Shown here piece after piece: positions 1-64,000 of a stretch of DNA of 64,000 nucleotides. The notes below the pieces were generated by a model. That model searched no databases. It was given only the letters and a program-made list of their open reading frames with translations, and had not been told where the DNA came from. The translations under genes were made by a program, and so were the position numbers. How positions within the stretch are numbered: the stretch's first letter is position 1; the number at the start of each line of letters is the position of its first letter. This DNA comes from Methylobacterium sp. NMS14P (GTDB lineage: Bacteria; Pseudomonadota; Alphaproteobacteria; Rhizobiales; Beijerinckiaceae): positions 478,520 to 542,519 of the forward strand of contig NZ_CP087107.1 in the NCBI RefSeq assembly GCF_028583545.1, in the 5' to 3' direction.

Positions 1-1
1 G

Positions 2-769
2 GCTCTGCTTGCCGGTGTTGCCGCCCTGCGCGCGGGCGCCGGCAAACTGAAGATCGCCACCGTCCAGAGCGCCGCTACCGGAATGGGGCTGATGGTACCG
101 GAGGCGATGGTTGTCGGATTGCCGGAAGCAGCGGATGGCGGCGTGAATGCGAAGCGGGCATCTGACGACCTGCTGCAGATGGCCGGCGGCTGCGGAGCTG
201 TCCTGATCGGGCCCGGCATGATCGGCGACGAACCCACCACGTCGCTCACGGTCCGGTTGCTCGGCGCGGAGGGATCCTCGTCCTTCGTTCTCGACGCGGC
301 TGCAGTGTGCGGGCTGGCGGCCCGTGCCGAGGAGGTCAAGGCGAGCGGCAAGCGCGCGGTGATCACGCCCCATGCCGGCGAGATGGCGCAGCTTCTGGAC
401 CGGAGCCGGGACGAGGTCGAGGTCGACCCCCTCAACGCGGCCCGCGCGGCCGCCGACCTGCTCGGGGCGGTAGTGGTGATGAAGGGGGCCACGACGTGGA
501 TCGTGGACCCGCAGGGCGGGCACTGGCTCTACGAGGGAGGCGGCGTCGGCTTGGCGACTTCGGGTTCGGGTGACGTTCTCGCCGGCCTGGTCGTCGGACT
601 CCTTGCCCGCGGGGTCGATCCGGTCACCGCCGCGCTGTGGGGCGTGTTCCTGCACGGTGAGGCTGGCCGGCGCTTGTCCAGCACGATCGGCCCGGTAGGA
701 TTTCTCGCCCGAGAGATCTCGGGCGTCGTGCCCGGATTGATGCGCGAGACGATGGGCTCGATGTCCTGA
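2..769 (+). CDS. nnrD: ADP-dependent NAD(P)H-hydrate dehydratase, C-terminal part
   Basis: This is the end of a YjeF C-terminal-domain (ribokinase-fold) enzyme that dehydrates damaged NAD(P)H hydrates using ADP. The frame is open to the left edge, so the 5' end is missing; the first visible residues (ALLAGVAALRAGAGKLKIAT) already match the family. Conserved marks are VLIGPGM, ITPHAGEM and the GSGDVLAG nucleotide-binding/catalytic loop. The first ATG in the window, at 83, is internal. In many bacteria this domain is fused behind an NAD(P)HX epimerase domain, and I cannot tell whether that is so here. Confidence 0.93.
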   Translation, partial: ALLAGVAALRAGAGKLKIATVQSAATGMGLMVPEAMVVGLPEAADGGVNAKRASDDLLQMAGGCGAVLIGPGMIGDEPTTSLTVRLLGAEGSSSFVLDAAAVCGLAARAEEVKASGKRAVITPHAGEMAQLLDRSRDEVEVDPLNAARAAADLLGAVVVMKGATTWIVDPQGGHWLYEGGGVGLATSGSGDVLAGLVVGLLARGVDPVTAALWGVFLHGEAGRRLSSTIGPVGFLAREISGVVPGLMRETMGSMS

Positions 770-1060
770 ACGGGCCCCGCGGTCATCCGGCGGATCGTTG
801 CGTCCATATGTTCAGCCCATTATTGGTTAATTCCGAACCATTGCTCTGAGGCAACTTTGGCTCAGCGCCGCGTCCGATAGAAAATAGACAAATTTGGAGG
901 GAAAACACGATCGGCGCCTGCCTTCAACTGGTTCCTCAAGGGATTTTGCCCGGTGGCACATGACTTGAGCGGACTTGTGAAGGGGCATCTCTCGACATCG
1001 ATCCGAATACAGGGCTACCACTGGGAGGATTGTCGCCCCAGCGGCGATGGCCCGACTGCC
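770..1060. other. Intergenic stretch without a recognisable gene
   Basis: I see no convincing gene here. Open frames on both strands overlap each other and lack family resemblance. An AT-richer patch near 870-910 could hold a promoter, but I cannot define -35 and -10 boxes. Confidence 0.5.
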
Positions 1061-1230
1061 GATGCTGTGCTGGCGCCCTGTGCGCAGGCCGTCGAGCACT
1101 ACGAGATTGCCCGCGACGGCACCCTGAAACCTGCGCCACGCAATTCCACCACAAGGATGCGGCTAAGCTTCTCGACGAGACGCTGCAGGAACAGAAGAAT
1201 AGCGGTCAGTCGCTTCCGGAGAACCGCGGT
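1061..1230 (+). pseudogene. Relic of a DUF892 (YciE/YciF) ferritin-like gene
   Basis: Two frames together spell the C-terminal third of a DUF892 ferritin-like protein. The first frame gives AVEHYEIARDGTLK (from about 1088). After a one-base shift at about 1129, the other frame gives QFHHKDAAKLLDETLQEQK. Intact members carry this as one continuous helix pair, with the E/H residues binding iron. There is no upstream helical part and the end degrades after about 1230. It is therefore a decayed fragment, not a working gene. Confidence 0.72.
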
Positions 1231-1638
1231 GAAGGGTGGGGGAGCTACAGGGCGAACGTAAGCGGCCCTGAACACCCTGGCACGGTCCTTCGCGGGCCAG
1301 CGTTCCGGAGCGCGACGGGTCGTCGTTCACATGGGCCCGAGATGGGTGCGGACCGATCTCGGTGGCCGTCGCGCAATCTTTGACGTCGAAACCAGTGGCC
1401 TTGGAATGGTCGCCGTCATCGAAGCCCGAGTTGGCCAGCGCGGATGCGCGTTCCTCGACGACACCGGCTCGACGGAGCCGTGGTCGCCAGCGGGTGCCGC
1501 GTGGTCCGGACACGGCGGCCACATTCATCGGGGCTCATCTCTGGGGGCTCCGGGAGCTGGACGCTTCCGTTACCTGCACGTCCGGCGCGCTGAGCGGCCG
1601 ATGTTCGCGCAGGGAATGGCACGAGGCGGATCCAGCGC
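1231..1638. other. Intergenic stretch without a recognisable gene
   Basis: Several long frames overlap on both strands, as expected in GC-rich DNA. None shows a family motif, a start with a ribosome binding site, or a signal peptide. I see nothing to annotate. Confidence 0.5.
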
Positions 1639-1944
1639 TCAATGCGCCTGCGATCGCTCCGATGCGGCCGACGAGCGCTTCTTCCTTTTGCGCTTGCTCA
1701 CTTTCAAAACCACGTCCGCGTTGTCCTCCGCAATGCGCTCAGCCAGCGCGAAGTCGTGAAGCTCCGCGGTCGCGCCTTCCGCAGTGGCCGGCGCTTCTGT
1801 CACGGCGTGAAACGCGGCGCGAACGATCTCCTTCTTGCTCGCCTCCGGATGTCGTTCACGGATGGCGGACCGGATCGCCTTAGGCTTCATGCCTGGCGCC
1901 GCGATCTTCCTGAGCGTGTCTGCGATCTCCCTGATCGATGCCAT
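1639..1944 (-). CDS. Small hypothetical protein with basic tail
   Basis: This 101-residue protein begins MASIREIADTLRKIAAPGMK and is predicted to be mostly helical. It has a short motif RHPEASKKEIVRAAFHAV in the middle and ends in a strongly basic stretch, KVSKRKRKKR, that could contact nucleic acid. No signal peptide or membrane segment is visible. I do not recognise the family. Its coding character (hydrophobic heptad spacing, clean start) is better than that of the overlapping frames on the other strand. Confidence 0.6.
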   Translation of the reverse strand: MASIREIADTLRKIAAPGMKPKAIRSAIRERHPEASKKEIVRAAFHAVTEAPATAEGATAELHDFALAERIAEDNADVVLKVSKRKRKKRSSAASERSQAH

Positions 1945-2179
1945 ACCGCTACCTTCACCTCACCCGTTCGGCCGGCTCACAAACCCGTCAGACGATGGGA
2001 CGTTCCGATGCCACGGCCACACCGGCGGTTCCTGCGCGCGACGCGTCGTTCCCGCGGACGTGAGCTCGCACCGAACCGCCGCGTTCCTCCTCGGACCGGA
2101 ACGCATCGGGGGACGCCCGCGACGCGGGGCGCCTGTCGTCCGACGCCCTGTGTGAGCGAGCACGCGGGCCGCGTTCACC

Positions 2180-3679
2180 TCAATAGCGGGTGATGGCACG
2201 CAGGCCGAACACCGCGGCGCCGCGCACCCGCTTGCCGTCGGGATCGCGAGGATTGGCGATCCCGCCACCCGGATGGGCGACGTACTGCACCGTCGGCTGC
2301 AGGGCGATGCCGGGAGCGAGCACGGCCTGATAGGTCGCTTCGAGCAAGATCTCGGCGCTCCGGCGGGGTGCGGGTGTCATGCTCTGGAGGGCGGCGATCG
2401 CATCGAGCCGCCGTGCCGCCGGGGAAATGCGGGTGATGCCGACGGCGAGGCCGAGCGTGTCGTCAGACCGGCCGGGGATCAGGCCGCGATAGGCGATGCC
2501 ACCGTCGATGTAGAGATCCACGAGATTGCGGTCCCCCGGCGAGGCTGAGGCACGCAGGAAGACGCTGGCGCCGTCGTTGGGATCATCCGGCTCCTGGTAG
2601 ATCGTCTGGTCGATGAGCCCGTAGATGCCTGAATTGCCCGAGACCCTCCGGTCGAGGCCACTGATCGGATCCGGCGTGAGGGCGTCGACGCGGCCGAAGC
2701 GGTGCCAACCTCCCAGCGTGACGGTGCCCGGCCGGCCTTCGGAACCCGGACGGGTGTTGTAGGCGTAGGCGACCTCCGCGATGACAAGCGGTGGGCCGGA
2801 GACGGGGAAGCGGATACCGTTCGGATTGCGGCGCTGCGGGTCTATCCCCGAGCGGGGATGGCCACCGCCGGGCGTGCCGTCGATCACGCTCGCCTGGAAC
2901 GAGAGATCCGGCGTGGGCACGTACTTCAGGCGGACGGTCGGCGCGGAGAGCGGATAGGCCGGCCCTCCATCCACCATGTTCGCGGCGAAGATCTCCGGCC
3001 AGCCGAAGGTGCCGTTGGTGAACAGGATGCTGGTCTGGCTGACCATGTACTCGGTGTCGGCGGAGAGCTGGCCGACACGGAGGAACAGCCTGTCGTCGAA
3101 CAGGCTCTGCTCCAGCCACAGCTCCGAGAGCCGCGACGCCGGCAGGGCTTCGATCTCGCTGACCGTCATGAGGTTGCCGACGCGGGTGCGGGAGGCTCCG
3201 CTCCCCTGGATCTGGTAGACGGTGGCGTGGGCCGTGGCTCCCTTCCACCCGGCGACAGTGTCGAGGTCGACATCGACGTCGAGATCGAGCAGCGTCAGAC
3301 CCGTGGAGCCCCGCCGCAGGCCGCCGCGCAGGTTGCGGTAGGTCTCGGCCACAGTGATCAGGCCGAAGGTGATCCCGCGGCTCTCCAGGAAGGCGCGGTA
3401 CCCGCCGGGATCGCCGGCAGCCCCGAGCAGGGGCTGGAACGAGGTCGTGACCTCCGCCGCGCGACCGGCCGAGAACACGGGCTGAGCGACCGAGGTCTGC
3501 GGATCGCCGCCTGCGCCGGAAGGTGAACCGATGGCGAGGCCCTCCGCGGCGACCCGCGCGGCCGTCGCCAGCGGATCCGCGGCCGGCTCGGCCGTAGCGG
3601 GGCTGACCGGTGCGGTGAGAACGAGCGCGATGCCGGCGATTGCGCAGATGACAGAGCGCACAAGGACCTCAGGAGACAT
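2180..3679 (-). CDS. OprB-family carbohydrate-selective porin
   Basis: This is a 499-residue outer-membrane beta-barrel of the OprB carbohydrate porin family, which lets sugars and other small solutes cross the outer membrane. The start was placed at the ATG that opens a clear signal peptide (MSPEVLVRSVICAIAGIALV, cleaved near ATAEPAA); the upstream in-frame codons are not signal-like. Family features include the region WLEQSLFDDRLFLRVGQLS, the segment FGWPEIFAANMVDGGPAYPL, and many alternating-hydrophobic strands to the C-terminal AITRY. It is divergent from the PsiF-repeat gene. No sugar-uptake genes adjoin it. Confidence 0.9.
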   Translation of the reverse strand: MSPEVLVRSVICAIAGIALVLTAPVSPATAEPAADPLATAARVAAEGLAIGSPSGAGGDPQTSVAQPVFSAGRAAEVTTSFQPLLGAAGDPGGYRAFLESRGITFGLITVAETYRNLRGGLRRGSTGLTLLDLDVDVDLDTVAGWKGATAHATVYQIQGSGASRTRVGNLMTVSEIEALPASRLSELWLEQSLFDDRLFLRVGQLSADTEYMVSQTSILFTNGTFGWPEIFAANMVDGGPAYPLSAPTVRLKYVPTPDLSFQASVIDGTPGGGHPRSGIDPQRRNPNGIRFPVSGPPLVIAEVAYAYNTRPGSEGRPGTVTLGGWHRFGRVDALTPDPISGLDRRVSGNSGIYGLIDQTIYQEPDDPNDGASVFLRASASPGDRNLVDLYIDGGIAYRGLIPGRSDDTLGLAVGITRISPAARRLDAIAALQSMTPAPRRSAEILLEATYQAVLAPGIALQPTVQYVAHPGGGIANPRDPDGKRVRGAAVFGLRAITRY

Positions 3680-3831
3680 CGGGCTCGTCGAACGAAGGCA
3701 TAGCCCCGTGACCATTCGACGACGGCGGTGACGAGTCCTCGCCGCGAATTGATGGGACAGACTCGGCGCTGGTTCTGGCTGGTGCAACCGCAAGTCGCTA
3801 CGTTCGGCTGCATCACTGGAGGTCCTCCACC

Positions 3832-4152
3832 GTGCGTACGCTCGCTCTCGCCTCGGCCCTCGTCCTCGCCTGCACGGTGTCCGTCCGAGCTCAAGCCCCC
3901 GCACCCTCGGCGGCTCAGACCGCTCAGCGGGATCGGATGAAATCCTGCAACGTGGACGCTGGGACGCAACGGCTGTCGGGCGCCGCTCGCAAGAGCTTCA
4001 TGGCGGATTGCCTCGCGGGAAAGAGCGCCGCGCCGGCCAAGGAGCTGACGCCGCAACAGGCGAAGATGAAGAACTGCAACGCAGATGCGTCGGCCAAGAG
4101 CCTCAAGGGTACCGAACGCAAAGCGTTCATGAGCACGTGCCTCAAAGGTTAG
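3832..4152 (+). CDS. PsiF-repeat periplasmic protein
   Basis: This 106-residue secreted protein has a Sec signal peptide (MRTLALASALVLACTVSVRA) followed by two PsiF repeats, one at residues 33-63 and one at 75-105. Each repeat has the pattern M-K-x-C-N-x-D-A ... L-x-G-x-x-R-K-x-F-M-x-x-C-L. PsiF is a phosphate-starvation-inducible protein of unknown function in enterobacteria. The GTG start is chosen because GGAGG at 3818-3822 lies nine bases upstream. No Pho box is evident in the short gap to the porin. Confidence 0.88.
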   Translation: MRTLALASALVLACTVSVRAQAPAPSAAQTAQRDRMKSCNVDAGTQRLSGAARKSFMADCLAGKSAAPAKELTPQQAKMKNCNADASAKSLKGTERKAFMSTCLKG

Positions 4153-4312
4153 TCGCCTGCGGCCACACCGCTTCCGCGTTCGGCGTCTGAACGATGTCAG
4201 GGCTGCGTGAGACGGCCGCTTTTCGAGATGCCGACATCCACGCAGAACGTCTCCTTGACCCTGAACTAACTTTGAACTCGGACCCCCGCACAGGGGCAGG
4301 TCAGGCAACCCG

Positions 4313-4659
4313 GTGAGCTTCTCCGGGTCCGTACGCGTCGATCGACTGTTCTCCTCGACCGAGAGCACCCGCGCGGCGGGTGCCCTGGTCACCTTCGAGC
4401 CGGGCGCTCGCACGGCCTGGCACACGCACCCGCTCGACCAGTCCCTGATTGTCACCGCCGGCGTCGGCTGGGTTCAGGAACGCGGCGGCCAGAAGCGGGA
4501 GATCCGTCCCGGCGAGTGGTGTGGATCCCGCCGAGCGTCGAGCACTGGCACAACGCGACCGCGACCGACGGCATGAGCCACATCGCCATCCAGGAGGCCG
4601 TCGATGGCAAGGTGGTCGATTGGCTCGAACGGGTCGAGTACGGGCAGTACCGGGACTGA
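4313..4659 (+). pseudogene. Frameshifted cupin-domain (mandelonitrile lyase-like) gene
   Basis: The first frame, from a GTG at 4313, gives [19 protein letters not shown] and [14 protein letters not shown], the metal-binding cupin motif 1. A one-base deletion at about 4514-4517 then breaks the frame. The second frame continues as [17 protein letters not shown] and [18 protein letters not shown] to a stop at 4657-4659. Joined, it is a normal small cupin of the (R)-mandelonitrile-lyase-like/carboxymuconolactone-associated type. All else looks intact, so the lesion is either recent or a sequencing error. No ATG exists upstream before an in-frame stop at 4262. Confidence 0.8.
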
Positions 4660-4768
4660 TGCCTGTCCAGCCTCAGCCGGTCGGGCAGACCAGTTACCCG
4701 GCCAGCTCGATCTCGCCGTCAACGCGCCGTGGCGAGTTCAGGCACGAGGTGGTTGATCACGCTGCAGT

Positions 4769-5485
4769 TCACCGGCGTCCAGACGTCCGATGTCTCCCGG
4801 CAGGCGAACCCGGCGCTCGGCCGTCCGCACCTGACACTCCGCTCATGCTCGCGCTGTTCGAACGGTCTGCCGCGGCGCCATCCAGTCCCCGAACGAGCAA
4901 GCTCAACGCCAGAAGGACGAGAAGAACGCCGGCGGCCTTGTTCATCTGGTTTAGAACCTGGCTGGTCACACAGCGCCGGAACAGGGACACTGCGGTGTTG
5001 AGCACCACCCACCAGCCGAACGAGCCGAAGAAGACGCCAGCCGCCAGAACCGGGAATGGTGCGGTCCCGCGCTCGAGGAATGCCGGCATCGCGGCCAGGA
5101 ACAGCACGGGGGTGACTGGATTCGCCACGGCCAGCACGACCGCACTTCCGTAGCTCACCGCCAGGGTGTCGCGGCACTCACTGCGCTCATGCAGCACCGA
5201 GACGCTGATAAGCACCCGGACCGCGAGGGCGAGTAGCACTGCCCCTGAGATCAGGGAGAGCACGGCTCCGTTCGACCACACCTCCGCTAGGTCCGCGCCC
5301 CAGCGCATTATGAGACTTCCGTATGTCAGATGCACGGTGGCGACACCGAGCCCGGTAGCGAGGCCGGTAGATAAGCCCCCTGACAGTGTTCGCTGAACGC
5401 AGAGTAAGCTCGTCGGCCCGATCGGCGCGGCGATGGACAGACCAAGACTCGCGCCGGTGAGCAGAGCCGTGGCGATGACGTTCAT
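4769..5485 (-). CDS. LysE-family amino-acid/metabolite exporter
   Basis: This 238-residue inner-membrane protein of the LysE/RhtB translocator family exports amino acids or related metabolites. The N-terminus carries the family signature GASLGLSIAAPIGPTSLLCVQ, and about six hydrophobic segments follow, including the AVLALANPVTP-type loop (VVLAVANPVTPVLFLAAMPA). The last 35 residues are polar and probably cytoplasmic. The neighbours (a broken cupin gene and a small secreted protein) give no hint of substrate. Confidence 0.88.
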   Translation of the reverse strand: MNVIATALLTGASLGLSIAAPIGPTSLLCVQRTLSGGLSTGLATGLGVATVHLTYGSLIMRWGADLAEVWSNGAVLSLISGAVLLALAVRVLISVSVLHERSECRDTLAVSYGSAVVLAVANPVTPVLFLAAMPAFLERGTAPFPVLAAGVFFGSFGWWVVLNTAVSLFRRCVTSQVLNQMNKAAGVLLVLLALSLLVRGLDGAAADRSNSASMSGVSGADGRAPGSPAGRHRTSGRR

Positions 5486-5501
5486 GACACCGAGACTTCA
5501 C

Positions 5502-5705
5502 CTAGTCGTCTTCCGCGCGTTCGAGGGGCGAGGCAGCCGCCCGGGACCCCGCCGCCGCCTTGTCGGTGCCCGGGCACCCAATGTGATCGCGCTCCACGGC
5601 CGAAGAAGCTTGGGCACACGCGATGTCCGGCATGTCGTTCAGCTCGTCGGCCCGGGCACCCGTGCAGAACAAGACGACCACGACGGTGGTGACGATTGTT
5701 TTCAT
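5502..5705 (-). CDS. Small secreted protein, two cysteines
   Basis: A 67-residue protein starts MKTIVTTVVVVLFCTGARAD, a good Sec signal peptide, and matures to about 48 residues with two cysteines (DIACAQ and HIGCPGT). The start was chosen over an upstream in-frame ATG because GGGAGGA lies just ahead of it and because the signal peptide begins there. I do not recognise the family. It ends 17 bases before the LysE gene start on the same strand, so the two may be co-transcribed. Confidence 0.7.
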   Translation of the reverse strand: MKTIVTTVVVVLFCTGARADELNDMPDIACAQASSAVERDHIGCPGTDKAAAGSRAAASPLERAEDD

Positions 5706-6040
5706 GGCTGTTCCTCCCTTGCGTTGACACACTAGGGATAGCTGGAACCCTATCATCCTCTGTTCGGCGGATGGCGCCGCCGGCGCTGCGCCAAGCTCGC
5801 CGCCTGCGTCCCAGCCGAGCGAGAAAGCACAGTGGCTCCAAGTGTTTACGCCGCGGCGCCGTTGATCCGGGAGGCTCTGTCGTCGCCGCGTCTCCGGGGC
5901 TCTAGAACGGTGAATCCGTCGGAAACGCCCCCGGCGCGCCGTCCCTCGCAGACGGCATCATCTGTTTGAAGGATGCAGGTGTCGGTTTTGGACTGATATT
6001 GGTCTTATCGCGGTCAGAAAAATCGTCGCGGGACGTGCCA
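5706..6040. other. Divergent intergenic region, small secreted protein / LuxR
   Basis: This stretch separates two divergent genes and must hold promoters for both. I see an AT-richer segment at about 5985-6025 ahead of the LuxR gene, but no palindrome long enough to call an operator. Confidence 0.4.
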
Positions 6041-7132
6041 ATGCGGGAAGCGCTTATCGACCGGATTTACGAGGCTGCGGGCACGCCGGAACTCTGGCCT
6101 GACGTCCTCCAGTCAATCGGCGATATGGCAAACTCGGACGGCGCTGTGCTTACGGTGCTGCCCCCCGCTGGGATGTCCCGCTGGATTGCCTCATCGGCCC
6201 TGGCGCAGCGCCTCAGTCTTCATAGCGGCCCGACCGCCGGACGCAGCAGCGGTCGCATGGCGCCATGGCGCACCGACGCCCATACGGGTTTCGTGCGCGA
6301 CGTCGACCTCGTGCCGGCCTCCTACGAGGGCTGGACCCGCGAAGGCGACAGGCCGTTCTGGCAGGTGGGCACAACGATCCCCCTCTCGACAGGCGACATC
6401 GCGATCGTCACCGCCGAACGGCGGGCTCAAACCGGCCCCCATGAGGCCTCCGTCCTACCCGGACTCGACGCCTTGCGGCCCCACCTCGTGCGTGCTTGCC
6501 AACTCAGCGCCCAGTTCAGCTGCGAGCGCGGCCGCGTCACGACCACGACGCTCAGCCAGATCGGGCTCCCCGCCGCCGTTCTGTCGGCTTCGGGTCGGGT
6601 GCTGACCATGAATGCCCGTCTGCAGGAGCGGGAGGAGATCCTGCCCGCGGGCCAGCACGGCGGCCAGTTATTCAAGAGCCTGATCAACAGCAAGCTGTTG
6701 CAGGACGCGATCGGCAACGTCGTTGGCGGCCGGTGCGCGGCGCAGACAATGCCGGTGCGCAGCTATTCTGATCACCGTCCTCAGATCGCTCATATCATGC
6801 GCCTGAAGCAGCGCCCCGGCGACGTCTTCGGTGCCTCGGCGGTGCTCCTCGTTCTCGTGCATGTCGGCGCGCGGGCAGTTCCAGACGACGGCCTGCTGAA
6901 CATGCTGTTCGACCTGACCCCGGCGGAGGCGCGGTTGCTCCAGGCGCTCGCCGGAGGCTTACGTCTGCAGAGCTACGCCGAGAGCGTTGGCGTCCAGACA
7001 AGCACCGTCCGCACCCAACTCAACTCGATCTTCAACAAGACCGGGACGAAGCGGCAGGCCGAATTGCTGAGTATCGTCACGTCGCTCGCGCTCTTCAGTG
7101 GGCAGACGACGAAGTGCCTCGGTGCGGCGTGA
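6041..7132 (+). CDS. LuxR-type helix-turn-helix transcriptional regulator
   Basis: This 363-residue regulator has a C-terminal LuxR/GerE helix-turn-helix at about residues 290-350 (FDLTPAEARLLQALAGG ... VQTSTVRTQLNSIFNKTGTK). The N-terminal ~270 residues look like a PAS-like sensing region typical of rhizobial and methylobacterial regulators that begin MREALIDRIYEAAGTPELWP. That similarity and the preceding GGGA decide the start over an upstream ATG at 5966. No acyl-homoserine-lactone-binding motif is visible. It converges with the sugar kinase with a single base between stops. Confidence 0.85.
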   Translation: MREALIDRIYEAAGTPELWPDVLQSIGDMANSDGAVLTVLPPAGMSRWIASSALAQRLSLHSGPTAGRSSGRMAPWRTDAHTGFVRDVDLVPASYEGWTREGDRPFWQVGTTIPLSTGDIAIVTAERRAQTGPHEASVLPGLDALRPHLVRACQLSAQFSCERGRVTTTTLSQIGLPAAVLSASGRVLTMNARLQEREEILPAGQHGGQLFKSLINSKLLQDAIGNVVGGRCAAQTMPVRSYSDHRPQIAHIMRLKQRPGDVFGASAVLLVLVHVGARAVPDDGLLNMLFDLTPAEARLLQALAGGLRLQSYAESVGVQTSTVRTQLNSIFNKTGTKRQAELLSIVTSLALFSGQTTKCLGAA

Positions 7133-7133
7133 G

Positions 7134-8063
7134 TCACATTTCGACGTCGTTGAGGAAGGCGGCCAACACCTGCGCGGTTGGAAAGGCTTCGAAGGCCCCG
7201 AACTGGCAGGCCGTCAGCGCACCGCAGGCCGCAGCCTGCCGCAGGGTCGCGTCGAGGGGCTCTCCTGCGAGTAGGCCCGCGATCAGCCCGGCCGTGAAAG
7301 CGTCCCCTGCGCCGACCGTATCGACCGCCGTGACCACGAAGGCCGGCTGGCGTAGGGGGGGCAGTCCAGCCCGGAACGCCATCGCGCCACGCTCTCCCAG
7401 GGTCACCACCAGCAGTTTGAGGCCGCCGGAGAGCAGGGCGGCAATGGCCGGCGTCGCGGCCGTGGCGTCAGAGATGGCGTCGGGGGCTCCGAGGCCGAGG
7501 CCGGCGGCCTCGACCGCATTGACGACAAGGATCGCGGTATCGGCCAGGATTGCCGGGTCGATGGGGCGCATCGGGGACGGATTCAGCAGAGTGGGGATGC
7601 CCGACATCCGAGCGAGAGCGAAGGCCGCTCGGATGGAGACGTCCGGCGATTCGAACGTCGCCGCCACGAGGTCCGCTCGCCCGAGACGGGCGGCGACGGC
7701 TCGGACGTCCTCCGCACCGAGGGCGAGGTTGGCCCCGAGGCAGACCGCTAGACAGTTCTCGCCGGCGGAGTCGACGAACGCGACGCCGGCGCCCGTCGAG
7801 CCGGCATGCGGCACCAGCATATCCTCGGAGAATCCGACCTGCGCGAAGGTGGCGCGGACCATGGGGGAGAACACGTCCGTGCCGACGGCGAAAAGTCCGT
7901 CCACCGTGATGCCGAGCTGGTGCGTAGCGAGCGCGAGGTTGAAGCCCTTGCCGCCAGGTTCGGCCAGGAAGGCCAAGCCATCGAGGGACTCGCCCGCCTG
8001 CGGCAGCCGCGCGACCTTGACCGAGCAGGCAATCACAAAGCTTCCAATGACGAAGAGGCGCAT
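7134..8063 (-). CDS. PfkB-family carbohydrate kinase (ribokinase-like)
   Basis: This 309-residue cytoplasmic kinase phosphorylates a sugar or nucleoside with ATP. It carries PfkB signature 1 near residue 38 (GGKGFNLALA) and signature 2 near residue 250 (DTVGAGDAFTAGLIAGLL), where the Asp is the catalytic base. The substrate is not readable from sequence; ribokinase-like sugars are the usual choice. It is divergent from a GntR/UTRA regulator across a 53-base gap, which strongly suggests it is the regulator's target. Confidence 0.9.
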   Translation of the reverse strand: MRLFVIGSFVIACSVKVARLPQAGESLDGLAFLAEPGGKGFNLALATHQLGITVDGLFAVGTDVFSPMVRATFAQVGFSEDMLVPHAGSTGAGVAFVDSAGENCLAVCLGANLALGAEDVRAVAARLGRADLVAATFESPDVSIRAAFALARMSGIPTLLNPSPMRPIDPAILADTAILVVNAVEAAGLGLGAPDAISDATAATPAIAALLSGGLKLLVVTLGERGAMAFRAGLPPLRQPAFVVTAVDTVGAGDAFTAGLIAGLLAGEPLDATLRQAAACGALTACQFGAFEAFPTAQVLAAFLNDVEM

Positions 8064-8116
8064 GGAGCGCTCCGAACCTGTACAATGTAAGCATCTGTAC
8101 CGGAGGTCGATCGGAC
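8064..8116. promoter_or_regulatory. Divergent promoter/operator region of kinase and GntR genes
   Basis: The gap has a perfect 10-bp palindrome, GGAGCGCTCC, at 8064-8073 directly before the kinase ATG, and it overlaps that gene's ribosome binding site. It also has two direct copies of CTGTAC at 8078-8083 and 8095-8100, 17 bp apart. TACAAT at 8081-8086 could serve as a -10 box for the GntR gene, whose RBS is GGAGGT at 8102-8107. The repeats are seen; their use as GntR operators is inferred. Confidence 0.5.
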
Positions 8117-8926
8117 GTGCGCCCCAAAAATCGGACGATAAAGGGTGTGGTTGAGGCGGACCTCGTGGAAGGCGAGCGTCCCTCGGTGCTCTCTCTCCTC
8201 CGCCTGCGCGCCGACACGGCGATGCCGCTGTACCGGCAGATCGAGGGCCAGCTACGCGAACTCATCCTGTCGGGCTCGCTGCCACCGGGCGTCACTTTGC
8301 CGGCCGAGCGCCAACTCGCCGACGGCCTCGGAGTCAGCCGCGTCACGGTCCAACGCGCCTATGCTGAGCTCAGCGACAACGAGCTGCTCGTACCGCGCGG
8401 GCGCTACGGCTTCCTCGTGCGCCGTCCCCCCGAGCCCGTGCGCCCGGGTATGGACCGGCTGAAGGGCTTCACGGAGGAGATGCGGGAGCTGGGGAAGATC
8501 CCATCCTCGCGCATCCTCGATCGGGCGGTCACCGAGGACCGCTCGATCGCATCGATCTTCGGCCTGCCCTCGACGGCCCCGTTCCTGCGTCTGACGCGTG
8601 TTCGCTCCGGCGACGGTGTGCCGATGTCGCGCGAGGTCGCCTGGTACAACATCCGCGCCGTGCCCGCCCTCGAGACCGGCGACCTCTCCGGTTCCGTCTA
8701 CGCCTTCCTGAACGAGCACCCGGGCGGCCGTCTTGTGCGCTGCGAGCAGACGGTGGAGGCGACCATGCCGACGGCGGACGAGTGCGAGACCTTTGCCTTC
8801 GAGCAGCCCCTCCCGTGCCTGCTGATCAAGCGCCACAGCTACAACCAGGACTCGGTGATGATCGAGTACGTGGAAGGCCTGTTCCGAGGCGATGCCTATC
8901 GCTATCGGCTCAATCTGCGGGCGTAG
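8117..8926 (+). CDS. GntR-family regulator with UTRA ligand domain
   Basis: This 269-residue regulator of the HutC/FarR subfamily has an N-terminal winged helix at about residues 37-105 (PLYRQIEGQLRELILSGSLP, then PAERQLADGLGVSRVTVQRA). A C-terminal UTRA small-molecule domain at about residues 120-265 includes LRLTRVRSGDGVPMSREVAW and ending YRYRLNLRA. The GTG start has GGAGGT nine bases upstream. Being divergent from the PfkB kinase, it probably controls that gene and senses its substrate or product. Confidence 0.92.
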   Translation: MRPKNRTIKGVVEADLVEGERPSVLSLLRLRADTAMPLYRQIEGQLRELILSGSLPPGVTLPAERQLADGLGVSRVTVQRAYAELSDNELLVPRGRYGFLVRRPPEPVRPGMDRLKGFTEEMRELGKIPSSRILDRAVTEDRSIASIFGLPSTAPFLRLTRVRSGDGVPMSREVAWYNIRAVPALETGDLSGSVYAFLNEHPGGRLVRCEQTVEATMPTADECETFAFEQPLPCLLIKRHSYNQDSVMIEYVEGLFRGDAYRYRLNLRA

Positions 8927-9201
8927 TATCCCTGACTCACCGGACTGGTCCAAGCTGAGCGCGAGTTTTCGGGCGCCCTGAACCCTCTAGGAGCGTGGAT
9001 GGCTCGCGCGTTGCAAGTGGCGAATCGAGCTTCTGACGCGTTGGCCGTGTGCAGTCTTGTGTCCGGCCTGTTGATACAGTCGTTCACGTTGAGTGCCGGC
9101 CCTGATGATATCCGCGAACTGGGTTCCCACTCTGCTTTGCGGGCTATGACGCCCTGGACGTTCGGCGGGATGTCCCAGCTCCCGGTCTGTCCGGTTCGCC
9201 A

Positions 9202-9778
9202 TCAACTCTCATCGTCCTCGCAACGTGAAAAAGTCTCCTCTGCGCGCTGTCGGGCGGCCGTAGCCGCTGGTGCGCGGTAGGCGCCGCCGCGGGTCATGAT
9301 CGCCCAGGCGACCCGCGCCGTGCGATCGGCCGCCGCGACAGTCACCGCGCGCACCGGCTCGCGCTGCAGCAGCGCCGGCAGCCGCGGGTCGACCGAGGTC
9401 AGCATTGCCTTCGCGCCGGATCAGGGAGGTCATGCCGACTACGAGCAGGCGGCGCAGGGAGCGGTCGCCCATGCGCGAGATCCGACCCAGTCGCTCCTTG
9501 CCGCCGCTGCAGTTCTGCAGAGGTGTCAGGCCCGGCAGGGCCGCGAACTGCCGACCGGAGCGGAAGCGCTCGGGCTCGCTCACCGAGGCGGCCAGCGCCG
9601 TCGCCGAGACGATGCCGACACCGGGGATCGTCGCCAAGCATCGCGGCAGCTTGGCGAAGAACGGCACGACCTGCGCCCGCCTCGAGGCTCTGCGAGCGAC
9701 GACATTCCCAACTGCATCGACGGCATGAACTCGGAAGACGCTCTTGGCCAGATCGATGCCGGCGGTAGTGATCTCCAT
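9202..9778 (-). pseudogene. IS110-family transposase relic, internally deleted
   Basis: The N-terminus (MEITTAGIDLAKSVFRVHAV) is that of an IS110 DEDD transposase. After about 45 residues it jumps straight to the C-terminal part (ATIPGVGIVSATALAASV, then LPGLTPLQNCSGGKERLGRI). About 180 residues in the middle, including most of the RuvC-like domain, are missing. A frameshift at about 9400 moves the last part (REPVRAVTVAAADRTARVAW) to another frame. The flanks 8927-9201 and 9779-10032 hold no gene I can support. The element cannot transpose itself. Confidence 0.85.
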
Positions 9779-10032
9779 GGGAGTGGCTCCTGCATCTGCA
9801 TGGCCGCTTCTTCGACAGCGACCACATCTCGGCACTCAGATGCCCTCAGTTGGAGCGGGAGCCATCCACCCCATCTGCTTCGGTTCAGGAGGCTGTCAGC
9901 CCGTTCTACGAGGGAGACGCCCCCTTCGTACAAGCCGGACTGTGGCGGTCCCACTGGTCCGCCCGGGCCTCGTGAAAGGTTGAGTTGCCTTACGCTCGAT
10001 TAAACCTTCTTGTTGTACCGCAGGACAGCCTC

Positions 10033-11565
10033 ATGGCGTCAACGAGGTCGATTGTGCTGCAGGGGAACACGTCGAACGCGCAGCGCGAGGCGCTTCGCCA
10101 ACAGGCGCTGACCGAGATTGCTCTCCTCGACACGCCGCCAGAGCGAGAGTTCGACGCGCTCGCCCAGCTCGCACAGCGCATGCTCGGTACAGGCATGTCG
10201 TCGATCACTCTGATCGACCCGGAACGCCAGTGGTTCAAGGCGCGGTGCGGCCCTTTGGCAGCCGAGACTCCGCGTGCGCAGGCCTTTTGCCCCGTCGTGT
10301 TCGAGACCGAAGAGCCGCTCACCGTGGCGGACGCGAGACTCGACCCCCGGTTCGCCGCGAGTCCTTTTGTCACGAGCGCTCCGAAGATCCGCTACTACGC
10401 CGGTGTGCCAGTTCGCGTCCGGCGCTCCGATGGCGACGCGATCACGATCGGTACGCTCTGCGTCCTCGACGAGCAGCCCCGCGAGCCGACGTCTACCGAC
10501 CTCGAGGTGCTCGCCGAGTTGGCCTGCATCGCGGAGGCCCTGATCGAGGCTCGTGCCGTGGCCCTACGCGCTGCTGAAGCGGCCGAGGAGCGCCGTCTGG
10601 CCGTGGACGGCTTGGAGCGCGAACGCCGGCAGTTCAAGCAGGCGGAGCGCATGGCCGACATGGGATCGTACCGCTACGATATCGAGAAGCAGACAACCTC
10701 ATGGTCGGACGGCGTGTTCGCCATTCATGAACTGCCGGTCAGCAGCGGTGTGCCGACTGGCGAGATCATGAACTTCTTTCCGGAGACCGATCGTGCCCTG
10801 TTCCGCGCGGCCGTCGGGCGCGTGCTGGATACGGGCGAGCCGTTCGAGATGGACGCCGACTTCGTGACAGCCAAGGGCAATGCCCGTCGCGTGCGATGCT
10901 CCTGCGAGATCGAGCTGGTCAAAGGCAGGCCCGTCGCCCTCATCGGCCTGATCCAGGATATCACCGAGCGGCACGGCTTAGAGAAGCGTCTCCGCCATCA
11001 GGCCCGCACCGATGACCTGACACAACTGGCCAATAGGGCCGAGTTTCATCGTGTCCTCGACGGACGGCTGCGTGAGGCGCGCTCTTCGGACGTCGACGTG
11101 GCTGTCCTCGTGATCGACCTCGACGGCTTCAAGAGCGTGAACGATCGCCTCGGGCATGCTACCGGCGACGACGTTCTGCGCCGCGTGGCCGAGCGGTTGC
11201 GTGCACCTTGCTACGCCGGCTGCTTTCCGGCGCGGCTGGGTGGCGACGAGTTCGCGATCCTGGCACCTGCCGCGTGCGACAGGGCGCACCTGACTGCGAT
11301 GGTGCAGCGTCTCTTGCACGACCTCGAGATCGTCGTGGACGGCCAGGGTCAGATCGCGCGGGTGACGGGAACGATCGGCCTCGCGTGGTCGCGAGAGGCT
11401 GGACAAGATCGAGACTTGCTCCTGCGCCACGCTGATGCGGCACTCTACGCCGCGAAGCGTAGGCAGAAGGGAACGGCTCAAGCCTACTCGACCGATCCGG
11501 ATCAGCGTGCCGCGCAGATTCACGGCGCGTCCGCTCTCGAGCTGGCCCCCAACCGACGCCTATGA
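10033..11565 (+). CDS. GAF-PAS-GGDEF diguanylate cyclase
   Basis: A 510-residue soluble protein predicted to make cyclic di-GMP. A GAF domain spans about residues 25-175 (LDTPPEREFDALAQLAQRML). A PAS domain at about 205-320 ends in the usual IQDITERH. The GGDEF domain covers about 335-490, with RTDDLTQLANRAEF and an intact active site in RLGGDEFAIL. No EAL domain or membrane segment is present, and no RxxD inhibitory site is obvious. The ATG at 10033 is preferred over a TTG at 9985 because AGGAC precedes it. Confidence 0.9.
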   Translation: MASTRSIVLQGNTSNAQREALRQQALTEIALLDTPPEREFDALAQLAQRMLGTGMSSITLIDPERQWFKARCGPLAAETPRAQAFCPVVFETEEPLTVADARLDPRFAASPFVTSAPKIRYYAGVPVRVRRSDGDAITIGTLCVLDEQPREPTSTDLEVLAELACIAEALIEARAVALRAAEAAEERRLAVDGLERERRQFKQAERMADMGSYRYDIEKQTTSWSDGVFAIHELPVSSGVPTGEIMNFFPETDRALFRAAVGRVLDTGEPFEMDADFVTAKGNARRVRCSCEIELVKGRPVALIGLIQDITERHGLEKRLRHQARTDDLTQLANRAEFHRVLDGRLREARSSDVDVAVLVIDLDGFKSVNDRLGHATGDDVLRRVAERLRAPCYAGCFPARLGGDEFAILAPAACDRAHLTAMVQRLLHDLEIVVDGQGQIARVTGTIGLAWSREAGQDRDLLLRHADAALYAAKRRQKGTAQAYSTDPDQRAAQIHGASALELAPNRRL

Positions 11566-11737
11566 CTTCGGTGGGTCGGTGTCGGACTGGCCGCTCGGGG
11601 TGGATCTTAGCCGACCCGCTTTCGGGCAGCGACGCGTGGAATGGGCAAGGTTCCCGTGCTCGCTTCCAACCCTTCGCAAGAGCTCAGAATGTCCGGCCAC
11701 ATGCTTCCCGGCCGAGCACGCTTGACGAGCCTATGAG

Positions 11738-12175
11738 CTATAACATCTCCTTTGGTGCAGCCTGGTGCTCCAAACCTTGAGCTTTGTCGAAGGACCGACG
11801 GGCGTCGACGATCAAGGGCCAATGCTCCCGTATCCAACCTGTAAAGCCTTCCAAAGCCGGTAGCAGGCTCGTGCCCATGGGCGTCAGTTCATACTCGACG
11901 CGCGGCGGGACCTCGGGGAAGTAGTGCCGCACGAGAAGGCCGTCTCTTTCCATGTTCCGGAGGGTCACGGTCAGCATGCGCTGCGTGATGCCCTCGATGC
12001 CATTCTTGATGGCCGAGAAGCGCAGCCGATGGCCGGGAACGATGCTCAGCAGCAACAGCGTCAGGATCGTCCACTTGTCACCCATCCGAGACAGTACGTC
12101 GTGCGGTGCGCAGGGTTTCAGTCGTGGACCTTGCTCTGTCTCCTCATAGTCGCGGCCGTACAGCGTCTTGGCCAT
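11738..12175 (-). CDS. HxlR-family winged-helix regulator
   Basis: This 145-residue regulator carries the HxlR domain (CAPHDVLSRMGDKWTILTLL ... GITQRMLTVTLRNMERDGLL ... PPRVEYELTPMGTSL). A cysteine just before the first helix is in the place used by redox-sensing members such as YodB and HypR. The start is set by GGAGGG six bases upstream. It is divergent from a glutathione S-transferase gene, so an electrophile- or redox-responsive repressor of that gene is the natural inference. Confidence 0.9.
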   Translation of the reverse strand: MAKTLYGRDYEETEQGPRLKPCAPHDVLSRMGDKWTILTLLLLSIVPGHRLRFSAIKNGIEGITQRMLTVTLRNMERDGLLVRHYFPEVPPRVEYELTPMGTSLLPALEGFTGWIREHWPLIVDARRSFDKAQGLEHQAAPKEML

Positions 12176-12186
12176 GGGTACCCTCC

Positions 12187-12203
12187 GTGTGCCTGACGCA
12201 CAC
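12187..12203. promoter_or_regulatory. Inverted repeat between HxlR and GST genes
   Basis: GTGTGC at 12187-12192 and GCACAC at 12198-12203 form perfect 6-bp arms around a 5-base centre, in the gap between the divergent HxlR and GST genes and close to the HxlR start. This is a plausible HxlR operator. The role is inferred from position only. Confidence 0.4.
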
Positions 12204-12275
12204 CTGCGTGCCGTCTTTCGCGAAAACCTTAGCGGTATACATGGGTAACCATTGCGCTGCGAGATGGTCGGAAGA

Positions 12276-12887
12276 ATGCTGCTGTACCAGTTCCGAAAGG
12301 GCACGAACCCGCGCCGGGTCATCATCTACTTGGCGGAGAAGGGGATCGATGTCCCGCGCTACGAGCTCGATTACGAGAATGACGAGCATCGCTCGCCGAG
12401 TTACCTGAACGTCAATCCATCCGGCCGGGCGCCGACCCTGGTGACCGACAGCGGCCTTGCGATCACGGACTCCGCTGCCATCGTCGAGTACCTGGAAGAG
12501 TGCCACCCGGACAGGCCGATGATTGGCACGGACCGAGCGTCGCGCGCGCGGGTCCGCTCTCTGGAGCGGCTCGGAAGCGACTTGGTCGCCCGTGGCCAGC
12601 TCTGGCTCTGGAACCGGACGGCCGCGTTTCCCGCGAAGGAGCCGAACCCCTCAAATGAGACCGCCGATCGGGCGCATCGCTACGTGTCGGAGCTGCTCGA
12701 CGTTCTGGAGCGAGAGATCGAAGAGAACCAATTCCTGGCCGGAGACCGACCAACCGTGGCGGACTGCACCGCCTTCACGATCTTCCAGACAGCGCGCGAA
12801 CGGTTCGACCTTCCTTTCGGTCAAGGGCATCCGCGACTGGACGCCTGGTATAAGCGCTTCCGGGCCCGGCCGAGCGCGGATTACTGA
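12276..12887 (+). CDS. Glutathione S-transferase
   Basis: This 203-residue soluble GST conjugates glutathione to electrophiles or reduces peroxides. The N-terminal thioredoxin-fold domain (about residues 1-78) includes NPRRVIIYLAEKG and the glutathione-binding pattern PSGRAPTLVTDSGLAITDSA. The all-helical C-terminal domain contains the capping motif FLAGDRPTVADCTAF. The ATG at 12276 (MLLYQFRKG) matches the usual family start; in-frame TTG and ATG codons at 12252 and 12264 are alternatives. It is paired with the divergent HxlR regulator. Confidence 0.9.
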   Translation: MLLYQFRKGTNPRRVIIYLAEKGIDVPRYELDYENDEHRSPSYLNVNPSGRAPTLVTDSGLAITDSAAIVEYLEECHPDRPMIGTDRASRARVRSLERLGSDLVARGQLWLWNRTAAFPAKEPNPSNETADRAHRYVSELLDVLEREIEENQFLAGDRPTVADCTAFTIFQTARERFDLPFGQGHPRLDAWYKRFRARPSADY

Positions 12888-12899
12888 GTGGAAGCCGAC

Positions 12900-13187
12900 A
12901 TGCCGCGCTCCTTCAAGGCGAGCCGCCTGACCTTCTGCATGCTGGTCTTCGCTGCCGTCTATCCGATCGTGACCGGATTGGCCTACCTGACACAGGCCGC
13001 CGCCCGCGACTGGGAGATCTGGCAGCGACACCTAGTCGTCGTTCCAATCATCGTGTGCGCGATGGTGTTCGTCATCATCCCGAACATCCAACGCCTGCTC
13101 GCTCACCTGTCCGAGCCCGCAAACCCGCCTTGCGCGCGCAGTCGCGAGGAGAACCGGGGAGGAACAGACGGCGGAGACGGCCCATGA
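12900..13187 (+). CDS. Small two-helix membrane protein
   Basis: A 95-residue protein begins MPRSFKASRLTFCMLVFAAV, has two hydrophobic segments (about residues 10-30 and 45-67), and ends in a charged, disordered tail. GGAAG precedes the ATG. It follows the GST gene by 12 bases and is probably co-transcribed with it. It resembles small DUF2798-like membrane proteins in layout, but I cannot confirm the family, and its function is unknown. Confidence 0.65.
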   Translation: MPRSFKASRLTFCMLVFAAVYPIVTGLAYLTQAAARDWEIWQRHLVVVPIIVCAMVFVIIPNIQRLLAHLSEPANPPCARSREENRGGTDGGDGP

Positions 13188-13930
13188 GGAAGACTGCATG
13201 GGCCGACTTCCCGTTTGGGGCAGAGATCCAGTTCATCCCGCGAGAGACGTGAGCAGCCGGAACTGCCTGTTGCAGCATATCCGTTACCGGGAAGCTCTTG
13301 TGTCATCGAAGGCGTCCGAGTTGGGTCGATAGGGGCCGTCCGCTTTTCCGGGCGACCTTCTCCGAAGCGGACCGGCGGCTCTCGGCCAGACTGCGTCACG
13401 CCGGATCGTCAGCACACGCAGGACCAGACATTCGGCTTGGCGCCCATCACGACCATTCGGCGATCAACGCCGGTATCCCGGAAGCGGATCTGGTCTCACG
13501 TTGGATACTGCGCTTCAGATGTGCGTGCAGCATCGTAAGACCCCGTCGTGCGGAGGCGTGCGGCCGGGAGAGTCTGCGGCTATCCGTTCGGAGAACAGCT
13601 TCAGGCCAGCGGGCGCGGCTCGGTGCTCGGTTCCGATCCCGCAAGAGGCGGCCGGGACTTTTGCAAGAAGTTCAAGACGTCACGCGATTGATCAAGCCGC
13701 CTTTCTGGAGCTGCACGCTTGGCGGGCGGCCTCTGCAAGGGAGCAGAAGTCAGTTCGATGGCAGGAGAGGTCGCGTCCTTGGCCTCGAGAACACTGGCGC
13801 ATCTGGGTCGCAGAAGGCGGTATGTCTGAGCGCCGTATGGATGCAGCCGATGGTCGCTCAAGCCCTCCCTTGAGAGCTCCCCCGTTTTAGGGATACTGGA
13901 TACATAATGCTCGTTCGGGAGAGGGGTCAG
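13188..13930. other. Long intergenic region before the Mo-hydroxylase/sox operon
   Basis: This gap of about 740 bases holds a palindromic repeat copy at 13321-13376 (listed separately). It also has an inverted repeat, CTCAAG at 13857-13862 and CTTGAG at 13869-13874, about 60 bases before the first gene of the operon. Frames running through it have no family resemblance. The operon promoter should lie in its last 150 bases, but I cannot fix the boxes. Confidence 0.45.
13321..13376. repeat. Palindromic intergenic repeat, copy 1
   Basis: The copy begins TTGGGTCGATAGG, followed by GTCCGCTT and, after a centre of about 20 bases, AAGCGGAC, which can pair as a stem. It aligns along its length with copies at 21158-21214, 22743-22798, 25408-25465 and 26759-26813. 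It lies downstream of the small membrane-protein gene. Confidence 0.65.
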
Positions 13931-14392
13931 ATGGCACGACTGAACGTCAACGGCGTCGTGCGTGAGGTCGATGCCGAGCCCGATACGCCTCTCCTCTGGG
14001 TTATCCGCGAGCAGATCGGGTTGACCGGCACCAAATACGGCTGCGGTATCGCCCAATGCGGCGCCTGTACCGTGCACATCGACGGGGCGGCCGTCCGCTC
14101 CTGCTCCGTGCCGCTCTCGGCGATCGAGGCGGGGCAGAAAATCGTCACGATCGAGGGGCTGGCCCCGGATGCCCGCCATCCGGTCCAGCAAGCCTGGGCC
14201 GAGCTCGACGTGCCGCAATGCGGCTTCTGCCAGCCCGGGATGATCATGGCCTCGGCGGCGCTGCTGGCGCAGAACGCGCATCCGAGCGAGGAGCAGATCC
14301 GTCAGGAGATCACCAACATCTGTCGCTGCGGCACCTACAATCGCGTCCTCGCGGGCATCAAGATCGCCGCCGAGCGCGGCCAGTCCGGCTGA
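13931..14392 (+). CDS. (2Fe-2S) subunit of isoquinoline-oxidoreductase-type Mo hydroxylase
   Basis: This 153-residue small subunit carries electrons from a molybdopterin hydroxylase. The first cluster is plant-ferredoxin-like ([15 protein letters not shown] plus a later Cys, about residues 40-70). The second is the helical cluster (CGFCQPGMIM and CRCGTYNR, about residues 100-140). All eight cysteines are present. The ATG at 13931 has GAGAGGGG upstream and matches the family start (MARLNVNG); the earlier ATG at 13907 does not. It is the first gene of an eight-gene coupled cluster that runs to soxA. Confidence 0.93.
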   Translation: MARLNVNGVVREVDAEPDTPLLWVIREQIGLTGTKYGCGIAQCGACTVHIDGAAVRSCSVPLSAIEAGQKIVTIEGLAPDARHPVQQAWAELDVPQCGFCQPGMIMASAALLAQNAHPSEEQIRQEITNICRCGTYNRVLAGIKIAAERGQSG

Positions 14393-14406
14393 CGGGGGGA
14401 GAGCAG

Positions 14407-16599
14407 ATGAGCGAATCCAAGGCCTCCCCGCAGGCCGCCCGCCCCAGCCGCCGCACGCTGCTTGCCGGCGCCGGTCTGTTCACCCTCGGCTTCCACATCC
14501 CGTTCCCCGCACGGGCCGCAACCCTCGACGCGGCGCCCGCCGCGCCGGAGGTGAACGCCTGGGTCGTGGTGAAGCCGGACGAGACCGTGGTGATCAGGAT
14601 CGCCCGTTCCGAGATGGGCCAGGGCACGCTCACCGGCCTCGCGCAGCTCGTCGCCGAGGAACTCGACTGCGACTGGGCCAGGGTCACCACCGAGTATCCG
14701 AGCCCGGGCCAGAACCTCGCCCGCAAGCGCGTCTGGGGCGACTACTCGACCGGCGGCAGCCGCGGCGTGCGCGATTCCCACGAGTACGTGCGAAGAGGCG
14801 GCGCCGCCGCCCGCACCATGCTGGTCGCCGCCGCCGCGAAGGGCTGGGGCGTACCCGCCGCCGAGTGCCGCGTCGAGCGGGGCGTGATCACCCACGGCCC
14901 CTCCGGCCGCAGCATCACTTACGGCGCCGTCGCCGCGGAGGCGGCCAGGATCGAGCCGCCGAAGGACGTGGTGCTCAAGGATCCGAAGGACTGGACCATC
15001 GCGGGCAAGCCGCTGAAGCGGCTCGACACCCTGCCCAAGCTCGACGGCAGCCAGGTCTACGGGATCGATCTCAAGCTGCCCGGCATGCTCAACGCCGCGA
15101 TCCGCGACTGCCCAGTCACCGGCGGCAGCGTGAAGAGCTTCGACGCCGCGGCGGTGTCGGGCATGCCCGGCGTAAAACGAGTCATCCAGGTCGGCGACAG
15201 CGCGGTCGCGGTGGTGGCCGACACGTTCTGGCGCGCCAAGACCGCCCTCGACGCCCTCCCGATCGTCTGGGACGAGGGACCGAACGCGCAGGTTTCCAGC
15301 GAGACCATCGCGTCGACCCTCCGCGAGGGGCTCGACGCCGAGCAGGCCTTCGTCGGCAACAAGGCCGGCGACGTGGCCGGCGCGCTGAAGGGCGCTGCCA
15401 AAGTGGTGGAGGCCGTCTACGGCGTGCCGTTCCAGAACCACGCCACGATGGAGCCGATGAACGCGACCGCGCTCTGGACGCCGGAGCGCTGCGAGGTCTG
15501 GACACCGACGCAGAACGGCGAGGCTGCACTGGCCGCGACGGCCGACGCCGCCGGGCTGCCGGCCACCTCCTGCGAGGTCTACAAGATCCATCTCGGCGGC
15601 GGCTTCGGCCGGCGGGGCGCCACGCACGACTGGGTGCGGCAGGTGGTGCTCATCGCGAGGGAGATGCCGGGCACGCCGGTCAAGCTGATCTGGACCCGCG
15701 AGGAGGACATGACGCATGGCCGGTACCACCCGGTCACCCAGTGCCGGATGCGCGCCGCCCTCGACGGGGACGGCAACCTGACCGGCCTGCACATGCGCAT
15801 CTCCGGCCAGTCGATCCTGGCCGCCATAGCGCCACAACGCATGGTCGAGGGTCGCGACCCGGTCACTTTCCAAGGTCTCAACCCCGGAGGACCGGAGGCC
15901 GCGATCGGCTACACGATCCCGAACATCCTCGTCGATCACGCGATGCGCAACCCGCACATCCTGCCGGGCTTCTGGCGGGGCGTGAACCTGAACCCGAACG
16001 CCATCTATCTCGAATGCTTCATGGACGAGCTGGCCCACGCCGCCGGCCAGGACCCGCTGGCTTTCCGGCTGAAGCTGATGGACAAACACCCGAAGCACCG
16101 GGCCGTGCTGCGGGCGGTGGCCGACCGGATCGGCTGGGCCAACAAGCCGCCGGAGGGCATCTACCGCGGCATCTGCCAGACGATGGGGTTCGGCAGCTAC
16201 GTGGCGGGCGCGGCCGAGGTCTCGGTCTCCGACCAGGGCGAACTGAAGATCCACCGTATCGTGGCGGCCACCGATCCCGGCCACGCGGTCAACCCGCAGC
16301 AGATCGACGCGCAGGTGGCGGGCTCCTTCGTGTACGGTCTCTCGGCCGCGCTTTACGGCGCCTGCACGGTCAAGGACGGGCGCATCGAGCAGACGAACTT
16401 CGACAGCTATCCCGTGATGCGAATGGACGCGATGCCGGCGGTCGAGGCCATCCTGATGCCGTCCGGCGGCTTCTGGGGGGGCGTCGGCGAGCCGACGATC
16501 GCGGTCGCCGCGCCGGCCGTGCTCAACGCGATCTTCGCGGCGACCGGCAAGCGCGTTCGCCAGCTGCCACTGAAGGACACGGATCTGCGCCGGGCATGA
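14407..16599 (+). CDS. Molybdopterin-binding large subunit, isoquinoline 1-oxidoreductase beta type
   Basis: This 730-residue catalytic subunit has a Tat signal (PSRRTLLAGAGLFTLGF), so the folded Mo enzyme is exported to the periplasm. It has the single-chain IorB arrangement of two aldehyde-oxidase/xanthine-dehydrogenase Mo-binding halves. Cofactor motifs include GGGFGRRGATHDWV and, near the end, GGFWGGVGEPTIAVAAP, whose Glu at about residue 695 is the catalytic base of the family. RBS GGGGGGAGAG precedes the start, 14 bases after the small subunit. Family substrates are N-heterocycles or aldehydes; here the substrate is unknown. The next gene overlaps its stop. Confidence 0.92.
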   Translation: MSESKASPQAARPSRRTLLAGAGLFTLGFHIPFPARAATLDAAPAAPEVNAWVVVKPDETVVIRIARSEMGQGTLTGLAQLVAEELDCDWARVTTEYPSPGQNLARKRVWGDYSTGGSRGVRDSHEYVRRGGAAARTMLVAAAAKGWGVPAAECRVERGVITHGPSGRSITYGAVAAEAARIEPPKDVVLKDPKDWTIAGKPLKRLDTLPKLDGSQVYGIDLKLPGMLNAAIRDCPVTGGSVKSFDAAAVSGMPGVKRVIQVGDSAVAVVADTFWRAKTALDALPIVWDEGPNAQVSSETIASTLREGLDAEQAFVGNKAGDVAGALKGAAKVVEAVYGVPFQNHATMEPMNATALWTPERCEVWTPTQNGEAALAATADAAGLPATSCEVYKIHLGGGFGRRGATHDWVRQVVLIAREMPGTPVKLIWTREEDMTHGRYHPVTQCRMRAALDGDGNLTGLHMRISGQSILAAIAPQRMVEGRDPVTFQGLNPGGPEAAIGYTIPNILVDHAMRNPHILPGFWRGVNLNPNAIYLECFMDELAHAAGQDPLAFRLKLMDKHPKHRAVLRAVADRIGWANKPPEGIYRGICQTMGFGSYVAGAAEVSVSDQGELKIHRIVAATDPGHAVNPQQIDAQVAGSFVYGLSAALYGACTVKDGRIEQTNFDSYPVMRMDAMPAVEAILMPSGGFWGGVGEPTIAVAAPAVLNAIFAATGKRVRQLPLKDTDLRRA

Positions 16600-16889
16600 G
16601 GGCGATGACGCCGACGCTCGCGCTGCTCGCCGCCCTCGCGGGGGGAACGGGCGCGTGCGCCGCCGGGATGCGGCCGCCGCCCGGCGCCTCGTCCTGTACC
16701 GGCTGCCACGCCGAGGGCTCCGCGATGGGCGTGCTCGCGGGACGGCCGGAAGCCGAGATCGTCGGCGCGCTCGATGCCTTCCGAACCGGCGCGCGCCCGG
16801 CGACGATCATGAACCGCATCGCCAAGGGATTCGACGCGCGGGAGAGTCAGGCCATCGCCGCCTGGTTCGCGGCGCAGGGATCGCGGTGA
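16596..16889 (+). CDS. Small periplasmic cytochrome c, FccA-like
   Basis: This 97-residue protein has a signal peptide and one heme site, SCTGCH, at about residues 29-34. A Met in the C-terminal half (about residue 72) could be the sixth ligand. The ATG overlaps the stop of the Mo subunit (ATGA), so translation is coupled. It is followed, again with overlap, by the flavocytochrome-c flavoprotein. It is therefore most simply the cytochrome partner of that flavoprotein, but it could also accept electrons from the Mo hydroxylase. Confidence 0.88.
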   Translation: MRAMTPTLALLAALAGGTGACAAGMRPPPGASSCTGCHAEGSAMGVLAGRPEAEIVGALDAFRTGARPATIMNRIAKGFDARESQAIAAWFAAQGSR

Positions 16890-18151
16890 TGCGCGCTCCT
16901 CCCTCTCCGACCCGCCGCGCCCTGATCGGCGGAGCCGCGGCCGCCGCGCTGGCGCGCCCGGCCCTCGGTGGCACAGCTCCGCGCGTCGTGGTCGTGGGCG
17001 CCGGGTTCGGGGGTGCCACGGCGGCGCGCTGCCTCGCCGCGGGCGGCGTCGACGTGACCCTGATCGAGGCGGCCGAGCGCTATGTCGCCTGCACGGGCAG
17101 CAACGCGGTCGTCGTTGGCCTGCGCGGCATCGAGGCCCAGACCTTCGGTTACGAGGCCCTCGGCCGAGCTGGACTGCGCTTCGTGCAGGGGATGGCGGAT
17201 GCGGTCGACCCGGTGGCGCGCCGGGTGACGCTCGGCGACGGCACAGTACTGACCTACGACCGCCTGATCCTCTCGCCGGGCATCGCGCTGCGCTTCGACG
17301 CGGTGCCGGGCTACGACGCGAAGGCCGCAGAGGTGATGCCCCATGCCTGGAAGGCCGGGGCGCAGACGGTGCTCCTCGCCCGCCAGCTCGAGGCCATGCC
17401 GGAGGGCGGCACGGTGGTCATCTCGGCGCCCGCCAACCCGTATCGCTGCCCGCCCGGCCCGTACGAGCGCGCGAGCCTGATCGCCCATTTCCTGAAGACC
17501 CGGAAGCCGAAGGCGAAGCTCGTCCTGCTCGACGCCAAGGACACGTTCTCGAAGCAGAAACTGTTCGAGGCGGCCTGGGCGAAACTGTACCCGGACGTGC
17601 TCGAATACGTGCCGCTCGCCTCGGGCGGTGCGGTCACGGACGTCGACGCCGCCGCGATGGTCGTTCGCACGGACTTCGCCGAGTACAGGGCCGATGTGGC
17701 GTGCATCATCCCGCCCCAGCGCGCCGGCCCCATCGCGGCGCAGGCCGGCTGCGCCGACCGCAGCGGCTGGTGCCCGATCGATCCGGTGACCTTCGAATCG
17801 CGCCTCGTGCCGGGCATCCATGTCATCGGCGACGCGGCGATCGCGGGGGCAATGCCGAAATCCGCCTTCTCGGCGAACGCGCAGGCCAAAGTCTGCGCGC
17901 AGGCGGTGATCGACCTGCTGGCCGGACGGGAGCCAGAGAGCCCGAAGCTCATCAACACCTGCTGGAGCCTCGTCGCACCGGGCAACGGCATCTCGATCGC
18001 GGGCGTCTTCCGCCCGACCGACGGTCTCCTGGCGGACGTTCCGGGAGCCGGCGGCATCAGCCCCCTCGACGCGCCCGACACGGTGCGCGCGCAGGAGGCG
18101 GCCTGCGGCGAGAGCTGGTACCGGACGATCACCCGGGACGTGTTCGGATGA
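16889..18151 (+). CDS. fccB: Flavocytochrome c sulfide dehydrogenase flavoprotein subunit
   Basis: This 420-residue periplasmic FAD enzyme oxidises sulfide to sulfur and passes electrons to a cytochrome c. It has a Tat signal (SPTRRALIGGAAAAAL) and an FAD Rossmann motif (VVVGAGFGGATAARCL). The redox-active disulfide cysteines lie in NPYRCPPGPYERAS and NTCWSLVAPGNGIS, and the C-terminal FCSD domain is present. The start overlaps the preceding stop (TGATG). The same flavoprotein appears as SoxF in Sox clusters, which fits the soxXYZA genes that follow. Confidence 0.93.
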   Translation: MRAPPSPTRRALIGGAAAAALARPALGGTAPRVVVVGAGFGGATAARCLAAGGVDVTLIEAAERYVACTGSNAVVVGLRGIEAQTFGYEALGRAGLRFVQGMADAVDPVARRVTLGDGTVLTYDRLILSPGIALRFDAVPGYDAKAAEVMPHAWKAGAQTVLLARQLEAMPEGGTVVISAPANPYRCPPGPYERASLIAHFLKTRKPKAKLVLLDAKDTFSKQKLFEAAWAKLYPDVLEYVPLASGGAVTDVDAAAMVVRTDFAEYRADVACIIPPQRAGPIAAQAGCADRSGWCPIDPVTFESRLVPGIHVIGDAAIAGAMPKSAFSANAQAKVCAQAVIDLLAGREPESPKLINTCWSLVAPGNGISIAGVFRPTDGLLADVPGAGGISPLDAPDTVRAQEAACGESWYRTITRDVFG

Positions 18152-18618
18152 GGGAAGGCCGCGTGGCCGCCATGCTCGTGCTGGCAGTCGCCGCCCCGCC
18201 GGCACGGGCCGGGGAGGGCCTTGTACCCATCACGATCGTCGGCGACGCCATCCCTGAGAGCCTGACGGGCGCGCCGGGCGATGCCGCGCGCGGCCGGGCC
18301 ATCGTCGTGGACCGGACCCGCGGGCTCTGTCTTCTCTGCCATACCGGACCCTTCCCGGAGGAGCGGTTCCAGGGCAACCTCGCCCCGGATCTCGCGGACG
18401 TCGGCGGGCGGCTGAGCTCGGGGCAACTGCGCCTGCGGCTGGTGGACGGACGGGCCTTGAACCCGGAGACGATCATGCCACCCTATTACAGCCTGACAGG
18501 GCTCACCCGCGTGGGGCGGGCGTGGCAGGGACGCCCGATCCTGAGCGCGGCCGAGATCGAGGATATCGTCGCCTTCCTGGCGACGTTGCGCGGGGCTGGT
18601 CCCGAGGAAAGCCGATGA
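18148..18618 (+). CDS. soxX: Sulfur oxidation cytochrome c SoxX
   Basis: This 156-residue periplasmic cytochrome is the small subunit of SoxAX, which attaches sulfur substrates to SoxY. It has a signal peptide ending APPARAGEG. The heme motif CLLCH is at residues 61-65, followed by the SoxX-specific FPEERFQGNLAPDLADVG, and the distal Met lies in NPETIMPPYYS. The ATG overlaps the fccB stop by four bases (ATGA). Confidence 0.94.
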   Translation: MREGRVAAMLVLAVAAPPARAGEGLVPITIVGDAIPESLTGAPGDAARGRAIVVDRTRGLCLLCHTGPFPEERFQGNLAPDLADVGGRLSSGQLRLRLVDGRALNPETIMPPYYSLTGLTRVGRAWQGRPILSAAEIEDIVAFLATLRGAGPEESR

Positions 18619-19100
18619 GCGGGCACAGGAGACGGAGCGCACGTTCGATGGACCGGCGCGGTGTGCTCGCCGGGGCTGTCGGCACCGCGCTCGCCGTCGC
18701 GCTGCGCCCCGCCGCCGCGGCGACGCTGCCGCGCACGGAAACGACCGAATCCGCCATCCGGCGCTTCGCGGGTGACAACCCGATCCGGCCGGGCCGGGTG
18801 ACCCTCGACCTGCCGCCGCTGGTGGAGAACGGCAATACGGTGCCGCTGTCTGTCGCTGTCGAGAGCGCGATGACGCCCGAGGATCACGTGCGCCGGATCG
18901 GGGTGTTCAACGAGAGGAATCCGCAGCCGAACGTCGTCACGGTCCACCTGCGGCCGGGCGCCGGCCGCGCGCAGGTCTCGACACGCATCCGGCTCGCCGA
19001 CACGCAGCGCATCACCGCCATCGCCGAGATGAGCGACGGGACTTACTGGTCTGCGAGCGCGGATGCCATCGTGACCCTCGCCGCCTGCCTGGAGGGCTGA
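18615..19100 (+). CDS. soxY: Thiosulfate carrier protein SoxY, non-canonical C-terminus
   Basis: This 161-residue Tat-exported protein (SMDRRGVLAGAVGTALAV) carries sulfur intermediates on a C-terminal cysteine. The fold matches SoxY throughout (NPIRPGRVTLDLPPLVENGN, then SAMTPEDHVRRIGVFNERNP). The expected C-terminal GGCGG arm is replaced by AACLEG: the Cys is kept at residue 158, but it is fourth from the end rather than third, and all four flanking glycines are not in place. Coupled to soxX by ATGA and five bases before soxZ. Confidence 0.93.
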   Translation: MSGHRRRSARSMDRRGVLAGAVGTALAVALRPAAAATLPRTETTESAIRRFAGDNPIRPGRVTLDLPPLVENGNTVPLSVAVESAMTPEDHVRRIGVFNERNPQPNVVTVHLRPGAGRAQVSTRIRLADTQRITAIAEMSDGTYWSASADAIVTLAACLEG

Positions 19101-19105
19101 CCCCG

Positions 19106-19426
19106 ATGGCCCGGACGCTGATCAACCTGCCGAAGACCGCAAAGCCCGGCGACACGATCACGATCAAGACCTTGATCTCGCACCCGATGGAGACGGGCTT
19201 CCGCCCCGGTGCCGACGGCCGGATCCTGCCGCGCAATATCGTGACGGACTTCGTCTGCCGCTTCGAGGACGAGGAGATCTTCCGGGCCGAGCTGTTTCCC
19301 GCTTCGGCGGCCAACCCCTACCTGACGTTCACCTGGATCGCGACGCGCAGCGGCCGCTTCAGCTTCACATGGCGCGGCGATGGCGGCTTCGATCAGACCG
19401 AGTCCGCGGCGATCACCGTGGCCTGA
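19106..19426 (+). CDS. soxZ: Thiosulfate carrier partner SoxZ
   Basis: This 106-residue protein with an immunoglobulin-like fold forms the SoxYZ heterodimer. It begins MARTLINLPKTAKPGDTITI, contains the family segment TLISHPMETGFRPGADGR, and ends FTWRGDGGFDQTESAAITVA. As usual it has no signal peptide and would be co-exported with SoxY through the Tat system. Confidence 0.95.
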   Translation: MARTLINLPKTAKPGDTITIKTLISHPMETGFRPGADGRILPRNIVTDFVCRFEDEEIFRAELFPASAANPYLTFTWIATRSGRFSFTWRGDGGFDQTESAAITVA

Positions 19427-19433
19427 GACCGCC

Positions 19434-20225
19434 GTGCCGCGCCGCTCGGTCTCCCTGCTGCCGACGGCTCTCGTGGGGCTGCTCCTCTCCAGCCCTGTCG
19501 CGCGGTCGGAGCCGATCCCACCGGCCGAGCGACACTCGGGCTTCGACCAGATGAGCCCCGAGATCCAGGCGATGCAGCGGGACGACGGGGCCAATCCCGG
19601 CATGCTCGCGGTCGCGGACGGGGAGGATCTCTGGGCGAAGGCGCCTCCTTCCGGCCGGCCCGCCTGTGCCGGCTGCCACGGCGAGGCCTTGTCCACGATG
19701 CGGGGCGTCGCGACACGCTACCCCGCCTGGGACGCCCGGACCCAGAAACCCATCGACCTTCAGGCCCGGGTCAACACCTGCCGGGGCGAGCATCAGGGCT
19801 TAGAGCCTCTCGCCTACGAGAACCCCGACCTGTTGGCGCTCACGGCCTTCATCGCCGCGCAGTCCCGCGGGCTGCCGATGACCCCACCGGATGATGTCCG
19901 GCTCGATCCCGCACGGGCCGAAGGCCGTGCGCTCTTCGAGGCGCGTCAGGGTCAGCTCGGTCTGTCCTGCGCGGTCTGTCACGACGATCATTGGGGTCGC
20001 CGCCTCGGCGCGGCGGTGATCCCACAGGGACAGCCGACCGGCTATCCGCTCTACCGCCTCGAATGGCAGGGTCTCGGCTCATTACAGCGACGCCTGCGCA
20101 ACTGCCTCACCGGCATGCGCGCCGAACCCTTCGGGTACGGGGCGCCGGAATACATCGCGCTCGAACTTTACCTCGCGACCCGGGCCGCCCCGCTGCCGCT
20201 TGAGACGCCGGCCGTGAGGCCCTGA
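19434..20225 (+). CDS. soxA: Diheme cytochrome SoxA
   Basis: This 263-residue catalytic subunit of SoxAX has a GTG start seven bases after soxZ and a signal peptide ending SSPVARSEP. Two heme motifs are present, CAGCH near residue 77 and CAVCH near residue 181, making it a diheme form. The active-site Cys is at residue 224 in LRNCLTGMRAEPFGYG, matching the RxCxxxxRAEPF family signature, and this Cys carries the persulfide and ligates heme 2. It is the last gene of the cluster; no soxB follows. Confidence 0.94.
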   Translation: MPRRSVSLLPTALVGLLLSSPVARSEPIPPAERHSGFDQMSPEIQAMQRDDGANPGMLAVADGEDLWAKAPPSGRPACAGCHGEALSTMRGVATRYPAWDARTQKPIDLQARVNTCRGEHQGLEPLAYENPDLLALTAFIAAQSRGLPMTPPDDVRLDPARAEGRALFEARQGQLGLSCAVCHDDHWGRRLGAAVIPQGQPTGYPLYRLEWQGLGSLQRRLRNCLTGMRAEPFGYGAPEYIALELYLATRAAPLPLETPAVRP

Positions 20226-20369
20226 TCTTGGGGTGCCGCCTCCCAATCGCAACGCGCCTGCCGGTCGCCGATCCGCAAGGTCATCCGTGTGCCTGGCCCG
20301 AGAGATGCGCCAGTGGTGGCTTAAAGCCGCTGCGCTTAAACCGACTCGATCGCGCGCCTACATACGGGG

Positions 20370-21056
20370 ATGCCCGTCCTCCTGGTGCTCGGCGCCGCCC
20401 TCCTGTTCGGCCTCGTGTTCGGCCCCCGGTGGTGGGTGCGCCGGGTGATGCAGCAACACGCCACCGATCGACCGGACTTGCCCGGGACCGGAGGTGAATT
20501 CGCCCGCCATCTGCTCGACTTGGCGAAGCTCGAGCACGTCCCCGTCGAGATTGCATCAGCCGACCACTACGATCCCGTCGCGAACGTCGTGCGCCTGTCG
20601 CCAGACAACCATGACGGCCGCTCGATCACGGCAGTTGCGGTTGCTGCGCACGAGGTCTCCCACGCGTTGCAGCACGCGGCTGGGGACAGGCTCCTCGCGG
20701 CGCGGGTGACCTTCGCCCAGGTCGTACGAGGCTTCGAGTTCGCCGCGGGCCTAGTGATGATGACCGCGCCCATCATACTTGCCGTCGTCAAGTCGCCGGC
20801 ACTGCTCGCCCTACAGGTAGGAATCGGCATCGCGCTGCTGAGCGTTCGCCTCGTGTTTCACCTCTTGACGCTGCCCGTTGAACTCGACGCGAGCTTCCGC
20901 CGGGCTTTGCCCATCTTGGAAGCAGGTCGCTTCCTCGACGCTGACGATCTGGTCGGCGCCCGCACCGTACTGAGCGCCGCGGCCCTCACCTACGTGGCCT
21001 CGTCCCTCGTATCGCTCGTGAACATCGCCCGCTTCCGGCGACTCCTCCCGTTCTAA
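20370..21056 (+). CDS. YugP-like membrane zinc metallopeptidase
   Basis: This 228-residue membrane protein begins with a transmembrane helix (VLLVLGAALLFGLVFG) and ends with two or three more. A catalytic HExxH (AAHEVSHALQH) lies near residue 94, preceded by NVVRLSPDNHDGRSITAVAV, as in the YugP/DUF2268-like neutral zinc peptidase family. Substrates of this family are not established. It stands alone after the sox operon. Confidence 0.87.
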   Translation: MPVLLVLGAALLFGLVFGPRWWVRRVMQQHATDRPDLPGTGGEFARHLLDLAKLEHVPVEIASADHYDPVANVVRLSPDNHDGRSITAVAVAAHEVSHALQHAAGDRLLAARVTFAQVVRGFEFAAGLVMMTAPIILAVVKSPALLALQVGIGIALLSVRLVFHLLTLPVELDASFRRALPILEAGRFLDADDLVGARTVLSAAALTYVASSLVSLVNIARFRRLLPF

Positions 21057-21086
21057 GTTATGCCGAGAGCGCGTCCGTCTTCTCTG

Positions 21087-21108
21087 GTCCGCTCAATTGC
21101 AAGCGGAC
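21087..21108. repeat. Short perfect inverted repeat GTCCGCT/AGCGGAC
   Basis: Perfect 7-bp arms, GTCCGCT at 21087-21093 and AGCGGAC at 21102-21108, flank CAATTGCA. The arms are the same words as in the longer palindromic repeat copies. It lies between convergent genes and may act as a terminator or as a short form of the repeat. Confidence 0.55.
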
Positions 21109-21157
21109 TGTCTTCCATCGGCCAACGTCAGTCGCCTTGGTGGGCGCGGCCGAATGG

Positions 21158-21214
21158 CTGGGTTGGGCGGTTTCCTGCCCGTCTGCTTACGGTCGGCAAA
21201 GCATGGAAGCGGAC
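21158..21214. repeat. Palindromic intergenic repeat, copy 2
   Basis: The copy starts GGGTTGGGCGGTTTCC, has GTCTGCTT as its left arm and ends GCATGGAAGCGGAC. It aligns best with the copy at 25408-25465. It lies between the convergent metallopeptidase and TetR genes. Confidence 0.6.
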
Positions 21215-21237
21215 CTCGTCGACATGCGCGCTCTTGA

Positions 21238-21813
21238 TCAGTTCGGCAGGAGGCCTGCGTCCTGATAGCTCCGGACCAAAGAGTCGAACAGGTTTATATC
21301 TGAACGGCTTCGAGCAATGATCTGAGCTCCGGCTATAGCAGCATAGATCGCACGGGCTCTCGTCTCGCTATCCTTCGGCTTCGCGAGCTTTGCAGCAACT
21401 AGCTGCTCGCGTAGCCAAGCGGTGTTCACGTCGGCGAAAGCCTGTACCTCCTTCAAGACCTGCTCAGGCAACACATCATATTCCGTCGCCATGAAGCTGC
21501 TGAGGCACATGCGATTGTTGCGCTCTAGAGATAGGCGGAAAATGCGAGGGTATTGCCGCAACGCTTCCATCGGGCTCTGCGCATTCGTCGAGATAGCTTC
21601 AAGATCGCGGGCGATGTCCTCCCAATAGCGGCGCGCGACCGCCTCACCGAGGATCGCCTTGTTGGCGAAGTAGTAGTTGATGCTTGCGGCCTTGATGCCG
21701 ACCGCTTCCGCCAGATCGCGGAAGTTGATGCCGCCATAGCCATAGGCCATCGCCGCTTCCCTTGCGGCCACGAGGATCGCCTCGCGCACATCCCTCTTCA
21801 ACGTCGCTGCCAT
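21238..21813 (-). CDS. TetR-family regulator of the GST gene
   Basis: This 191-residue repressor has an N-terminal TetR helix-turn-helix (FRDLAEAVGIKAASINYYFA, about residues 30-50). The ligand domain contains NRMCLSSFMATEYDVLPEQV; its Cys is shared with the paralogue at 42383-42958 and could react with electrophiles. The start at 21813 has GGAGGT six bases upstream. The upstream ATG at 21834 lies inside an operator box, which makes it less likely. It is divergent from a GST gene with two matching 18-bp boxes between them. Confidence 0.92.
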   Translation of the reverse strand: MAATLKRDVREAILVAAREAAMAYGYGGINFRDLAEAVGIKAASINYYFANKAILGEAVARRYWEDIARDLEAISTNAQSPMEALRQYPRIFRLSLERNNRMCLSSFMATEYDVLPEQVLKEVQAFADVNTAWLREQLVAAKLAKPKDSETRARAIYAAIAGAQIIARSRSDINLFDSLVRSYQDAGLLPN

Positions 21814-21827
21814 TTTCCAACCTCCAT

Positions 21828-21845
21828 CTGTCATATGGCAGACAG
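21828..21845. promoter_or_regulatory. TetR operator box 1 (CTGTC type)
   Basis: CTGTCATATGGCAGACAG has palindromic CTGTC/GACAG ends and matches the box at 21883-21900 at 16 of 18 positions. It sits just upstream of the TetR start codon, where binding would block that gene's own transcription. Confidence 0.75.
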
Positions 21846-21848
21846 GGG

Positions 21849-21877
21849 TTGACAGCGCAAGATAGAGGCCCTAGCTC
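21849..21877 (+). promoter_or_regulatory. Promoter of the GST gene
   Basis: TTGACA at 21849-21854 is a perfect -35 box. TAGCTC at 21872-21877 lies 17 bases further on. The promoter is bracketed by the two TetR boxes, so a bound repressor would cover it. The promoters at 42998-43026 and 23544-23572 have the same form. Confidence 0.6.
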
Positions 21878-21882
21878 CTTAT

Positions 21883-21900
21883 CTGTCATCTGACAGACAG
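21883..21900. promoter_or_regulatory. TetR operator box 2 (CTGTC type)
   Basis: CTGTCATCTGACAGACAG is the better palindrome of the pair. It begins 55 bases after box 1 and overlaps the expected transcription start of the GST gene. Confidence 0.75.
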
Positions 21901-21928
21901 GCACGATCCTCAGAAAAGCGAGACGACG

Positions 21929-22627
21929 ATGTCCGACAAGCTTAAGCTCTTCACCTCTCCCTCGGCCTTCCCGAACCCGCAGCGACTGCGGATCTTCATG
22001 CACGAGAAGGGCATCGCCGATCGCTTCGACGAGACGATCTACGACATGTCGCCGGTGGGCGAGCAGCGGGGTTGGAGGCACCTGAAGATGAACGCCTGGG
22101 GCGAGACGCCGACCCTCGCGCTCGCCGATGGTTCGTACCTCAGCGAGACCTCCGCCATCGCCCGCTATCTCGACGACACGTTCGAGGGCCGCAAGATCAT
22201 GGGGGCGACGGCGCATGAGCGCGGTCTCGATCAGATGTGGGACAACCGGGTGTGGGTGCACATCCTCTACCCTATCGTCACCGCCTTCCACGTCCTGCAC
22301 CAGGGATTGGGCCCGAAGCTCGAACTGACCAGCAACCCGGCTTGGGGCGAGCATTCTCGTAAGGTGGCACTGGCGCATGCCGGTCTCGTAGACCGACATC
22401 TCGCGGATGGCCGCGCTTGGCTGCTGGGTGGTGATCAGCCGACGTTCTCCGACATCACGTTGGCGACGGCGATTGCGTTCTCCAAGTTCCCCGTCAACGC
22501 CACCCCGCTCGATGAGCGGTTCGAGCATCTCGATGCCTTCTGGCGGCGCTGGCAGGCTCGACCGACCTTCATCGCCGCATATGCTGACCGTAGCAGCGGT
22601 GTGCCGGAGATCGACAATCGCACATGA
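21929..22627 (+). CDS. Glutathione S-transferase
   Basis: This 232-residue GST has an N-terminal thioredoxin-fold domain (LFTSPSAFPNPQRLRIFMHE, then WGETPTLALADGSYLSETSA) and a helical C-terminal domain with WLLGGDQPTFSDITLATAIA. It shares the NPxR N-terminal pattern with the GST at 12276-12887 but is otherwise quite different. It is controlled, by layout, by the divergent TetR gene. Likely role: detoxification of electrophiles in the cytoplasm. Confidence 0.9.
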   Translation: MSDKLKLFTSPSAFPNPQRLRIFMHEKGIADRFDETIYDMSPVGEQRGWRHLKMNAWGETPTLALADGSYLSETSAIARYLDDTFEGRKIMGATAHERGLDQMWDNRVWVHILYPIVTAFHVLHQGLGPKLELTSNPAWGEHSRKVALAHAGLVDRHLADGRAWLLGGDQPTFSDITLATAIAFSKFPVNATPLDERFEHLDAFWRRWQARPTFIAAYADRSSGVPEIDNRT

Positions 22628-22742
22628 GCGTTCGGCGGTCGGGCTGGCAACCGCCCGACCGCAATGCTGCTTTGAGCTACTTAGAGTGCCGTTCGACGAT
22701 GGCTGCTTTTGGGATGCGACAGCGAAGGTCCCTACGACCGGC

Positions 22743-22798
22743 TTGGGTCGGTCGGAGGCTGTCCGCCTTTACAGCGGCCCTGCTCCGAAGCGGACAGA
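22743..22798. repeat. Palindromic intergenic repeat, copy 3
   Basis: The copy begins TTGGGTCGGTCGG, continues GTCCGCCT, and ends CTCCGAAGCGGACAGA. It lies between the convergent GST and TetR genes. It shares almost every position of its conserved words with the copies at 13321 and 26759. Confidence 0.65.
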
Positions 22799-22822
22799 CC
22801 AGTTACAGCCCAATCTACCCGC

Positions 22823-23524
22823 CTACTGGTCCCCAGTCTGAATGAGCGTGGCTTTCGCCGTCTTTCCAGAGCGGCCGACCTGAGAGTCCCACCCCGACAT
22901 CGTGAGACCGGCGACGGCCTCGAGCTCCTCTCGGCTAGCGCCGTCGCGAGCCTGGAGCGACATGCCGTTCTGTACCGTGAGCACGAAGCGCGCGAGCGTA
23001 GGGACGTCCACGGAGGTGCTGAGTTCGGCCGTCGCGACCGCGCGATGAAGCCGCTCCTCAACCCTCCTGAGACCTTGGAACCGGGCCGCCCGCACCAATT
23101 CGCCAAGTTCAGCGTGTCCTTCGCTGCCGGCCATCGACAGCGTCACCATGCAACCAAGCGGTTCCTCGCGACCGCACGAGCCCGTGAGGGCGGCGGCCGA
23201 ATCCATCAGGAGCGCCTCGATGGCCTCGCGCGCGGTCCTGGCCGCGGCGAAGTTGGCCCAGACCATGGCCTCGTATTGCTCACCGTAGTGGCGCAGCGCC
23301 TCGGCGTAGAGGGCCTCTTTGGAGCCGAACGCTGCGTAGAGGCTCGGCGAGCCGATTCCCATAGCCGCAGTGAGGTCGGAGATGGATGTGGCAGCATAGC
23401 CCCGGCACCAGAACAGCCGCATCGCTTTCCCTAGAGCCGCCTGCCGGTCGAAGGCGCGGGGCCGACCGCGCCCGCGGAGCGGTGCTACCTCGGCTTCGGC
23501 TGATGTCGAACCTGATTTCTGCAT
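22823..23524 (-). CDS. TetR-family regulator of the SDR gene
   Basis: This 233-residue regulator has a basic N-terminal leader (GRGRPRAFDRQAALGKAMRL) and a TetR helix-turn-helix (ATSISDLTAAMGIGSPSLYA). The C-terminal domain is of the TetR_C type seen in AcrR/NemR-like regulators and includes GCMVTLSMAG with a Cys. The ATG at 23524 is chosen on the leader; an in-frame start at 23560 is possible. It is divergent from a short-chain dehydrogenase gene. Confidence 0.88.
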   Translation of the reverse strand: MQKSGSTSAEAEVAPLRGRGRPRAFDRQAALGKAMRLFWCRGYAATSISDLTAAMGIGSPSLYAAFGSKEALYAEALRHYGEQYEAMVWANFAAARTAREAIEALLMDSAAALTGSCGREEPLGCMVTLSMAGSEGHAELGELVRAARFQGLRRVEERLHRAVATAELSTSVDVPTLARFVLTVQNGMSLQARDGASREELEAVAGLTMSGWDSQVGRSGKTAKATLIQTGDQ

Positions 23525-23543
23525 CGATCGATATATAATTTGC

Positions 23544-23572
23544 TTGACCCGAGCTCGCAACGCATCTAGCTC
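23544..23572 (+). promoter_or_regulatory. Promoter of the SDR gene
   Basis: TTGACC at 23544-23549 and TAGCTC at 23567-23572 are separated by 17 bases, the same arrangement and the same -10 word as the GST promoter at 21849-21877. The transcript would start about 25 bases before the SDR ATG. Confidence 0.5.
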
Positions 23573-23605
23573 ATTCTGTGTTGTTCACTACAGAAAGATC
23601 AGACC

Positions 23606-24346
23606 ATGAGCGAACTGGCTGGCAAGCGTGCCTTGGTGACGGGCGCATCGCGCGGCATCGGCGCCGCCATCGCTCTGGCGCTCGCCGACCGCGGTGCGGA
23701 TGTTGCCATCACATACGAGCGGTCCGCCGAACGGGCGGCCGAGGTCGTCCGCGCCATCGAGGCAAAGGGCCGCCGCGCCGTTGCCATTCAGGCCGACAGT
23801 GCCGACGCATCAGCGGTGAAGCGCTCTGTCGATGAAGCGGCCGAGGGTCTCGGAGGACTCGACATCCTCATCAATAACGCCGGCATCGCCCGTGGCGGCC
23901 CGGTTGCGGAGATGAGCCTCGCCGACATCGATGCCATCCTCGACGTCAACGTCCGCTCAGTCGTGCTGGCGTCACAGGCGGCCATCGCCCACCTCACGGA
24001 AGGCGGCCGGATCATCTCCATCGGCTCATGCCTCGGGGAGCGGGTCCCATTCCCTGGCGTGACGGTCTACTCGATGTCGAAGTCGGCGTTGCTCTCGTTC
24101 ACGCGCGGGCTGGCACGTGAACTCGGTCCACGCGGCATTACCGTGAACCTTGTGCAGCCAGGATCGACCGACACAGACATGAACCCAGCGGACGGTGCTC
24201 AATCGGACTTGCAACGGTCGATGACCGCTCTCGGGCATTACGGAAAGCCTGAAGATATCGCGGCCTCGGTGGCGTTCCTGGCGAGCCCTGCCGCGCGTCA
24301 GATCACTGGCACGACGATCACGGTCGACGGTGGTGCGAACGCATGA
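23606..24346 (+). CDS. Short-chain dehydrogenase/reductase (3-oxoacyl-ACP reductase-like)
   Basis: This 246-residue classical SDR has the NAD(P)-binding motif TGASRGIGAAIALAL, the NNAGIARGG motif, and a catalytic Ser in ISIGSCLG. The catalytic YxxxK is in VYSMSKSALLSF and the usual C-terminus is TITVDGGANA. It probably reduces or oxidises an aldehyde, ketone or alcohol; the exact substrate is not readable. AGAAAG precedes the ATG. It is divergent from a TetR gene that likely controls it. Confidence 0.9.
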   Translation: MSELAGKRALVTGASRGIGAAIALALADRGADVAITYERSAERAAEVVRAIEAKGRRAVAIQADSADASAVKRSVDEAAEGLGGLDILINNAGIARGGPVAEMSLADIDAILDVNVRSVVLASQAAIAHLTEGGRIISIGSCLGERVPFPGVTVYSMSKSALLSFTRGLARELGPRGITVNLVQPGSTDTDMNPADGAQSDLQRSMTALGHYGKPEDIAASVAFLASPAARQITGTTITVDGGANA

Positions 24347-24364
24347 GACGCGTCGCCGGCCTGA

Positions 24365-25282
24365 GAGCCCGTCCGGTAAGGGTCTGAGGCGGGGTTGAGT
24401 GGCCGGGATGGCGATGATTCCAGGAGGGTGCTGAAGCCTGACCTGGAAGCGCCATGTGGACCCCGACCACCCGGCGGCAGCATAGCCGCGTGGGCCTTCG
24501 CTATGAAACCGACCTTACCGACGCCGAGTGGGCGGTGATCGAGCCACTGATGCCGAGGCCAGCGCCCTGTGGCCGGCCTCCGCTCTGGACGACACGGGAG
24601 GTCCTGAACGCCATCTTCTACGTTCTGAGGGGTGGGATCTCCTGGCGGTTGATACCCAAGGATCTACCGCCGCGCTCGACCACGTTCGGCTACTTCAGCC
24701 GCTGGCGCGACACAGGGCTGTTTGGCCGGATCAACCACCACCTGGTCATGGCCGATCGCGAGCGAGTCGGACGGGAAGCCTCACCGTCTGCCGCGGTCCT
24801 CGACAGCCAAAGCATCAAGACGACGGAGAGCGGCGGCCCGCGCGGCTACGATGCCGGCAAGAGGGTCAAGGGGCGCAAGCGCCAAGCGCTGGTCGACATG
24901 GACGGGCGCGCGCTCGTCCTCGATCCTCAGCCTGCCGACGTACAGGACCGCGACGGAGCCGTGCCGGTGCTGCGCCTGTCGCGTCGGACCTTCCCGTTCA
25001 TCGCCAAAGCCTTCGCCGATGCAGGCTATGCCGGCAACAGACCGGCGACCGCCACGATCATCACGGTCGAGATCGTGCGCAAGCCGCCCCATCAAGTCGG
25101 CTTTGCCGTGCATCCACGCCGCTGGGTGGTCGAACGCTTCTTCGCCTGGATCAGCCGCAATCGCCGCCTCTGGAAGGACCCAGAGGCGACTATCGCCTCG
25201 GCCAGAGCATTCCTCTACGCGGCAGCCGTCATGATCCTCGTCAGGCGACTGGCCCGCTCAGCCTGACTTCTCGGACGGACTC
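24365..25282 (+). mobile_element. IS5-family insertion sequence, IS1031-like, intact
   Basis: The element is about 918 bp and holds one full-length transposase. The left end reads GAGCCCGTCCGGTAAG. The right end, read inward, is GAGTCCGTCCGAGAAG, so the imperfect terminal repeats share GAG-CCGTCCG-AAG. TGA occurs immediately outside both ends (24362-24364 and 25283-25285), a 3-bp target duplication of the TNA type known for the IS1031 subgroup. It inserted just downstream of the SDR gene. No degradation is seen. Confidence 0.8.
24454..25266 (+). CDS. IS5-family DDE transposase
   Basis: This 270-residue transposase has the N-terminal DUF4096-like region (LTDAEWAVIEPLMPRP). The catalytic Asp is in AAVLDSQSIKTTE, the second Asp probably in the ADAGYAGNRP region, and the Glu in WVVERFFAWISRNRRL. 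The reading frame is continuous with no frameshift, unlike many IS5 relatives that need programmed shifting. It fills nearly the whole element. Confidence 0.93.
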   Translation: MWTPTTRRQHSRVGLRYETDLTDAEWAVIEPLMPRPAPCGRPPLWTTREVLNAIFYVLRGGISWRLIPKDLPPRSTTFGYFSRWRDTGLFGRINHHLVMADRERVGREASPSAAVLDSQSIKTTESGGPRGYDAGKRVKGRKRQALVDMDGRALVLDPQPADVQDRDGAVPVLRLSRRTFPFIAKAFADAGYAGNRPATATIITVEIVRKPPHQVGFAVHPRRWVVERFFAWISRNRRLWKDPEATIASARAFLYAAAVMILVRRLARSA

Positions 25283-25407
25283 TGAGACAGGCATCCGACT
25301 TCGTACGGTGAGATTGTCAGTTAGCGCTCGGCAGCTATCTGGGACGACTCCGAAGCGGTCATTCCGCTTGCGATCAGTTCCGGCCCCGTCAGTAGGGTCT
25401 GTGAATG

Positions 25408-25465
25408 ACCGGGTCGGATGGTTCCTCGCCGGTCTCCTTTCGAGCAGCAATGCCTGGAAGCGGAC
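25408..25465. repeat. Palindromic intergenic repeat, copy 4
   Basis: It begins GACCGGGTCGGATGG and ends GCCTGGAAGCGGAC, aligning with copy 2. A further partial piece at 25346-25375 (CTCCGAAGCGGTCATTCCGC) matches the right half of the copy at 26759. Both lie between the IS5 element and the convergent HxlR gene. The rest of 25283-25561 holds nothing else I can name. Confidence 0.55.
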
Positions 25466-25561
25466 ATCGCCTTGAGGCCCACCTGCGGCGTGACTCAAAC
25501 CCTTGTCGGCAAGCGAGCTTCTCAGCTTGTCTTTTCGTCTCCCAGTCAGCGGCCGCAGGGT

Positions 25562-25942
25562 TCAGGACACACCCAACTGGGCATCATAGCGAGCCTGTGC
25601 GGCATCAATCTGCGCCAAGTGCCTGAAGGCCCAGGCGCCGAGAGCCTGGACTGGCTCAGCAAGCGAGTGACCCATCTCCGTGAGTTCGTAATCGACGCGG
25701 GGCGGGATCGATGGCGTGACCGTGCGGATTACGAGCCCATCGCGCTCAAGGTTGCGCAGGGTCAGCGTTAGCATCCGCTGCGATATGCCGTCGATGCCTC
25801 GCTTCAACTCACTGAAGCGGCGTGATCGATCCCGTAGAAGCATGATCACGAGCACGCTCCACTTGTCGCCGATCCGCGAGAGTACCTGGGAAGCCTTCAT
25901 GCACTCGTTTGTAGAGTGCGGTATAGCGGTGGTTACTTCCAT
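25562..25942 (-). CDS. HxlR-family regulator of azoR
   Basis: This 126-residue HxlR winged-helix regulator contains CMKASQVLSRIGDKWSVLVI, GISQRMLTLTLRNLERDGLV and PPRVDYELTEMGHSL. A Cys at residue 14 sits where YodB-type thiol sensors carry theirs. It is divergent from an FMN-dependent azoreductase gene, the same partnership as YodB with AzoR in Bacillus, where quinones inactivate the repressor. It resembles the HxlR gene at 11738-12175. Confidence 0.92.
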   Translation of the reverse strand: MEVTTAIPHSTNECMKASQVLSRIGDKWSVLVIMLLRDRSRRFSELKRGIDGISQRMLTLTLRNLERDGLVIRTVTPSIPPRVDYELTEMGHSLAEPVQALGAWAFRHLAQIDAAQARYDAQLGVS

Positions 25943-25998
25943 GTGACCAAGGTATCATGTATGTGCCGTCTTGCGGCTCTTGGGCAAACTCATATCAT

Positions 25999-26025
25999 AA
26001 CTCGGTCACAAAAGGGAACCGAGTT
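25999..26025. promoter_or_regulatory. Inverted repeat before azoR
   Basis: AACTCGG at 25999-26005 and CCGAGTT at 26019-26025 are perfect 7-bp arms around 13 bases that contain AAAGGG, just before the azoR ATG. It could be an HxlR operator or an mRNA hairpin over the ribosome binding region. The role is inferred. Confidence 0.45.
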
Positions 26026-26030
26026 CTGGT

Positions 26031-26648
26031 ATGAAACTCCTGCACATTGATAGCAGCATCCTGGGGGGCGGCTCGGTGTCCCGCGAGCTATCTGCACTGA
26101 TCGTGCAGCGGCTCACGCAGGGGGTGTACGCAGAGGTCACCTACCGCGACCTCGTGGCCGAGAACCTGCCGCACCTGACGCCGGCGACCCTGCCGGCCGC
26201 CCATCCAGCATCCGCCATGGCAGGCCCGCTCGACGCCACCGCGCAGGCCGCCCGCGATGACAGCGACCGCATCCTTGAGGAGTTCCTGGCCTCCGATGTC
26301 GTCGTGATCGGCGCCCCGATGTACAACTTCACGATCCCGAGCCAGCTTAAGGCATGGATCGACCGGCTTGGCGTGCCCGGCAAGACCTTCCGCTACACGG
26401 AGCACGGGCCTGAGGGCTTGGCCGGGGACAAGCGTGTCATCGTGGCCTTGGCTCGCGGCGGCTTCTACCGCGCCGAGAGCGCAGCCGTCTCGGCTGAGCA
26501 CGCCGAGAGCTACCTGAAGGCGGTCTTCGGCTTCCTGGGCATCACCCAGCCGGAGTTCGTCGTGGCCGAGGGGCTCTCGACCGGTGACCACAACAAGACC
26601 CAGGCACTCGCTTCCGCCCGCGACGCCATCCAACAACTCGCCGCCTGA
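26031..26648 (+). CDS. azoR: FMN-dependent NADH-azoreductase / quinone reductase
   Basis: This 205-residue flavodoxin-fold enzyme reduces quinones and azo dyes by two electrons with NADH. It begins [20 protein letters not shown] (FMN phosphate loop), carries the FMN-contacting motif [18 protein letters not shown], and has a later ARGGFY segment. In this family it protects against quinone and thiol stress. The divergent HxlR gene is the likely regulator. Confidence 0.94.
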
Positions 26649-26758
26649 CGGGCGTACTGCCGGGACACCGAGGCGCAATGCTGTTCTAAGCCGAAGTTGC
26701 CGAACGTCTGACGAACAGCCGCTTCGGTAAAACGCTGAGGGCGGTCTGAGCGACCGGC

Positions 26759-26813
26759 ACGGGTCGTTAGGTGGCCGTCCGCTTTTCCAGCCGGTTGTCT
26801 CCGGAGCGGCCGT
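26759..26813. repeat. Palindromic intergenic repeat, copy 5
   Basis: The copy reads ACGGGTCGTTAGG, then GTCCGCTTTTCC and CTCCGGAGCGGCC, followed by a second arm, CCGCTTACGG. It lies in the 365-base gap between the convergent azoR and Crp/Fnr genes (26649-27013), in which I find no gene. Confidence 0.6.
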
Positions 26814-27013
26814 TCCGCTTACGGCCAGATCACGCCGAACGTCCAACGTCCGCTATCTGAGTTCGACGCTCGAAAGCCGACTGGCGGGAATCCACCCCGA
26901 GCAGTCATTCGGGGATTCCTGCCCACGGGACGGGATCTGGCCGAGCGCAGCGCGTCTGCTTCGAAGCTCGGGGAGCGGACAAGCGGACGTTCGCCGCGCC
27001 TCAGCCGAGGGAC

Positions 27014-27778
27014 TCAAGATGACAGGGCGGCCAAAGCAAGGGCAGCAGGATCGCGGACGACGACGCGGTTGCGGTGGAGGTCGAGCATGCCCTGGCGACG
27101 CCAAGACTGGAGTTGCCTGTTGACCGTTTCGCGGGTCGTACCCGCGAGGTCAGCGATGTCGTCCTGCGAGATATGGATCTCGCTGCCGAAATCCTCCGCC
27201 AAGCCTAACAGGCGTCGCGCGATCCGCGCAGGCAACGGCATCAGCACCGTCTCTTCGAGTCGCGCACTGGTGAAGCGCAGGCGCTCGCACAGGAGCTCGA
27301 TGACCCGCATCGACAAGTCGGCGTGCCGACCGACGAGGTCCAGCATGTCGCGGCGGCGGACCGCGAACAGCTCCGCCGGCTCGGCTGCAACGGCGTCCGC
27401 GCTCCGCGGCCGACCGTCGAATAGCGCGATCTCGCCGAAGATGTCGCCCGGACCGAGCACGTTGAGCGTCATGCGCCGGCCCGCGCCAGTGCCGGCCGTG
27501 ATGCGGATCTCGCCGCGGCGGATCGCGTAGAACGCGTCCGCCGGGTCGTCCTTGAGGAACAGGGTCTCGCCGCGGGCAAGACTGTGGGTGACGCAAAGGC
27601 CGGCGACGGCCCGCCGCGTGTCGGGTTCGAGGCGGCCGAAGAAGGGGCTGGCGGAGAGCAAACGCTCGAACTGCGCCGGATCGCCCACAGAACTGGCTCC
27701 AGTTGGAGCTGCGGACCCGAACGGACCGTGAGGTCGGACGGCGGTCCTTTCATACCAGAGTGACCGCGAACTCGCCAT
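27014..27778 (-). CDS. Crp/Fnr-family regulator
   Basis: This 254-residue regulator has a cyclic-nucleotide-binding-type domain at about residues 45-160 (LARGETLFLKDDPADAFYAI, then GDIFGEIALFDGRPRSADAV). A Crp helix-turn-helix at about 200-235 contains ISQDDIADLAGTTRETVNRQ. The FGEIALFDG and PRSA pattern resembles the cAMP phosphate-binding cassette, so a nucleotide ligand is possible; no FNR iron-sulfur cysteine cluster is seen. The start at 27778 is the best ATG, but a GTG at 27688 is possible. It lies 62 bases after a DUF1127 gene. Confidence 0.88.
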   Translation of the reverse strand: MASSRSLWYERTAVRPHGPFGSAAPTGASSVGDPAQFERLLSASPFFGRLEPDTRRAVAGLCVTHSLARGETLFLKDDPADAFYAIRRGEIRITAGTGAGRRMTLNVLGPGDIFGEIALFDGRPRSADAVAAEPAELFAVRRRDMLDLVGRHADLSMRVIELLCERLRFTSARLEETVLMPLPARIARRLLGLAEDFGSEIHISQDDIADLAGTTRETVNRQLQSWRRQGMLDLHRNRVVVRDPAALALAALSS

Positions 27779-27840
27779 CCGCCCGGAAGGGCGGCGCAGT
27801 GCCGGAGAAGTGCTGGATGCACCGCGGGCGGCCGCGGTGG

Positions 27841-28020
27841 CTATCGTGTCGCCCTGACGGCGGCGGCACGCGTCATATCGGATCTGACGAGGTCGAGATC
27901 CGCGAGGTCGCGCTCGCTGAACAAGGCGAGTTCGCGCTGTGTACGGCGGCAGTCGAGCCACAGTTTGAAGAGAGAGAACGCAGCGGCCACCTGATCCTCC
28001 TCGGCTGAGGAGGCCGACAT
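27841..28020 (-). CDS. DUF1127 (YjiS-like) small protein
   Basis: A 59-residue protein reads MSASSAEEDQ at the start, contains LWLDCRRTQRELALFSERDL, and then ADLDLVRSDM. This is the DUF1127 signature, an Arg-rich helix followed by L-x-x-L-S/F-x-R-x-L-x-D-L-x-L-x-R-x-D. Some alphaproteobacterial members bind RNA or affect carbon and phosphate homeostasis. It is too short to stand out among overlapping frames. It precedes the Crp gene on the same strand by 62 bases and may be co-transcribed. Confidence 0.8.
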   Translation of the reverse strand: MSASSAEEDQVAAAFSLFKLWLDCRRTQRELALFSERDLADLDLVRSDMTRAAAVRATR

Positions 28021-28036
28021 GCCCCGGGCGGCGCTC

Positions 28037-28064
28037 CGCGTCCGTGACGGCGATCACGGACGCG
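28037..28064. promoter_or_regulatory. 11-bp perfect inverted repeat between DUF1127 and mddA-like genes
   Basis: CGCGTCCGTGA at 28037-28047 and TCACGGACGCG at 28054-28064 pair perfectly around CGGCGA. The site lies in the divergent gap 28021-28164, 17 bases before the DUF1127 start. A dimeric regulator site is the likeliest reading; a hairpin in the 5' leader of the DUF1127 transcript is the alternative. A weaker CGTGA...TCACG pair lies about 45 bases further on. Confidence 0.55.
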
Positions 28065-28164
28065 GGTGGGTGGTCGGCCGGATGAAGGTTCGGGCCGCGA
28101 GGCGCCGGGTCGTGACCGGGCCTCGGGGCACGGCCGATCACGCTTCCGTCGCCGGAGATGCTCC

Positions 28165-28899
28165 ATGTCGCGCGCCGCCCGCCTGACCTACGCCTTGACC
28201 TGCTACGCGATCTTCCTGCTGGCGTTCCTCTACGCCGTCGGCTTTCTGGGACGCGCCGTCGTTCCGAAGACTGTGGACGACGGGCCGCCCGTCGATCCGG
28301 GACTCGCCGTCCTCGTTGACGTCTCCCTGCTCGCCCTCTTCGCGCTCCAGCACAGCGTGATGGCACGCCCGGGCTTCAAAGTCTGGTGGACACGCGTCGT
28401 CCCGAAGCCCATCGAGCGCAGCACCTACGTCCTCCTAGCGAGCCTCGCGCTGCTGCTGCTGTTCTGGCAATGGCGTCCGCTCCCGGCTGTCGTTTGGGCG
28501 ATCTCTGAGCCGGTGGCGGCGGGACTCCTTACGGGACTCTTTTGGATCGGCTGGCTCGTGGTCCTCGCCAGCACCTTCATGATCAGCCATCTCGACCTCT
28601 TCGGGCTCAAGCAGGCCGTCCAGGGCTGGCGCTCGACCGCGCCGGGCGAGGCCGTGTTCAAGACACCCCTCCTCTACAGGCACGTCCGGCACCCGATCTA
28701 CCTCGGCTTCGTCATCGCCTTCTGGGCAACGCCGACGATGACGGCCGGCCATCTGCTGTTCGCCGCCGTCGCGACCGCCTACATCCTCGTCGGTATCCAA
28801 TTGGAGGAGCGCGACCTCGTCGCCTTCTTCGGTGATCGCTATCGACGCTATCGGCGCGAGGCGGGCATGCTCTTGCCGCGCTTTCGCGGTGCGCGCTGA
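28165..28899 (+). CDS. mddA: MddA/NnrU-like membrane methyltransferase
   Basis: This 244-residue inner-membrane protein has five or six transmembrane segments and the C-terminal isoprenylcysteine-methyltransferase-like motif YRHVRHPIYLGFVIAFWATP, followed by ERDLVAFFGDRYRRYRREAG. It belongs to the family often labelled NnrU, whose characterised member MddA methylates methanethiol to dimethyl sulfide with S-adenosylmethionine. The assignment rests on that similarity and could be a relative with another thiol substrate. GGAG before the ATG at 28165 decides the start. Confidence 0.75.
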   Translation: MSRAARLTYALTCYAIFLLAFLYAVGFLGRAVVPKTVDDGPPVDPGLAVLVDVSLLALFALQHSVMARPGFKVWWTRVVPKPIERSTYVLLASLALLLLFWQWRPLPAVVWAISEPVAAGLLTGLFWIGWLVVLASTFMISHLDLFGLKQAVQGWRSTAPGEAVFKTPLLYRHVRHPIYLGFVIAFWATPTMTAGHLLFAAVATAYILVGIQLEERDLVAFFGDRYRRYRREAGMLLPRFRGAR

Positions 28900-28936
28900 T
28901 CGCGAGGGTCGCCGACGGGCCGTGGGTGTCGGATCG

Positions 28937-29926
28937 CTACTCGATCACCGCGTCCGCGCTGCTCAAGATCGAGGGCGGCAAAGTCACGCCGAGGCGTGTG
29001 GCCGCCCCGACGTTGGCGAACAGTTCAACCTTCGTGACGAGCTGCACCGGCAGGTCGCGGGGCTTCTCGCCCCGGAGCAGACGGCCGGCATAGATGCCAG
29101 CCTGGCGATGCGTCTGCGTGAAGTCGCCTCCGTAGCTCAGCAGCCCGCCGGCATTGGGAAAGTCGCGGGATTGGGTGATCGCCGGAAGGCGATGGCGGTT
29201 TGCGAGGGTCGCAAGATGCGCGCTGCGATAGGCGAAGAAGGGGTCGGAGGTGAAGACGAGGCCGGGCACCCCGAGCCGGCGCGGCGTCGTGGAGAGCGTC
29301 TCGAACTCATCCTCGCGGCTGGCCTCGAGCACATGGAGCTGGAGGCCAAGGCTGCCCGCCGACGCCTGGAGTCCGGCCACCTGCGAGCTGGCCGTCGGAC
29401 TGGTCGGATTGACCGCGACGGCGAGGGCGGCGGTCGTCGGAAACAGCTCCCGCATGAACTCGAGCCGCTTGTTCGAGACCTCGACGCTCAGGCTCGACAC
29501 ACCCGTGAGATTGCCGCGCGGCCGAGCGAGATCGTCCACCACGCCGAGGACGACGGGATCGCCGCCCATCTCGAAGACGATCGGAATGGTCTCGGTCGCC
29601 GCCCGCGCGGCAAGCACCACGGGCGCCCCGCCGGGGGCAACCAAGACCGTGATCCCGCTACCGGCCAGCTCCTTCGCCAGCGCGGGCAGCCGCTCGTAGC
29701 GCCCGTCTGCCCAGCGATAGGCGATCGCGACGTCGCGCCCCTCGACGAACCCAGCATCGGCGAGCCCTCCGCGAAAGGCCTCAAGCCGGCTGGCAACGCG
29801 CTCGGGCGTCTCGGAGCCGAGATACCCGATCACCGGAAGCGTCGGCGCTCGCGCCCGCACCGCACGGGGCATGACGCCGCCGATCAGGGCGGTGGCCGGC
29901 CCGATGAGAATGGCGCGTCGCCTCAT
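28937..29926 (-). CDS. ABC transporter substrate-binding protein (TrpX type)
   Basis: This 329-residue exported binding protein of the ABC_sub_bind family has signal sequence MRRRAILIGPATALIGGVMP. Family marks are PVIGYLGSETPERVASRLEA, FRGGLADAGFVEGRDVAIAY and YRWADGRYERLPALA. The start is set by GAGGAGCGAGG upstream. No permease or ATPase genes adjoin it. It follows a nucleotide cyclase gene by 28 bases, so it may serve as a periplasmic ligand sensor for that protein rather than in transport. Confidence 0.88.
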   Translation of the reverse strand: MRRRAILIGPATALIGGVMPRAVRARAPTLPVIGYLGSETPERVASRLEAFRGGLADAGFVEGRDVAIAYRWADGRYERLPALAKELAGSGITVLVAPGGAPVVLAARAATETIPIVFEMGGDPVVLGVVDDLARPRGNLTGVSSLSVEVSNKRLEFMRELFPTTAALAVAVNPTSPTASSQVAGLQASAGSLGLQLHVLEASREDEFETLSTTPRRLGVPGLVFTSDPFFAYRSAHLATLANRHRLPAITQSRDFPNAGGLLSYGGDFTQTHRQAGIYAGRLLRGEKPRDLPVQLVTKVELFANVGAATRLGVTLPPSILSSADAVIE

Positions 29927-29954
29927 CCCCTCGCTCCTCGCCAAGCGCACAGCA

Positions 29955-31736
29955 TCACGCCGCCGCGCCCGGCGTTGGCCGAGCGGCGGTTCCCTGACCA
30001 GCGGCCACGGCGAAGACGGCAACCGGTTCGTCGAAGCCCTTCAGGCGCCGCGTCCCGAGCGACACGAGGGGGATACCGCCCCCGATCGCCTCGGCCGCCG
30101 TGCGGTCGACGAGGATCTGGCCGTCCTGAGCCGAGGCGCACAGGCGCGATGCGAGGTTCGTCACCGTGCCGATGGCCGTGTAGTCCATCCGGCTGTCGGA
30201 GCCGATGCGCCCGACCGTGGCGGGTCCCATCGCCAGGCCGACCCCGAAGCCGAGCGCATGGCCGCGCGCCCGCCAAGTCGTGGCCAGAGCCTGCACCGTC
30301 GTCTGCATCTCGACGACCATGCGGGCGGCCCGCAACGCCGGCTCGGGGCAGGCCACGGGCGCGTTCACCAGGATCATGACGCCGTCGCCGGCGAGGCTCA
30401 CGAGCGTCGCCCCGTGCCGGTTCACGGTCGCACCGACCGCCGCATGGTATTCGCCCAGCACGTCCATGATCACGGTCGGCTGAGATCGGGCGGAGAACGG
30501 GGTGAAGCCGCGCAGGTCGCCGAAGACGACGACGACCTCGACGCGCTGTCCATCGAGGACGCTGTCATCGCCGGCCCGGTCCACGAGCTCGGCGACCTGC
30601 GGCGCGAGGAAGCGTTTGAGCCGGTCGATGCGCTCCGAGCGCTCCCGCGAGATCGCGACCTCGCGCGCCATCTGATTGAAGCGGGTCGCAAGTCGCCCGA
30701 GCTCGTCGACCCGCGCGATGTCGATGCGGTGATCGAACTGGCCGGCGCCGATACGGGCCGCGCCGTCCTCGAGCAAGCGGATCGGCCCGGTCATTCGGCC
30801 GGCGAGCCAGTAGGCCAGCGCGGCGGCGAAGCCTGCGCCGGCGAGCAGCAGGCCGAGCAGGCGCCAGAAGGCGGCGCGGATCGGCCCGAACGCCTCGGCG
30901 GCCGGCTGGTAAACGATCACGCTCCAGTCCGGACCCTGGACGGGCGCCGAGGCGGCGACCACCGCGCGCCCCGCCGAGTCCGAGCCGGCGACCGCGCGCC
31001 CATTTTGCGCGAGGATTGCAGCCCGCAGAGCTTGGAGGTTCTCGGCCGTCCGGTCCGCGGCACCGCGTAGGACGAGGCTGATGTCGGGATGCGCGATGAG
31101 GCGACCCGGCCGGTCGAGCACGAAGGCCTGTCCGGTCTCGCCGATCCGGATCCCCACGATGACGTCTAGGATCAGCTTGAGATTGATCTCGGCGATCGCG
31201 ATGCCCGCCGCGGCTCGGTTCCCTGCCACGGCCACGGTCATGTACGGTTCGGAGTTGCGGTGGTAGGTGACGGGGCCGAACCAAGCTTGCCCGGTCCGAG
31301 CTCCCAAGACCGCCGGATCCGCCGATGCGTCGTCTCCGCTCTCGACGCGGTTGAGGCCGATGCGCGACACAGAGAGCCGCTCCTTCGAGGCGCCGTCGAT
31401 CAGCCTGAGGGTGGTTACGGCGGGGGCGTGGCGCAGGAGGCGCAGGGCATCGATGCGCCGCCGCTCGTCGGCTCCGTCCGTCCAGGGCAAGTGGACCATC
31501 CAGGCGAGCTGGTTTCCGATGCCTTCAATGAATATTGCGATACGCGCCGCCGCAGTCCGGGCCTCGGCACCGAGCAGGTCGTTCAGGTGTGCCCGCTGGT
31601 CCTTATACCCGAACCATGCCTGACTGCCGCCGGCGGCCAGCAACGGAACGACCACGGCCGCGAACAAGGCAAAGAAGTATTGCCGGAACAACGAGCCCCG
31701 CGGTGGAATCAGGACGCGAGCCATCGCCGGATCCAT
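29955..31736 (-). CDS. Membrane adenylate/guanylate cyclase with Cache sensor and HAMP
   Basis: This protein of about 593 residues starts with a transmembrane helix (YFFALFAAVVVPLLAAGG). A periplasmic double-Cache-like sensor follows at about residues 50-290 (including FVLDRPGRLIAHPDI), then a second helix and a HAMP domain (GRMTGPIRLLEDGAARIGAG). The C-terminal class III cyclase domain has metal-binding Asp residues in FGDLRGFTPFS and LAGDGVMILVN and transition-state residues in IGTVTNLASRLC. It appears catalytically complete. Start choice among three close ATGs (31748, 31736, 31724) is uncertain. Confidence 0.9.
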   Translation of the reverse strand: MDPAMARVLIPPRGSLFRQYFFALFAAVVVPLLAAGGSQAWFGYKDQRAHLNDLLGAEARTAAARIAIFIEGIGNQLAWMVHLPWTDGADERRRIDALRLLRHAPAVTTLRLIDGASKERLSVSRIGLNRVESGDDASADPAVLGARTGQAWFGPVTYHRNSEPYMTVAVAGNRAAAGIAIAEINLKLILDVIVGIRIGETGQAFVLDRPGRLIAHPDISLVLRGAADRTAENLQALRAAILAQNGRAVAGSDSAGRAVVAASAPVQGPDWSVIVYQPAAEAFGPIRAAFWRLLGLLLAGAGFAAALAYWLAGRMTGPIRLLEDGAARIGAGQFDHRIDIARVDELGRLATRFNQMAREVAISRERSERIDRLKRFLAPQVAELVDRAGDDSVLDGQRVEVVVVFGDLRGFTPFSARSQPTVIMDVLGEYHAAVGATVNRHGATLVSLAGDGVMILVNAPVACPEPALRAARMVVEMQTTVQALATTWRARGHALGFGVGLAMGPATVGRIGSDSRMDYTAIGTVTNLASRLCASAQDGQILVDRTAAEAIGGGIPLVSLGTRRLKGFDEPVAVFAVAAGQGTAARPTPGAAA

Positions 31737-31748
31737 TCCAAGGCGCAT

Positions 31749-32037
31749 CGATCCGCTTCGGGAACCCCCGGATCGCCCACAGAACTGCCGCCGCGACGTA
31801 CCGGGAATTGCCCTGTCTCGTCGATCAGCGCGCGATTATGTTCCGGACCTGAGTGCAGCGCCAGTCTGCCGGGCGCGTCGCCGACCGAAGCGGCGTTCGG
31901 GCACTTATCGAGACAAGCCGCCCTGCCGCGACGTCTGCTTCGGAGACGCGGCCCGCATCGGCCGAGCGACCGAGATGGGCACATCACCGCCCGGCTGGTT
32001 TGGCGCCCCTCGACGCCGAAGCCGAGGGGCCGACCGC
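31749..32037. other. Intergenic stretch with a second type of dispersed repeat
   Basis: No gene is supported here. Bases 31936-31996 (GTCTGCTTCGGAGACG ... GACCGAGATGGGCACATCA) align with 62223-62283 downstream of the hybrid kinase gene, marking a second, weaker dispersed repeat. The stretch lies between the cyclase start and an integrase relic. Confidence 0.45.
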
Positions 32038-32160
32038 TCAAATGTCCGTCCCTTCGGCCAGCGTGAGAGCATCCTCCACATCGACCCCGAGATACCGGAC
32101 CGTGCTCTCAATCTTCGTATGGCCGAGCAGTGACCTGACCGGTATTTTGGACCGAGCCGA
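32038..32160 (-). pseudogene. C-terminal relic of a tyrosine recombinase/integrase
   Basis: The last 40 or so codons of a phage-type integrase remain. LLGHTKIESTVRYLGVDVED includes the conserved His (LGH) and the nucleophilic Tyr (VRYLG). Everything upstream is lost; the frame abuts an IS3 transposase relic at 32169. No attachment site or other phage gene is visible nearby. Confidence 0.8.
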
Positions 32161-32168
32161 CTGAGAGG

Positions 32169-32510
32169 CTACTGCACGGCCGCTGCCATGGGTAGCTCGA
32201 AGGCCGGATCCGGGTAGCTGACGGGCGCGGGCGGGCGATCGCCAAGCGACGAATGTGGTCGGATGCGGTTGTAGGTGTTCTGCCATAGACCGATCACCAT
32301 CTGTGCCTCCTTCAGCGAGTAGAAGATCTCCTGGTGCAGGCACTCGTCGCGCAGCCTGCCGTCGAAGCTCTCACAGTACCCGTTCCACGGAGATCCCGGC
32401 GCGATGTACTGGATCTGCGAGCCAGTTTTGGCGACCCATTTGCGCAGTGCTTTCGAGATCATCTCAGGGCCATCGTCGCAGCGGATGAGCTCCGGGATGC
32501 CGTGCAGGGG
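32169..32510 (-). pseudogene. C-terminal relic of an IS3-family transposase (OrfB)
   Basis: The fragment begins within HGIPELIRCDDGPEMISKAL (second catalytic Asp) and runs through YIAPGSPWNGYCESFDGRLR (catalytic Glu in CES) to NRIRPHSSLGDRPPAPVSYP. The usual PWENGY is missing one Glu codon. The N-terminal two thirds and OrfA are absent. It probably interrupted the integrase gene and then decayed. Confidence 0.85.
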
Positions 32511-32581
32511 CGATGATGGCCTGGGTCAGCGCATCTTCATCGGCCAGGCCTGGCGTTCCGAGAGGCCGTACCGCTCTCGGA

Positions 32582-33628
32582 TCACGCCGTCCGCGCGAGT
32601 TGCGCCCTGACCCGCGGGATCACCTCGGTACCCAGCAGCGTGATCGACCGCCGCATGGCGTCGGGCTCCTGCATCGCCGAACTCATCTGGAAGGTCAGGC
32701 GGGAGATGCCGCCCAACGCTTCGCTGGCCGCGAGCGCCTTCGCCGCGACCGATTCCGGCGAACCGATGAGGTAGGCGCCGTAGGGCCCGCACATCGCCTC
32801 GAACTGCTCGTGGAGGCCCGTGCTCGGCCAGCCCCGTTCCGCCCCGATCTTCCCGAACATCTGCGCCCACCCCGGATAGAACGCCTCCTGTGCATCCCGG
32901 TCCGTATCGGCGACGAAACCGACGGCGTGCAGCCCCACCGTCAAGGTCTCCGGGTCATGCCCGGCCTGACGTCCGGCCTCGCGGTAGAGATCGACCAGGG
33001 GCCGGAAGCGCTGGAAGCTGCCGCCGATGATGGCGACCATGAGGGGCAAGCCGAGGGTGCCCGCGCGGGCGAAGGAGGCCGGGGTCCCGCCGACGCCGAC
33101 CCAGATCGGGAGACGGTCCTGGTGCGGGCGCGGGTAGACCCCCTGGCCGGTCAGCGGCGGACGGAAACGGCCGCGCCAGGTGACGTGGGTCCGGTCGCGC
33201 AGAGCCAGGAGCAGGTCGAACTTCTCGACGAAGAGCGCGTCGTAATCCTCGGCGGCGAAACCGAAGAGCGGGTAGGCCTCGCCGAAGGAGCCGCGTCCGA
33301 CCACGATCTCGGCCCGCCCCTTGGCGATCAGGTCGAGGGTGGCGAACTCCTGGAAGACGCGGACCGGGTCGGCGGCGCTGAGCACCGTGACGGCGCTCGT
33401 CAGGCGGATGCGGCTGGTGCGCGCCGCCGCGGCCGCGAGGATGATGGCGGGCGCGGAGTCGAGGAATTCCGCCCTATGGTGCTCGCCGATGCCGAAGACG
33501 TCGAGCCCGGCGCGGTCGGCGACCTCGACCTCGTCCAGCAGCCGCTCCATCCGTTCCGTCGCCGTGACGGCGCGACCCGTCTTCAGGTCGGGCAGCGTGA
33601 CGGCGAAGCTGTCGATGCCGATTTCCAT
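32582..33628 (-). CDS. LLM-class flavin-dependent oxidoreductase
   Basis: This 348-residue TIM-barrel enzyme of the bacterial-luciferase-like family uses reduced flavin to oxygenate or oxidise small organics. It begins MEIGIDSFAVTLPDLKTG, has the conserved GIGEHHRAEFLDSAPAIILA segment, and contains GRGSFGEAYPLFGF. The start is set by AGGTCA upstream. The substrate is not readable. DoxX lies upstream on the same strand, separated by a strong hairpin. Confidence 0.9.
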   Translation of the reverse strand: MEIGIDSFAVTLPDLKTGRAVTATERMERLLDEVEVADRAGLDVFGIGEHHRAEFLDSAPAIILAAAAARTSRIRLTSAVTVLSAADPVRVFQEFATLDLIAKGRAEIVVGRGSFGEAYPLFGFAAEDYDALFVEKFDLLLALRDRTHVTWRGRFRPPLTGQGVYPRPHQDRLPIWVGVGGTPASFARAGTLGLPLMVAIIGGSFQRFRPLVDLYREAGRQAGHDPETLTVGLHAVGFVADTDRDAQEAFYPGWAQMFGKIGAERGWPSTGLHEQFEAMCGPYGAYLIGSPESVAAKALAASEALGGISRLTFQMSSAMQEPDAMRRSITLLGTEVIPRVRAQLARTA

Positions 33629-33690
33629 GGCGGATGACCTGTGCTGCGTAACGCGGGACCAACGGGACGCCTGAGGACGCCTGAGGACGA

Positions 33691-33721
33691 GGGAGGCCGA
33701 GGCAGGCGGGCTCGGCCTCCC
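33691..33721 (-). terminator. Strong hairpin between doxX-like and LLM genes
   Basis: GGGAGGCCGAG at 33691-33701 and CTCGGCCTCCC at 33711-33721 form a perfect 11-bp stem with a 9-base loop, 14 bases after the DoxX stop. It lacks a clear T-run, so termination may be partial. A tandem 10-mer, GACGCCTGAG, lies beside it at about 33666-33685. Confidence 0.6.
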
Positions 33722-33734
33722 GGTCGGCAAGGGC

Positions 33735-34142
33735 TCAGCGGCGACCGAGGACCGCGGAGATCTGATCCCGGCGCAGCCAGGCCAAGGTCGCCGTCAGGGC
33801 GAGCAGCACGGCGGCCGGGGCGGCGGGCGTGGGCAGGACGGTGAGATGGGCCAGGATGGCGCCTGCCATGGTGCAGGCAAGCCAGAGGGCGGCGAAGGCG
33901 GCGTATCCGGGGATCAGCAGGGCGACGGCCCCGGCGACTTCCACGAGGCCCGTGACGACGCGGAACCACTGGCCGACACCGATGAGGTCGTAGACCTGCA
34001 CCATCATGGGCACCCCGGCGAGCTTGGCGCCACCGGCGGCGAGGAACACCAGGGCCAGCAGCACTTGGAGCGTCCAGGCGACGATGTTGAGCTTGCGCGA
34101 CGGGGCGGGTGAGGCTGTGAGGGTCTGGGACATGATGGGCAT
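33735..34142 (-). CDS. DoxX-family membrane protein
   Basis: This 135-residue protein has four hydrophobic segments and the DoxX pattern (TLQVLLALVFLAAGGAKLAG, VYDLIGVGQWFRVVTGLVEV, GAVALLIPGYAAFAALWLA). DoxX-type proteins are small membrane partners in quinone or thiol redox reactions; the function of this branch is not settled. A second ATG at 34133 is equally possible. It is divergent from a LysR regulator. Confidence 0.88.
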   Translation of the reverse strand: MPIMSQTLTASPAPSRKLNIVAWTLQVLLALVFLAAGGAKLAGVPMMVQVYDLIGVGQWFRVVTGLVEVAGAVALLIPGYAAFAALWLACTMAGAILAHLTVLPTPAAPAAVLLALTATLAWLRRDQISAVLGRR

Positions 34143-34257
34143 CCGGCTTTAGGCGGCCGACCGCGAATGCGGCTTGGCTGTGAACACAGAGCTAAGCTCC
34201 TTCCATCCCCCATCGAAGCCTCTATCTTTCGATGCGTCCCATCACCCGGGCAGATGG

Positions 34258-35148
34258 ATGCTCGATCAGCTCACCCTCGACCAGTTGCGGACTTTCGTCG
34301 CCGCCGTCGACACCGGCAGCTTCTCCGCGGCCGGCCGCAAGCTCGGGCGCGCGCAATCCCTCGTCAGCCAATCGATGGCCAACCTGGAGGCTCAGTCCGG
34401 CATCAAGCTGTTCGACCGGTCCAGCCGCTATCCGGTCCTGACCGAGGCCGGAAACGTGTTGCTGGCCCATGCCCGTGCGACCGTGGCGGCCGCCGAGACC
34501 TTCAAGTCGCACGCCAGGGACCTCGCCGGCGGCCTGGAGCCGGAGGTCAGCGTCGTGCTCGACGTCCTGTTCCCGATCCAGGTGCTGACGGCCGCCGTGG
34601 TCGCGTTCCAGCCGGCATTCCCCACGACCCCGTTGCGCATCCAGGTCGAGACCCTCGGCGCTGTGATCGCGCCGGTTCTCGACGGGCGCTGCGCCTTCGC
34701 GGTCGCCGGCGCCACGCCCCTGCTGCCCCCCGAACTCGCGCGCGAGGCGTTGTGCCAGATCGAGTTGGTGATGGTCGCCTCGCCCACGCATCCGCTCGCC
34801 CGCCGGACCGGGACGATCCTGACGCCCGACCTGGCCGAGCATGTCCAGCTGGTCCTGACCGACCGGAGCGAGCTGACCAAGGGGCGCGAGTTCGGCGTGT
34901 TCTCGCCGAGGACCTGGCGGTTGGCGGATCTCGGGGCCAAGCACGCCTTCCTGCGCTCGGGGCTTGGCTGGGGTGGGATGCCCCTCGACGTCGTCAAGGA
35001 TGACCTGACCAGCGGCCAACTCGTTCGGCTGGACATCGCCGCCCTGCCCAAGGACGGCCTGTTCCTGCCGATGTGGGCCGTCTACCCCATCGAGCGCCCA
35101 CCGGGCCCGGCGGGGCGATGGCTGATCTCAAAGCTGGCCTCCCCGTGA
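34258..35148 (+). CDS. LysR-family regulator
   Basis: This LysR regulator of about 296 residues has an N-terminal winged helix (LDQLRTFVAAVDTGSFSAAG, then QSLVSQSMANLEAQSGIKLF) and a periplasmic-binding-like effector domain to the end. The ATG at 34258 gives the standard family start, MLDQLTLDQL. It is divergent from the DoxX gene and probably controls DoxX and the flavin oxidoreductase beyond it. Confidence 0.92.
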   Translation: MLDQLTLDQLRTFVAAVDTGSFSAAGRKLGRAQSLVSQSMANLEAQSGIKLFDRSSRYPVLTEAGNVLLAHARATVAAAETFKSHARDLAGGLEPEVSVVLDVLFPIQVLTAAVVAFQPAFPTTPLRIQVETLGAVIAPVLDGRCAFAVAGATPLLPPELAREALCQIELVMVASPTHPLARRTGTILTPDLAEHVQLVLTDRSELTKGREFGVFSPRTWRLADLGAKHAFLRSGLGWGGMPLDVVKDDLTSGQLVRLDIAALPKDGLFLPMWAVYPIERPPGPAGRWLISKLASP

Positions 35149-35319
35149 ACAGACATGCGCCTATTGCCGTAGGTGTGGCAGTGAACGCGCCTGATGCCTG
35201 CTCCGGCCTCATCATCGCAGAGGGGCGAAGTCCGATCCCGCTGTCATCGACTGGCCGACCGCAGCCAGAACGATCGGCCGCCTGCACCTTAACGGTTCGG
35301 ATTTTTTACCGACGGCCTC

Positions 35320-35334
35320 TAGACGACCGGTCTA
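35320..35334. promoter_or_regulatory. NemR-like operator before the TetR gene
   Basis: TAGACGACCGGTCTA is a 15-bp palindrome with TAGAC/GTCTA arms, 21 bases before the TetR start. A copy with one mismatch lies at 35999-36013, in front of the next genes. TAGAC...GTCTA words are typical of NemR-class TetR operators. Confidence 0.78.
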
Positions 35335-35354
35335 ATTGAGACTACGTTAGCGTC

Positions 35355-35957
35355 ATGGCACACGTGAACGGGAACATCGATGTCCGGCAAGGCATCCTCG
35401 ACACCGCCCATCGCATCGTAGGCGCGAAGGGGTTCTCGGGTGTCGGTCTCAACGAGATCCTGGCCGCGGCTGGGGTCCCAAAGGGCTCGTTCTACCACTA
35501 TTTTGGCTCGAAAGAGGCGTTCGGCGAGGCGTTGCTGGAGGACTACTTCGAGGATTACCTCGCGGACATCGACGCCACGCTCGCGGAGCCTGGTCTCAAC
35601 CATGCCGAGCGCCTGATGAACTACTGGCGTAAGTGGCAGGCGACGCAGGGCAGCATTGACTACCAGCGCAAGTGCCTCGCCGTGAAGCTCGCGGCGGAGG
35701 TCTCGGACTTGTCCGAGCCCATGCGGCTCGCGCTCAAGAGTGGCACGGCCGGGATCATCGATCGTGTGACCGGCGCTATCGAGGGGGGCTTGGCCGAGGG
35801 GTCGCTGCAGGTCAATGGCGAGCCGCGTGCGACGGCCGAGACGCTCTACCACCTGTGGCTCGGTGCGAGCCTCATGGCGAAGATCGAGCGCACCGAGGCG
35901 CCGTTCGAGGCCGCGATGGCAACGACGCGTCGCATCCTCGACCCACAACAAACCTGA
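35355..35957 (+). CDS. TetR-family regulator, NemR-like
   Basis: This 200-residue repressor has a helix-turn-helix (VGLNEILAAAGVPKGSFYHY) and the NemR-type ligand domain with KCLAVKLAAEVSDLSEPMRL. The Cys in that motif corresponds in position to the redox-sensing Cys of NemR, which responds to quinones, aldehydes and hypochlorite. Matching boxes flank the gene at 35320 and 35999, so it should repress itself and the following DJ-1 genes. Confidence 0.9.
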   Translation: MAHVNGNIDVRQGILDTAHRIVGAKGFSGVGLNEILAAAGVPKGSFYHYFGSKEAFGEALLEDYFEDYLADIDATLAEPGLNHAERLMNYWRKWQATQGSIDYQRKCLAVKLAAEVSDLSEPMRLALKSGTAGIIDRVTGAIEGGLAEGSLQVNGEPRATAETLYHLWLGASLMAKIERTEAPFEAAMATTRRILDPQQT

Positions 35958-35998
35958 AGGCCCAGCGGCGAGGAAGCTTATGCCACACGCCGATTTAC

Positions 35999-36013
35999 TA
36001 GACGACCAGTCTA
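35999..36013. promoter_or_regulatory. NemR-like operator before the small ORF and DJ-1 gene
   Basis: TAGACGACCAGTCTA differs by one base from the box at 35320-35334. It lies between the TetR stop and the next start, placing the downstream genes under the same repressor. Confidence 0.75.
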
Positions 36014-36042
36014 CTCAAGCGTTGCCGACGAGGAGAGTGACC

Positions 36043-36291
36043 GTGACCTTCCGACCCGCACACACGATTGGCCCCTACCTTCTGCTCGCCGAGTTGGGAG
36101 GCGCGCTGTTCGGTGGCTCCGCCGCCTCGGCCGAGGAGCGCATCACCCTGGAAGCCATCGGCGCCGTCCGCATGGCAGGTGCCGAGGAGATCCGGCGCGT
36201 CGGCGCGGCGCCCCGTCCAGCCGAGGCCGTGCAGGCTCGTGGAGCGGCTGCCGAGCGCGTCGACGTCGGGATGTCTTCGCACCGCGACTGA
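36043..36291 (+). CDS. Small hypothetical protein, possibly secreted
   Basis: A predicted 82-residue protein from a GTG start with AGGAGA seven bases upstream. It begins MTFRPAHTIGPYLLLAELGG with a short hydrophobic stretch ending at SAASAEE, which may be a weak signal peptide, followed by a charged helical tail rich in Ala, Glu and Arg. I do not recognise it. It lies directly behind the second TetR box, supporting it as a regulated gene. Confidence 0.5.
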   Translation: MTFRPAHTIGPYLLLAELGGALFGGSAASAEERITLEAIGAVRMAGAEEIRRVGAAPRPAEAVQARGAAAERVDVGMSSHRD

Positions 36292-36303
36292 ACCGACCAA
36301 GAA

Positions 36304-36333
36304 CGGAAGCCGGTCTGATCGAACCGGCTTCCG
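36304..36333 (+). terminator. 11-bp hairpin before the DJ-1 gene
   Basis: CGGAAGCCGGT at 36304-36314 and ACCGGCTTCCG at 36323-36333 pair perfectly around 8 bases, directly after the small ORF stop and 33 bases before the DJ-1 ATG. No T-run follows. It may partially terminate the transcript or stabilise the upstream mRNA. Confidence 0.55.
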
Positions 36334-36366
36334 ACAACCTTTCACCCCCACTGACCACGGAGAGCA

Positions 36367-37053
36367 ATGATGAAGATCCTGATGGTGCTGACCTCGCACG
36401 ACCGACTCGGCGACACCGGCCGGAAGACCGGCTTCTGGTTGGAGGAGCTCGCCGCGCCCTACTACGTGTTCAAGGACGCGGGCGCCGAGGTGGTCCTCGC
36501 CTCACCCAAGGGCGGCCGTCCACCGCTCGACCCGAAGAGCAACGAGCCGGGCTTCCAGACCGACCAGACCCGCCGCTTCGAGGCTGATGCCGAAGCCAAC
36601 GCGGCCTTGTCGGCCACGGTCAGACTCGACGCCGTCGGCCACGACGGCTTCGACGCCGTGTTCTACCCCGGCGGGCACGGGCCTCTCTGGGACTTGGCGG
36701 AAGACCCCGCCTCCGTCCGGCTGATCGAGACGACGCTCGAGGCTGGCAAGCCCGTCACCCTCGTCTGCCATGCTCCGGGCGTGCTGCGCCACGCGAAGGC
36801 GCCCGACGGTCGATCGCTGGTCGAGGGCAAGGACGTCACCGGCTTCACCAACACCGAGGAGGAGGCGGTCGGCCTCAGCCAGGTGGTGCCCTTCCTAGTC
36901 GAGGATGAGCTCAAGCGGAACGGCGGTCGGTTCTCCAAGCTCGGCGACTGGCAGGCCTACGTGGTCGCCGACGGCCTGCTGATCACTGGTCAGAACCCGG
37001 CCTCGTCCGGGCCCGCAGCCCAGCGGCTCCTCGATCAGCTGGCAAACGGGTGA
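36367..37053 (+). CDS. DJ-1/PfpI-family protein, Hsp31-like
   Basis: This 228-residue class I glutamine-amidotransferase-fold protein starts MMKILMVLTSHDRLGDTGRK. It carries the nucleophile elbow LVCHAPGVL with the conserved reactive Cys, an acidic partner near GFWLEELAAPY, and YPGGHGPLWDL. This subgroup includes glyoxalase III/chaperone proteins that act on methylglyoxal or other reactive aldehydes. Its place behind a NemR-like repressor fits an aldehyde or electrophile response. Confidence 0.9.
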   Translation: MMKILMVLTSHDRLGDTGRKTGFWLEELAAPYYVFKDAGAEVVLASPKGGRPPLDPKSNEPGFQTDQTRRFEADAEANAALSATVRLDAVGHDGFDAVFYPGGHGPLWDLAEDPASVRLIETTLEAGKPVTLVCHAPGVLRHAKAPDGRSLVEGKDVTGFTNTEEEAVGLSQVVPFLVEDELKRNGGRFSKLGDWQAYVVADGLLITGQNPASSGPAAQRLLDQLANG

Positions 37054-37164
37054 CGCGCTTCCGGCGAGGTCCCGCCAGCGCGCGGATGACGCCGGAACCT
37101 TCATCGAGTGGCGGTGGTCGCGCGACCACCGGCACGTCCACCTCAGAGGACAGAGGATCATTCC

Positions 37165-38070
37165 ATGGCTACGCCATTGGAGACGTTCCGCCAGCTGCGG
37201 GACACCTACAAGTTCCCGTCGCCGTCCGGCTTCGTCGACACGGCCACGCCTCGCATCAAGCTCTTCTGGTCCACCGAGAAGATCGACAGGACGCCGCTGC
37301 TGCCCGATCTGGGCATCGTCATCATGCTCAGCGGGCGGAAGACCGCGTACCTGGACGACAGGCAGGTCGACTACGACGAGGACAACTACCTCGTCGTCAG
37401 CGCTCCCGTCCCGTTCGAGTGCGCGAGCAACGCGACCGAGCGCGAACCCCTGCTGGGGATATCCGTCGACATCGATCTTCCGACCCTCAACCGCTTCGCA
37501 AGCATATCCGGCGCAGTCCCGCTCGATGCCGCGGATGCTGCGGAGGAGCCGACGATCCTGCCCCTGGGTCTCCGGCCGACCCCCGTCGATGCCGGGCTGT
37601 CGGACGTCAGTCGGCGCCTTGTTCAAACGCTGTTCTCGCCGAGCGACACGCAGGCGCTCGGCACCTCCCTCGCCGACGAGGTCGTGTACCGGGCGCTGAA
37701 GGGCAGACAGGGCCCCACGCTGCTGGCCCTGACCAACCAGTCGAGCCAGCACGCACGCATCGCACGCGCGATCTCGCGGATACGCCGGAACGTCGCGGCG
37801 CCGCACACCGTGGACGACCTCGCGCTCGAGGCCGGCATGAGCGTCAGGAGCTTCCATCGCGCCTTCGTGGCGGTCACGGCTCTGCCGCCGCTGCAATACG
37901 TCAAGGTCGTCCGCCTGAACCTGGCGATGAACCTCCTCCGAGGCGGCACCCGCGACGTGGGCAAGGTGGCGCGAGTGGTCGGCTACGAGAGCAGCTCGCA
38001 GTTCAGCCGGGAGTTCAAGCGGCACTTCTCGATGTTGCCGGGCGATGTCCGCGAGGGACGGGGTTCCTGA
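37165..38070 (+). CDS. AraC-family regulator
   Basis: This 301-residue regulator has an AraC_N-type sensor domain (about residues 20-170) and a C-terminal double helix-turn-helix (TVDDLALEAGMSVRSFHRAF, then VGYESSSQFSREFKRHFSML). The start at 37165 has AGAGGA upstream. The next operon, encoding a molybdenum hydroxylase, begins 183 bases downstream behind tandem 11-bp repeats, so this is its likely activator. Confidence 0.92.
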   Translation: MATPLETFRQLRDTYKFPSPSGFVDTATPRIKLFWSTEKIDRTPLLPDLGIVIMLSGRKTAYLDDRQVDYDEDNYLVVSAPVPFECASNATEREPLLGISVDIDLPTLNRFASISGAVPLDAADAAEEPTILPLGLRPTPVDAGLSDVSRRLVQTLFSPSDTQALGTSLADEVVYRALKGRQGPTLLALTNQSSQHARIARAISRIRRNVAAPHTVDDLALEAGMSVRSFHRAFVAVTALPPLQYVKVVRLNLAMNLLRGGTRDVGKVARVVGYESSSQFSREFKRHFSMLPGDVREGRGS

Positions 38071-38119
38071 GCTGCCGACGGCGCAGCAGGCGCGAGCATG
38101 TCGGCAGGGGCGGCGCACT

Positions 38120-38151
38120 TTGGCACGATCAGGCGAACGATTGGCAGGATC
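38120..38151 (+). promoter_or_regulatory. Tandem AraC-type operator half-sites
   Basis: TTGGCACGATC at 38120-38130 and TTGGCAGGATC at 38141-38151 are direct repeats 21 bp apart (10 of 11 identical), i.e. two helical turns. This is the classic layout of AraC-family sites. They lie about 100 bases upstream of the TTG start of the next operon. That the AraC protein encoded just upstream binds here is inferred. Confidence 0.65.
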
Positions 38152-38253
38152 GGGTGAGCCAAACTCTAGCGGAAATTATATCGATAATGACAGAATCGGT
38201 CTTCTTGATCGCACGTACCGGCAAGACCACAAGCCTATAGCTGGAGGCGCGGT

Positions 38254-38736
38254 TTGATCTCGTTCTCGGTCAACAAAGTCGATGTCCATGTCGACGCGCC
38301 CGGCGACACGCCGCTACTCTGGATTCTGCGGGGTCGGCTGGGGCTGACAGGCACCAAGTTCGGGTGCGGGATCGCGCAGTGCGGGGCCTGCACCGTCCAC
38401 GTCGATGGTCAGGCCCGGCGATCCTGCGTCACCCCGGTGGCGAGCGTCGGCGGCAGCGCCGTCACGACGATCGAGGGGCTGGCCGCGACAGCGGGTGCCG
38501 GCGGAGAGCTCCACCCGCTCCAAAAGGCCTGGATCGCGGCCCAGGCTCCGCAATGCGGCTACTGCCAGTCCGGGCAGATCATGCAGGCCGCGGCCCTCCT
38601 GAGCGAGAACCCCGACCCCTCCGACGACGACATCAGCCAGGGCATGGCCGCGAACCTCTGCCGTTGCATGGCCTACCTCCGCATCCGCAGGGCGATCAAG
38701 CTCGCGGCCAGGGCGCAGAACGGAGGCCGCGGATGA
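38254..38736 (+). CDS. (2Fe-2S) subunit of a second Mo hydroxylase
   Basis: This 160-residue small subunit has both clusters intact: [15 protein letters not shown] near residues 35-60, and [10 protein letters not shown] and [13 protein letters not shown] near 105-150. The TTG start has GGAGG eight bases upstream. It is paralogous to the subunit at 13931-14392. The ATG of the large subunit overlaps its stop. Confidence 0.92.
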
Positions 38737-40997
38737 GCGGGCGCGACATCACGCGGCGCTGGTTCGTCGCCTCCATCGGCAGCGCGGCCGTCGCCACGGG
38801 CTTCCTGCCGGCCGCCGCCAAGGCGGACCCGCTGTTCGGCGGCGCCTCGTCCGGCGGCTACAACCCGACGCTCTGGTACGAGGTCCGCGGCGACGGCCGC
38901 ATCCTCATCCACGTCACCAGAGCGGAGATGGGCCAACACATCGGAACGGCGCTCGCGCGGGTCGTCGCCGAGGAGCTTGAAGCGAGGTGGGACCACGTCG
39001 AGATCGTCCACGTCGACACGGACCCGCGCTGGGGCGTGATGATCACGGGCGGCTCCTGGTCCGTGCACAAGAGCTTCGACCAGCTGAGCCGCGCGGGTGC
39101 GGCCGGCCGCATCGCGCTGCTGGAGGCCGGTGCGAGGATGCTCGGGGTGCCCGCGAAGGAGTGCGACGCCCGCGACAGCGAGATCCGACACATTTCGCGC
39201 TCGATCGGCTACGCGGACATCGTCGCCTCAGGCGAGGTCACGCGCCAGTTCACGGAGGCGGATCTCGCCTTGATCACCCTCAAGCCGGCCTCGGAGCGGC
39301 GTCTTCTCAACCACGACACCGCGGCGCGCGACGTGCCGTCGAAGGTCAACGGCACCGCCGTCTACGGCATCGACCGGAAGGTCGACGGCATGGTGTTGGC
39401 CAGGCCCGTCCTGCCGCCGACGCGGTATGGCAACAGCATCCTCAGCTGGGACGACACGGCCGCGCGCAAGCTCCCCGGATACCTTCGCACCGTGGTCATC
39501 GACGATCCGACGCGGACGTGCCAAGGCTGGCTCGTCGCCGTGGCGGAGAGCTGGCCCATCGCGGCCCAGGCGGCCGATCTCGTCGAGGTCCGGTACAAGT
39601 CCCAAGGCGGCGCGGCGAGCGACGAACAGATGCTCGCGGAGGGCGCGCGCCTCATTGAGAATCCGAACACGGGCGGCGTCTTCCATCAGGACGGCGATCC
39701 CCTGACCCGGATTGCCGAAGCCCGTGAGGTGCACGAGGGCCTCTATCGCACGCATACCGCCCTGCACATGCACCTCGAACCGCTGAACGCCCTGGCTTGG
39801 CAGGACGGGAAGACGTGGCGCGTGCATGCCGGCAATCAGTGGCAGTCGATCACGCTGCCGCTCGTGGCCAAGGCGCTCGGGATCAGCCAGGCCGACCTCG
39901 TCTTCGAGACCTCCTATCTCGGCGGCGGCTTCGGCCGGCGGCTGTACTGCGAGTTCATCGTCCCGGCGGCGCTCGCCGCGAAGGCGATGGGTCGGCCGGT
40001 CAAGCTGATCTTCGCGCGATCCGACGACACCAAGTTCGATCAGCCGCGATCCCCCACCGTGCAGAGAATCCGCTCGGTGACCGATGGCAAGGGTGCGCTT
40101 CTCGCCTACGACCACAGGTGCGCGGCGGGCTGGCCGACCGACTCGATCTCCCCGGCGGCTCTGGAGCCCAGCAAGGACGGCAACGGGACGGTCGATCCAT
40201 TCGCGATCAGCGGCGCCGACCATTGGTACGACTCGGAAAGCCAGCGGATCTGCGCGATCCGCAACGACCTCGTCCACACGACGCTGCTGCCCGGCTATCT
40301 GCGCTCCGTGGCGCCCGGCTACACCACCTGGGCGGTCGAGACGCACATCGACGAGCTCGCGCACGCGCTCGGCCGGGATCCGGCCGAGTACCGCCTCGCG
40401 CTCCTCAGCGCCAAGGGCCGCAACGGCGGAGCCGCGCCGCACGCAGTCGGCGGGGCGAACCGGCTGCGTGCCGTCCTGGAGTGGGTGCTGGAGAGGTCCG
40501 GCTGGTCCAACCGCCACGCGCTGCCCTCCGGCAAGGGAATGGGCCTCGCTCTCGGCACCGGGCAGGAGCGCGAGATGCCGACCTGGATCGCCACCGTCGC
40601 GCAGGTCGCGGTCGACGGTGCCAGCGGAACGGTCAAGGTCGAGAAGCTGACCTCCGTGTTCGATGCCGGCACGCTGGCGCATCCCGACGGCGCGATGGCG
40701 CAGGCGGAGGGCAGCGTCCTCTGGGGGCTGTCGCTGGCCATGTTCGAGGGCACGGAATACCAGAAGGGCCTGCCTCGGGATCTCAACCTCGACAGCTACA
40801 CGCCGGTGCGCATGACCGACGTGCCGGAGCTCGACATCGAGTTCCTGCGCAACGACCACATGCCGGTCGGCCTGGGCGAGCCCGGCGTGATCTCCGTCGC
40901 GCCCGCCATCGGGAACGCGATCTTCGCGGCCGTGGGCGCGCGCGTCCGCGATCTTCCAATCCGGCCAGAGGCGGTTCGTGCCGCGATGGGAGCCTGA
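38733..40997 (+). CDS. Molybdopterin-binding large subunit of a second Mo hydroxylase
   Basis: This 754-residue IorB-type catalytic subunit has a Tat signal ([20 protein letters not shown]). Cofactor motifs include [14 protein letters not shown] and, near residue 716, [12 protein letters not shown] with the catalytic Glu. ATGA overlap couples it to the small subunit. It is clearly diverged from the first copy (14407-16599), so the substrate probably differs. Electrons likely go to the diheme cytochrome encoded next. Confidence 0.92.
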
Positions 40998-40999
40998 GC

Positions 41000-41599
41000 A
41001 TGCGCGTTCTGTTCGTGTCGGCGGCTGCGGCGATCACCGCGACCGCTGCGCTCGCCGCAGGCGCCGAGTTGCGAAGCCCCGAAGCCTTCGAGACGATCCA
41101 GGACAGGACCGAACGGTCCGTCGCTCTGTTCAACGAGATGGCGAAGGTGATCACGCACCCGCGCTGCATGAACTGCCACCCCGCCGACAACATCCCCAGA
41201 CAGGGCGACGAGAGACGGATCCACCGTCCCCTGATCGTCCGGGGCGGCGAGGCCAGTTTCGGCCCCGCCGGCTTGCACTGCAACGCGTGCCACGGATCCG
41301 AGAACGTGGCGGTTCCCGGTCAAGGCAGGGACATACCGGGACACGAACCTTGGCTGCTCGCGCCCGCCAGCATGGCCTGGATCGGTCTGTCGGTCCCCGA
41401 GATCTGCGTGCAGCTCAAGGACCCGGCCCGGAACGGCAACCGCTCGCTGGCGGACATTCACGAGCACCACGCGACGGACGGCTTGGTCGGATGGGGCTGG
41501 CATCCCGGCAAGGGGCGTGAGCCGGCACCCGGGACGCAGGCGATCTTCGGCGAGCTGACGCAGGCGTGGATCGATACCGGGGCCGCCTGCCCGAAGTAG
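41000..41599 (+). CDS. Periplasmic diheme cytochrome c partner of the Mo hydroxylase
   Basis: This 199-residue protein with signal peptide MRVLFVSAAAAITATAALAA has two heme sites, CMNCH near residue 55 and CNACH near residue 95, and is annotated in related clusters as an isoquinoline 1-oxidoreductase subunit. It starts two bases after the large-subunit stop. It would pass electrons from the exported Mo enzyme to the respiratory chain. Confidence 0.85.
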   Translation: MRVLFVSAAAAITATAALAAGAELRSPEAFETIQDRTERSVALFNEMAKVITHPRCMNCHPADNIPRQGDERRIHRPLIVRGGEASFGPAGLHCNACHGSENVAVPGQGRDIPGHEPWLLAPASMAWIGLSVPEICVQLKDPARNGNRSLADIHEHHATDGLVGWGWHPGKGREPAPGTQAIFGELTQAWIDTGAACPK

Positions 41600-41919
41600 C
41601 ACCCTCGAACAGGACGGCTTCATGGCGGCGAACACCGTCCGCTACGACCCGTGGAGGCTGACCGTGATCGCCATGGATGGCAGCTCCTCATCCTTGCCGT
41701 GACAGACATGGCCGAAGGCCGCGCGGCGGGCGCTTCGCATGACAGGTTGGCTGCGGCGTTCGATGCGAGATCATCGGAGCGTGGGCCCGGCCGAGGGCCA
41801 ACTGCGGCGGGAGACGTCGGTACGGCCGGCCAGGGGAGCTCGTGCAGTCCAATCGTCCGCCCTAGTTTCCTAGTCGGGCAGATGGGCCCGCCAAGCGCCA
41901 CCGATGACGGGGAATGCGC
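41600..41919. other. Intergenic stretch before the tautomerase gene
   Basis: No gene is supported. Frames crossing it are shadows. GGGGA at 41909-41913 is the ribosome binding site of the next gene. I see no hairpin strong enough to call a terminator for the preceding operon. Confidence 0.45.
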
Positions 41920-42354
41920 ATGCCGACCTACGTCGTCTCGACCGCGAAGGACATTACGCCCGAACAATGCGCGAGGATCGCCGAGAGCATCACCGTCATC
42001 CACTCGGTCGAGGCGACCGCGCCGCGCTACTTCGTGCAGGTCATCTTCAACAAGGTCGAACCGGGCTCGATCTTCATCGGCGGCAGGGCCGCTTCACCCG
42101 ACCACGTCTGGGTGCGTGCCGACATCCGCGCGGGCCGAACCCGGGAACAGAAGGCCAGGATGCTCCGGCGCATCGTGCAGGAGACGAGCGACATCCTCGC
42201 CGTCACGGACCAGGACGTCTGGGTCTACATCTCCGATATCCCTGCGCACGGCGTTCTGGAGTTCGGCAACGTGCTGCCTGAGCCGGGCGAGGAGGAGAAG
42301 TGGCTCGCATCCTTGCCCAGCGACCTACGCGAGAAGCTCAGGAAGGCGGTCTGA
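41920..42354 (+). CDS. Tautomerase-superfamily protein
   Basis: This 144-residue protein begins MPTYVVSTAKDITPEQCARI. Tautomerases use the amino-terminal Pro exposed after Met removal, and this decides the start at 41920 over the ATG six bases earlier. The rest has the beta-alpha-beta pattern and TDQDVWVYISDIPAHGVLEF. It is longer than the 62-residue 4-oxalocrotonate tautomerases and closer to trans-3-chloroacrylic-acid-dehalogenase/cis-CaaD-size members. The substrate is unknown. Confidence 0.85.
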   Translation: MPTYVVSTAKDITPEQCARIAESITVIHSVEATAPRYFVQVIFNKVEPGSIFIGGRAASPDHVWVRADIRAGRTREQKARMLRRIVQETSDILAVTDQDVWVYISDIPAHGVLEFGNVLPEPGEEEKWLASLPSDLREKLRKAV

Positions 42355-42382
42355 CAGGCGGCTTGGCCCGGCGCTTCGAGCC

Positions 42383-42958
42383 TCACGCCGGCAGAAATCC
42401 CGACGCGCGATAGCTCTCGATCAGGGCGTCGAACTGCGAGATGTCCGACCGGCTCCTGGCGTACAGCTGGGCGCCGGACACTGCGGCGAAGATGGCTCGG
42501 CCGCGCGCCTCGCTGTCCTCGGGCTTCACCACCCCCGCCATGACCAGCACCTTGCCGAGCCACGCGATGTTGACCTCGGCGAAGCCTCGGGCCTCCCGCT
42601 GCACGATCTCCGGCAGGTCGGCGTACTCCGCCGACATGAAGCTGCACAGGCAGAGCCTGTTTCCGTCCTCAAGCGACCGACGGAAGGTGCTGGGGTAGAG
42701 TTGCAGGCAGCGGATCGGGTCGCCGGTCTCCTCCAGCATCGCGTCGAGCTCGGCCGCCGTGTCCTCCCAGTAGCGTCTGGCCACCGCGGCGCCGAGGTCC
42801 GCTTTGCTGGCAAAGTGGTGGTAGATGCTCGCCGCCTTGATGCCGACGTCGGCGGCGAGGTCGCGGTAGCTCAGGCCGCCATAGCCGTGCGCCTGCGCCG
42901 TCTTCCTCGCGGCGGCCAGGATCGCCTCCCTCGCGTTTGTACTCACAGCTGCCACCAC
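42383..42958 (-). CDS. TetR-family regulator of the amidase gene
   Basis: This 191-residue paralogue of the TetR protein at 21238-21813 shares GYGG..YRDLA..VGIKAASI, VARRYWEDTAAELDAM and ARSRSDISQFDALI. The recognition helix differs at IYHHFASK versus INYYFANK, and the operators differ too. RLCLCSFM has two Cys where the paralogue has one. The GTG start at 42958 is the best guess. It is divergent from an amidase gene. Confidence 0.9.
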   Translation of the reverse strand: MVAAVSTNAREAILAAARKTAQAHGYGGLSYRDLAADVGIKAASIYHHFASKADLGAAVARRYWEDTAAELDAMLEETGDPIRCLQLYPSTFRRSLEDGNRLCLCSFMSAEYADLPEIVQREARGFAEVNIAWLGKVLVMAGVVKPEDSEARGRAIFAAVSGAQLYARSRSDISQFDALIESYRASGFLPA

Positions 42959-42975
42959 CGCCGCACCTTCTCGAA

Positions 42976-42995
42976 CCTACCAATCGTTAGTTAGG
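42976..42995. promoter_or_regulatory. TetR operator box 1 (CCTACC type)
   Basis: CCTACCAATCGTTAGTTAGG has CCTA/TAGG ends. Together with the box at 43029-43048 it brackets the promoter, in the same geometry as the CTGTC boxes at 21828 and 21883. Confidence 0.65.
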
Positions 42996-42997
42996 GG

Positions 42998-43026
42998 TTG
43001 ACCGCCCGGAAATCCAGTCCTATCTT
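42998..43026 (+). promoter_or_regulatory. Promoter of the amidase gene
   Basis: TTGACC at 42998-43003 and TATCTT at 43021-43026 are 17 bases apart and lie between the two TetR boxes. AGGGGTTGAC is shared word for word with the GST promoter at 21849. Confidence 0.6.
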
Positions 43027-43028
43027 TG

Positions 43029-43048
43029 CCTACCTAACGACAGATAGG
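43029..43048. promoter_or_regulatory. TetR operator box 2 (CCTACC type)
   Basis: CCTACCTAACGACAGATAGG is an imperfect palindrome. Its reverse complement shares TCGTTAG and both ends with box 1. It ends eight bases before the amidase ATG, covering the transcription start and RBS. Confidence 0.7.
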
Positions 43049-43056
43049 TTAATGAC

Positions 43057-44466
43057 ATGACGCAGGACATCATCTTCTCGGATGCCACCGGACTGGCCGA
43101 GCTGATCCGAACGAAACAGCTCTCGCCCGTCGAGGCCGTCCGAGCTCACCTCGACCGCATCGAAGCGGTCGATCCCGAGGTCAACGCCATCGTCACCGTC
43201 GCGGAGAACGCGCTCGACGCCGCAAAGCGGGCCGAAGCCGCGATCATGGCGGGCGAGATGCTCGGGCCGCTGCACGGCGTGCCGTTCACCGTGAAGGACT
43301 CGATCGACACCGCCGAGGTGCCGACCCAACGCGGCTCGCCCATCTTCAAGGGCCGGGTTCCGGATGCCGACGCGACCAGCGTCGCGCGGATGAAGAGGGC
43401 CGGTGGCATCCTGCTCGCGAAGACCAACCTTCCCGAGTTCTCCTACTGGATCGAGAGCGACAACCTGCTCTCCGGCCGCTCGAACAATCCCTGGGACCTC
43501 GAGCGCACACCGGGCGGGTCGAGCGGCGGCGAGTCCGCGGCCATCGCGGCCGGCATGTCGCCGCTCGGCCTCGGCACCGACCTCGCAATCTCCGTGCGCG
43601 GACCGGCCGCTCAGACCGGCATCGTCTCGCTGAAGGCGACCCACGGGCGCGTGCCGATGACCGGCATCTGGCCGCGGGCGCCGCGCCGCTTCTGGCACGT
43701 CGGCCCGATGGCGCGCAGCGTCCGCGACCTCGCGCTCGCCTTCTCGCAACTGGCCGGACCCGACGGACTGGACAGCTTCGCGACCAGCACCGTCCCGTTC
43801 GACGCCGGCATCGGTGCCGCCCCTGACCGCAAGCTCCGCGTCGGCTGGATGGTTGGGCCGGGCTTCGGGCCCATCGACACGGAAGTCGCGGCGACCGTGC
43901 GGGCGGCAGCCGAGGCCCTCAAGGGCGCGGGGCATCGCGTGGAGGAGGTGCGCATCCCGGCTCTGGAGCGCGACTTCGCCCTCGACGTGTTCAACAAGCT
44001 CCACGTCATGGAGATGAAGCCGGCGTTCCGCGAGGCGACCGCGGGCCGTCCCGACGCCGAGATCTACAAGATGGCCAGGACGATGCTGTCGCTGCCGGAC
44101 ACGTCGATCGAGGATTACGTCGCGGCCGAGCAGGCGGCGGAGCGGCTCCGGGACGGCTACGCCGCCTACTTCCGGCAGTACGACGCGCTGATCACGCCCG
44201 TGCTGCCAATCCCGGCGCACAAGCACGGTATCCGGGAACTCGTCGTCAACGGAGAGACCGTCGATCTCACCTACCTTCAGGGCGCGACGGTGCCCCTCAA
44301 CGTGACCGGCCTGCCCGGCCTGTCGATGCGGTTCGGGACGAGCCGCGAAGGTCTGCCGATCAACGTGCAGATCGTGGGGAGCTGGCAGGCGGAATCCACG
44401 ATCCTGCACGTCGCCTCCCTGCTGGAGGGCATGAGCTCTGTCCGCGACCTGCACCCGAACCTCTGA
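43057..44466 (+). CDS. Amidase-signature-family hydrolase
   Basis: This 469-residue enzyme hydrolyses an amide or related bond through a Ser-cisSer-Lys triad. Visible parts are Lys80 in PFTVKDSIDTAEVP, cis-Ser155 in TPGGSSGGESAA, and nucleophile Ser179 in GTDLAISVRGPA. Normally the nucleophile is preceded by Gly-Gly (GTDxGGSxR); here it is Ala-Ile, which alters the oxyanion-hole loop. The rest is full-length and family-like. It is controlled, by layout, by the divergent TetR gene. Confidence 0.9.
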   Translation: MTQDIIFSDATGLAELIRTKQLSPVEAVRAHLDRIEAVDPEVNAIVTVAENALDAAKRAEAAIMAGEMLGPLHGVPFTVKDSIDTAEVPTQRGSPIFKGRVPDADATSVARMKRAGGILLAKTNLPEFSYWIESDNLLSGRSNNPWDLERTPGGSSGGESAAIAAGMSPLGLGTDLAISVRGPAAQTGIVSLKATHGRVPMTGIWPRAPRRFWHVGPMARSVRDLALAFSQLAGPDGLDSFATSTVPFDAGIGAAPDRKLRVGWMVGPGFGPIDTEVAATVRAAAEALKGAGHRVEEVRIPALERDFALDVFNKLHVMEMKPAFREATAGRPDAEIYKMARTMLSLPDTSIEDYVAAEQAAERLRDGYAAYFRQYDALITPVLPIPAHKHGIRELVVNGETVDLTYLQGATVPLNVTGLPGLSMRFGTSREGLPINVQIVGSWQAESTILHVASLLEGMSSVRDLHPNL

Positions 44467-44489
44467 CCGGGACGGGCTGACGTCGATCA

Positions 44490-44522
44490 CCGCGGGGGCG
44501 GCGTCTTCGGCCGCCCCCGCGG
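44490..44522 (+). terminator. 13-bp GC hairpin after the amidase gene
   Basis: CCGCGGGGGCGGC at 44490-44502 and GCCGCCCCCGCGG at 44510-44522 form a perfect 13-bp stem with a 7-base loop, 23 bases after the stop. No T-run follows, but the stem is strong enough to pause or end transcription. Confidence 0.7.
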
Positions 44523-44547
44523 CGACACGGCTGCCGAGGAGTATGCC

Positions 44548-44860
44548 GTGGCCAATCCCCTGCCCGAACCGCTGACGCTCGACGCGCTCACGCTCGAGAG
44601 CCGCATCCTCGTCGCGCCGACGTGCCAGGACTCGGCGCGCGACGGCGAGGCCACCGGCCGACACATGATGCTGGGGCGGCTCACCATGTCGGGCGCCGGC
44701 CTGCTCACCCTGGACGCGACCGCGGACTCTCCCGAGGTGCGGATCATCGCCCGGGATCTCGGCCTCAACAACGACGGCCGTGAGCGGGCGCTCGGCCGCA
44801 GCGATTCCGGTCTGAATCCAGATCGCCCTTGCCGGTTGCGGGGCCCCGGACCATGAGACG
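44548..44860 (+). pseudogene. N-terminal relic of an Old Yellow Enzyme-type oxidoreductase
   Basis: The frame from a GTG at 44548 matches the start of NADH:flavin oxidoreductases (EPLTLDALTLESRILVAPTC, then HMMLGRLTMSGAGLLTLDAT) up to about 44793. After a frame change, IQIALAGCGAP at about 44818-44850 continues the family. The remaining three quarters of the barrel is missing. It is a truncated, frameshifted relic. Confidence 0.75.
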
Positions 44861-45026
44861 CGGCGGGTCAGGACTCGCTGAAGAATTCCGCGCAATCCGC
44901 AGAGATCCGCGACACGCCTCCAGCGACGAAACCGGCTTTGCGATCGCTTCGGAGCGGGCGATAGTTCCTGGCCCGAGGCGCGGCGCCGGGCGCTGGGCCG
45001 CCCGTCGCATTGCGGAGTTCGCCTAC

Positions 45027-45542
45027 GTGGATGTCGTCGAGATCTATCGCTCGCCGTGGCGGACCCTCGGCCTCCTCCTAGCCTGTGCGGGCTTCACGGC
45101 ATTCGCGGGGTGGCTGATCTATGCGCACCCGAACATCGGCCACAGGGCCGTGACGCCCGGGAGCTTCAGTGAGTTCGAGGCCTATGTCGGCGTCGCGTTC
45201 TTCGGCCTCTGCACGGTGCTGATCCTCCCCAAGCTGTACCAGTCGAAGCCGGTTGTGTCCGTCGGGCCGCGCGGGGTCTATGACCGCAGGCTATCGACCG
45301 ATTGGATCCCGTGGGAGACGATCCGCAGCGTGACGCCGATGCAAATCCAGCGGCAGCGCATGCTGGTGCTGGAAATCGACCCGGCGGCCGAGGCGGATCT
45401 GCCTTGGACGAAGGGTGCGCGTCGCAAGGCCCGACTGAACGGGGCTTTCGGGCGGTCCGGCTACTGGATGGCGGCGGCCGATCTGCGCGGCGGCTTCCCC
45501 GCATTGGCCGAGGCCGTACTCGCTGGCCGACGGGGCGCCTAG
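45027..45542 (+). CDS. STM3941-like membrane protein
   Basis: This 171-residue protein begins at a GTG (DVVEIYRSPWRTLGLLLACA) with two transmembrane helices near residues 13-35 and 50-70. A PH-like cytoplasmic domain follows (PVVSVGPRGVYDRRLSTDWI, PWETIRSVTPMQIQRQRMLV). It matches the STM3941 family, whose role is unknown. The frame is open further upstream to 44829, but those residues lack family resemblance and overlap the OYE relic. Confidence 0.75.
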   Translation: MDVVEIYRSPWRTLGLLLACAGFTAFAGWLIYAHPNIGHRAVTPGSFSEFEAYVGVAFFGLCTVLILPKLYQSKPVVSVGPRGVYDRRLSTDWIPWETIRSVTPMQIQRQRMLVLEIDPAAEADLPWTKGARRKARLNGAFGRSGYWMAAADLRGGFPALAEAVLAGRRGA

Positions 45543-45587
45543 GCCGGGGCTTGCCAGCGATCGACCTCCATTCCGTCGGTTCGCCGA

Positions 45588-46817
45588 CTATCGCGCCGCC
45601 CGCACGCCACGCCGCGACTGGGCCGGGCGTTCGCGGCTCTCCAGTCCGGCGGTCTGCGGAACCACGACTCCGGACAGGCCGAGCCACGCCGCCATCGAGC
45701 CCAGCTCCCCGAGCAGCCGCTCGATCGTCTCCGCCGGCGCCGCGGGCTCGAGGTGCGCGCGCAGGACCATGAGCGCGCCGGCCTTGCGGTCCGCCTTCAG
45801 GTCTACCCGGGCGACGAGCGCGCCGTCCATGAGGAACGGCAGCACGTAGTAGCCGTGCTCGCGCCTGTGAGCGGGTGTGTAGATTTCGAGGCGATAGCGG
45901 AACCCGAACAGCCTCTCGATCCGCGGACGGTGCCAGACGAGGGGATCGAACGGCGATAGGAGGGCGGCGCGTCCGTGCCTGCGGCTGGGCCGCGCATCTC
46001 TGTGCAGATAGGCCTGCTGCTGCCACCCGCGAACGGTGACCGGGACGAGGACGCCCGCCTCGACGAGCTGCTCGATGGGAAGGCGCGCATCGGCCGGCGA
46101 GAGGCGGTAGTAGTCGCGCAGGTCGTTCGCGGTCGCGACGCCGAGCGCCTCCGCGGCTCGCGCGACGAGTTCGCGTCGGGCATCCACGGGGTCCGGGGTC
46201 GGTCGTGCCAAGACGGACCGCTGCAGCACGCGCTCGGGCAGGTCGTAGACGCGCTCGAAGCTGCCCCGCCGGTGCGTCGACGCGACCAAGCCAGCCCAGA
46301 ACAGCCATTCGAGCGCGTGCTTGGCGTCGCTCCAGACCCACATGCCCTTGGACGCTCTCGGACCCGAGACGTCGGAGGCCGCCAGCGGTCCATCCCGTCC
46401 TATGCGCGCGAGCAGAGCGTCGGCCTCCGCGCGCCGCTCGCCCGCGAACGGTCCGAGCCGGCTCCAGACGCCGCGGCCTTCGCGGGCGCGGTCCATGCGC
46501 CAGCGCAGCAGAGGATGAAGGTCGATCGGCAGGAGGGAGGCCTCGTGACCCCAGTACTCGAAGAGGCACTTCGAGCTGGCGACCGCCAGGTCGTCGAGGA
46601 CGCCGCGGTCGTACGGCCCCAGGCGCGAGAACAGCGGCAGGTAGTGGGCGCGGACGAGCACGTTCACGCTGTCGATCTGAAGCAGGCCCAGCCGGCCGAT
46701 TTCGCGGCGCATCGAGGCGGTGCCGACCTCCGGCGGGCGCCGACGCGAACCGAAGCCCTGGGCCGTCAGCGCGATACTGCGCGCCTCCAGATCCGACAGT
46801 TCGGTTGTCAGGGCCAT
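45588..46817 (-). CDS. ycaQ: YcaQ/AlkX-type DNA glycosylase
   Basis: This 409-residue protein of the HTH_42 (winged-helix) DNA glycosylase family, whose studied members unhook interstrand crosslinks and remove bulky alkyl bases, contains GRLGLLQIDSVNVLVRAHYL. Its QID fits the Q-hydrophobic-D catalytic motif that separates YcaQ from the QxQ AlkZ branch. Other marks are FEYWGHEASLLP, SPFDPLVWHRPR and HGYYVLPFLMDGALVARVDL. It is divergent from the HEAT-repeat gene. Confidence 0.9.
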   Translation of the reverse strand: MALTTELSDLEARSIALTAQGFGSRRRPPEVGTASMRREIGRLGLLQIDSVNVLVRAHYLPLFSRLGPYDRGVLDDLAVASSKCLFEYWGHEASLLPIDLHPLLRWRMDRAREGRGVWSRLGPFAGERRAEADALLARIGRDGPLAASDVSGPRASKGMWVWSDAKHALEWLFWAGLVASTHRRGSFERVYDLPERVLQRSVLARPTPDPVDARRELVARAAEALGVATANDLRDYYRLSPADARLPIEQLVEAGVLVPVTVRGWQQQAYLHRDARPSRRHGRAALLSPFDPLVWHRPRIERLFGFRYRLEIYTPAHRREHGYYVLPFLMDGALVARVDLKADRKAGALMVLRAHLEPAAPAETIERLLGELGSMAAWLGLSGVVVPQTAGLESRERPAQSRRGVRAAR

Positions 46818-46992
46818 TCTCCACGGCACGGGCAGTCGCGGCGGAAGCGCGTAGGGATCCGGAACACGCCTGGGCGCTCACCTCAATCGCGCGATAGCAG
46901 CTTGTTCCCTGGCGCCTCAAGGATTACCAACGGAATTCGCGGAGGGCATATACTTCTGCAAATCAAATCACGTCGAGGTGGCGGCATCCATT

Positions 46993-49215
46993 ATGACTCG
47001 GCAGATTGCTGACAGTATAGATTTGGGGTCCGGCACGTTTTTTCTATACCCGATGGTCTCTCTGCTGCCGCCCGGGCATCCCCGTTTGGATTACTGTGAA
47101 TTCAGCCGGAGGGGCAGCACCGCTAACTACAGGGGCTACACGGCCAGGTGGGCCATCGCGGGAGCGCACCTTTACCTGCACGGGTTCGGCGGAGAAGCGG
47201 AGGACGGTTTCGGCCCGAGCGTCCGGAGTAAGCGGCCGAAGCGACAGATCGGCATGCTCGACGTCCATGAGGTCGACACGCCGGTGCCGGCCTCATGGTT
47301 CTCCGGCGATCTCTACTGTCCGTCAGGCAACGCCCCGGGCACCCGATGGGATCAATTCACCCCTGAGGAATTCCTCCTGTTCAGGATCGTGCGCGGCAGG
47401 GTGGTCGCGCGCATGACGGCGCCGAACACCGGTGAAGAGGTGGACGCGTATTTCGACGCCGCGACTCCCCTGCTGGATCGGTTCATCGAGGCCGGTGGTG
47501 CCTTCTCCCGCGAGATCGCACCCGGGCCCTTGGAAGGACTGGCGGAAGCGCTGCACGATCGCGGAGACACGGTTGCCCGTCGGCATCTCGCCGGCCTGCT
47601 GTGGCAGGCGGGTGCGGCCGATCTGCGGGCGCTGGTCCCGGCGCTGACATCGGTCCAGGAGCCCGACGTTCTGCGGTGGATCGGTTACGCGCTGAGCAGG
47701 ATCGGACCCGACGCCGCGGTCGCGATCCCCGATCTGATGCGCGTGCTGGCTGAGACCGACGACGCGGAAGTCGCCAGGGCCATGGCGTACGCGCTTGCCG
47801 GCATCGGGCCGGCCGCGGCACACGTCTTCCCGTCGGCAATACCGCTCGTCCTGACGCGGTGCGGACAGCAAGCGGACCGGCAGCTCGAACTGTTCGTCCA
47901 CAACCTGGAGCGCGCCGGTCCACAGATGATCGACGTGCTGATCGCCGGCATGCTCGCTGCCCACGATACCAAGGTCGCCTACGATATCGCCTTCGCCCTC
48001 GGTCGGATGGGCCTCGCCGCCGTCCTGCCGCTCTACGTGGCGCTCGCGACCGCCGGCGACGATCGGCAGAGGTCGGTGCTAGCCCGCGCGCTCGGCCGGA
48101 TCGGTCCGGATGCCGGCATGGCCTTGGACCTGCTCCTCGATAGGCTGCGGCAGGCAGGTGACGACGCTGTACGCAGCACCATGATGGGTGCCGTGACCGA
48201 GATCGGCCTGCGGTCGCCGGCCGACCTTCATTCCCTCCGCACGGTCTTCCGTGCCACGAACACCGAACGCGTTCTTCGAAGCGCCGCAGAAGCGGCCGCC
48301 ACCCTCGGAACTGACGCGCTGGGCTTCCTCCTCGAGGAGTTCGAGGCCGGCGGCCCCGCCGCCAGGATCCCGATCGCGAAGGTGCTCGGCGACTTCGGTG
48401 CGGAGGCCGCCGCAGCCGTCGACGCTTTCGCCCTGGCGGCTGAGAGCTCGCCCGACCGCGCGCTGCTCGACGCTCTGACTCAGGCCCTGGCGAAGATCGG
48501 AGCGCCCGCGGATGTGCTCTTCACCGCGAGGATCAGGGCGCTGCTGCATGTGCCCGGTGGGTACTGGGCGGATGACGGCCTGACCGGCATGCAGAAGGCG
48601 CTGGACGCCGGCCTGCGTCTGCCAGAGCATCACGTCCGGGATCTGGTCTCGGCGCTCGTCAGATTCGGAGCCTCGTCGATCGGGCGCCCGATTGCCAAGA
48701 TGCTGGGCTCGACTGGCAGGCACGCGGCCGAGCCGCTTCTGAGCGCGCTCGACCGGGTGCAGGATCCAGACACGCGTACGGTGATCTTCTATGCGCTGGG
48801 CCTGGTCGGCGAGCCGGCGCAGGCCGCCATGGACGACGTCGTGATCGCCTTGTCGACGGCCGACAACGATCGGCTCCGCCTGCAGCTCGTCGACGATCTC
48901 GTCCGCATGGGCCAACCCGACGAGAGGCACATGGCCACCCTCGCGGACGTGCTGGTTCGATCGTCGTTCCGTCCGGTCTGGTGGCGCCTGGGCCTCGTCC
49001 TCGCGGGCTTCGGGGCGCCGGCGGTCGTCACGCTCGTCCGGGTTCTGGATGATGCATCGGATGACGGGCTATGCGCCGCCATGGAGAACGCGCTCCTCGA
49101 GGTCGCCGCCGCGGATGCCGCTGCCAGAGCCGCGCTGCTCGCGGCCGTCCGACACGGGGCGCGTCCGCGGACGAAACGCGCGATCCAGGCTGCCTTGAAC
49201 CAATCGAGCCGATGA
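46993..49215 (+). CDS. Large HEAT-repeat protein with an unrecognised N-terminal domain
   Basis: This protein of about 740 residues has two parts. Residues 1-160 form a beta-rich unit with YRGYTARWAIAGAHLYLHGF, PASWFSGDLYCPSG and FLLFRIVRGRVVARMTA, a pattern I have seen in uncharacterised bacterial proteins but cannot name. Residues 175-735 are about fifteen helical repeats of the HEAT/PBS-lyase type, e.g. LRWIGYALSRIGPDAAVAIP and ARALGRIGPDAGMALDLLLD. No signal peptide or membrane helix is seen. HEAT arrays bind proteins or nucleic acids. GAGGTGG at 46973-46979 precedes the ATG; a GTG at 46978 is an alternative. Confidence 0.8.
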   Translation: MTRQIADSIDLGSGTFFLYPMVSLLPPGHPRLDYCEFSRRGSTANYRGYTARWAIAGAHLYLHGFGGEAEDGFGPSVRSKRPKRQIGMLDVHEVDTPVPASWFSGDLYCPSGNAPGTRWDQFTPEEFLLFRIVRGRVVARMTAPNTGEEVDAYFDAATPLLDRFIEAGGAFSREIAPGPLEGLAEALHDRGDTVARRHLAGLLWQAGAADLRALVPALTSVQEPDVLRWIGYALSRIGPDAAVAIPDLMRVLAETDDAEVARAMAYALAGIGPAAAHVFPSAIPLVLTRCGQQADRQLELFVHNLERAGPQMIDVLIAGMLAAHDTKVAYDIAFALGRMGLAAVLPLYVALATAGDDRQRSVLARALGRIGPDAGMALDLLLDRLRQAGDDAVRSTMMGAVTEIGLRSPADLHSLRTVFRATNTERVLRSAAEAAATLGTDALGFLLEEFEAGGPAARIPIAKVLGDFGAEAAAAVDAFALAAESSPDRALLDALTQALAKIGAPADVLFTARIRALLHVPGGYWADDGLTGMQKALDAGLRLPEHHVRDLVSALVRFGASSIGRPIAKMLGSTGRHAAEPLLSALDRVQDPDTRTVIFYALGLVGEPAQAAMDDVVIALSTADNDRLRLQLVDDLVRMGQPDERHMATLADVLVRSSFRPVWWRLGLVLAGFGAPAVVTLVRVLDDASDDGLCAAMENALLEVAAADAAARAALLAAVRHGARPRTKRAIQAALNQSSR

Positions 49216-49288
49216 TGGATGGGGGGCGTCCGGCGAGGTCTGATGCGGGAGGTGGGATGCTCGAGGACGGTCAGCCGACGAGACGGTC

Positions 49289-49780
49289 ATGACATCGCTG
49301 CGGGAGATCTCATCGGCGGATGTCGCGTCGATCCTCGCCCTGAACAGCGCGCACGTGGCCGAACTCTCCCTGCTCGACGAACAGGGACTCTCCGAACTCG
49401 TGGCCGGAAGCTTCCATGCGCGCCGGACTGGTCGCGAAGAGGCATTCCTGATTGCCCTCGACGAGCGGCACCCGACCTATGCGAGTCCGAACTACCTTTG
49501 GTTCCGGCGCCGCTACCGCCGCTTCGTCTACGTCGACCGGATCGTCGTTGCGGAGCACGCCCGCGGCCGCGGGCTCGCGCGTACGCTCTACGAGGACCTC
49601 TTCCGGCAGGCGTCTGAGGCCGGCCACGATCTGATCGTGTGCGAGGTCAACTCGGTGCCGCCCAACGCGGCCTCGGACGCCTTCCATGCACGGCTCGGCT
49701 TCGCGGAGGTCGGCGCGGCCGTCATACACGGCGGCGCCAAGACGGTGCGCTATCTCGCCCTCCGCCTGCAGGCGGTCTGA
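49289..49780 (+). CDS. GNAT-family N-acetyltransferase
   Basis: This 163-residue acetyltransferase has the acetyl-CoA-binding motif A (VDRIVVAEHARGRGLARTLY) near residues 90-110 and motif B (ASDAFHARLGFAEVG) near 130-145. The acceptor is not readable. It follows the HEAT-repeat gene by 73 bases on the same strand and could be co-transcribed. Confidence 0.9.
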   Translation: MTSLREISSADVASILALNSAHVAELSLLDEQGLSELVAGSFHARRTGREEAFLIALDERHPTYASPNYLWFRRRYRRFVYVDRIVVAEHARGRGLARTLYEDLFRQASEAGHDLIVCEVNSVPPNAASDAFHARLGFAEVGAAVIHGGAKTVRYLALRLQAV

Positions 49781-49952
49781 TCCGGTCGAAGCCGATGGCG
49801 GGTCAGGATGACGACGGCATCCGGTTGAGCCCCGCCGGAGGTCTCCCGCCGGGGTGCTGCTGAACGACCGGGCTGGGCGGATCTCCGGCGGTCGGCTTCC
49901 TGGCTTCGCCCTCGAGAAGCGGAGGTTCGTCGGACCCCGTGCGGGGCGGATC

Positions 49953-50699
49953 TCACGCAGCCACCGGCTTCTCCAGATGGAGATACGTGGGGTCGAACTC
50001 GGCAACCCGCAGAAGCTCGTCCCAGGCCTCGATGACCAGCGTGCTGCTTCGGAGCGTGATCAGGGCCAGGCCGCGCATGTCCCGCAATACGCGATTGACA
50101 TGCACGGGCGTGAGACCCAGCGCGTCGGCCAGGTCGTTCTGGGTGGTCGGCATCCGGCAGCGAAAATCCCCCGCCAATCCCACCGCCTGAAGCTTCAGGT
50201 ACATCTCGCAGAACAGGTGCGCGATCCGCTCGAACGCCGAGCGACGCCCCAGCCCGGTGATCCACTCGCGGAAGATCCCGGCGTCCACCAGGGTGTCGCG
50301 CCACAGGAGCGCGCCGATGCTGGGGAAGTTCACCGTCAGCTCTCGCAGGCTCTCGTGTGGGATGAACGCGACGGTCGCCTTCGTCACCGTAGCGAGGCTA
50401 TGGTCCATGGTGGGCAGGTGGAGGGTCTGCAGATCCGGGACATCGCCGGCGATGTGGAACGACAGGATCTGCCGCCTGCCTTCATGCAGCAGCTTGTAGC
50501 GGCACGCCCAGCCATCGAGGATCAGGCAACAGTGCGAGGGCCTGTCGCCGTCGCGCACGATGTCCTGCCGTGCGTTGAGGGTTTGGGTCCTCACGGGCAG
50601 GCCCTGGATGGCCTGACGCTCCACATCCGAGAGGGTCCCGATACTCTCCAGCTTGCGCAGGAGCATGGCCATGGAATGCTGGTCGGAACTCGGGGGCAT
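49953..50699 (-). CDS. Crp/Fnr-family regulator, paralogue 1
   Basis: This 248-residue regulator has a cNMP-binding-like fold (LNARQDIVRDGDRPSHCCLI, then GRRQILSFHIAGDVPDLQTL) and a Crp helix-turn-helix (TQNDLADALGLTPVHVNRVL). No cAMP-contacting Arg-Ser pair or FNR Cys cluster is evident. CAAGGCGAGG precedes the ATG at 50699. It closely resembles the regulator at 51305-52036 (same C-terminus, AEFDPTYLHLEKP versus AEFDPKYLHLQRP), showing local duplication. Confidence 0.9.
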   Translation of the reverse strand: MPPSSDQHSMAMLLRKLESIGTLSDVERQAIQGLPVRTQTLNARQDIVRDGDRPSHCCLILDGWACRYKLLHEGRRQILSFHIAGDVPDLQTLHLPTMDHSLATVTKATVAFIPHESLRELTVNFPSIGALLWRDTLVDAGIFREWITGLGRRSAFERIAHLFCEMYLKLQAVGLAGDFRCRMPTTQNDLADALGLTPVHVNRVLRDMRGLALITLRSSTLVIEAWDELLRVAEFDPTYLHLEKPVAA

Positions 50700-50868
50700 G
50701 TGGCCTCGCCTTGCATTGCAGGTGGAAGCACACAGCTCTCCCAGCCATCGGCACCCGGACTCGCGCCGCCGATGATGGAGGCAGCCTAGAACACAGATCA
50801 AAGTAGCCGTATTACCTACGCTAGCTTGGCCGTTGATCGGCGCAGAACGATCCTCCCTCTCCGATCAA

Positions 50869-51120
50869 TCAGGCATCGGGCGGCGAAATTTTCCATTCCC
50901 CCGCGAGGGTCAGGGTCGCAACGTAGAGGAGGGCCGCCTTCTCGTCCCGGATCGAGATCTTGAACACGCGGCTCTCGCCGTCGGGGATCTGTTGCTGCGC
51001 CATCTCGCGCAACGCCCGCTGCGCGAGGTCCCGCGCGGCTCTGACGCCTGCAAATTCGCGCCCGGTGTCGTCGCGGACCGGCAGAAGGCCGTCGTCCGTA
51101 TCGAAGTAGTAGCGTGGCAT
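50869..51120 (-). CDS. DUF6894-type small protein, copy 1
   Basis: This 83-residue soluble protein begins MPRYYFDTDDGLLPVRDDTG and contains ARDLAQRALREMAQQQIPDG and YVATLTLAGEW, the pattern of the DUF6894 family common in Methylobacterium. Function is unknown. It lies between two Crp/Fnr paralogues on the same strand. Confidence 0.85.
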   Translation of the reverse strand: MPRYYFDTDDGLLPVRDDTGREFAGVRAARDLAQRALREMAQQQIPDGESRVFKISIRDEKAALLYVATLTLAGEWKISPPDA

Positions 51121-51304
51121 TCGGAGACTCCGTCGGCCAAGAGCGGGAGCACGTGCATCCCCCAGCCGTTGACGCTCGGCAGATCCTGCCAACGATAATG
51201 GCTCATGCGGCGATCTTCGTCGCCGAGCAACAACATGAGCAACCTTGACCGCAGACAGGTAAGAGCGCCGAATACGGCGGTGGGCAACCTGATCGATCGC
51301 GCTG

Positions 51305-52036
51305 CTATGCGGAATGGCCGCCCTCCGGCCGCTGAAGGTGGAGGTACTTGGGATCGAACTCGGCGAATGCCTTCAGCCGCTCGACAGCCGGGATGTGCAG
51401 CCGTTTGCTCTTCCACTCGGCCAGCCCTTTGACGCGCAGCTCCCTGAGGACGCGGTTCACATGCACGTCGGAGACCCCGAGCGCGTCAGCCAGATCCGCC
51501 TGTGAGATCGGGAAATCGAAGCTGTCCTCGCTCGCGCGGCCGACCGCCTGCAGGCGCACGAGCAGCTCGCAGAACAGGTGGGCCATCTGTCGATCGGCCT
51601 CACGCTGGCCCATGTTCACGAGCCATTCCCGCAGTGTGCCCTCGTCGGCCAGGGTTGCCCACCACAGCGCCCGCGTGATGCGGGGCTGATGCGCGGTCAG
51701 GTCGTCGATGGTTGCGCGGGGGATGTCCACGACGGTGCAGCCCCAGCCCGTGCCGATACTGTGGTCCATCTCACCGAGGATCGCGACGTGCAGGTCGCAG
51801 AAGTCGCCGGGCACCAAGAAGGCCATGATCTGGCGCCGTCCGTCCGGCAGGAGCTTGTAGCGGCATGCGAAGCCCTCCATGACGAGGTGCACTTCCTCCG
51901 GCCGCTCACCCTCGCGGATGATGTCCTGTTTGGCGCCCACGTGGCGTGTCCGAGCGGATAAGTTCCGCAGAAGGGCGCGATCCTCGTCGTTCAGGTCGGC
52001 TCCGTGTTCGAGCTTCATGATCAGCGGGTTGGTCAT
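51305..52036 (-). CDS. Crp/Fnr-family regulator, paralogue 2
   Basis: This 243-residue regulator has the same architecture as the gene at 49953 (GRRQIMAFLVPGDFCDLHVA in the sensor domain; SQADLADALGVSDVHVNRVL in the helix-turn-helix). GGAGGAGAGG directly before the ATG at 52036 fixes the start over longer frames. It is divergent from DUF6894 copy 2. Confidence 0.92.
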   Translation of the reverse strand: MTNPLIMKLEHGADLNDEDRALLRNLSARTRHVGAKQDIIREGERPEEVHLVMEGFACRYKLLPDGRRQIMAFLVPGDFCDLHVAILGEMDHSIGTGWGCTVVDIPRATIDDLTAHQPRITRALWWATLADEGTLREWLVNMGQREADRQMAHLFCELLVRLQAVGRASEDSFDFPISQADLADALGVSDVHVNRVLRELRVKGLAEWKSKRLHIPAVERLKAFAEFDPKYLHLQRPEGGHSA

Positions 52037-52256
52037 CCTCTCCTCCGAACGCGCGACCGCGCTGGAGCGCAGCGCCGTGGACCTCCTGCTCTGCGCCGGC
52101 CAGGCGCTCGGTCCGATCGGAACCGACACGGCCACTCAGCAAAACGGCAGCGGCGGGCGCGTTCCATCACCCTCAGAGGTCGGGCAGCCTCGACCTGGAG
52201 CGAACCCAGGCCCGCGCGGGTGGTTTCCCGGCCATGACCGGAATGACGGGGATGCC

Positions 52257-52508
52257 GTGCCACGCTACCTGATCGACACCAATGACGACGACACCTTCGT
52301 CGAGGACGACGTCGGTCAGGATCTGCCGAACGCCGAAGAAGCTCGCAAGGCGGCCCACAGGGCTCTGACGGACATGGCGCGGGATAAGATGCCGGATGGG
52401 GACGGGCGGACGTTCTGCGCCAGCGTGCGCAACGAGGCAGGCACCGTCATCTACAAGGCAACGCTAACGCTCGATGGCGAGTGGAAAGCCGAACCTCAAT
52501 TCCAGTGA
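52257..52508 (+). CDS. DUF6894-type small protein, copy 2
   Basis: This 83-residue paralogue from a GTG start reads VPRYLIDTNDDDTFVEDDVG, then EEARKAAHRALTDMARDKMP, and ends TLTLDGEWKAEPQFQ. It has the same length as copy 1 but a more acidic N-terminal loop. GGGG lies upstream. It is divergent from Crp/Fnr paralogue 2. Confidence 0.82.
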   Translation: MPRYLIDTNDDDTFVEDDVGQDLPNAEEARKAAHRALTDMARDKMPDGDGRTFCASVRNEAGTVIYKATLTLDGEWKAEPQFQ

Positions 52509-52790
52509 CGCCCCGGTACGACAGCCGTAGGCGGCCACGGCCACCCGCCGAAATAGTTTCATCGATGCTTCGTGCGGCGCAGCATGGCGGCCTCGATATC
52601 GGATTTTCGAACCCTCGCGCGCGGTCGGTCGACACTCAATCGACCGCGGCCTGCAAGCTGCCGTCGTATTCCCGGCCTGCTCCGAACATGCGGACGATCC
52701 TCGGACATCTCTGACACCAGCCATCTGCGGCTACCGTTCGACGCTGGATCCGGGTGGCGCGCCGCGACGAAGACCCGCGGACGCAGCACC

Positions 52791-53066
52791 CTATCGCCGA
52801 AACGGATCCAGCGACCTGCCGTGTCCGCCCGTCAGGACCGGAGATAGCGTCGAGAAGAGGTCGAAGCGGAATAGAGTGAGGCCCCGCTCGTCCGTCACTT
52901 CGATGTGCCATTCGTCGCTGAGGGCAATCCGATGAGCTTCGTCTCTGAGGATGGAACCGGCCAAGTTGATTGCTGCGACCCGAGCGTCCTGCCAGTTGGC
53001 TAGCTCGGTGCCGGTATCGTCGGGTGCGCTGACACCATCGTAGACGTTGAAGAAGAATCGACTCAC
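52791..53066 (-). CDS. DUF6894-type small protein, copy 3
   Basis: This 91-residue, more distant paralogue starts at a GTG (VSRFFFNVYDGVSAPDDTGT) with GGAGAT upstream and contains DARVAAINLAGSILRDEAHR and WHIEVTDERGLTLFRFDLF. It converges with copy 2. The 282-base gap 52509-52790 between them shows no gene. Confidence 0.8.
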   Translation of the reverse strand: MSRFFFNVYDGVSAPDDTGTELANWQDARVAAINLAGSILRDEAHRIALSDEWHIEVTDERGLTLFRFDLFSTLSPVLTGGHGRSLDPFRR

Positions 53067-53764
53067 CGAGATCTCCGCGTCTCGGGCGAAGATCGAAGTC
53101 TTCACCACCTGGCCGGCCCGCAGCGGGTTCCGATCGAGCCGCGTTGTTGCACGAGATGCGCACCGCTTCCCTCGGCCACGTTAGAATTCCTCGACGCCGC
53201 GCTGGCGTGCCGCATCGTGAGCATCATCGGCACGGTCGCCGACCGTCTACGCGCGAGGACTTCGATCCGAGGTGCGGCGGGTCGGATCCGAATGGCCGGT
53301 TCCGAGACGGATCGTCCGCGGTCTCGCGCCGGATCTCGGTGACCGAGCAATCCGTGAGCGTGGCGGTGTCGGCTTCACCGCGTTGCCCCTCAGGATCGGC
53401 GACTCTCCACGCGTCCGAGACGCGCAATGGCCGTTGGCACGAGCGGGATATGGCCGAACGCTGTCTGACTGCTTCCGCCGGTCAGGCACAGGAGAGTGGA
53501 GCTCCTACGCGGGTCGGGCGATCGCGTCGAGGACACCTGAGGTCATCCGTCTGCGCCTCCGCTCACTGGGCTAGCGTCACGAGGCCTCTGCTCGCGCCGA
53601 GAACTGCGTCACTTCGCTCGTCACCCAGCAAGGCGGAAACCGTGCATCCACGCGAGAGTTGCAACCTACATCAGACTCCCGGCGGCCGATCGTCCTGGGC
53701 CAGGGTCCATGGCCAGGACTTAGCGCGGGATGGTGCGTCGCGTCGGGAAGAGAAAAGGCGGAAC
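53067..53764. other. Long intergenic region before the HWE kinase gene
   Basis: About 700 bases lie between the divergent DUF6894 copy 3 and the kinase gene. Long frames exist on both strands but none shows a motif or a start with a ribosome binding site. The kinase frame is open up to 53144, yet residues upstream of 53765 are compositionally unlike a domain. It is unusually long for this window. Confidence 0.45.
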
Positions 53765-54739
53765 GTGGCCAACCTCAGGCTCCTCCAGGCGGCGGTCGAG
53801 GCGACCGCGGAGGCCATCCTCATCACCACGGCGGACCTCGACGAGCCAGGCCCCGCTATCGTCTACGCCAACCCGGCCTTCACCCGGCTCACCGGCTACG
53901 CGGCGGAGGAGGCGGTGGGGCGAAGCCCGCGTTTCCTCCAGGGGCCCGGCACCGACCGCGCAGTTCTAGACAGGACACGCGCGGCGCTCTCCGCCGGCGA
54001 GCCGTTTCAAGGGGAGACCCTCAACTACCGCAAGGACGGATCGACCTACCTGGTCGAGTGGCTGATCACGCCGGTTCGGGACGAGGACGGGCGCGTCACC
54101 AACTGGGTCTCCGCCCAGCGTGACGTCACGGAGCGACGCTCCTTCGAGGACCGCCAGGCGCTCATGGTCCGCGAGCTTCACCACCGGGTGAAGAACACCT
54201 TGGCCACCGTCCAGGCCGTGCTCAACGCCACCCTGCGCTCGTCGGTGACGATGGGCGAGTTCTCCCGGGCCTTCACCGGCCGGATCGTGTCGCTCGCCAG
54301 GACGCACGCGCTGATCACCGAGGATCAGGCCCAGGTCGCCTCGTTCGAGGGCCTGCTTCGCTCCGAACTCGACCCCTACAACGAGCGCGGCCGCATCACC
54401 CTCGAAGGCCCGAGGCTCAAGCTGCCCTCGGAACTGGCGGTGCCCGTCAGCATGGCCCTGCACGAGCTGACCACCAACGCGCTCCGGCACGGAGCCCTGG
54501 CGCACCCGGAAGGTCGGATCGCCGTGACTTGGCTGGTGGAGGACGACGGGAGCGGGCGGCGCCTGGCCTGGACCTGGAACGAGCATGACGGACCACCGCC
54601 GGCTCTGCCGACGCGAGAAGGTTTCGGCATGCGGTTGCTCAACAAGATCCTCACCGCCCAGACGGCCGCGGAGGTCGATGTCGCCCGCGATGCCGACGGT
54701 CTGCGTATCAACGTCCGAGTCCCGCTCTCGCAGGACTAG
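53765..54739 (+). CDS. LOV-like PAS sensor HWE histidine kinase lacking the photoactive Cys
   Basis: This 324-residue soluble kinase has a LOV-type PAS domain at residues 5-125 (VYANPAFTRLTGYAAEEAVG, then LNYRKDGSTYLVEWLITPVR). The LOV flavin-adduct motif GRNCRFLQG reads GRSPRFLQG, with Pro55 in place of Cys. The HWE-type kinase has ELHHRVKNTLATVQAVLN with the phospho-acceptor His at about 140, N-box ALHELTTNALRHGAL and G-box GFGMRLLNKIL. GTG start with AAAAGG upstream. Confidence 0.88.
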   Translation: MANLRLLQAAVEATAEAILITTADLDEPGPAIVYANPAFTRLTGYAAEEAVGRSPRFLQGPGTDRAVLDRTRAALSAGEPFQGETLNYRKDGSTYLVEWLITPVRDEDGRVTNWVSAQRDVTERRSFEDRQALMVRELHHRVKNTLATVQAVLNATLRSSVTMGEFSRAFTGRIVSLARTHALITEDQAQVASFEGLLRSELDPYNERGRITLEGPRLKLPSELAVPVSMALHELTTNALRHGALAHPEGRIAVTWLVEDDGSGRRLAWTWNEHDGPPPALPTREGFGMRLLNKILTAQTAAEVDVARDADGLRINVRVPLSQD

Positions 54740-54805
54740 AGGACCGAGGCCGGGAGGCCGGCCGGGACACCGAGTAACCGCGGAAGGCAGGCAAGGCTCG
54801 AGGCG

Positions 54806-55234
54806 TCAGGCTGCCGAAGCGTGCCCGGCGAAGTCCCGGATGGCCGCGACCATCGCCCCGCCGTCGAACGGCTTGCCGAAGTAGACCCCCCGTGCCGGCA
54901 TCGAGGTCGCGCGCGGCGGCCGCGGCGCCGAGGAGGTCAGGATCATCTCGATGGGGGGCCAGCGGTCGCGGATCAGGGCCGCCAGCTCGAGGCCCATCAC
55001 CGACCCGCGCGTGTCGAGGTCGCCCACGACGACACGGATGTCCGACCGCTGCTCCAGGATGCGGATTGCCTCGCAGGTCGTGCGCGCCTCGACCACGTCG
55101 CAGCCGGCCGCCTCGATGTAGTCTGACAGGCTCATCGCCAGCAGGGGATCGTCCTCCAGGAGAAGGACGATGGGGCGGGTGACCCGATCGTCGTTTGTCA
55201 CATCACCCTCGGAACGTCCGGATGCCGCCCGCAT
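54806..55234 (-). CDS. Single-domain response regulator coupled to the HWE kinase
   Basis: This 142-residue CheY-like receiver has the acidic pair LLEDDPLLAMS, phospho-acceptor Asp in VVVGDLDTRG, Ser/Thr switch MILTSSA and Lys in YFGKPFDG. The ATG at 55234 shares a base with the stop of the upstream kinase (TGATG), which favours it over a GTG at 55201. No output domain is present, so it works by phosphotransfer or protein contact. Confidence 0.87.
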   Translation of the reverse strand: MRAASGRSEGDVTNDDRVTRPIVLLLEDDPLLAMSLSDYIEAAGCDVVEARTTCEAIRILEQRSDIRVVVGDLDTRGSVMGLELAALIRDRWPPIEMILTSSAPRPPRATSMPARGVYFGKPFDGGAMVAAIRDFAGHASAA

Positions 55235-58104
55235 CAGGACGCTTGAACCTGCGCAAGTGGGGCGCGGAACGCCGCCGAAAACCCCTCGGCGCCGTATTCG
55301 AGCGCGGCGTCGCGCGTGCCGACTAGGCCCGTGCGGATCAGTCGCGTGCCGAACCCGCGCCGCGCCGGCTCGACGGCGGGAGGGCCGCCGCACTCGCGCC
55401 AGCGCAGCTCGAGAGTGGCCTCGTCACCCTGCAGCACCGCCCACGACACGTCGACGTGCCCGCCTACGGCCGACAGGGCGCCGTACTTGGCCGCGTTGGT
55501 GGCGAGCTCGTGCAGCAGCAGCGAGAGCGACAGCACCGCCGAGGGCGCCAGGGCGATCTCCGGACCCGATAGGACGAACCGGTCCATGGCCGCGTGCGGC
55601 CCGAGCACGTTGGCGGCGACCGCGCGGAGCGACGCGGCCGACCAGGCATCCTGCAGCAGCACGTCGTGCGCCCGCGACAGCGCCATGATCCGGCGCTCGA
55701 ACGCCTCCACGGGCTCGCGCTCCGGAATCGACCGCAGCGTCTGACCGGCGATGCTCTGGACCACCGCCAGCGTGTTCTTGAGGCGGTGCGACAGCTCGTG
55801 GTTCAGCAGGTCCTGCCGCTCCTCGGCGCGCACGCGGGCGACCGCCAGGCGGAGCCGGGACGCGACGTCCCGGATGAACGCCAGTTCCGGCCCGTTCCAG
55901 TCCCGCGGCCGGGCGGTGCTGACGTAGAGCAGCGCCACGAAGGCGCCGCGCTCGAACACGGGGGTGTTGACGAAGGCGCGCGCGCTGCGTTCCTCCAGCG
56001 CACCGGCGTGTTCGCGCGTGCGCGGGTCGGTCCGGCAGTCGCGGACGATGACGGTCTCGCCGCGCTTCAGGTCCTCGATGTACGAGCCGTAGTCGCGGAA
56101 GTTCAAGGTGCCGGCGAGGGTCGTGGCGCCGCCGGTGGTCCAATCGCGCTCGACCGTGATGCTCTCCCGCTGCGGGTCGACGTCGCCGTAGCCCACCAAC
56201 ATGGCACCGAGGGTGGTGCCGAGGATCTCGCAGGTGATGAGCGTCATCTCGTCGACGCCCGTGAGGTCGCGCAGCCGGTCGCTCAGCGCGATCAGCGCGG
56301 AGCGGCGCGCCTCCGCCTGGACCCGGTCCGTGATCTCCATGAAGATCACCCCGAACCGCTCGTCGGCGAGCGGGAAGGCGCGACCTTCGTACCAGCGCGC
56401 GAGCGTGCCGACCTGGCGGGTGAACGTGACGGGCTCGCCGGTGGAGACCACGTCGGCGAACTCGTCGACCCAGGCGTCCTCGATGCCGGGAAAGACCTCG
56501 CGGACGGTGCGCCCGATCACCGTCGTCGGGTCGACGCCGACGAGCTCGCCCCAGGCCGCGTTCACGTCGACGTAGCGCCAGTCCCGGATCACCCCCGCGG
56601 CGTCGCGGATGACCTCGCCGACGATGAAGCCCTCGCTCAGGCGCTCGAACAGGCCGCGCCAGTGCGCCTCGCCGGCCTTGAGGGCGTCCTCGGCCACGTG
56701 GCGCTCGGTGACGTCCTGCACCGTGCCGAACATCTGGACGACCCGGCCATCCGGGTCGCGGACGAAGTCGGCCCGGCGCGCGATCCAGCGCAGCGCGCCG
56801 TCGTCGGCCCGGCGAATGCGGTACCGCACGTCGGCGGTGGCGGTGCCGTCCCGCCTCGTCCCGTGGGTGGAGGCGTTTGCCCGGTCCTCCGGCAAGATCC
56901 GCGCCTCGAGGGTCTCGGCCGTGTACAGGCCCGTCGGGGGCACCCCGAAAAGCCGCGCGAGGACCGGCGAGACGCTCATCCGGCCGGTGTCGACCGCGAG
57001 TTCGAAGGTCCCGATCCCGCCGGCTTCCTGGGCGAGGCGCGAGCGCCGGTCGCTGTCCCGCAGGGCCCGCTCGCCGTCCAGGCGTTCGTAGACCGCGGAC
57101 ATCAGTCGCGCGACGGTCGCGAAGAATGTCAGGGTCTCCTCGTCGAAGACGGCGCGCTGCGTCGAGGCGAACGAGATGACGCCGCGCAGCGTGCCGCGGC
57201 TCATCAACGGGTACCCGGCGTAGGCGTCCAGGCCGATGGCGCGCGCGTTCGCGTAGGCTTCCTCCCCCGAGCCCTGGAGCCCGGCGAGCACCAGGGGCTG
57301 CCTGCGCTCGGCCACGATCCCGCACAGCGGCGCGCCGAGGGGCAGGCGGCGCAGGAAGTCCTCCACGTCCGCCGTCGCGTTGAGGGAATGCGTCAGGCGA
57401 AGCGCCTCGCCGTCCGGCCAGAGATCGTAGGTGTAGCTGCGGTCGAACCCGAGCGTGCCGGCGCTCGCGGACAGGATCGGGTCGAGCACGGCGGCCGGGT
57501 CCTCGGCGTTGAGCAGCGCCTGCGAGGCGCGCGCCAGGACGTCGAGGTGGCGGTTGCGGCGAAGCCTGTCACGCTGGAGGTCCAGCACGGCGTCGCGGTG
57601 CTCCACGGCGCGCCGCATCGACAGGAGCTCCGTCACTTGGCGGGACAGCGCGCGCAGGTCGTCCGCCTGCTCGCGCGTGAGACCGGCCGGGCGGGGAACG
57701 GTGTCGATGACGCACAGGCTGCCGAGCACATGGCCCTCGGGCGTGCGCAACGGCGCGCCGGCGTAGAACCGGATGTGCGGGTCGTCGGTGACGAGCGGGT
57801 TGGCGGCCGTGCGCGGATCGGCGGTCAGGTCTGGGATGACCAGGAGGTCGGGCTCGGGCAACGCGAACTTGCAGACCGAGCGGTCGAGATCGGTCTCGCA
57901 GTGGGGGAAGCCGACGCGGGCCTTGAACCACTGCCGGTCGGCGGCGACGAGGCTGACCAGGGCCACCGGCGTGGCGCACAGGCGCGTGGCCAGCCGCACG
58001 ATGTCGTCGAAGCCCTGCTCGGGGAGCGTGTCGAGGATGGAGAGGGCGTCGAGGGCCGTCAGGCGGGCCGGGTCGAGGACGGGACTGCTGGGGTCGGGCT
58101 GCAT
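55234..58104 (-). CDS. Multi-GAF/PAS HWE histidine kinase
   Basis: This kinase of about 956 residues has GAF 1 at 20-160 (LDTLPEQGFDDIVRLATRLC), GAF 2 at 185-345, PAS domains at about 360-480 and 485-610 (ending TVQDVTERH and FMEITDRVQ), and GAF 3 at 615-770. The HWE kinase contains HELSHRLKNTLAVVQSIAGQ, LLLHELATNAAKYGAL and RGFGTRLIRTGLVG. No membrane segment is seen. GAF 1 resembles the GAF of the cyclase at 10033. A longer start at 58194 is possible. The receiver gene overlaps its stop. Confidence 0.9.
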   Translation of the reverse strand: MQPDPSSPVLDPARLTALDALSILDTLPEQGFDDIVRLATRLCATPVALVSLVAADRQWFKARVGFPHCETDLDRSVCKFALPEPDLLVIPDLTADPRTAANPLVTDDPHIRFYAGAPLRTPEGHVLGSLCVIDTVPRPAGLTREQADDLRALSRQVTELLSMRRAVEHRDAVLDLQRDRLRRNRHLDVLARASQALLNAEDPAAVLDPILSASAGTLGFDRSYTYDLWPDGEALRLTHSLNATADVEDFLRRLPLGAPLCGIVAERRQPLVLAGLQGSGEEAYANARAIGLDAYAGYPLMSRGTLRGVISFASTQRAVFDEETLTFFATVARLMSAVYERLDGERALRDSDRRSRLAQEAGGIGTFELAVDTGRMSVSPVLARLFGVPPTGLYTAETLEARILPEDRANASTHGTRRDGTATADVRYRIRRADDGALRWIARRADFVRDPDGRVVQMFGTVQDVTERHVAEDALKAGEAHWRGLFERLSEGFIVGEVIRDAAGVIRDWRYVDVNAAWGELVGVDPTTVIGRTVREVFPGIEDAWVDEFADVVSTGEPVTFTRQVGTLARWYEGRAFPLADERFGVIFMEITDRVQAEARRSALIALSDRLRDLTGVDEMTLITCEILGTTLGAMLVGYGDVDPQRESITVERDWTTGGATTLAGTLNFRDYGSYIEDLKRGETVIVRDCRTDPRTREHAGALEERSARAFVNTPVFERGAFVALLYVSTARPRDWNGPELAFIRDVASRLRLAVARVRAEERQDLLNHELSHRLKNTLAVVQSIAGQTLRSIPEREPVEAFERRIMALSRAHDVLLQDAWSAASLRAVAANVLGPHAAMDRFVLSGPEIALAPSAVLSLSLLLHELATNAAKYGALSAVGGHVDVSWAVLQGDEATLELRWRECGGPPAVEPARRGFGTRLIRTGLVGTRDAALEYGAEGFSAAFRAPLAQVQAS

Positions 58105-58318
58105 CGCGATGGTGGGTTCGAACGGCAGGCCCTCTCGCGCCCGTGGCCACGGTTCTAGCGACGGAGCCGCGGTTTGCCATTGTATTTCGCGCATTTCCGG
58201 GCGTTGAAATCCCGCCCTTCCGGTCCTTTCGACCCGATAGAGACGAAAGGACACAGGCTGCGCGTTCGAGGATCGGCAGGCGTTGGCCCCGGCCCGCGCG
58301 CCGATCAGGGACGAGGTC

Positions 58319-58687
58319 ATGGGCGACGAGGATCTTCGGGGGGAGGTCGGCGCGTTCGCGAGGCAGGCGCTGATGGAACTCGGCTACCGAGCCGCCTGGG
58401 TGGAGGACGCGCAGGCCGCCCTGGCCGGGATTGAGGCGTCGGCCCCGCGGTACGAGGTGGTCTTCTCGGACGTGGCGATGCCCGGGATGAACGGGGTCGA
58501 CCTCGCCCGGGAGATCCGCCGCCGCCGGCCCTGCCTGCCCGTCGTCCTCACCTCGGGGTACAGCCGCATCCTGGCTTCGGAAGGCGCCGACGGCTGTCCG
58601 CTGCTGGGCAAGCCCTACGCGGTCGCCGACCTCGGCCGGGCCCCGCGCAGGGCGCTGCGGGAGCGTTCGTGGCCGCCTTCCGGCTGA
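58319..58687 (+). CDS. Truncated receiver-domain protein
   Basis: The frame matches the last two thirds of a receiver usually fused to hybrid kinases (GAFARQALMELGYRAAWVED, VVFSDVAMPGMNGVDLAREI, VVLTSGYSRILA, LLGKPYA). The phospho-acceptor Asp, the switch residue and the Lys are present, but the N-terminal strand with the acidic pair is reduced to MGDEDLRGE. It is either a decayed domain left from a hybrid kinase or a minimal receiver. It is divergent from the large HWE kinase. Confidence 0.6.
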   Translation: MGDEDLRGEVGAFARQALMELGYRAAWVEDAQAALAGIEASAPRYEVVFSDVAMPGMNGVDLAREIRRRRPCLPVVLTSGYSRILASEGADGCPLLGKPYAVADLGRAPRRALRERSWPPSG

Positions 58688-58789
58688 CCCGGGATCCCCG
58701 CAGCGGAATACCCCGTCCGAGACCGCGTCTGCCCGGCGTCCCGTGCGTTGACGTTCACCGCAGGTGGGACGGATAGGGGGAACTCGGCC

Positions 58790-58930
58790 ATGCCGTCGGA
58801 CACGCCACGTCCCGGGGACGATCCATTGCCGCCCGTCGGCGACCCGCCGCCCGATCCCGCGCCGCCGGAGGGCGATCCGCCGACCGAGCCGCCGGCGCCG
58901 CGGCCGCCAGGCCCGATCGACGTATTCTGA
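58790..58930 (+). CDS. Proline-rich small protein
   Basis: A 46-residue protein begins MPSDTPRPGDDPLPPVGDPP and is about one third proline with Asp/Glu, ending GPIDVF. GGGGGAA precedes the ATG. Short acidic proline-rich proteins of this kind occur in related genomes without known function. Low complexity makes the call tentative. Confidence 0.5.
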   Translation: MPSDTPRPGDDPLPPVGDPPPDPAPPEGDPPTEPPAPRPPGPIDVF

Positions 58931-59123
58931 GATCGCGCGCCGCCGTCCCGCTGGCGCGATCGCGGGACGGCATCCGCGTTCGTCGAACCGTCGAACCTTC
59001 AAGCGGCGCCCGCCCGCCCTACCTCATGGCGGTTTCCCGACCCATAGGGTACAGCCTTCGACGAACCGCTGATGCGTCCTCAGGCCCGTCGCACCCTATC
59101 CGACCGAGGCCTATCCAGCACGC

Positions 59124-61874
59124 ATGATCGCTTCTCAACCGGACCCGGGGACGATGTCCCGCGAGCAACTCGAAGCCGAGGTCCGGCGTCTGCGCGGCCA
59201 CTCGACCTCGCTGGCGCAGATGTTCGAGCAGGCACCCAGCTTCATCGCCTTGCTGAGCGGCCCGGAGCACCGCTTCACCCTCACCAACGCCGCTTACCAA
59301 CGGGCCGTCGACGGACGCCACGTCACCGGGCGCACCGTGGCCGAGGCGCTGCCCGAGGCCGCCGCCCAGGGGTACGTCGAACTGCTCGACGAGGTTTTCC
59401 GTTCGGGCAAGCCTCACAGGGCCACGGGCGCGAGGCTCGACCTCCTGACCGCGCCCGGCAGCGCGCCCCGGGAGCGCTACCTCGACTTCGTCTACCAGCC
59501 GATCACCGACGGGGACGGGCGGGTCAGTGGCATCTTCGTGGAGGGCCACGATGTCACCGAACGGACCCGCGCCGAGGCCGCGCTGCGGGAGAACGAGGCG
59601 CGCTACCGGACCCTGTTCGAGAGCATCGAGGTCGGGTTCTGCATCATTGAGATGAGGTTCGAGGGTGACCGCGCCGTCGATTACCGCATCGTCGAGGCCA
59701 ACCCCGCCTTCGTGCGGCAGACAGGGGCCGACGTCGCCGGCAAGTGGGTGAGCGAGTTCGCGCCGAACCTGGAGCGACACTGGTTCGACACCTACGGCCG
59801 CGTCGCGCTGACCGGCGAGCCCGCGCATTTCGAGCATTACGCCGACGTGTTCGGGCGGTGGTTCGACGTGCGGGCCCTGCGCACGGGCGAGCCCGCGGGG
59901 AACCGGGTCGCCATCTTCTTCTCGGACATCACCGAGCGCCGCCGGGTCGAGCAGCGCGCCGAGGCCGGCGAGCGCGAGTTGCGCCTGATCGCGGACGCCT
60001 TGCCGGTGCTCATCGCCTTCATCGGCAGCGACCTCGTGTACCGCTTCGCCAACAAGGCCTACGAGGACTGGTTCTTCCTTCCGCCCGACCAGGTCGTCGG
60101 CAGGGATGTCCGCGACCTGCTCACCCCGGAGGCTTTCGCCGCGCGCGAGCCCTTCATGAGACGGGCCCTCGGCGGTGAGCCCGTCACCTTCGAGATGGAC
60201 TGGCCCCATCGGGACGGCCGCGGCCGCGTCGCGGAAATCCGCTATCTGCCCCGCCGGGCAGCCGACGGTCGCGTCGACGGCTACCACGTCTTCGTGCAGG
60301 ACGTGACCGTCCGCGTTCAGGCGGAGGCCGACCTCGCCCGCCAGGTCGCGGCCCGCACGGCCGAGCGCGACCAGGTCTGGCAGGCATCCTCCGACCTGCT
60401 GTGCGTGGCCAACCTCGACGGTCATTTCATCAGCCTCAACCCGGCTTGGCCCCGGACCCTCGGTTGGACCGAGGCCGAGATGAGGACGCGCCCGTTCCTC
60501 GATTTCGTCCATCCCGACGACATCGCGGCGACCGTGGCGGCGGCGGAAGGGCTCGCGCGCGGGCAGGCGCAGTTGACCTTCGAGAACCGCTACCTCCACA
60601 AGGACGGCGGCCACGTCTGGCTATCGTGGAACGCGGTGCCGCGCGACGGCCTGATCTACGCCTCCGTGCGCGACGTGACCGAGACCAAGCGGCAGGCCGA
60701 GGCCCTCGCCAGGACCGAGGAGGCCCTGCGGCAGTCGCAGAAGATGGAGGCCGTGGGGCAGCTCACCGGCGGCCTCGCGCACGATTTCAACAACCTGCTC
60801 GCCGGCATCTCCGGCTCGCTGGAGCTGATGCAGACCCGGATGGGCCAGGGCCGGATGGGCGACCTCGACCGCTACATGACGGTCGCCCAGGGCGCGGCCA
60901 AGCGCGCCGCCGCGCTGACCCACCGTCTGCTCGCCTTCTCGCGGCGCCAGACGCTCGACCCCAAGCCCACCAACGTGAACCGCCTCGTCCACGACATGGA
61001 GGAGTTGGTCCGGCGCACCGTCGGTCCGGCCATCCACCTGGAAGTGGTCGGCCTCGCGGGTCTGTGGCCGGCGCTGATCGACCCGGGGCAGTTGGAGAAC
61101 GCGCTGCTCAACCTGTGCATCAACGCCCGCGACGCGATGCCGGACGGCGGCCGCATCACCATCGAGACCGCCAACAGGTGGATCGACGAGGCCGGCGGGC
61201 GGCAGCACGACTTGGCACCGGGTCAATACCTGAGCGTCTGCGTGACCGACACGGGCACCGGCATGGCCCCCGACCTGATCGAGAAGGTGTTCGAGCCGTT
61301 CTTCACGACGAAGCCCACCGGCGAGGGTACAGGCCTCGGCCTGTCCATGGTCTACGGCTTCGCCCGCCAGTCCGGCGGGCAGGTGCGGATCTACTCGGAG
61401 GTCGGTGAGGGCACGATGGTCTGCCTGTACCTGCCGCGCCACTACGGCGAGGCGGATGAGGACGAGGTCGGGCGCCGGCTCGCCGAGGTCGAGCAGGCGG
61501 GCCAAGGCGAGACGGTGCTGATCGTCGACGACGAGCCCTCGGTGCGCATGCTGGTCACCGAGGTGCTGGAGGACCTGGGCTACACCGCCATCGAGGCCGC
61601 CGACAGCGTCGCCGGCCTCAAGGTGCTGCAGTCGGACGTGCGCATCGACCTGCTGGTGACCGACGTCGGCCTGCCGGGGGGCATGAACGGGCGCCAGATG
61701 GCGGACGCCGGTCGCGAACGGCGCCCCGACCTGAAGGTGCTGTTCATCACCGGCTACGCCGAGAACGCCGTGCTCGGGAACGGCTACCTGCGCCCCGGGA
61801 TGCAGGTTCTCACCAAGCCCTTCGTGCTGGAGACGCTCGCCACCCGCATCAAGGACCTCATCGCCGAGGCTTGA
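59124..61874 (+). CDS. Four-PAS hybrid histidine kinase with receiver
   Basis: This 916-residue soluble sensor has PAS domains at about 30-150, 155-280, 285-405 and 415-525. HisKA has its His near 553 in GGLAHDFNNLLAGISGS, and HATPase_c at 655-780 has NALLNLCINARDAMP and FFTTKPTGEGTGLGLSMVYG. A C-terminal receiver (VLIVDDEPSVRMLV, Asp near 845 in VTDVGLPGG, Lys near 896 in LTKPF) completes it. This is the common alphaproteobacterial hybrid kinase form. An ATG at 59154 with GGGGA upstream is a good alternative start. Confidence 0.92.
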   Translation: MIASQPDPGTMSREQLEAEVRRLRGHSTSLAQMFEQAPSFIALLSGPEHRFTLTNAAYQRAVDGRHVTGRTVAEALPEAAAQGYVELLDEVFRSGKPHRATGARLDLLTAPGSAPRERYLDFVYQPITDGDGRVSGIFVEGHDVTERTRAEAALRENEARYRTLFESIEVGFCIIEMRFEGDRAVDYRIVEANPAFVRQTGADVAGKWVSEFAPNLERHWFDTYGRVALTGEPAHFEHYADVFGRWFDVRALRTGEPAGNRVAIFFSDITERRRVEQRAEAGERELRLIADALPVLIAFIGSDLVYRFANKAYEDWFFLPPDQVVGRDVRDLLTPEAFAAREPFMRRALGGEPVTFEMDWPHRDGRGRVAEIRYLPRRAADGRVDGYHVFVQDVTVRVQAEADLARQVAARTAERDQVWQASSDLLCVANLDGHFISLNPAWPRTLGWTEAEMRTRPFLDFVHPDDIAATVAAAEGLARGQAQLTFENRYLHKDGGHVWLSWNAVPRDGLIYASVRDVTETKRQAEALARTEEALRQSQKMEAVGQLTGGLAHDFNNLLAGISGSLELMQTRMGQGRMGDLDRYMTVAQGAAKRAAALTHRLLAFSRRQTLDPKPTNVNRLVHDMEELVRRTVGPAIHLEVVGLAGLWPALIDPGQLENALLNLCINARDAMPDGGRITIETANRWIDEAGGRQHDLAPGQYLSVCVTDTGTGMAPDLIEKVFEPFFTTKPTGEGTGLGLSMVYGFARQSGGQVRIYSEVGEGTMVCLYLPRHYGEADEDEVGRRLAEVEQAGQGETVLIVDDEPSVRMLVTEVLEDLGYTAIEAADSVAGLKVLQSDVRIDLLVTDVGLPGGMNGRQMADAGRERRPDLKVLFITGYAENAVLGNGYLRPGMQVLTKPFVLETLATRIKDLIAEA

Positions 61875-62222
61875 TCCTCGCCGCCCCGAGCGGCCGCGAA
61901 CCTCGGAGCGCCGTGGGTTGCCGGACCGCCCATGCGGTGCTGTTGCCGCCGGTAGCGCCGCAGACCTCGCCAGGCTCGGAGCGCCACCGGCCGGCCGGGA
62001 CGGCCCGGGGGCGCCTCAGCGCCGCCCCCAGCGGCTGTTCGCCGGAGAACTGCAGCGCCGCCCAGAACGGGCCCGGCGCCACGGCGTTCGGCGAGCGCCT
62101 TCGGGAAGGCGACGACGCCGGCCTCGGTGGCGGCGTGGGCGACCAGGATCTGTGGAGAGTTCTAGGCCACAACCGAGGCGGTGTCAGGGATAGCGCGCCT
62201 GCCGGCATGTGCAGCGGCCCAT

Positions 62223-62283
62223 GTCCGCTTCGGAGATGTCGCCGCGGGGCACAGTACGACCGGGATGGGCGCATCATTGCCAC
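62223..62283. repeat. Second dispersed repeat type, copy at 62 kb
   Basis: GTCCGCTTCGGAGATG ... GACCGGGATGGGCGCATCA aligns with 31936-31996, with about two thirds of positions matching. Both copies lie outside genes. Confidence 0.45.
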
Positions 62284-62367
62284 AGTTGCGGCGGGACGTC
62301 CGCCATCGGGGTCCGCGCCGCCGCATGTGGCCGCATGTGAATGACGGCGCCGGGTCGATCTCTCCCT

Positions 62368-62402
62368 GTCCGCTTCCGCGCGGCGATGACGCGGAAGCGG
62401 AC
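62368..62402. terminator. 13-bp perfect hairpin built on GTCCGCTT/AAGCGGAC
   Basis: GTCCGCTTCCGCG at 62368-62380 and CGCGGAAGCGGAC at 62390-62402 pair perfectly with a 9-base loop. The arms extend the words of the palindromic repeats elsewhere. It lies 50 bases after the end of the chemoreceptor gene (minus strand), between convergent genes, and could end transcription from both sides. Confidence 0.65.
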
Positions 62403-62452
62403 GTTCAGGGCTCGTTCGGCGTCTCGGGCACGCCGGCGACGACAGGAGCGGT

Positions 62453-64000
62453 TCAGGCGGCGCGGACGGTTGCGAGGAAGCGGCTGACCTCGGCACCGAG
62501 ATGCTCGGATTGCCGCGACAGCTCGGAGGCCGCCGACAGGACTTGGCTGGCCGCCGCCCCCGTCTCCTCCGAGGCCTGCGCGACGCCGGCGATGTTGCCC
62601 GTCACCGCGCTGGTGCCCGCCGAGGCCTGCGCGACGTTGCGCACGATCTCCTGGGTGGCCGCCCCCTGCTGCTCCACCGCCGCCGCGATCGACGTCGCCA
62701 CGGTGTCGATCTCCCGGATCCGCCCCGTGATCCCGCCGATCGCCGTCACCGCCTGCGCGGTCACCCCCTGAACCTCGCCGATCTGGCGGGCGATCTCCTC
62801 GGTCGCCTTGGCGGTCTGCTCGGCCAGCGCCTTCACCTCGGAGGCCACCACCGCGAAGCCCCGCCCCGCCGCACCCGCCCGCGCCGCCTCGATCGTGGCG
62901 TTGAGCGCCAGCAGGTTGGTCTGGCCGGCGATGCCCGAGATCATCCCGACCATGTCGCCGATCCGCGCCGCGTTCTGGCTCAGCGCCTGGACGAGGTGGG
63001 CGGTCTGGTCGGCCTCGCCCACCGCGGCCTGGGCGAGATGGGCCGAGCCGGTCACCTGCCGGCCGATCTCCTGCACGGAGGAGCCGAGCTCCTCGGCGGC
63101 GGCCGCGACCGTGTTGACGTTGGTCGAGGCCTCCTCGGCGGCGGCGGCCACGCCGGTGGACTGCGCGGCGGTCTCCTGGGCGGTGGCGGTCATCTGCTGG
63201 GCGGTGGCCTGCAGTTCGGTGGCCGAGGACGAGACCATGCCGACGATGCCGCCGACCGCGCGCTCGAAGCCGTCGGCGAGCTCGACCATGGTGCGGCGGC
63301 GCTCGGCGGCGGCGGCCGCGTCGGCGCGGCGCTTGACCTCGGCCTCCTCGGCGGCCTTGCGGGCGACCATGGCCTTGATGCCCTCGACCGCCTGGCCGAC
63401 GGCGCCGATCTCGTCGCCGCGGCCGGCCTCGCGGATCTCCGCGTCGACCTCGCCGCGCGCCATCCGCTGCAGAACGCCGACCAGGCTGCCGAGCGGACGG
63501 GTGACCTGCAGGACGATCGTGTAGACGCCGTAGGCGATGCTGAGCGCGGCGAGAACGAGCGCGGCCAGGAGCGCGAGGCGCGACCAGCCGGCGGTCGTCT
63601 CGGAGCGCCGGAATTCCGCCTCGGCTTCCCGAACCTGCAACGCGCTCAGCTTGCTCAGAGTCGCGTTGGTGGCCTGCATGCTCTTCAAGAGATCCGCGTG
63701 CGTGGCCTCGAAATCCGAGGCGGCACCGGCGGCGACGCGCTCAAGGATCTCGGCGACGATCGCGTCGTTCCGGTCGATGCGCCCCTGCAGGTCCTTGGCG
63801 AGGGCTTCCTCTTCCGGGGTCAGGTAGGTTGCCAGATAGGCCGACCACTCCGTGCGGAGCTTCGTCAGGTCGCGCTCGATCTTGTCCCGGGCCTGGGCCG
63901 GCTCGATCTGCTTGCTGCGCAGCATGCGCGAGGCATCGATCAGGTCATCATAGGCGTCGCGGATGATGCTGAACTGCCGAAGGCAGACGACACGATCGTC
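62453..64000 (-). CDS. Methyl-accepting chemotaxis protein, N-terminus outside the window
   Basis: The frame is open to the right edge, so the start is missing. Visible parts are a four-helix-bundle-like periplasmic sensor, a transmembrane helix ([20 protein letters not shown]) and a HAMP domain ([20 protein letters not shown]). A signalling domain follows with the hairpin tip [20 protein letters not shown] and [20 protein letters not shown]. It ends FLATVRAA without the CheR-binding pentapeptide. It senses an unknown ligand and signals to CheA. Confidence 0.93.

Follow-up and report, generated by a model that had tools for sequence, protein, structure and literature searches.

Eight genes follow one another on the forward strand at positions 13931-20225 of the window, i.e. 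the whole 64,000-nucleotide stretch of Methylobacterium sp. NMS14P analysed here. Based on start and stop codons read directly from the sequence, the junctions measure in order +14, -4, -1, -4, -4, +5 and +7 bases, four of them being overlaps of 1-4 bases, exactly as the original prediction had described this one-strand run. The run opens with an iorA-like small subunit of 153 aa with two [2Fe-2S] domains (13931..14392; Pfam Fer2 and Fer2_2) and an iorB-like molybdenum hydroxylase large subunit of 730 aa (14407..16599; MoCoBD_1 and MoCoBD_2). Two optional parts follow, a small c-type cytochrome of 97 aa with one CxxCH motif (16596..16889; Pfam score 18.2 bits, cut-off 27) and the 420-aa flavoprotein of a flavocytochrome c sulfide dehydrogenase, FCSD (16889..18151), recognised by PF21706 (FCSD_central) and PF09242 (flavin-binding), both over cut-off, with the one-CxxCH cytochrome gene directly upstream. 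The sox part consists of the cytochrome c gene soxX (18148..18618; TIGR04485, 72.5 bits, cut-off 61), a soxY of the AACIE-arm type (18615..19100; TIGR04487, 212 bits, cut-off 172), soxZ (19106..19426; Pfam SoxZ, 79.6 bits, cut-off 25) and soxA, which has two CxxCH motifs and a GTG start (19434..20225; TIGR04484, 211.5 bits, cut-off 110). SoxZ scores 70.4 bits against TIGR04490, just below the cut-off of 76. An in-frame ATG for soxA is found at 19380, upstream of the GTG start. The Pfam and TIGR profiles agree with the gene families first assigned from the letters, except that the "SoxY" belongs to TIGR04487 and scores too low for true SoxY.

One weak promoter-like site lies upstream of iorA (13870..13897, forward strand, 9/12 matches), against 0.4 expected in the region, and is not evidence of function; a single terminator-like site was seen, inside soxX, below the 2.2 expected. 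The six core genes are on one strand in all 91 loci where all six were found together. Since the gene order recurs in many families and one other class, and all these loci are one-stranded, it is beyond chance. The genes flanking the cluster vary, and many loci are without an extra cytochrome.

IorB lies in the same gene run as sox in 74 of the 80 named loci, and five of the remaining six stop at a contig edge. For Methylobacteriaceae the numbers are 23 of 27 loci, with three of the other four cut by contig ends; the linkage was also observed in many Bradyrhizobium and in Microvirga, Pseudolabrys, Rhodoplanes, Afipia and others, and four small genomes of another class have the cluster. The proposed tie between a xanthine-oxidase (XO) family molybdenum enzyme and Sox carrier genes is hence borne out, and the search for the same gene order that the original prediction had called for succeeded in several genera and another class; it had named a linkage in one strain only as the case against itself, and we see it in many genera. 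In a sample of 385 genomes spread over the Alphaproteobacteria, 21 have a TIGR04487 match above the cut-off, as do 34 of 79 genomes of the window's genus; the bacteria with the cluster include many from soil, plants and fresh water. Looking within 6 kb, we found SoxA in 30 of the 32 IorB-linked loci, SoxX in 26 and FCSD in 17. The constant core is IorAB plus SoxYZ, nearly always with SoxA and often with SoxX, and FCSD is optional.

The 385 genomes hold 35 IorB matches of at least 48% identity, 27 being sox-linked, three cut by contig ends and five unlinked. The genomes of all five unlinked ones have an Ala-Cys SoxY elsewhere, though in three (G370, G292 and G200) this SoxY is accompanied by another IorB. 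One locus of Methylobacterium sp. WSM2598 (L108) has soxXYZA without IorAB, away from any contig edge. Several other IorB lineages also adjoin a linked SoxY, with at least nine label changes forced by starred branches on a 70-row tree (a quick search with long branches). The IorB and SoxY distances over 31 loci correlate with r 0.80, the 999 permutations giving at most 0.35, though shared species history contributes.

IorAB has the features of the XO family, namely the two [2Fe-2S] domains, the MoCoBD domains and the catalytic Glu695 in a GVGEP motif (16489-16491), a position at which all 146 aligned sequences have Glu. IorB has a twin-arginine start, SRRTLLAG, read by eye. Its nearest solved structure is 8gy3_C, both by sequence (1.2e-77) and by the predicted model (E 4.9e-59, TM 0.85). 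The Gluconobacter membrane-bound aldehyde dehydrogenase (8gy3) and the IorAB isoquinoline 1-oxidoreductase resemble the window enzyme in subunit types, MoCo domains, catalytic Glu and Tat-type start, but the window IorB is only ~29% identical to 8gy3_C, is without a haem motif (CxxCH in 0 of 125 IorB sequences) and has a His at residue 441, as in its main clade. Isoquinoline 1-oxidoreductase is a family name only and says nothing about the substrate of the window enzyme. Residue 441 is His in 98 of 102 main-clade sequences and Arg in all 26 unlinked sequences below 46% identity; the distantly sox-linked IorB lineages are without this His (Arg in 8/9) and so may use other substrates.

The window SoxY ends in a carrier arm AACLEG (19080..19097, forward strand), with the carrier Cys158, where canonical SoxY has GGCGG. 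It scores 100 bits against TIGR04488 (true SoxY), below the cut-off of 125, and by score and its Ala-Cys arm belongs to TIGR04487, the "SoxY-related AACIE arm protein". That NCBIfam name describes the arm only, and our literature search on this protein showed no function and no IorAB link. The predicted model has the SoxY fold with the arm as a low-confidence tail after the last strand. We surveyed the arms of 90 SoxY loci, i.e. every match in the 385 genomes that scores 78 bits or more, the window itself excepted. Among 41 loci with Ala before the Cys, IorB is within 6 kb in 32 and SoxB in none; among the 49 with Gly-Gly-Cys, IorB is found in none and SoxB in 35 (Fisher 1.5e-16, counting loci without correction for relatedness). 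Of the nine Ala-Cys loci without a nearby IorB, two lie at a contig edge, two have an IorB on a different contig and five are of a GACS type, for which no IorB was found. One locus below the 78-bit cut (L250) has IorB beside a SoxY ending in SGCI, neither Ala-Cys nor GGCGG. This arm-partner pattern makes it highly improbable that two independent functions share the operon for regulation only. Tight spacing alone is no proof of joint chemistry and the flanks do vary, but the linkage to several IorB lineages also speaks against independence, as do two genomes (G091 and G127) that keep both IorAB and the sox parts on separate contigs.

SoxA Cys224 (20103-20105) aligns with the haem-ligand Cys of 1h31; Cys224 and Arg220 are kept in the window, and conservation of both is 90% or more among 30 Ior-linked and 30 SoxB-linked SoxA sequences. 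The accessible part of PMC4423706 describes a role for the equivalent TsdA residues and names a further invariant SoxA Arg, the positions compared here being Cys224 and Arg220. With TIGR04484 and TIGR04485 over cut-off, these residues point to a SoxXA with a predicted Cys-ligated active haem. For SoxB we found no TIGR04486 match at E 0.001 across the window's whole genome; SoxB is over cut-off in two of the 21 TIGR04487 genomes (G122 and G361), both times near a GGCGG SoxY. None of the eight genes encodes SoxCD; a SoxC over cut-off is found elsewhere in the genome (C2:284573), separated from the locus by ~210 kb of the same contig. The locus thus shares with canonical Sox (SoxXABYZCD) the Cys-ligated haem site of SoxXA, the SoxYZ carrier fold (2oxg) and one carrier Cys near the C-terminus, but differs from it in the arm, in having IorAB instead of SoxB/SoxCD and in a genome without a SoxB match. 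The original prediction had an XO-family enzyme wired to a Sox carrier cycle; the linkage is real, but this is not a Sox cycle with SoxCD swapped out, given the different arm, the lack of SoxB and the optional FCSD.

Sox locus II of Bradyrhizobium, with soxY2, is said to have been described by Masuda in 2010. In each of five named Bradyrhizobium genomes and in G361, FCSD, SoxX, SoxY, SoxZ and SoxA occur together and the arm reads AACTE; a GGCGG SoxY is seen as well in five of these six. Judging from these relatives, soxY2 of strain USDA110 would have an AAC-type arm, and locus II is probably of the same type as the window locus. In the accessible part of PMC5748708, which mentions neither an IorAB link nor the arm of soxY2, thiosulfate oxidation by B. 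diazoefficiens requires soxY1 of locus I but not soxY2, which exists as a second soxY. Because only that other soxY is essential, the window system is probably not for thiosulfate; its substrate would most likely be a small organosulfur compound, the organosulfur or aldehyde compound of the original prediction being a guess.

It is also quite unlikely that IorAB replaces SoxB and SoxCD and oxidises sulfane sulfur on SoxY, which would make the operon a new and complete pathway for oxidising thiosulfate or sulfide. SoxXA and SoxYZ keep the catalytic positions tested, FCSD is often there and SoxCD is a molybdenum enzyme too, but XO-family enzymes hydroxylate carbon and the operon is without a hydrolase to release sulfate. 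Furthermore, soxY2 of B. diazoefficiens, if of this type, neither supports thiosulfate oxidation nor is needed for it, as far as the accessible part of PMC5748708 goes.

Another possibility is that SoxXA, SoxYZ and FCSD keep the exported IorAB working, through sulfur return to Mo=S in the periplasm or removal of harmful sulfide, the carbon substrate being unrelated to sulfur. The optional FCSD is as expected of a helper, and fused SoxYZ-like carriers with a SoxH-like hydrolase repeatedly lie beside PQQ alcohol dehydrogenases, where a part in forming disulfides, stabilising cofactors or guarding against sulfur compounds has been suggested for them (PMC12997753, accessible part). The window's genome has such a fused carrier with a SoxH-like hydrolase and an internal GGC arm. 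This carrier type, the quinoprotein-associated SoxYZ carrier TIGR04557, resembles the window system in standing beside a periplasmic oxidiser of organic compounds, but it is fused and its neighbour is a PQQ enzyme, whereas the window SoxY and SoxZ are separate and score 58 and 33 bits against its cut-off of 140. We consider such a helper role unlikely, as most XO-family enzymes do without one: the genome has 15 MoCoBD_1 matches and only two SoxY-family genes, and no SoxY adjoins the second IorAB of the window (38254-40997). In addition, one genome (G066, one contig, rated 100% complete) has iorA-iorB-soxX-soxA and no SoxY was found in it; hence IorAB and SoxXA may manage without a carrier, unless this locus is decaying.

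The same genome would fit SoxXA acting mainly as the electron acceptor of IorAB, with SoxYZ a passenger or regulator and no carrier cycle, as would the missing CxxCH of IorB and the many loci without an extra cytochrome. This is very unlikely, considering that soxA is missing after soxZ in eight Methylobacterium loci (it is elsewhere in all seven of those genomes searched), that a search within 6 kb found no SoxX at 6 of the 32 linked loci, and that nearly every locus retains SoxY with its Cys, the arm being under tight and distinct constraint.

Our preferred reading, to which we give a probability of roughly 0.4, is that the eight genes form a periplasmic, SoxB-free Sox-like carrier system: SoxXA would load SoxY, and IorAB would oxidise a carbon of the thiol-linked substrate. 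The arm-partner pattern, the IorB-SoxY linkage and distance correlation, the kept SoxA residues, the genome without a SoxB match and the non-essential soxY2 all argue for it. Against it stand G066 with its IorAB and SoxXA but no SoxY, the nine Ala-Cys loci without a nearby IorB, the SGCI arm of L250, the L108 locus without IorAB and the SoxC elsewhere in the genome; moreover, no XO-family enzyme is known to accept a substrate bound to a protein. By analogy with its family, SoxXA would oxidatively join a sulfur compound to Cys158 of SoxY. The Ala-Cys-Leu-Glu arm, in place of Gly-Cys-Gly-Gly, would no longer serve SoxB and may be fitted to IorAB, as its partners suggest. IorAB would then oxidise the substrate, either still on the carrier or just after its release, at an aldehyde-like or heteroaromatic carbon. 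The electrons presumably leave through its iron-sulfur subunit and reach c-type cytochromes, namely the small one if present and otherwise SoxX or others; FCSD, where present, might take up freed sulfide or persulfide.

The genes soxY, soxA and soxX serve as marker genes for thiosulfate oxidation. A label of thiosulfate oxidiser based on soxXYZA is probably wrong here, because such genomes are without a SoxB match and the carrier arm is non-standard; the cluster suggests an overlooked periplasmic oxidation system. We speculate, though as a whole this is somewhat unlikely, that the role of SoxYZ with an Ala-Cys arm is to present, as a protein carrier, a thiol-linked organic substrate to an XO-family molybdenum hydroxylase, a periplasmic carrier-tethered oxidation whose logic resembles that of acyl carrier proteins. 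Which enzyme is served would then depend on the residues next to the carrier Cys (GGC-GG for SoxB, xAC for IorAB), and a widespread heterotroph pathway would have been mistaken for thiosulfate oxidation. Should the coupling prove catalytic, SoxYZ would have a second chemistry as a carrier, and a molybdenum hydroxylase a new way of receiving its substrate.

The eight genes were originally predicted to form one tightly joined run on a single strand, which is borne out by their start and stop codons read directly, and the family matches of their products agree with the names first given to them. On the forward strand of the window lie iorA (13931-14392) and iorB (14407-16599), for the small and large subunits of a molybdenum hydroxylase of the xanthine oxidase family (IorAB), followed by genes for a cytochrome c (16596-16889) and a flavocytochrome c sulfide dehydrogenase flavoprotein (FCSD, 16889-18151), and then soxX (18148-18618), soxY (18615-19100), soxZ (19106-19426) and soxA (19434-20225). 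The junction spacings from iorA to soxA are +14, -4, -1, -4, -4, +5 and +7. The window is terminal on its contig, 542.5 kb long, in a genome of 6.88 Mb, and the operon sits between a transposase-like ORF (9209-9835, IS110-like by eye) and an IS4/5-type transposase (Pfam, 24454-25266). No tRNA was found in the window, and a plasmid search gave seven weak matches, none covering 80%. A second IorAB pair is found at 38254-41599 of the window (38254-38736 and an ORF ending at 40997, then an ORF with two CxxCH motifs). It adjoins no SoxY and would serve well as a control for IorAB lacking a Sox carrier.

The SoxY of the window belongs by score to the NCBIfam family TIGR04487, the 'SoxY-related AACIE arm protein' (212 bits, cut-off 172), and does not reach the threshold for true SoxY (100 versus 125 bits). 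Its C-terminus, the arm around the carrier Cys158, reads ...VTLAACLEG, while thiosulfate SoxY ends in GGCGG. Among named SoxY proteins, the closest to that of the window are those of Methylobacterium. The predicted structure has the SoxY fold, with 2oxg (P. pantotrophus SoxYZ) as the best match, and its final residues are a low-confidence tail beyond the last strand. A short one-cysteine arm is thus retained, though of a different make. No match to SoxB was found anywhere in the window's genome, and this together with the AACLEG arm led us to reject an ordinary Sox operon.

We collected 90 SoxY loci with at least 78 bits to TIGR04487 from a class-wide search of 385 alphaproteobacterial genomes, excluding the window's locus; this threshold under-samples distant GGCGG SoxY. 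Each C-terminus was read, and the presence of IorB and SoxB was judged from tblastn matches of 150 bits or more within 6 kb. An Ala directly before the carrier Cys (the Ala-Cys arm) is found in 41 of the 90 loci, 32 of them with IorB and none with SoxB in this range, while the 49 loci with a Gly-Gly-Cys arm have SoxB in 35 cases and IorB in none, all these counts being of related genomes and not of independent events. The residue preceding the Cys is Ala in all 33 Ior-linked SoxY, the window's included, and Gly in all 35 SoxB-linked ones; the two residues after it are mostly I/V/L then E/D in the former, versus G, G in the latter. Nine Ala-Cys loci have no nearby IorB: two are at contig edges, two are in genomes with IorB elsewhere (G091 and G127), and five are of a GACS type (L238, L239, L241, L244 and L245), where SoxB as well as IorB is missing from the 6 kb range. 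Genome G125 has one more GACS locus, the sixth, and IorB is present there. Four of the five GACS loci adjoin SoxX and SoxA. Below the 78-bit cut, IorAB adjoins a GACGG arm at L253 and L254, and locus L250 combines IorAB with an SGCI arm, an exception to the arm-partner rule. SoxB passes its cut-off in two of the 21 genomes with TIGR04487 (G122 and G361), near a GGCGG SoxY in both. Our analysis suggests, with a probability of roughly 85%, that IorAB and the Ala-Cys SoxYZ/SoxXA work together as a single functional system, which is not the SoxB-type thiosulfate pathway. Beside these arm counts, it is very improbable that the neighbouring genes have only their regulation in common.

The gene order recurs across many genera, as the original prediction had looked for. 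The possibility that IorAB adjoins sox genes only in this strain was rejected, linked loci being present in many other genomes including those of another class. A profile search using an alignment of 22 TIGR04487-type SoxY gave 475 relatives, and IorB is in the same gene run in 74 of the best 80, which are the best matches to an Ala-Cys-arm query and hence not a random SoxY sample (L145 and L149 gave no readable arm). Five of the remaining six stop at a contig edge; L108, from Methylobacterium sp. WSM2598, does not. The best 80 include 27 Methylobacteriaceae loci (23 with IorB) and many from Bradyrhizobium, plus Microvirga, Pseudolabrys, Rhodoplanes, Afipia and others. In the class-wide sample, 21 of the 385 genomes pass the TIGR04487 cut-off; besides the window's, 17 have IorB with soxXYZA, two (G093 and G071) are cut by contig ends, and G091 has IorAB on a separate contig. 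A six-gene form, iorA-iorB-soxX-soxY-soxZ-soxA, is found in four genomes of 1.7-2.1 Mb from another class in a phylum-wide sample.

The best match of IorB by both sequence and predicted structure is 8gy3_C, the large subunit of a Gluconobacter aldehyde dehydrogenase (TM 0.85, 29% identity), the model having a mean pLDDT of 84.7 and low confidence near residues 70-74 and 397-405. E695, the catalytic Glu by analogy with the family, is Glu in all 146 aligned sequences, and a CxxCH motif occurs in none of the 125 IorB sequences examined. With at most two candidates scored per genome, the 385 genomes gave 35 IorB matches of at least 48% identity, followed by a gap down to 46% and below. Twenty-seven of these have linked sox genes on their contig, which in G066 are just soxX and soxA; contig ends interrupt three more (G093, G071 and G147), and the other five lack such linkage (G370:C87, G292:C63, G127:C175, G091:C24 and G200:C171, as genome and contig). 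All five latter genomes carry an Ala-Cys SoxY elsewhere; that of G370, G292 and G200 has its own IorB, so only G091 and G127 argue for a tie without linkage. In a 70-row IorB tree, a quick search with long branches, the starred main clade with the window's IorB has 35 rows, 29 of them linked, and other linked IorB sit apart (lineages f79, f83 and f126, and those of G091 and G200). The starred branches require the linked label to change at least nine times; some of these changes are losses, and some placements depend on long branches. At residue 441 (15727-15729), 98 of 102 main-clade sequences have His, versus Arg in all 26 unlinked IorB below 46% identity, and Arg also in eight of nine distant linked lineages. 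This position may correspond to Arg880 in the active site of bovine xanthine oxidase, so the substrate pocket may differ, with residue 441 as the candidate change.

Among the 32 linked loci of the 90-locus survey, SoxZ is found in 32, SoxA in 30, SoxX in 26 and FCSD in 17. An indivisible IorAB-FCSD-SoxXYZA unit was rejected, since no FCSD was found within 6 kb in 15 of the 32, although a few of these stretches are truncated by contig ends. In eight Methylobacterium loci (L119, L120, L121, L123, L124, L125, L126 and L127) soxA is absent after soxZ, and it was located elsewhere in all seven of these genomes that were searched (all but that of L124). SoxA Cys224 and Arg220 are at least 90% conserved in both 30 Ior-linked and 30 SoxB-linked SoxA. 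PMC4423706 describes the equivalent Cys of TsdA as the haem ligand that bears the intermediate and the equivalent Arg as invariant in both TsdA and SoxA, and infers from this family likeness a similar mode of action for SoxA. It also names a further invariant SoxA Arg; our conservation count covers Cys224 and Arg220. The retention of Cys224 and Arg220 suggests that the loading chemistry is probably conserved and that the unloading enzyme differs from that of SoxB-type Sox. SoxXA as a mere electron acceptor seems improbable. The G066 locus (L081/L201) reads iorA-iorB-soxX-soxA, lacking soxYZ in the middle, and SoxY had no match anywhere in its one-contig genome. This argues more strongly than any other single observation against an essential carrier, unless the locus is in decay. 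A service role of the Sox parts for the molybdenum enzyme, to be weighed with this locus, we consider unlikely.

No fixed accessory gene names the substrate: when the ORFs of 29 regions were all compared with one another, no family apart from the core and its antisense ORFs recurred in more than nine regions, the commonest being ABC-transporter-ATPase-like, as named by eye. A gene for an FGE-sulfatase-domain protein (signal peptide by eye) lies near the distant IorAB-SoxYZ loci L089, L090, L091 and L250, and near the f79 and f126 loci; it might point to chemistry of cysteine or sulfur. A SoxC over the cut-off (601 bits) is encoded at G000:C2:284573-285775 in the window's genome, with a cytochrome-like gene (L080, ORFs 7157-14619). 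We rejected it as a partner of the operon, because it adjoins flavin-monooxygenase-like, acyl-CoA-dehydrogenase-like and ABC-transporter-like genes, as judged from their protein sequences by eye. These neighbours make a separate organosulfur locus likely, and it looks like one for sulfite oxidation following sulfonate or organosulfur cleavage. The chromosome of this genome also encodes a SoxYZ fusion whose GGCSAP arm is internal, next to a SoxH-like metallo-hydrolase (L079, 9104-9958 and 10001-11005); by eye, this is the quinoprotein-associated type.

In Bradyrhizobium diazoefficiens, soxY2 reportedly sits in a second locus that has been likened to the one in green sulfur bacteria. An AACTE arm together with FCSD, SoxX, SoxY, SoxZ and SoxA is found in all six genomes compared, i.e. 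five named Bradyrhizobium genomes and G361, and five of the six also have a GGCGG SoxY. Since these relatives all carry the AACTE-arm locus, soxY2 of B. diazoefficiens probably belongs to the Ala-Cys-arm system. Of the two soxY genes of B. diazoefficiens, soxY1 and soxY2, only soxY1, in sox locus I, is essential for the oxidation of thiosulfate, according to PMC5748708, which cites the original study (Masuda 2010). If soxY2 is of the Ala-Cys system, the failure of the soxY1 mutant on thiosulfate would mean that the Ala-Cys system, in the way it is expressed in that species, does not oxidize thiosulfate. A new inorganic sulfur pathway, to be considered alongside this result, we regard as improbable.

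For the system of IorAB and the Ala-Cys carrier we tentatively propose, at somewhat less than even odds, that SoxXA would put a thiol-type sulfur compound onto SoxY, IorAB would oxidize its carbon, with c-type cytochromes receiving the electrons, and in loci that have FCSD this enzyme would take the sulfide. A neighbouring precedent for SoxYZ beside an oxidase of organic compounds is the fused SoxYZ carrier next to PQQ dehydrogenases, as described in PMC12997753, and a fused carrier is also held by the window's genome. In the open-licence literature, we found no publication on the AACIE-arm SoxY family, though it is named in NCBIfam, none joining soxY and iorB in sulfur oxidation, and, judged by listed entries, no relevant one joining SoxYZ to isoquinoline 1-oxidoreductase. 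We see the system as Sox components put to a further use alongside an enzyme family that is already known.
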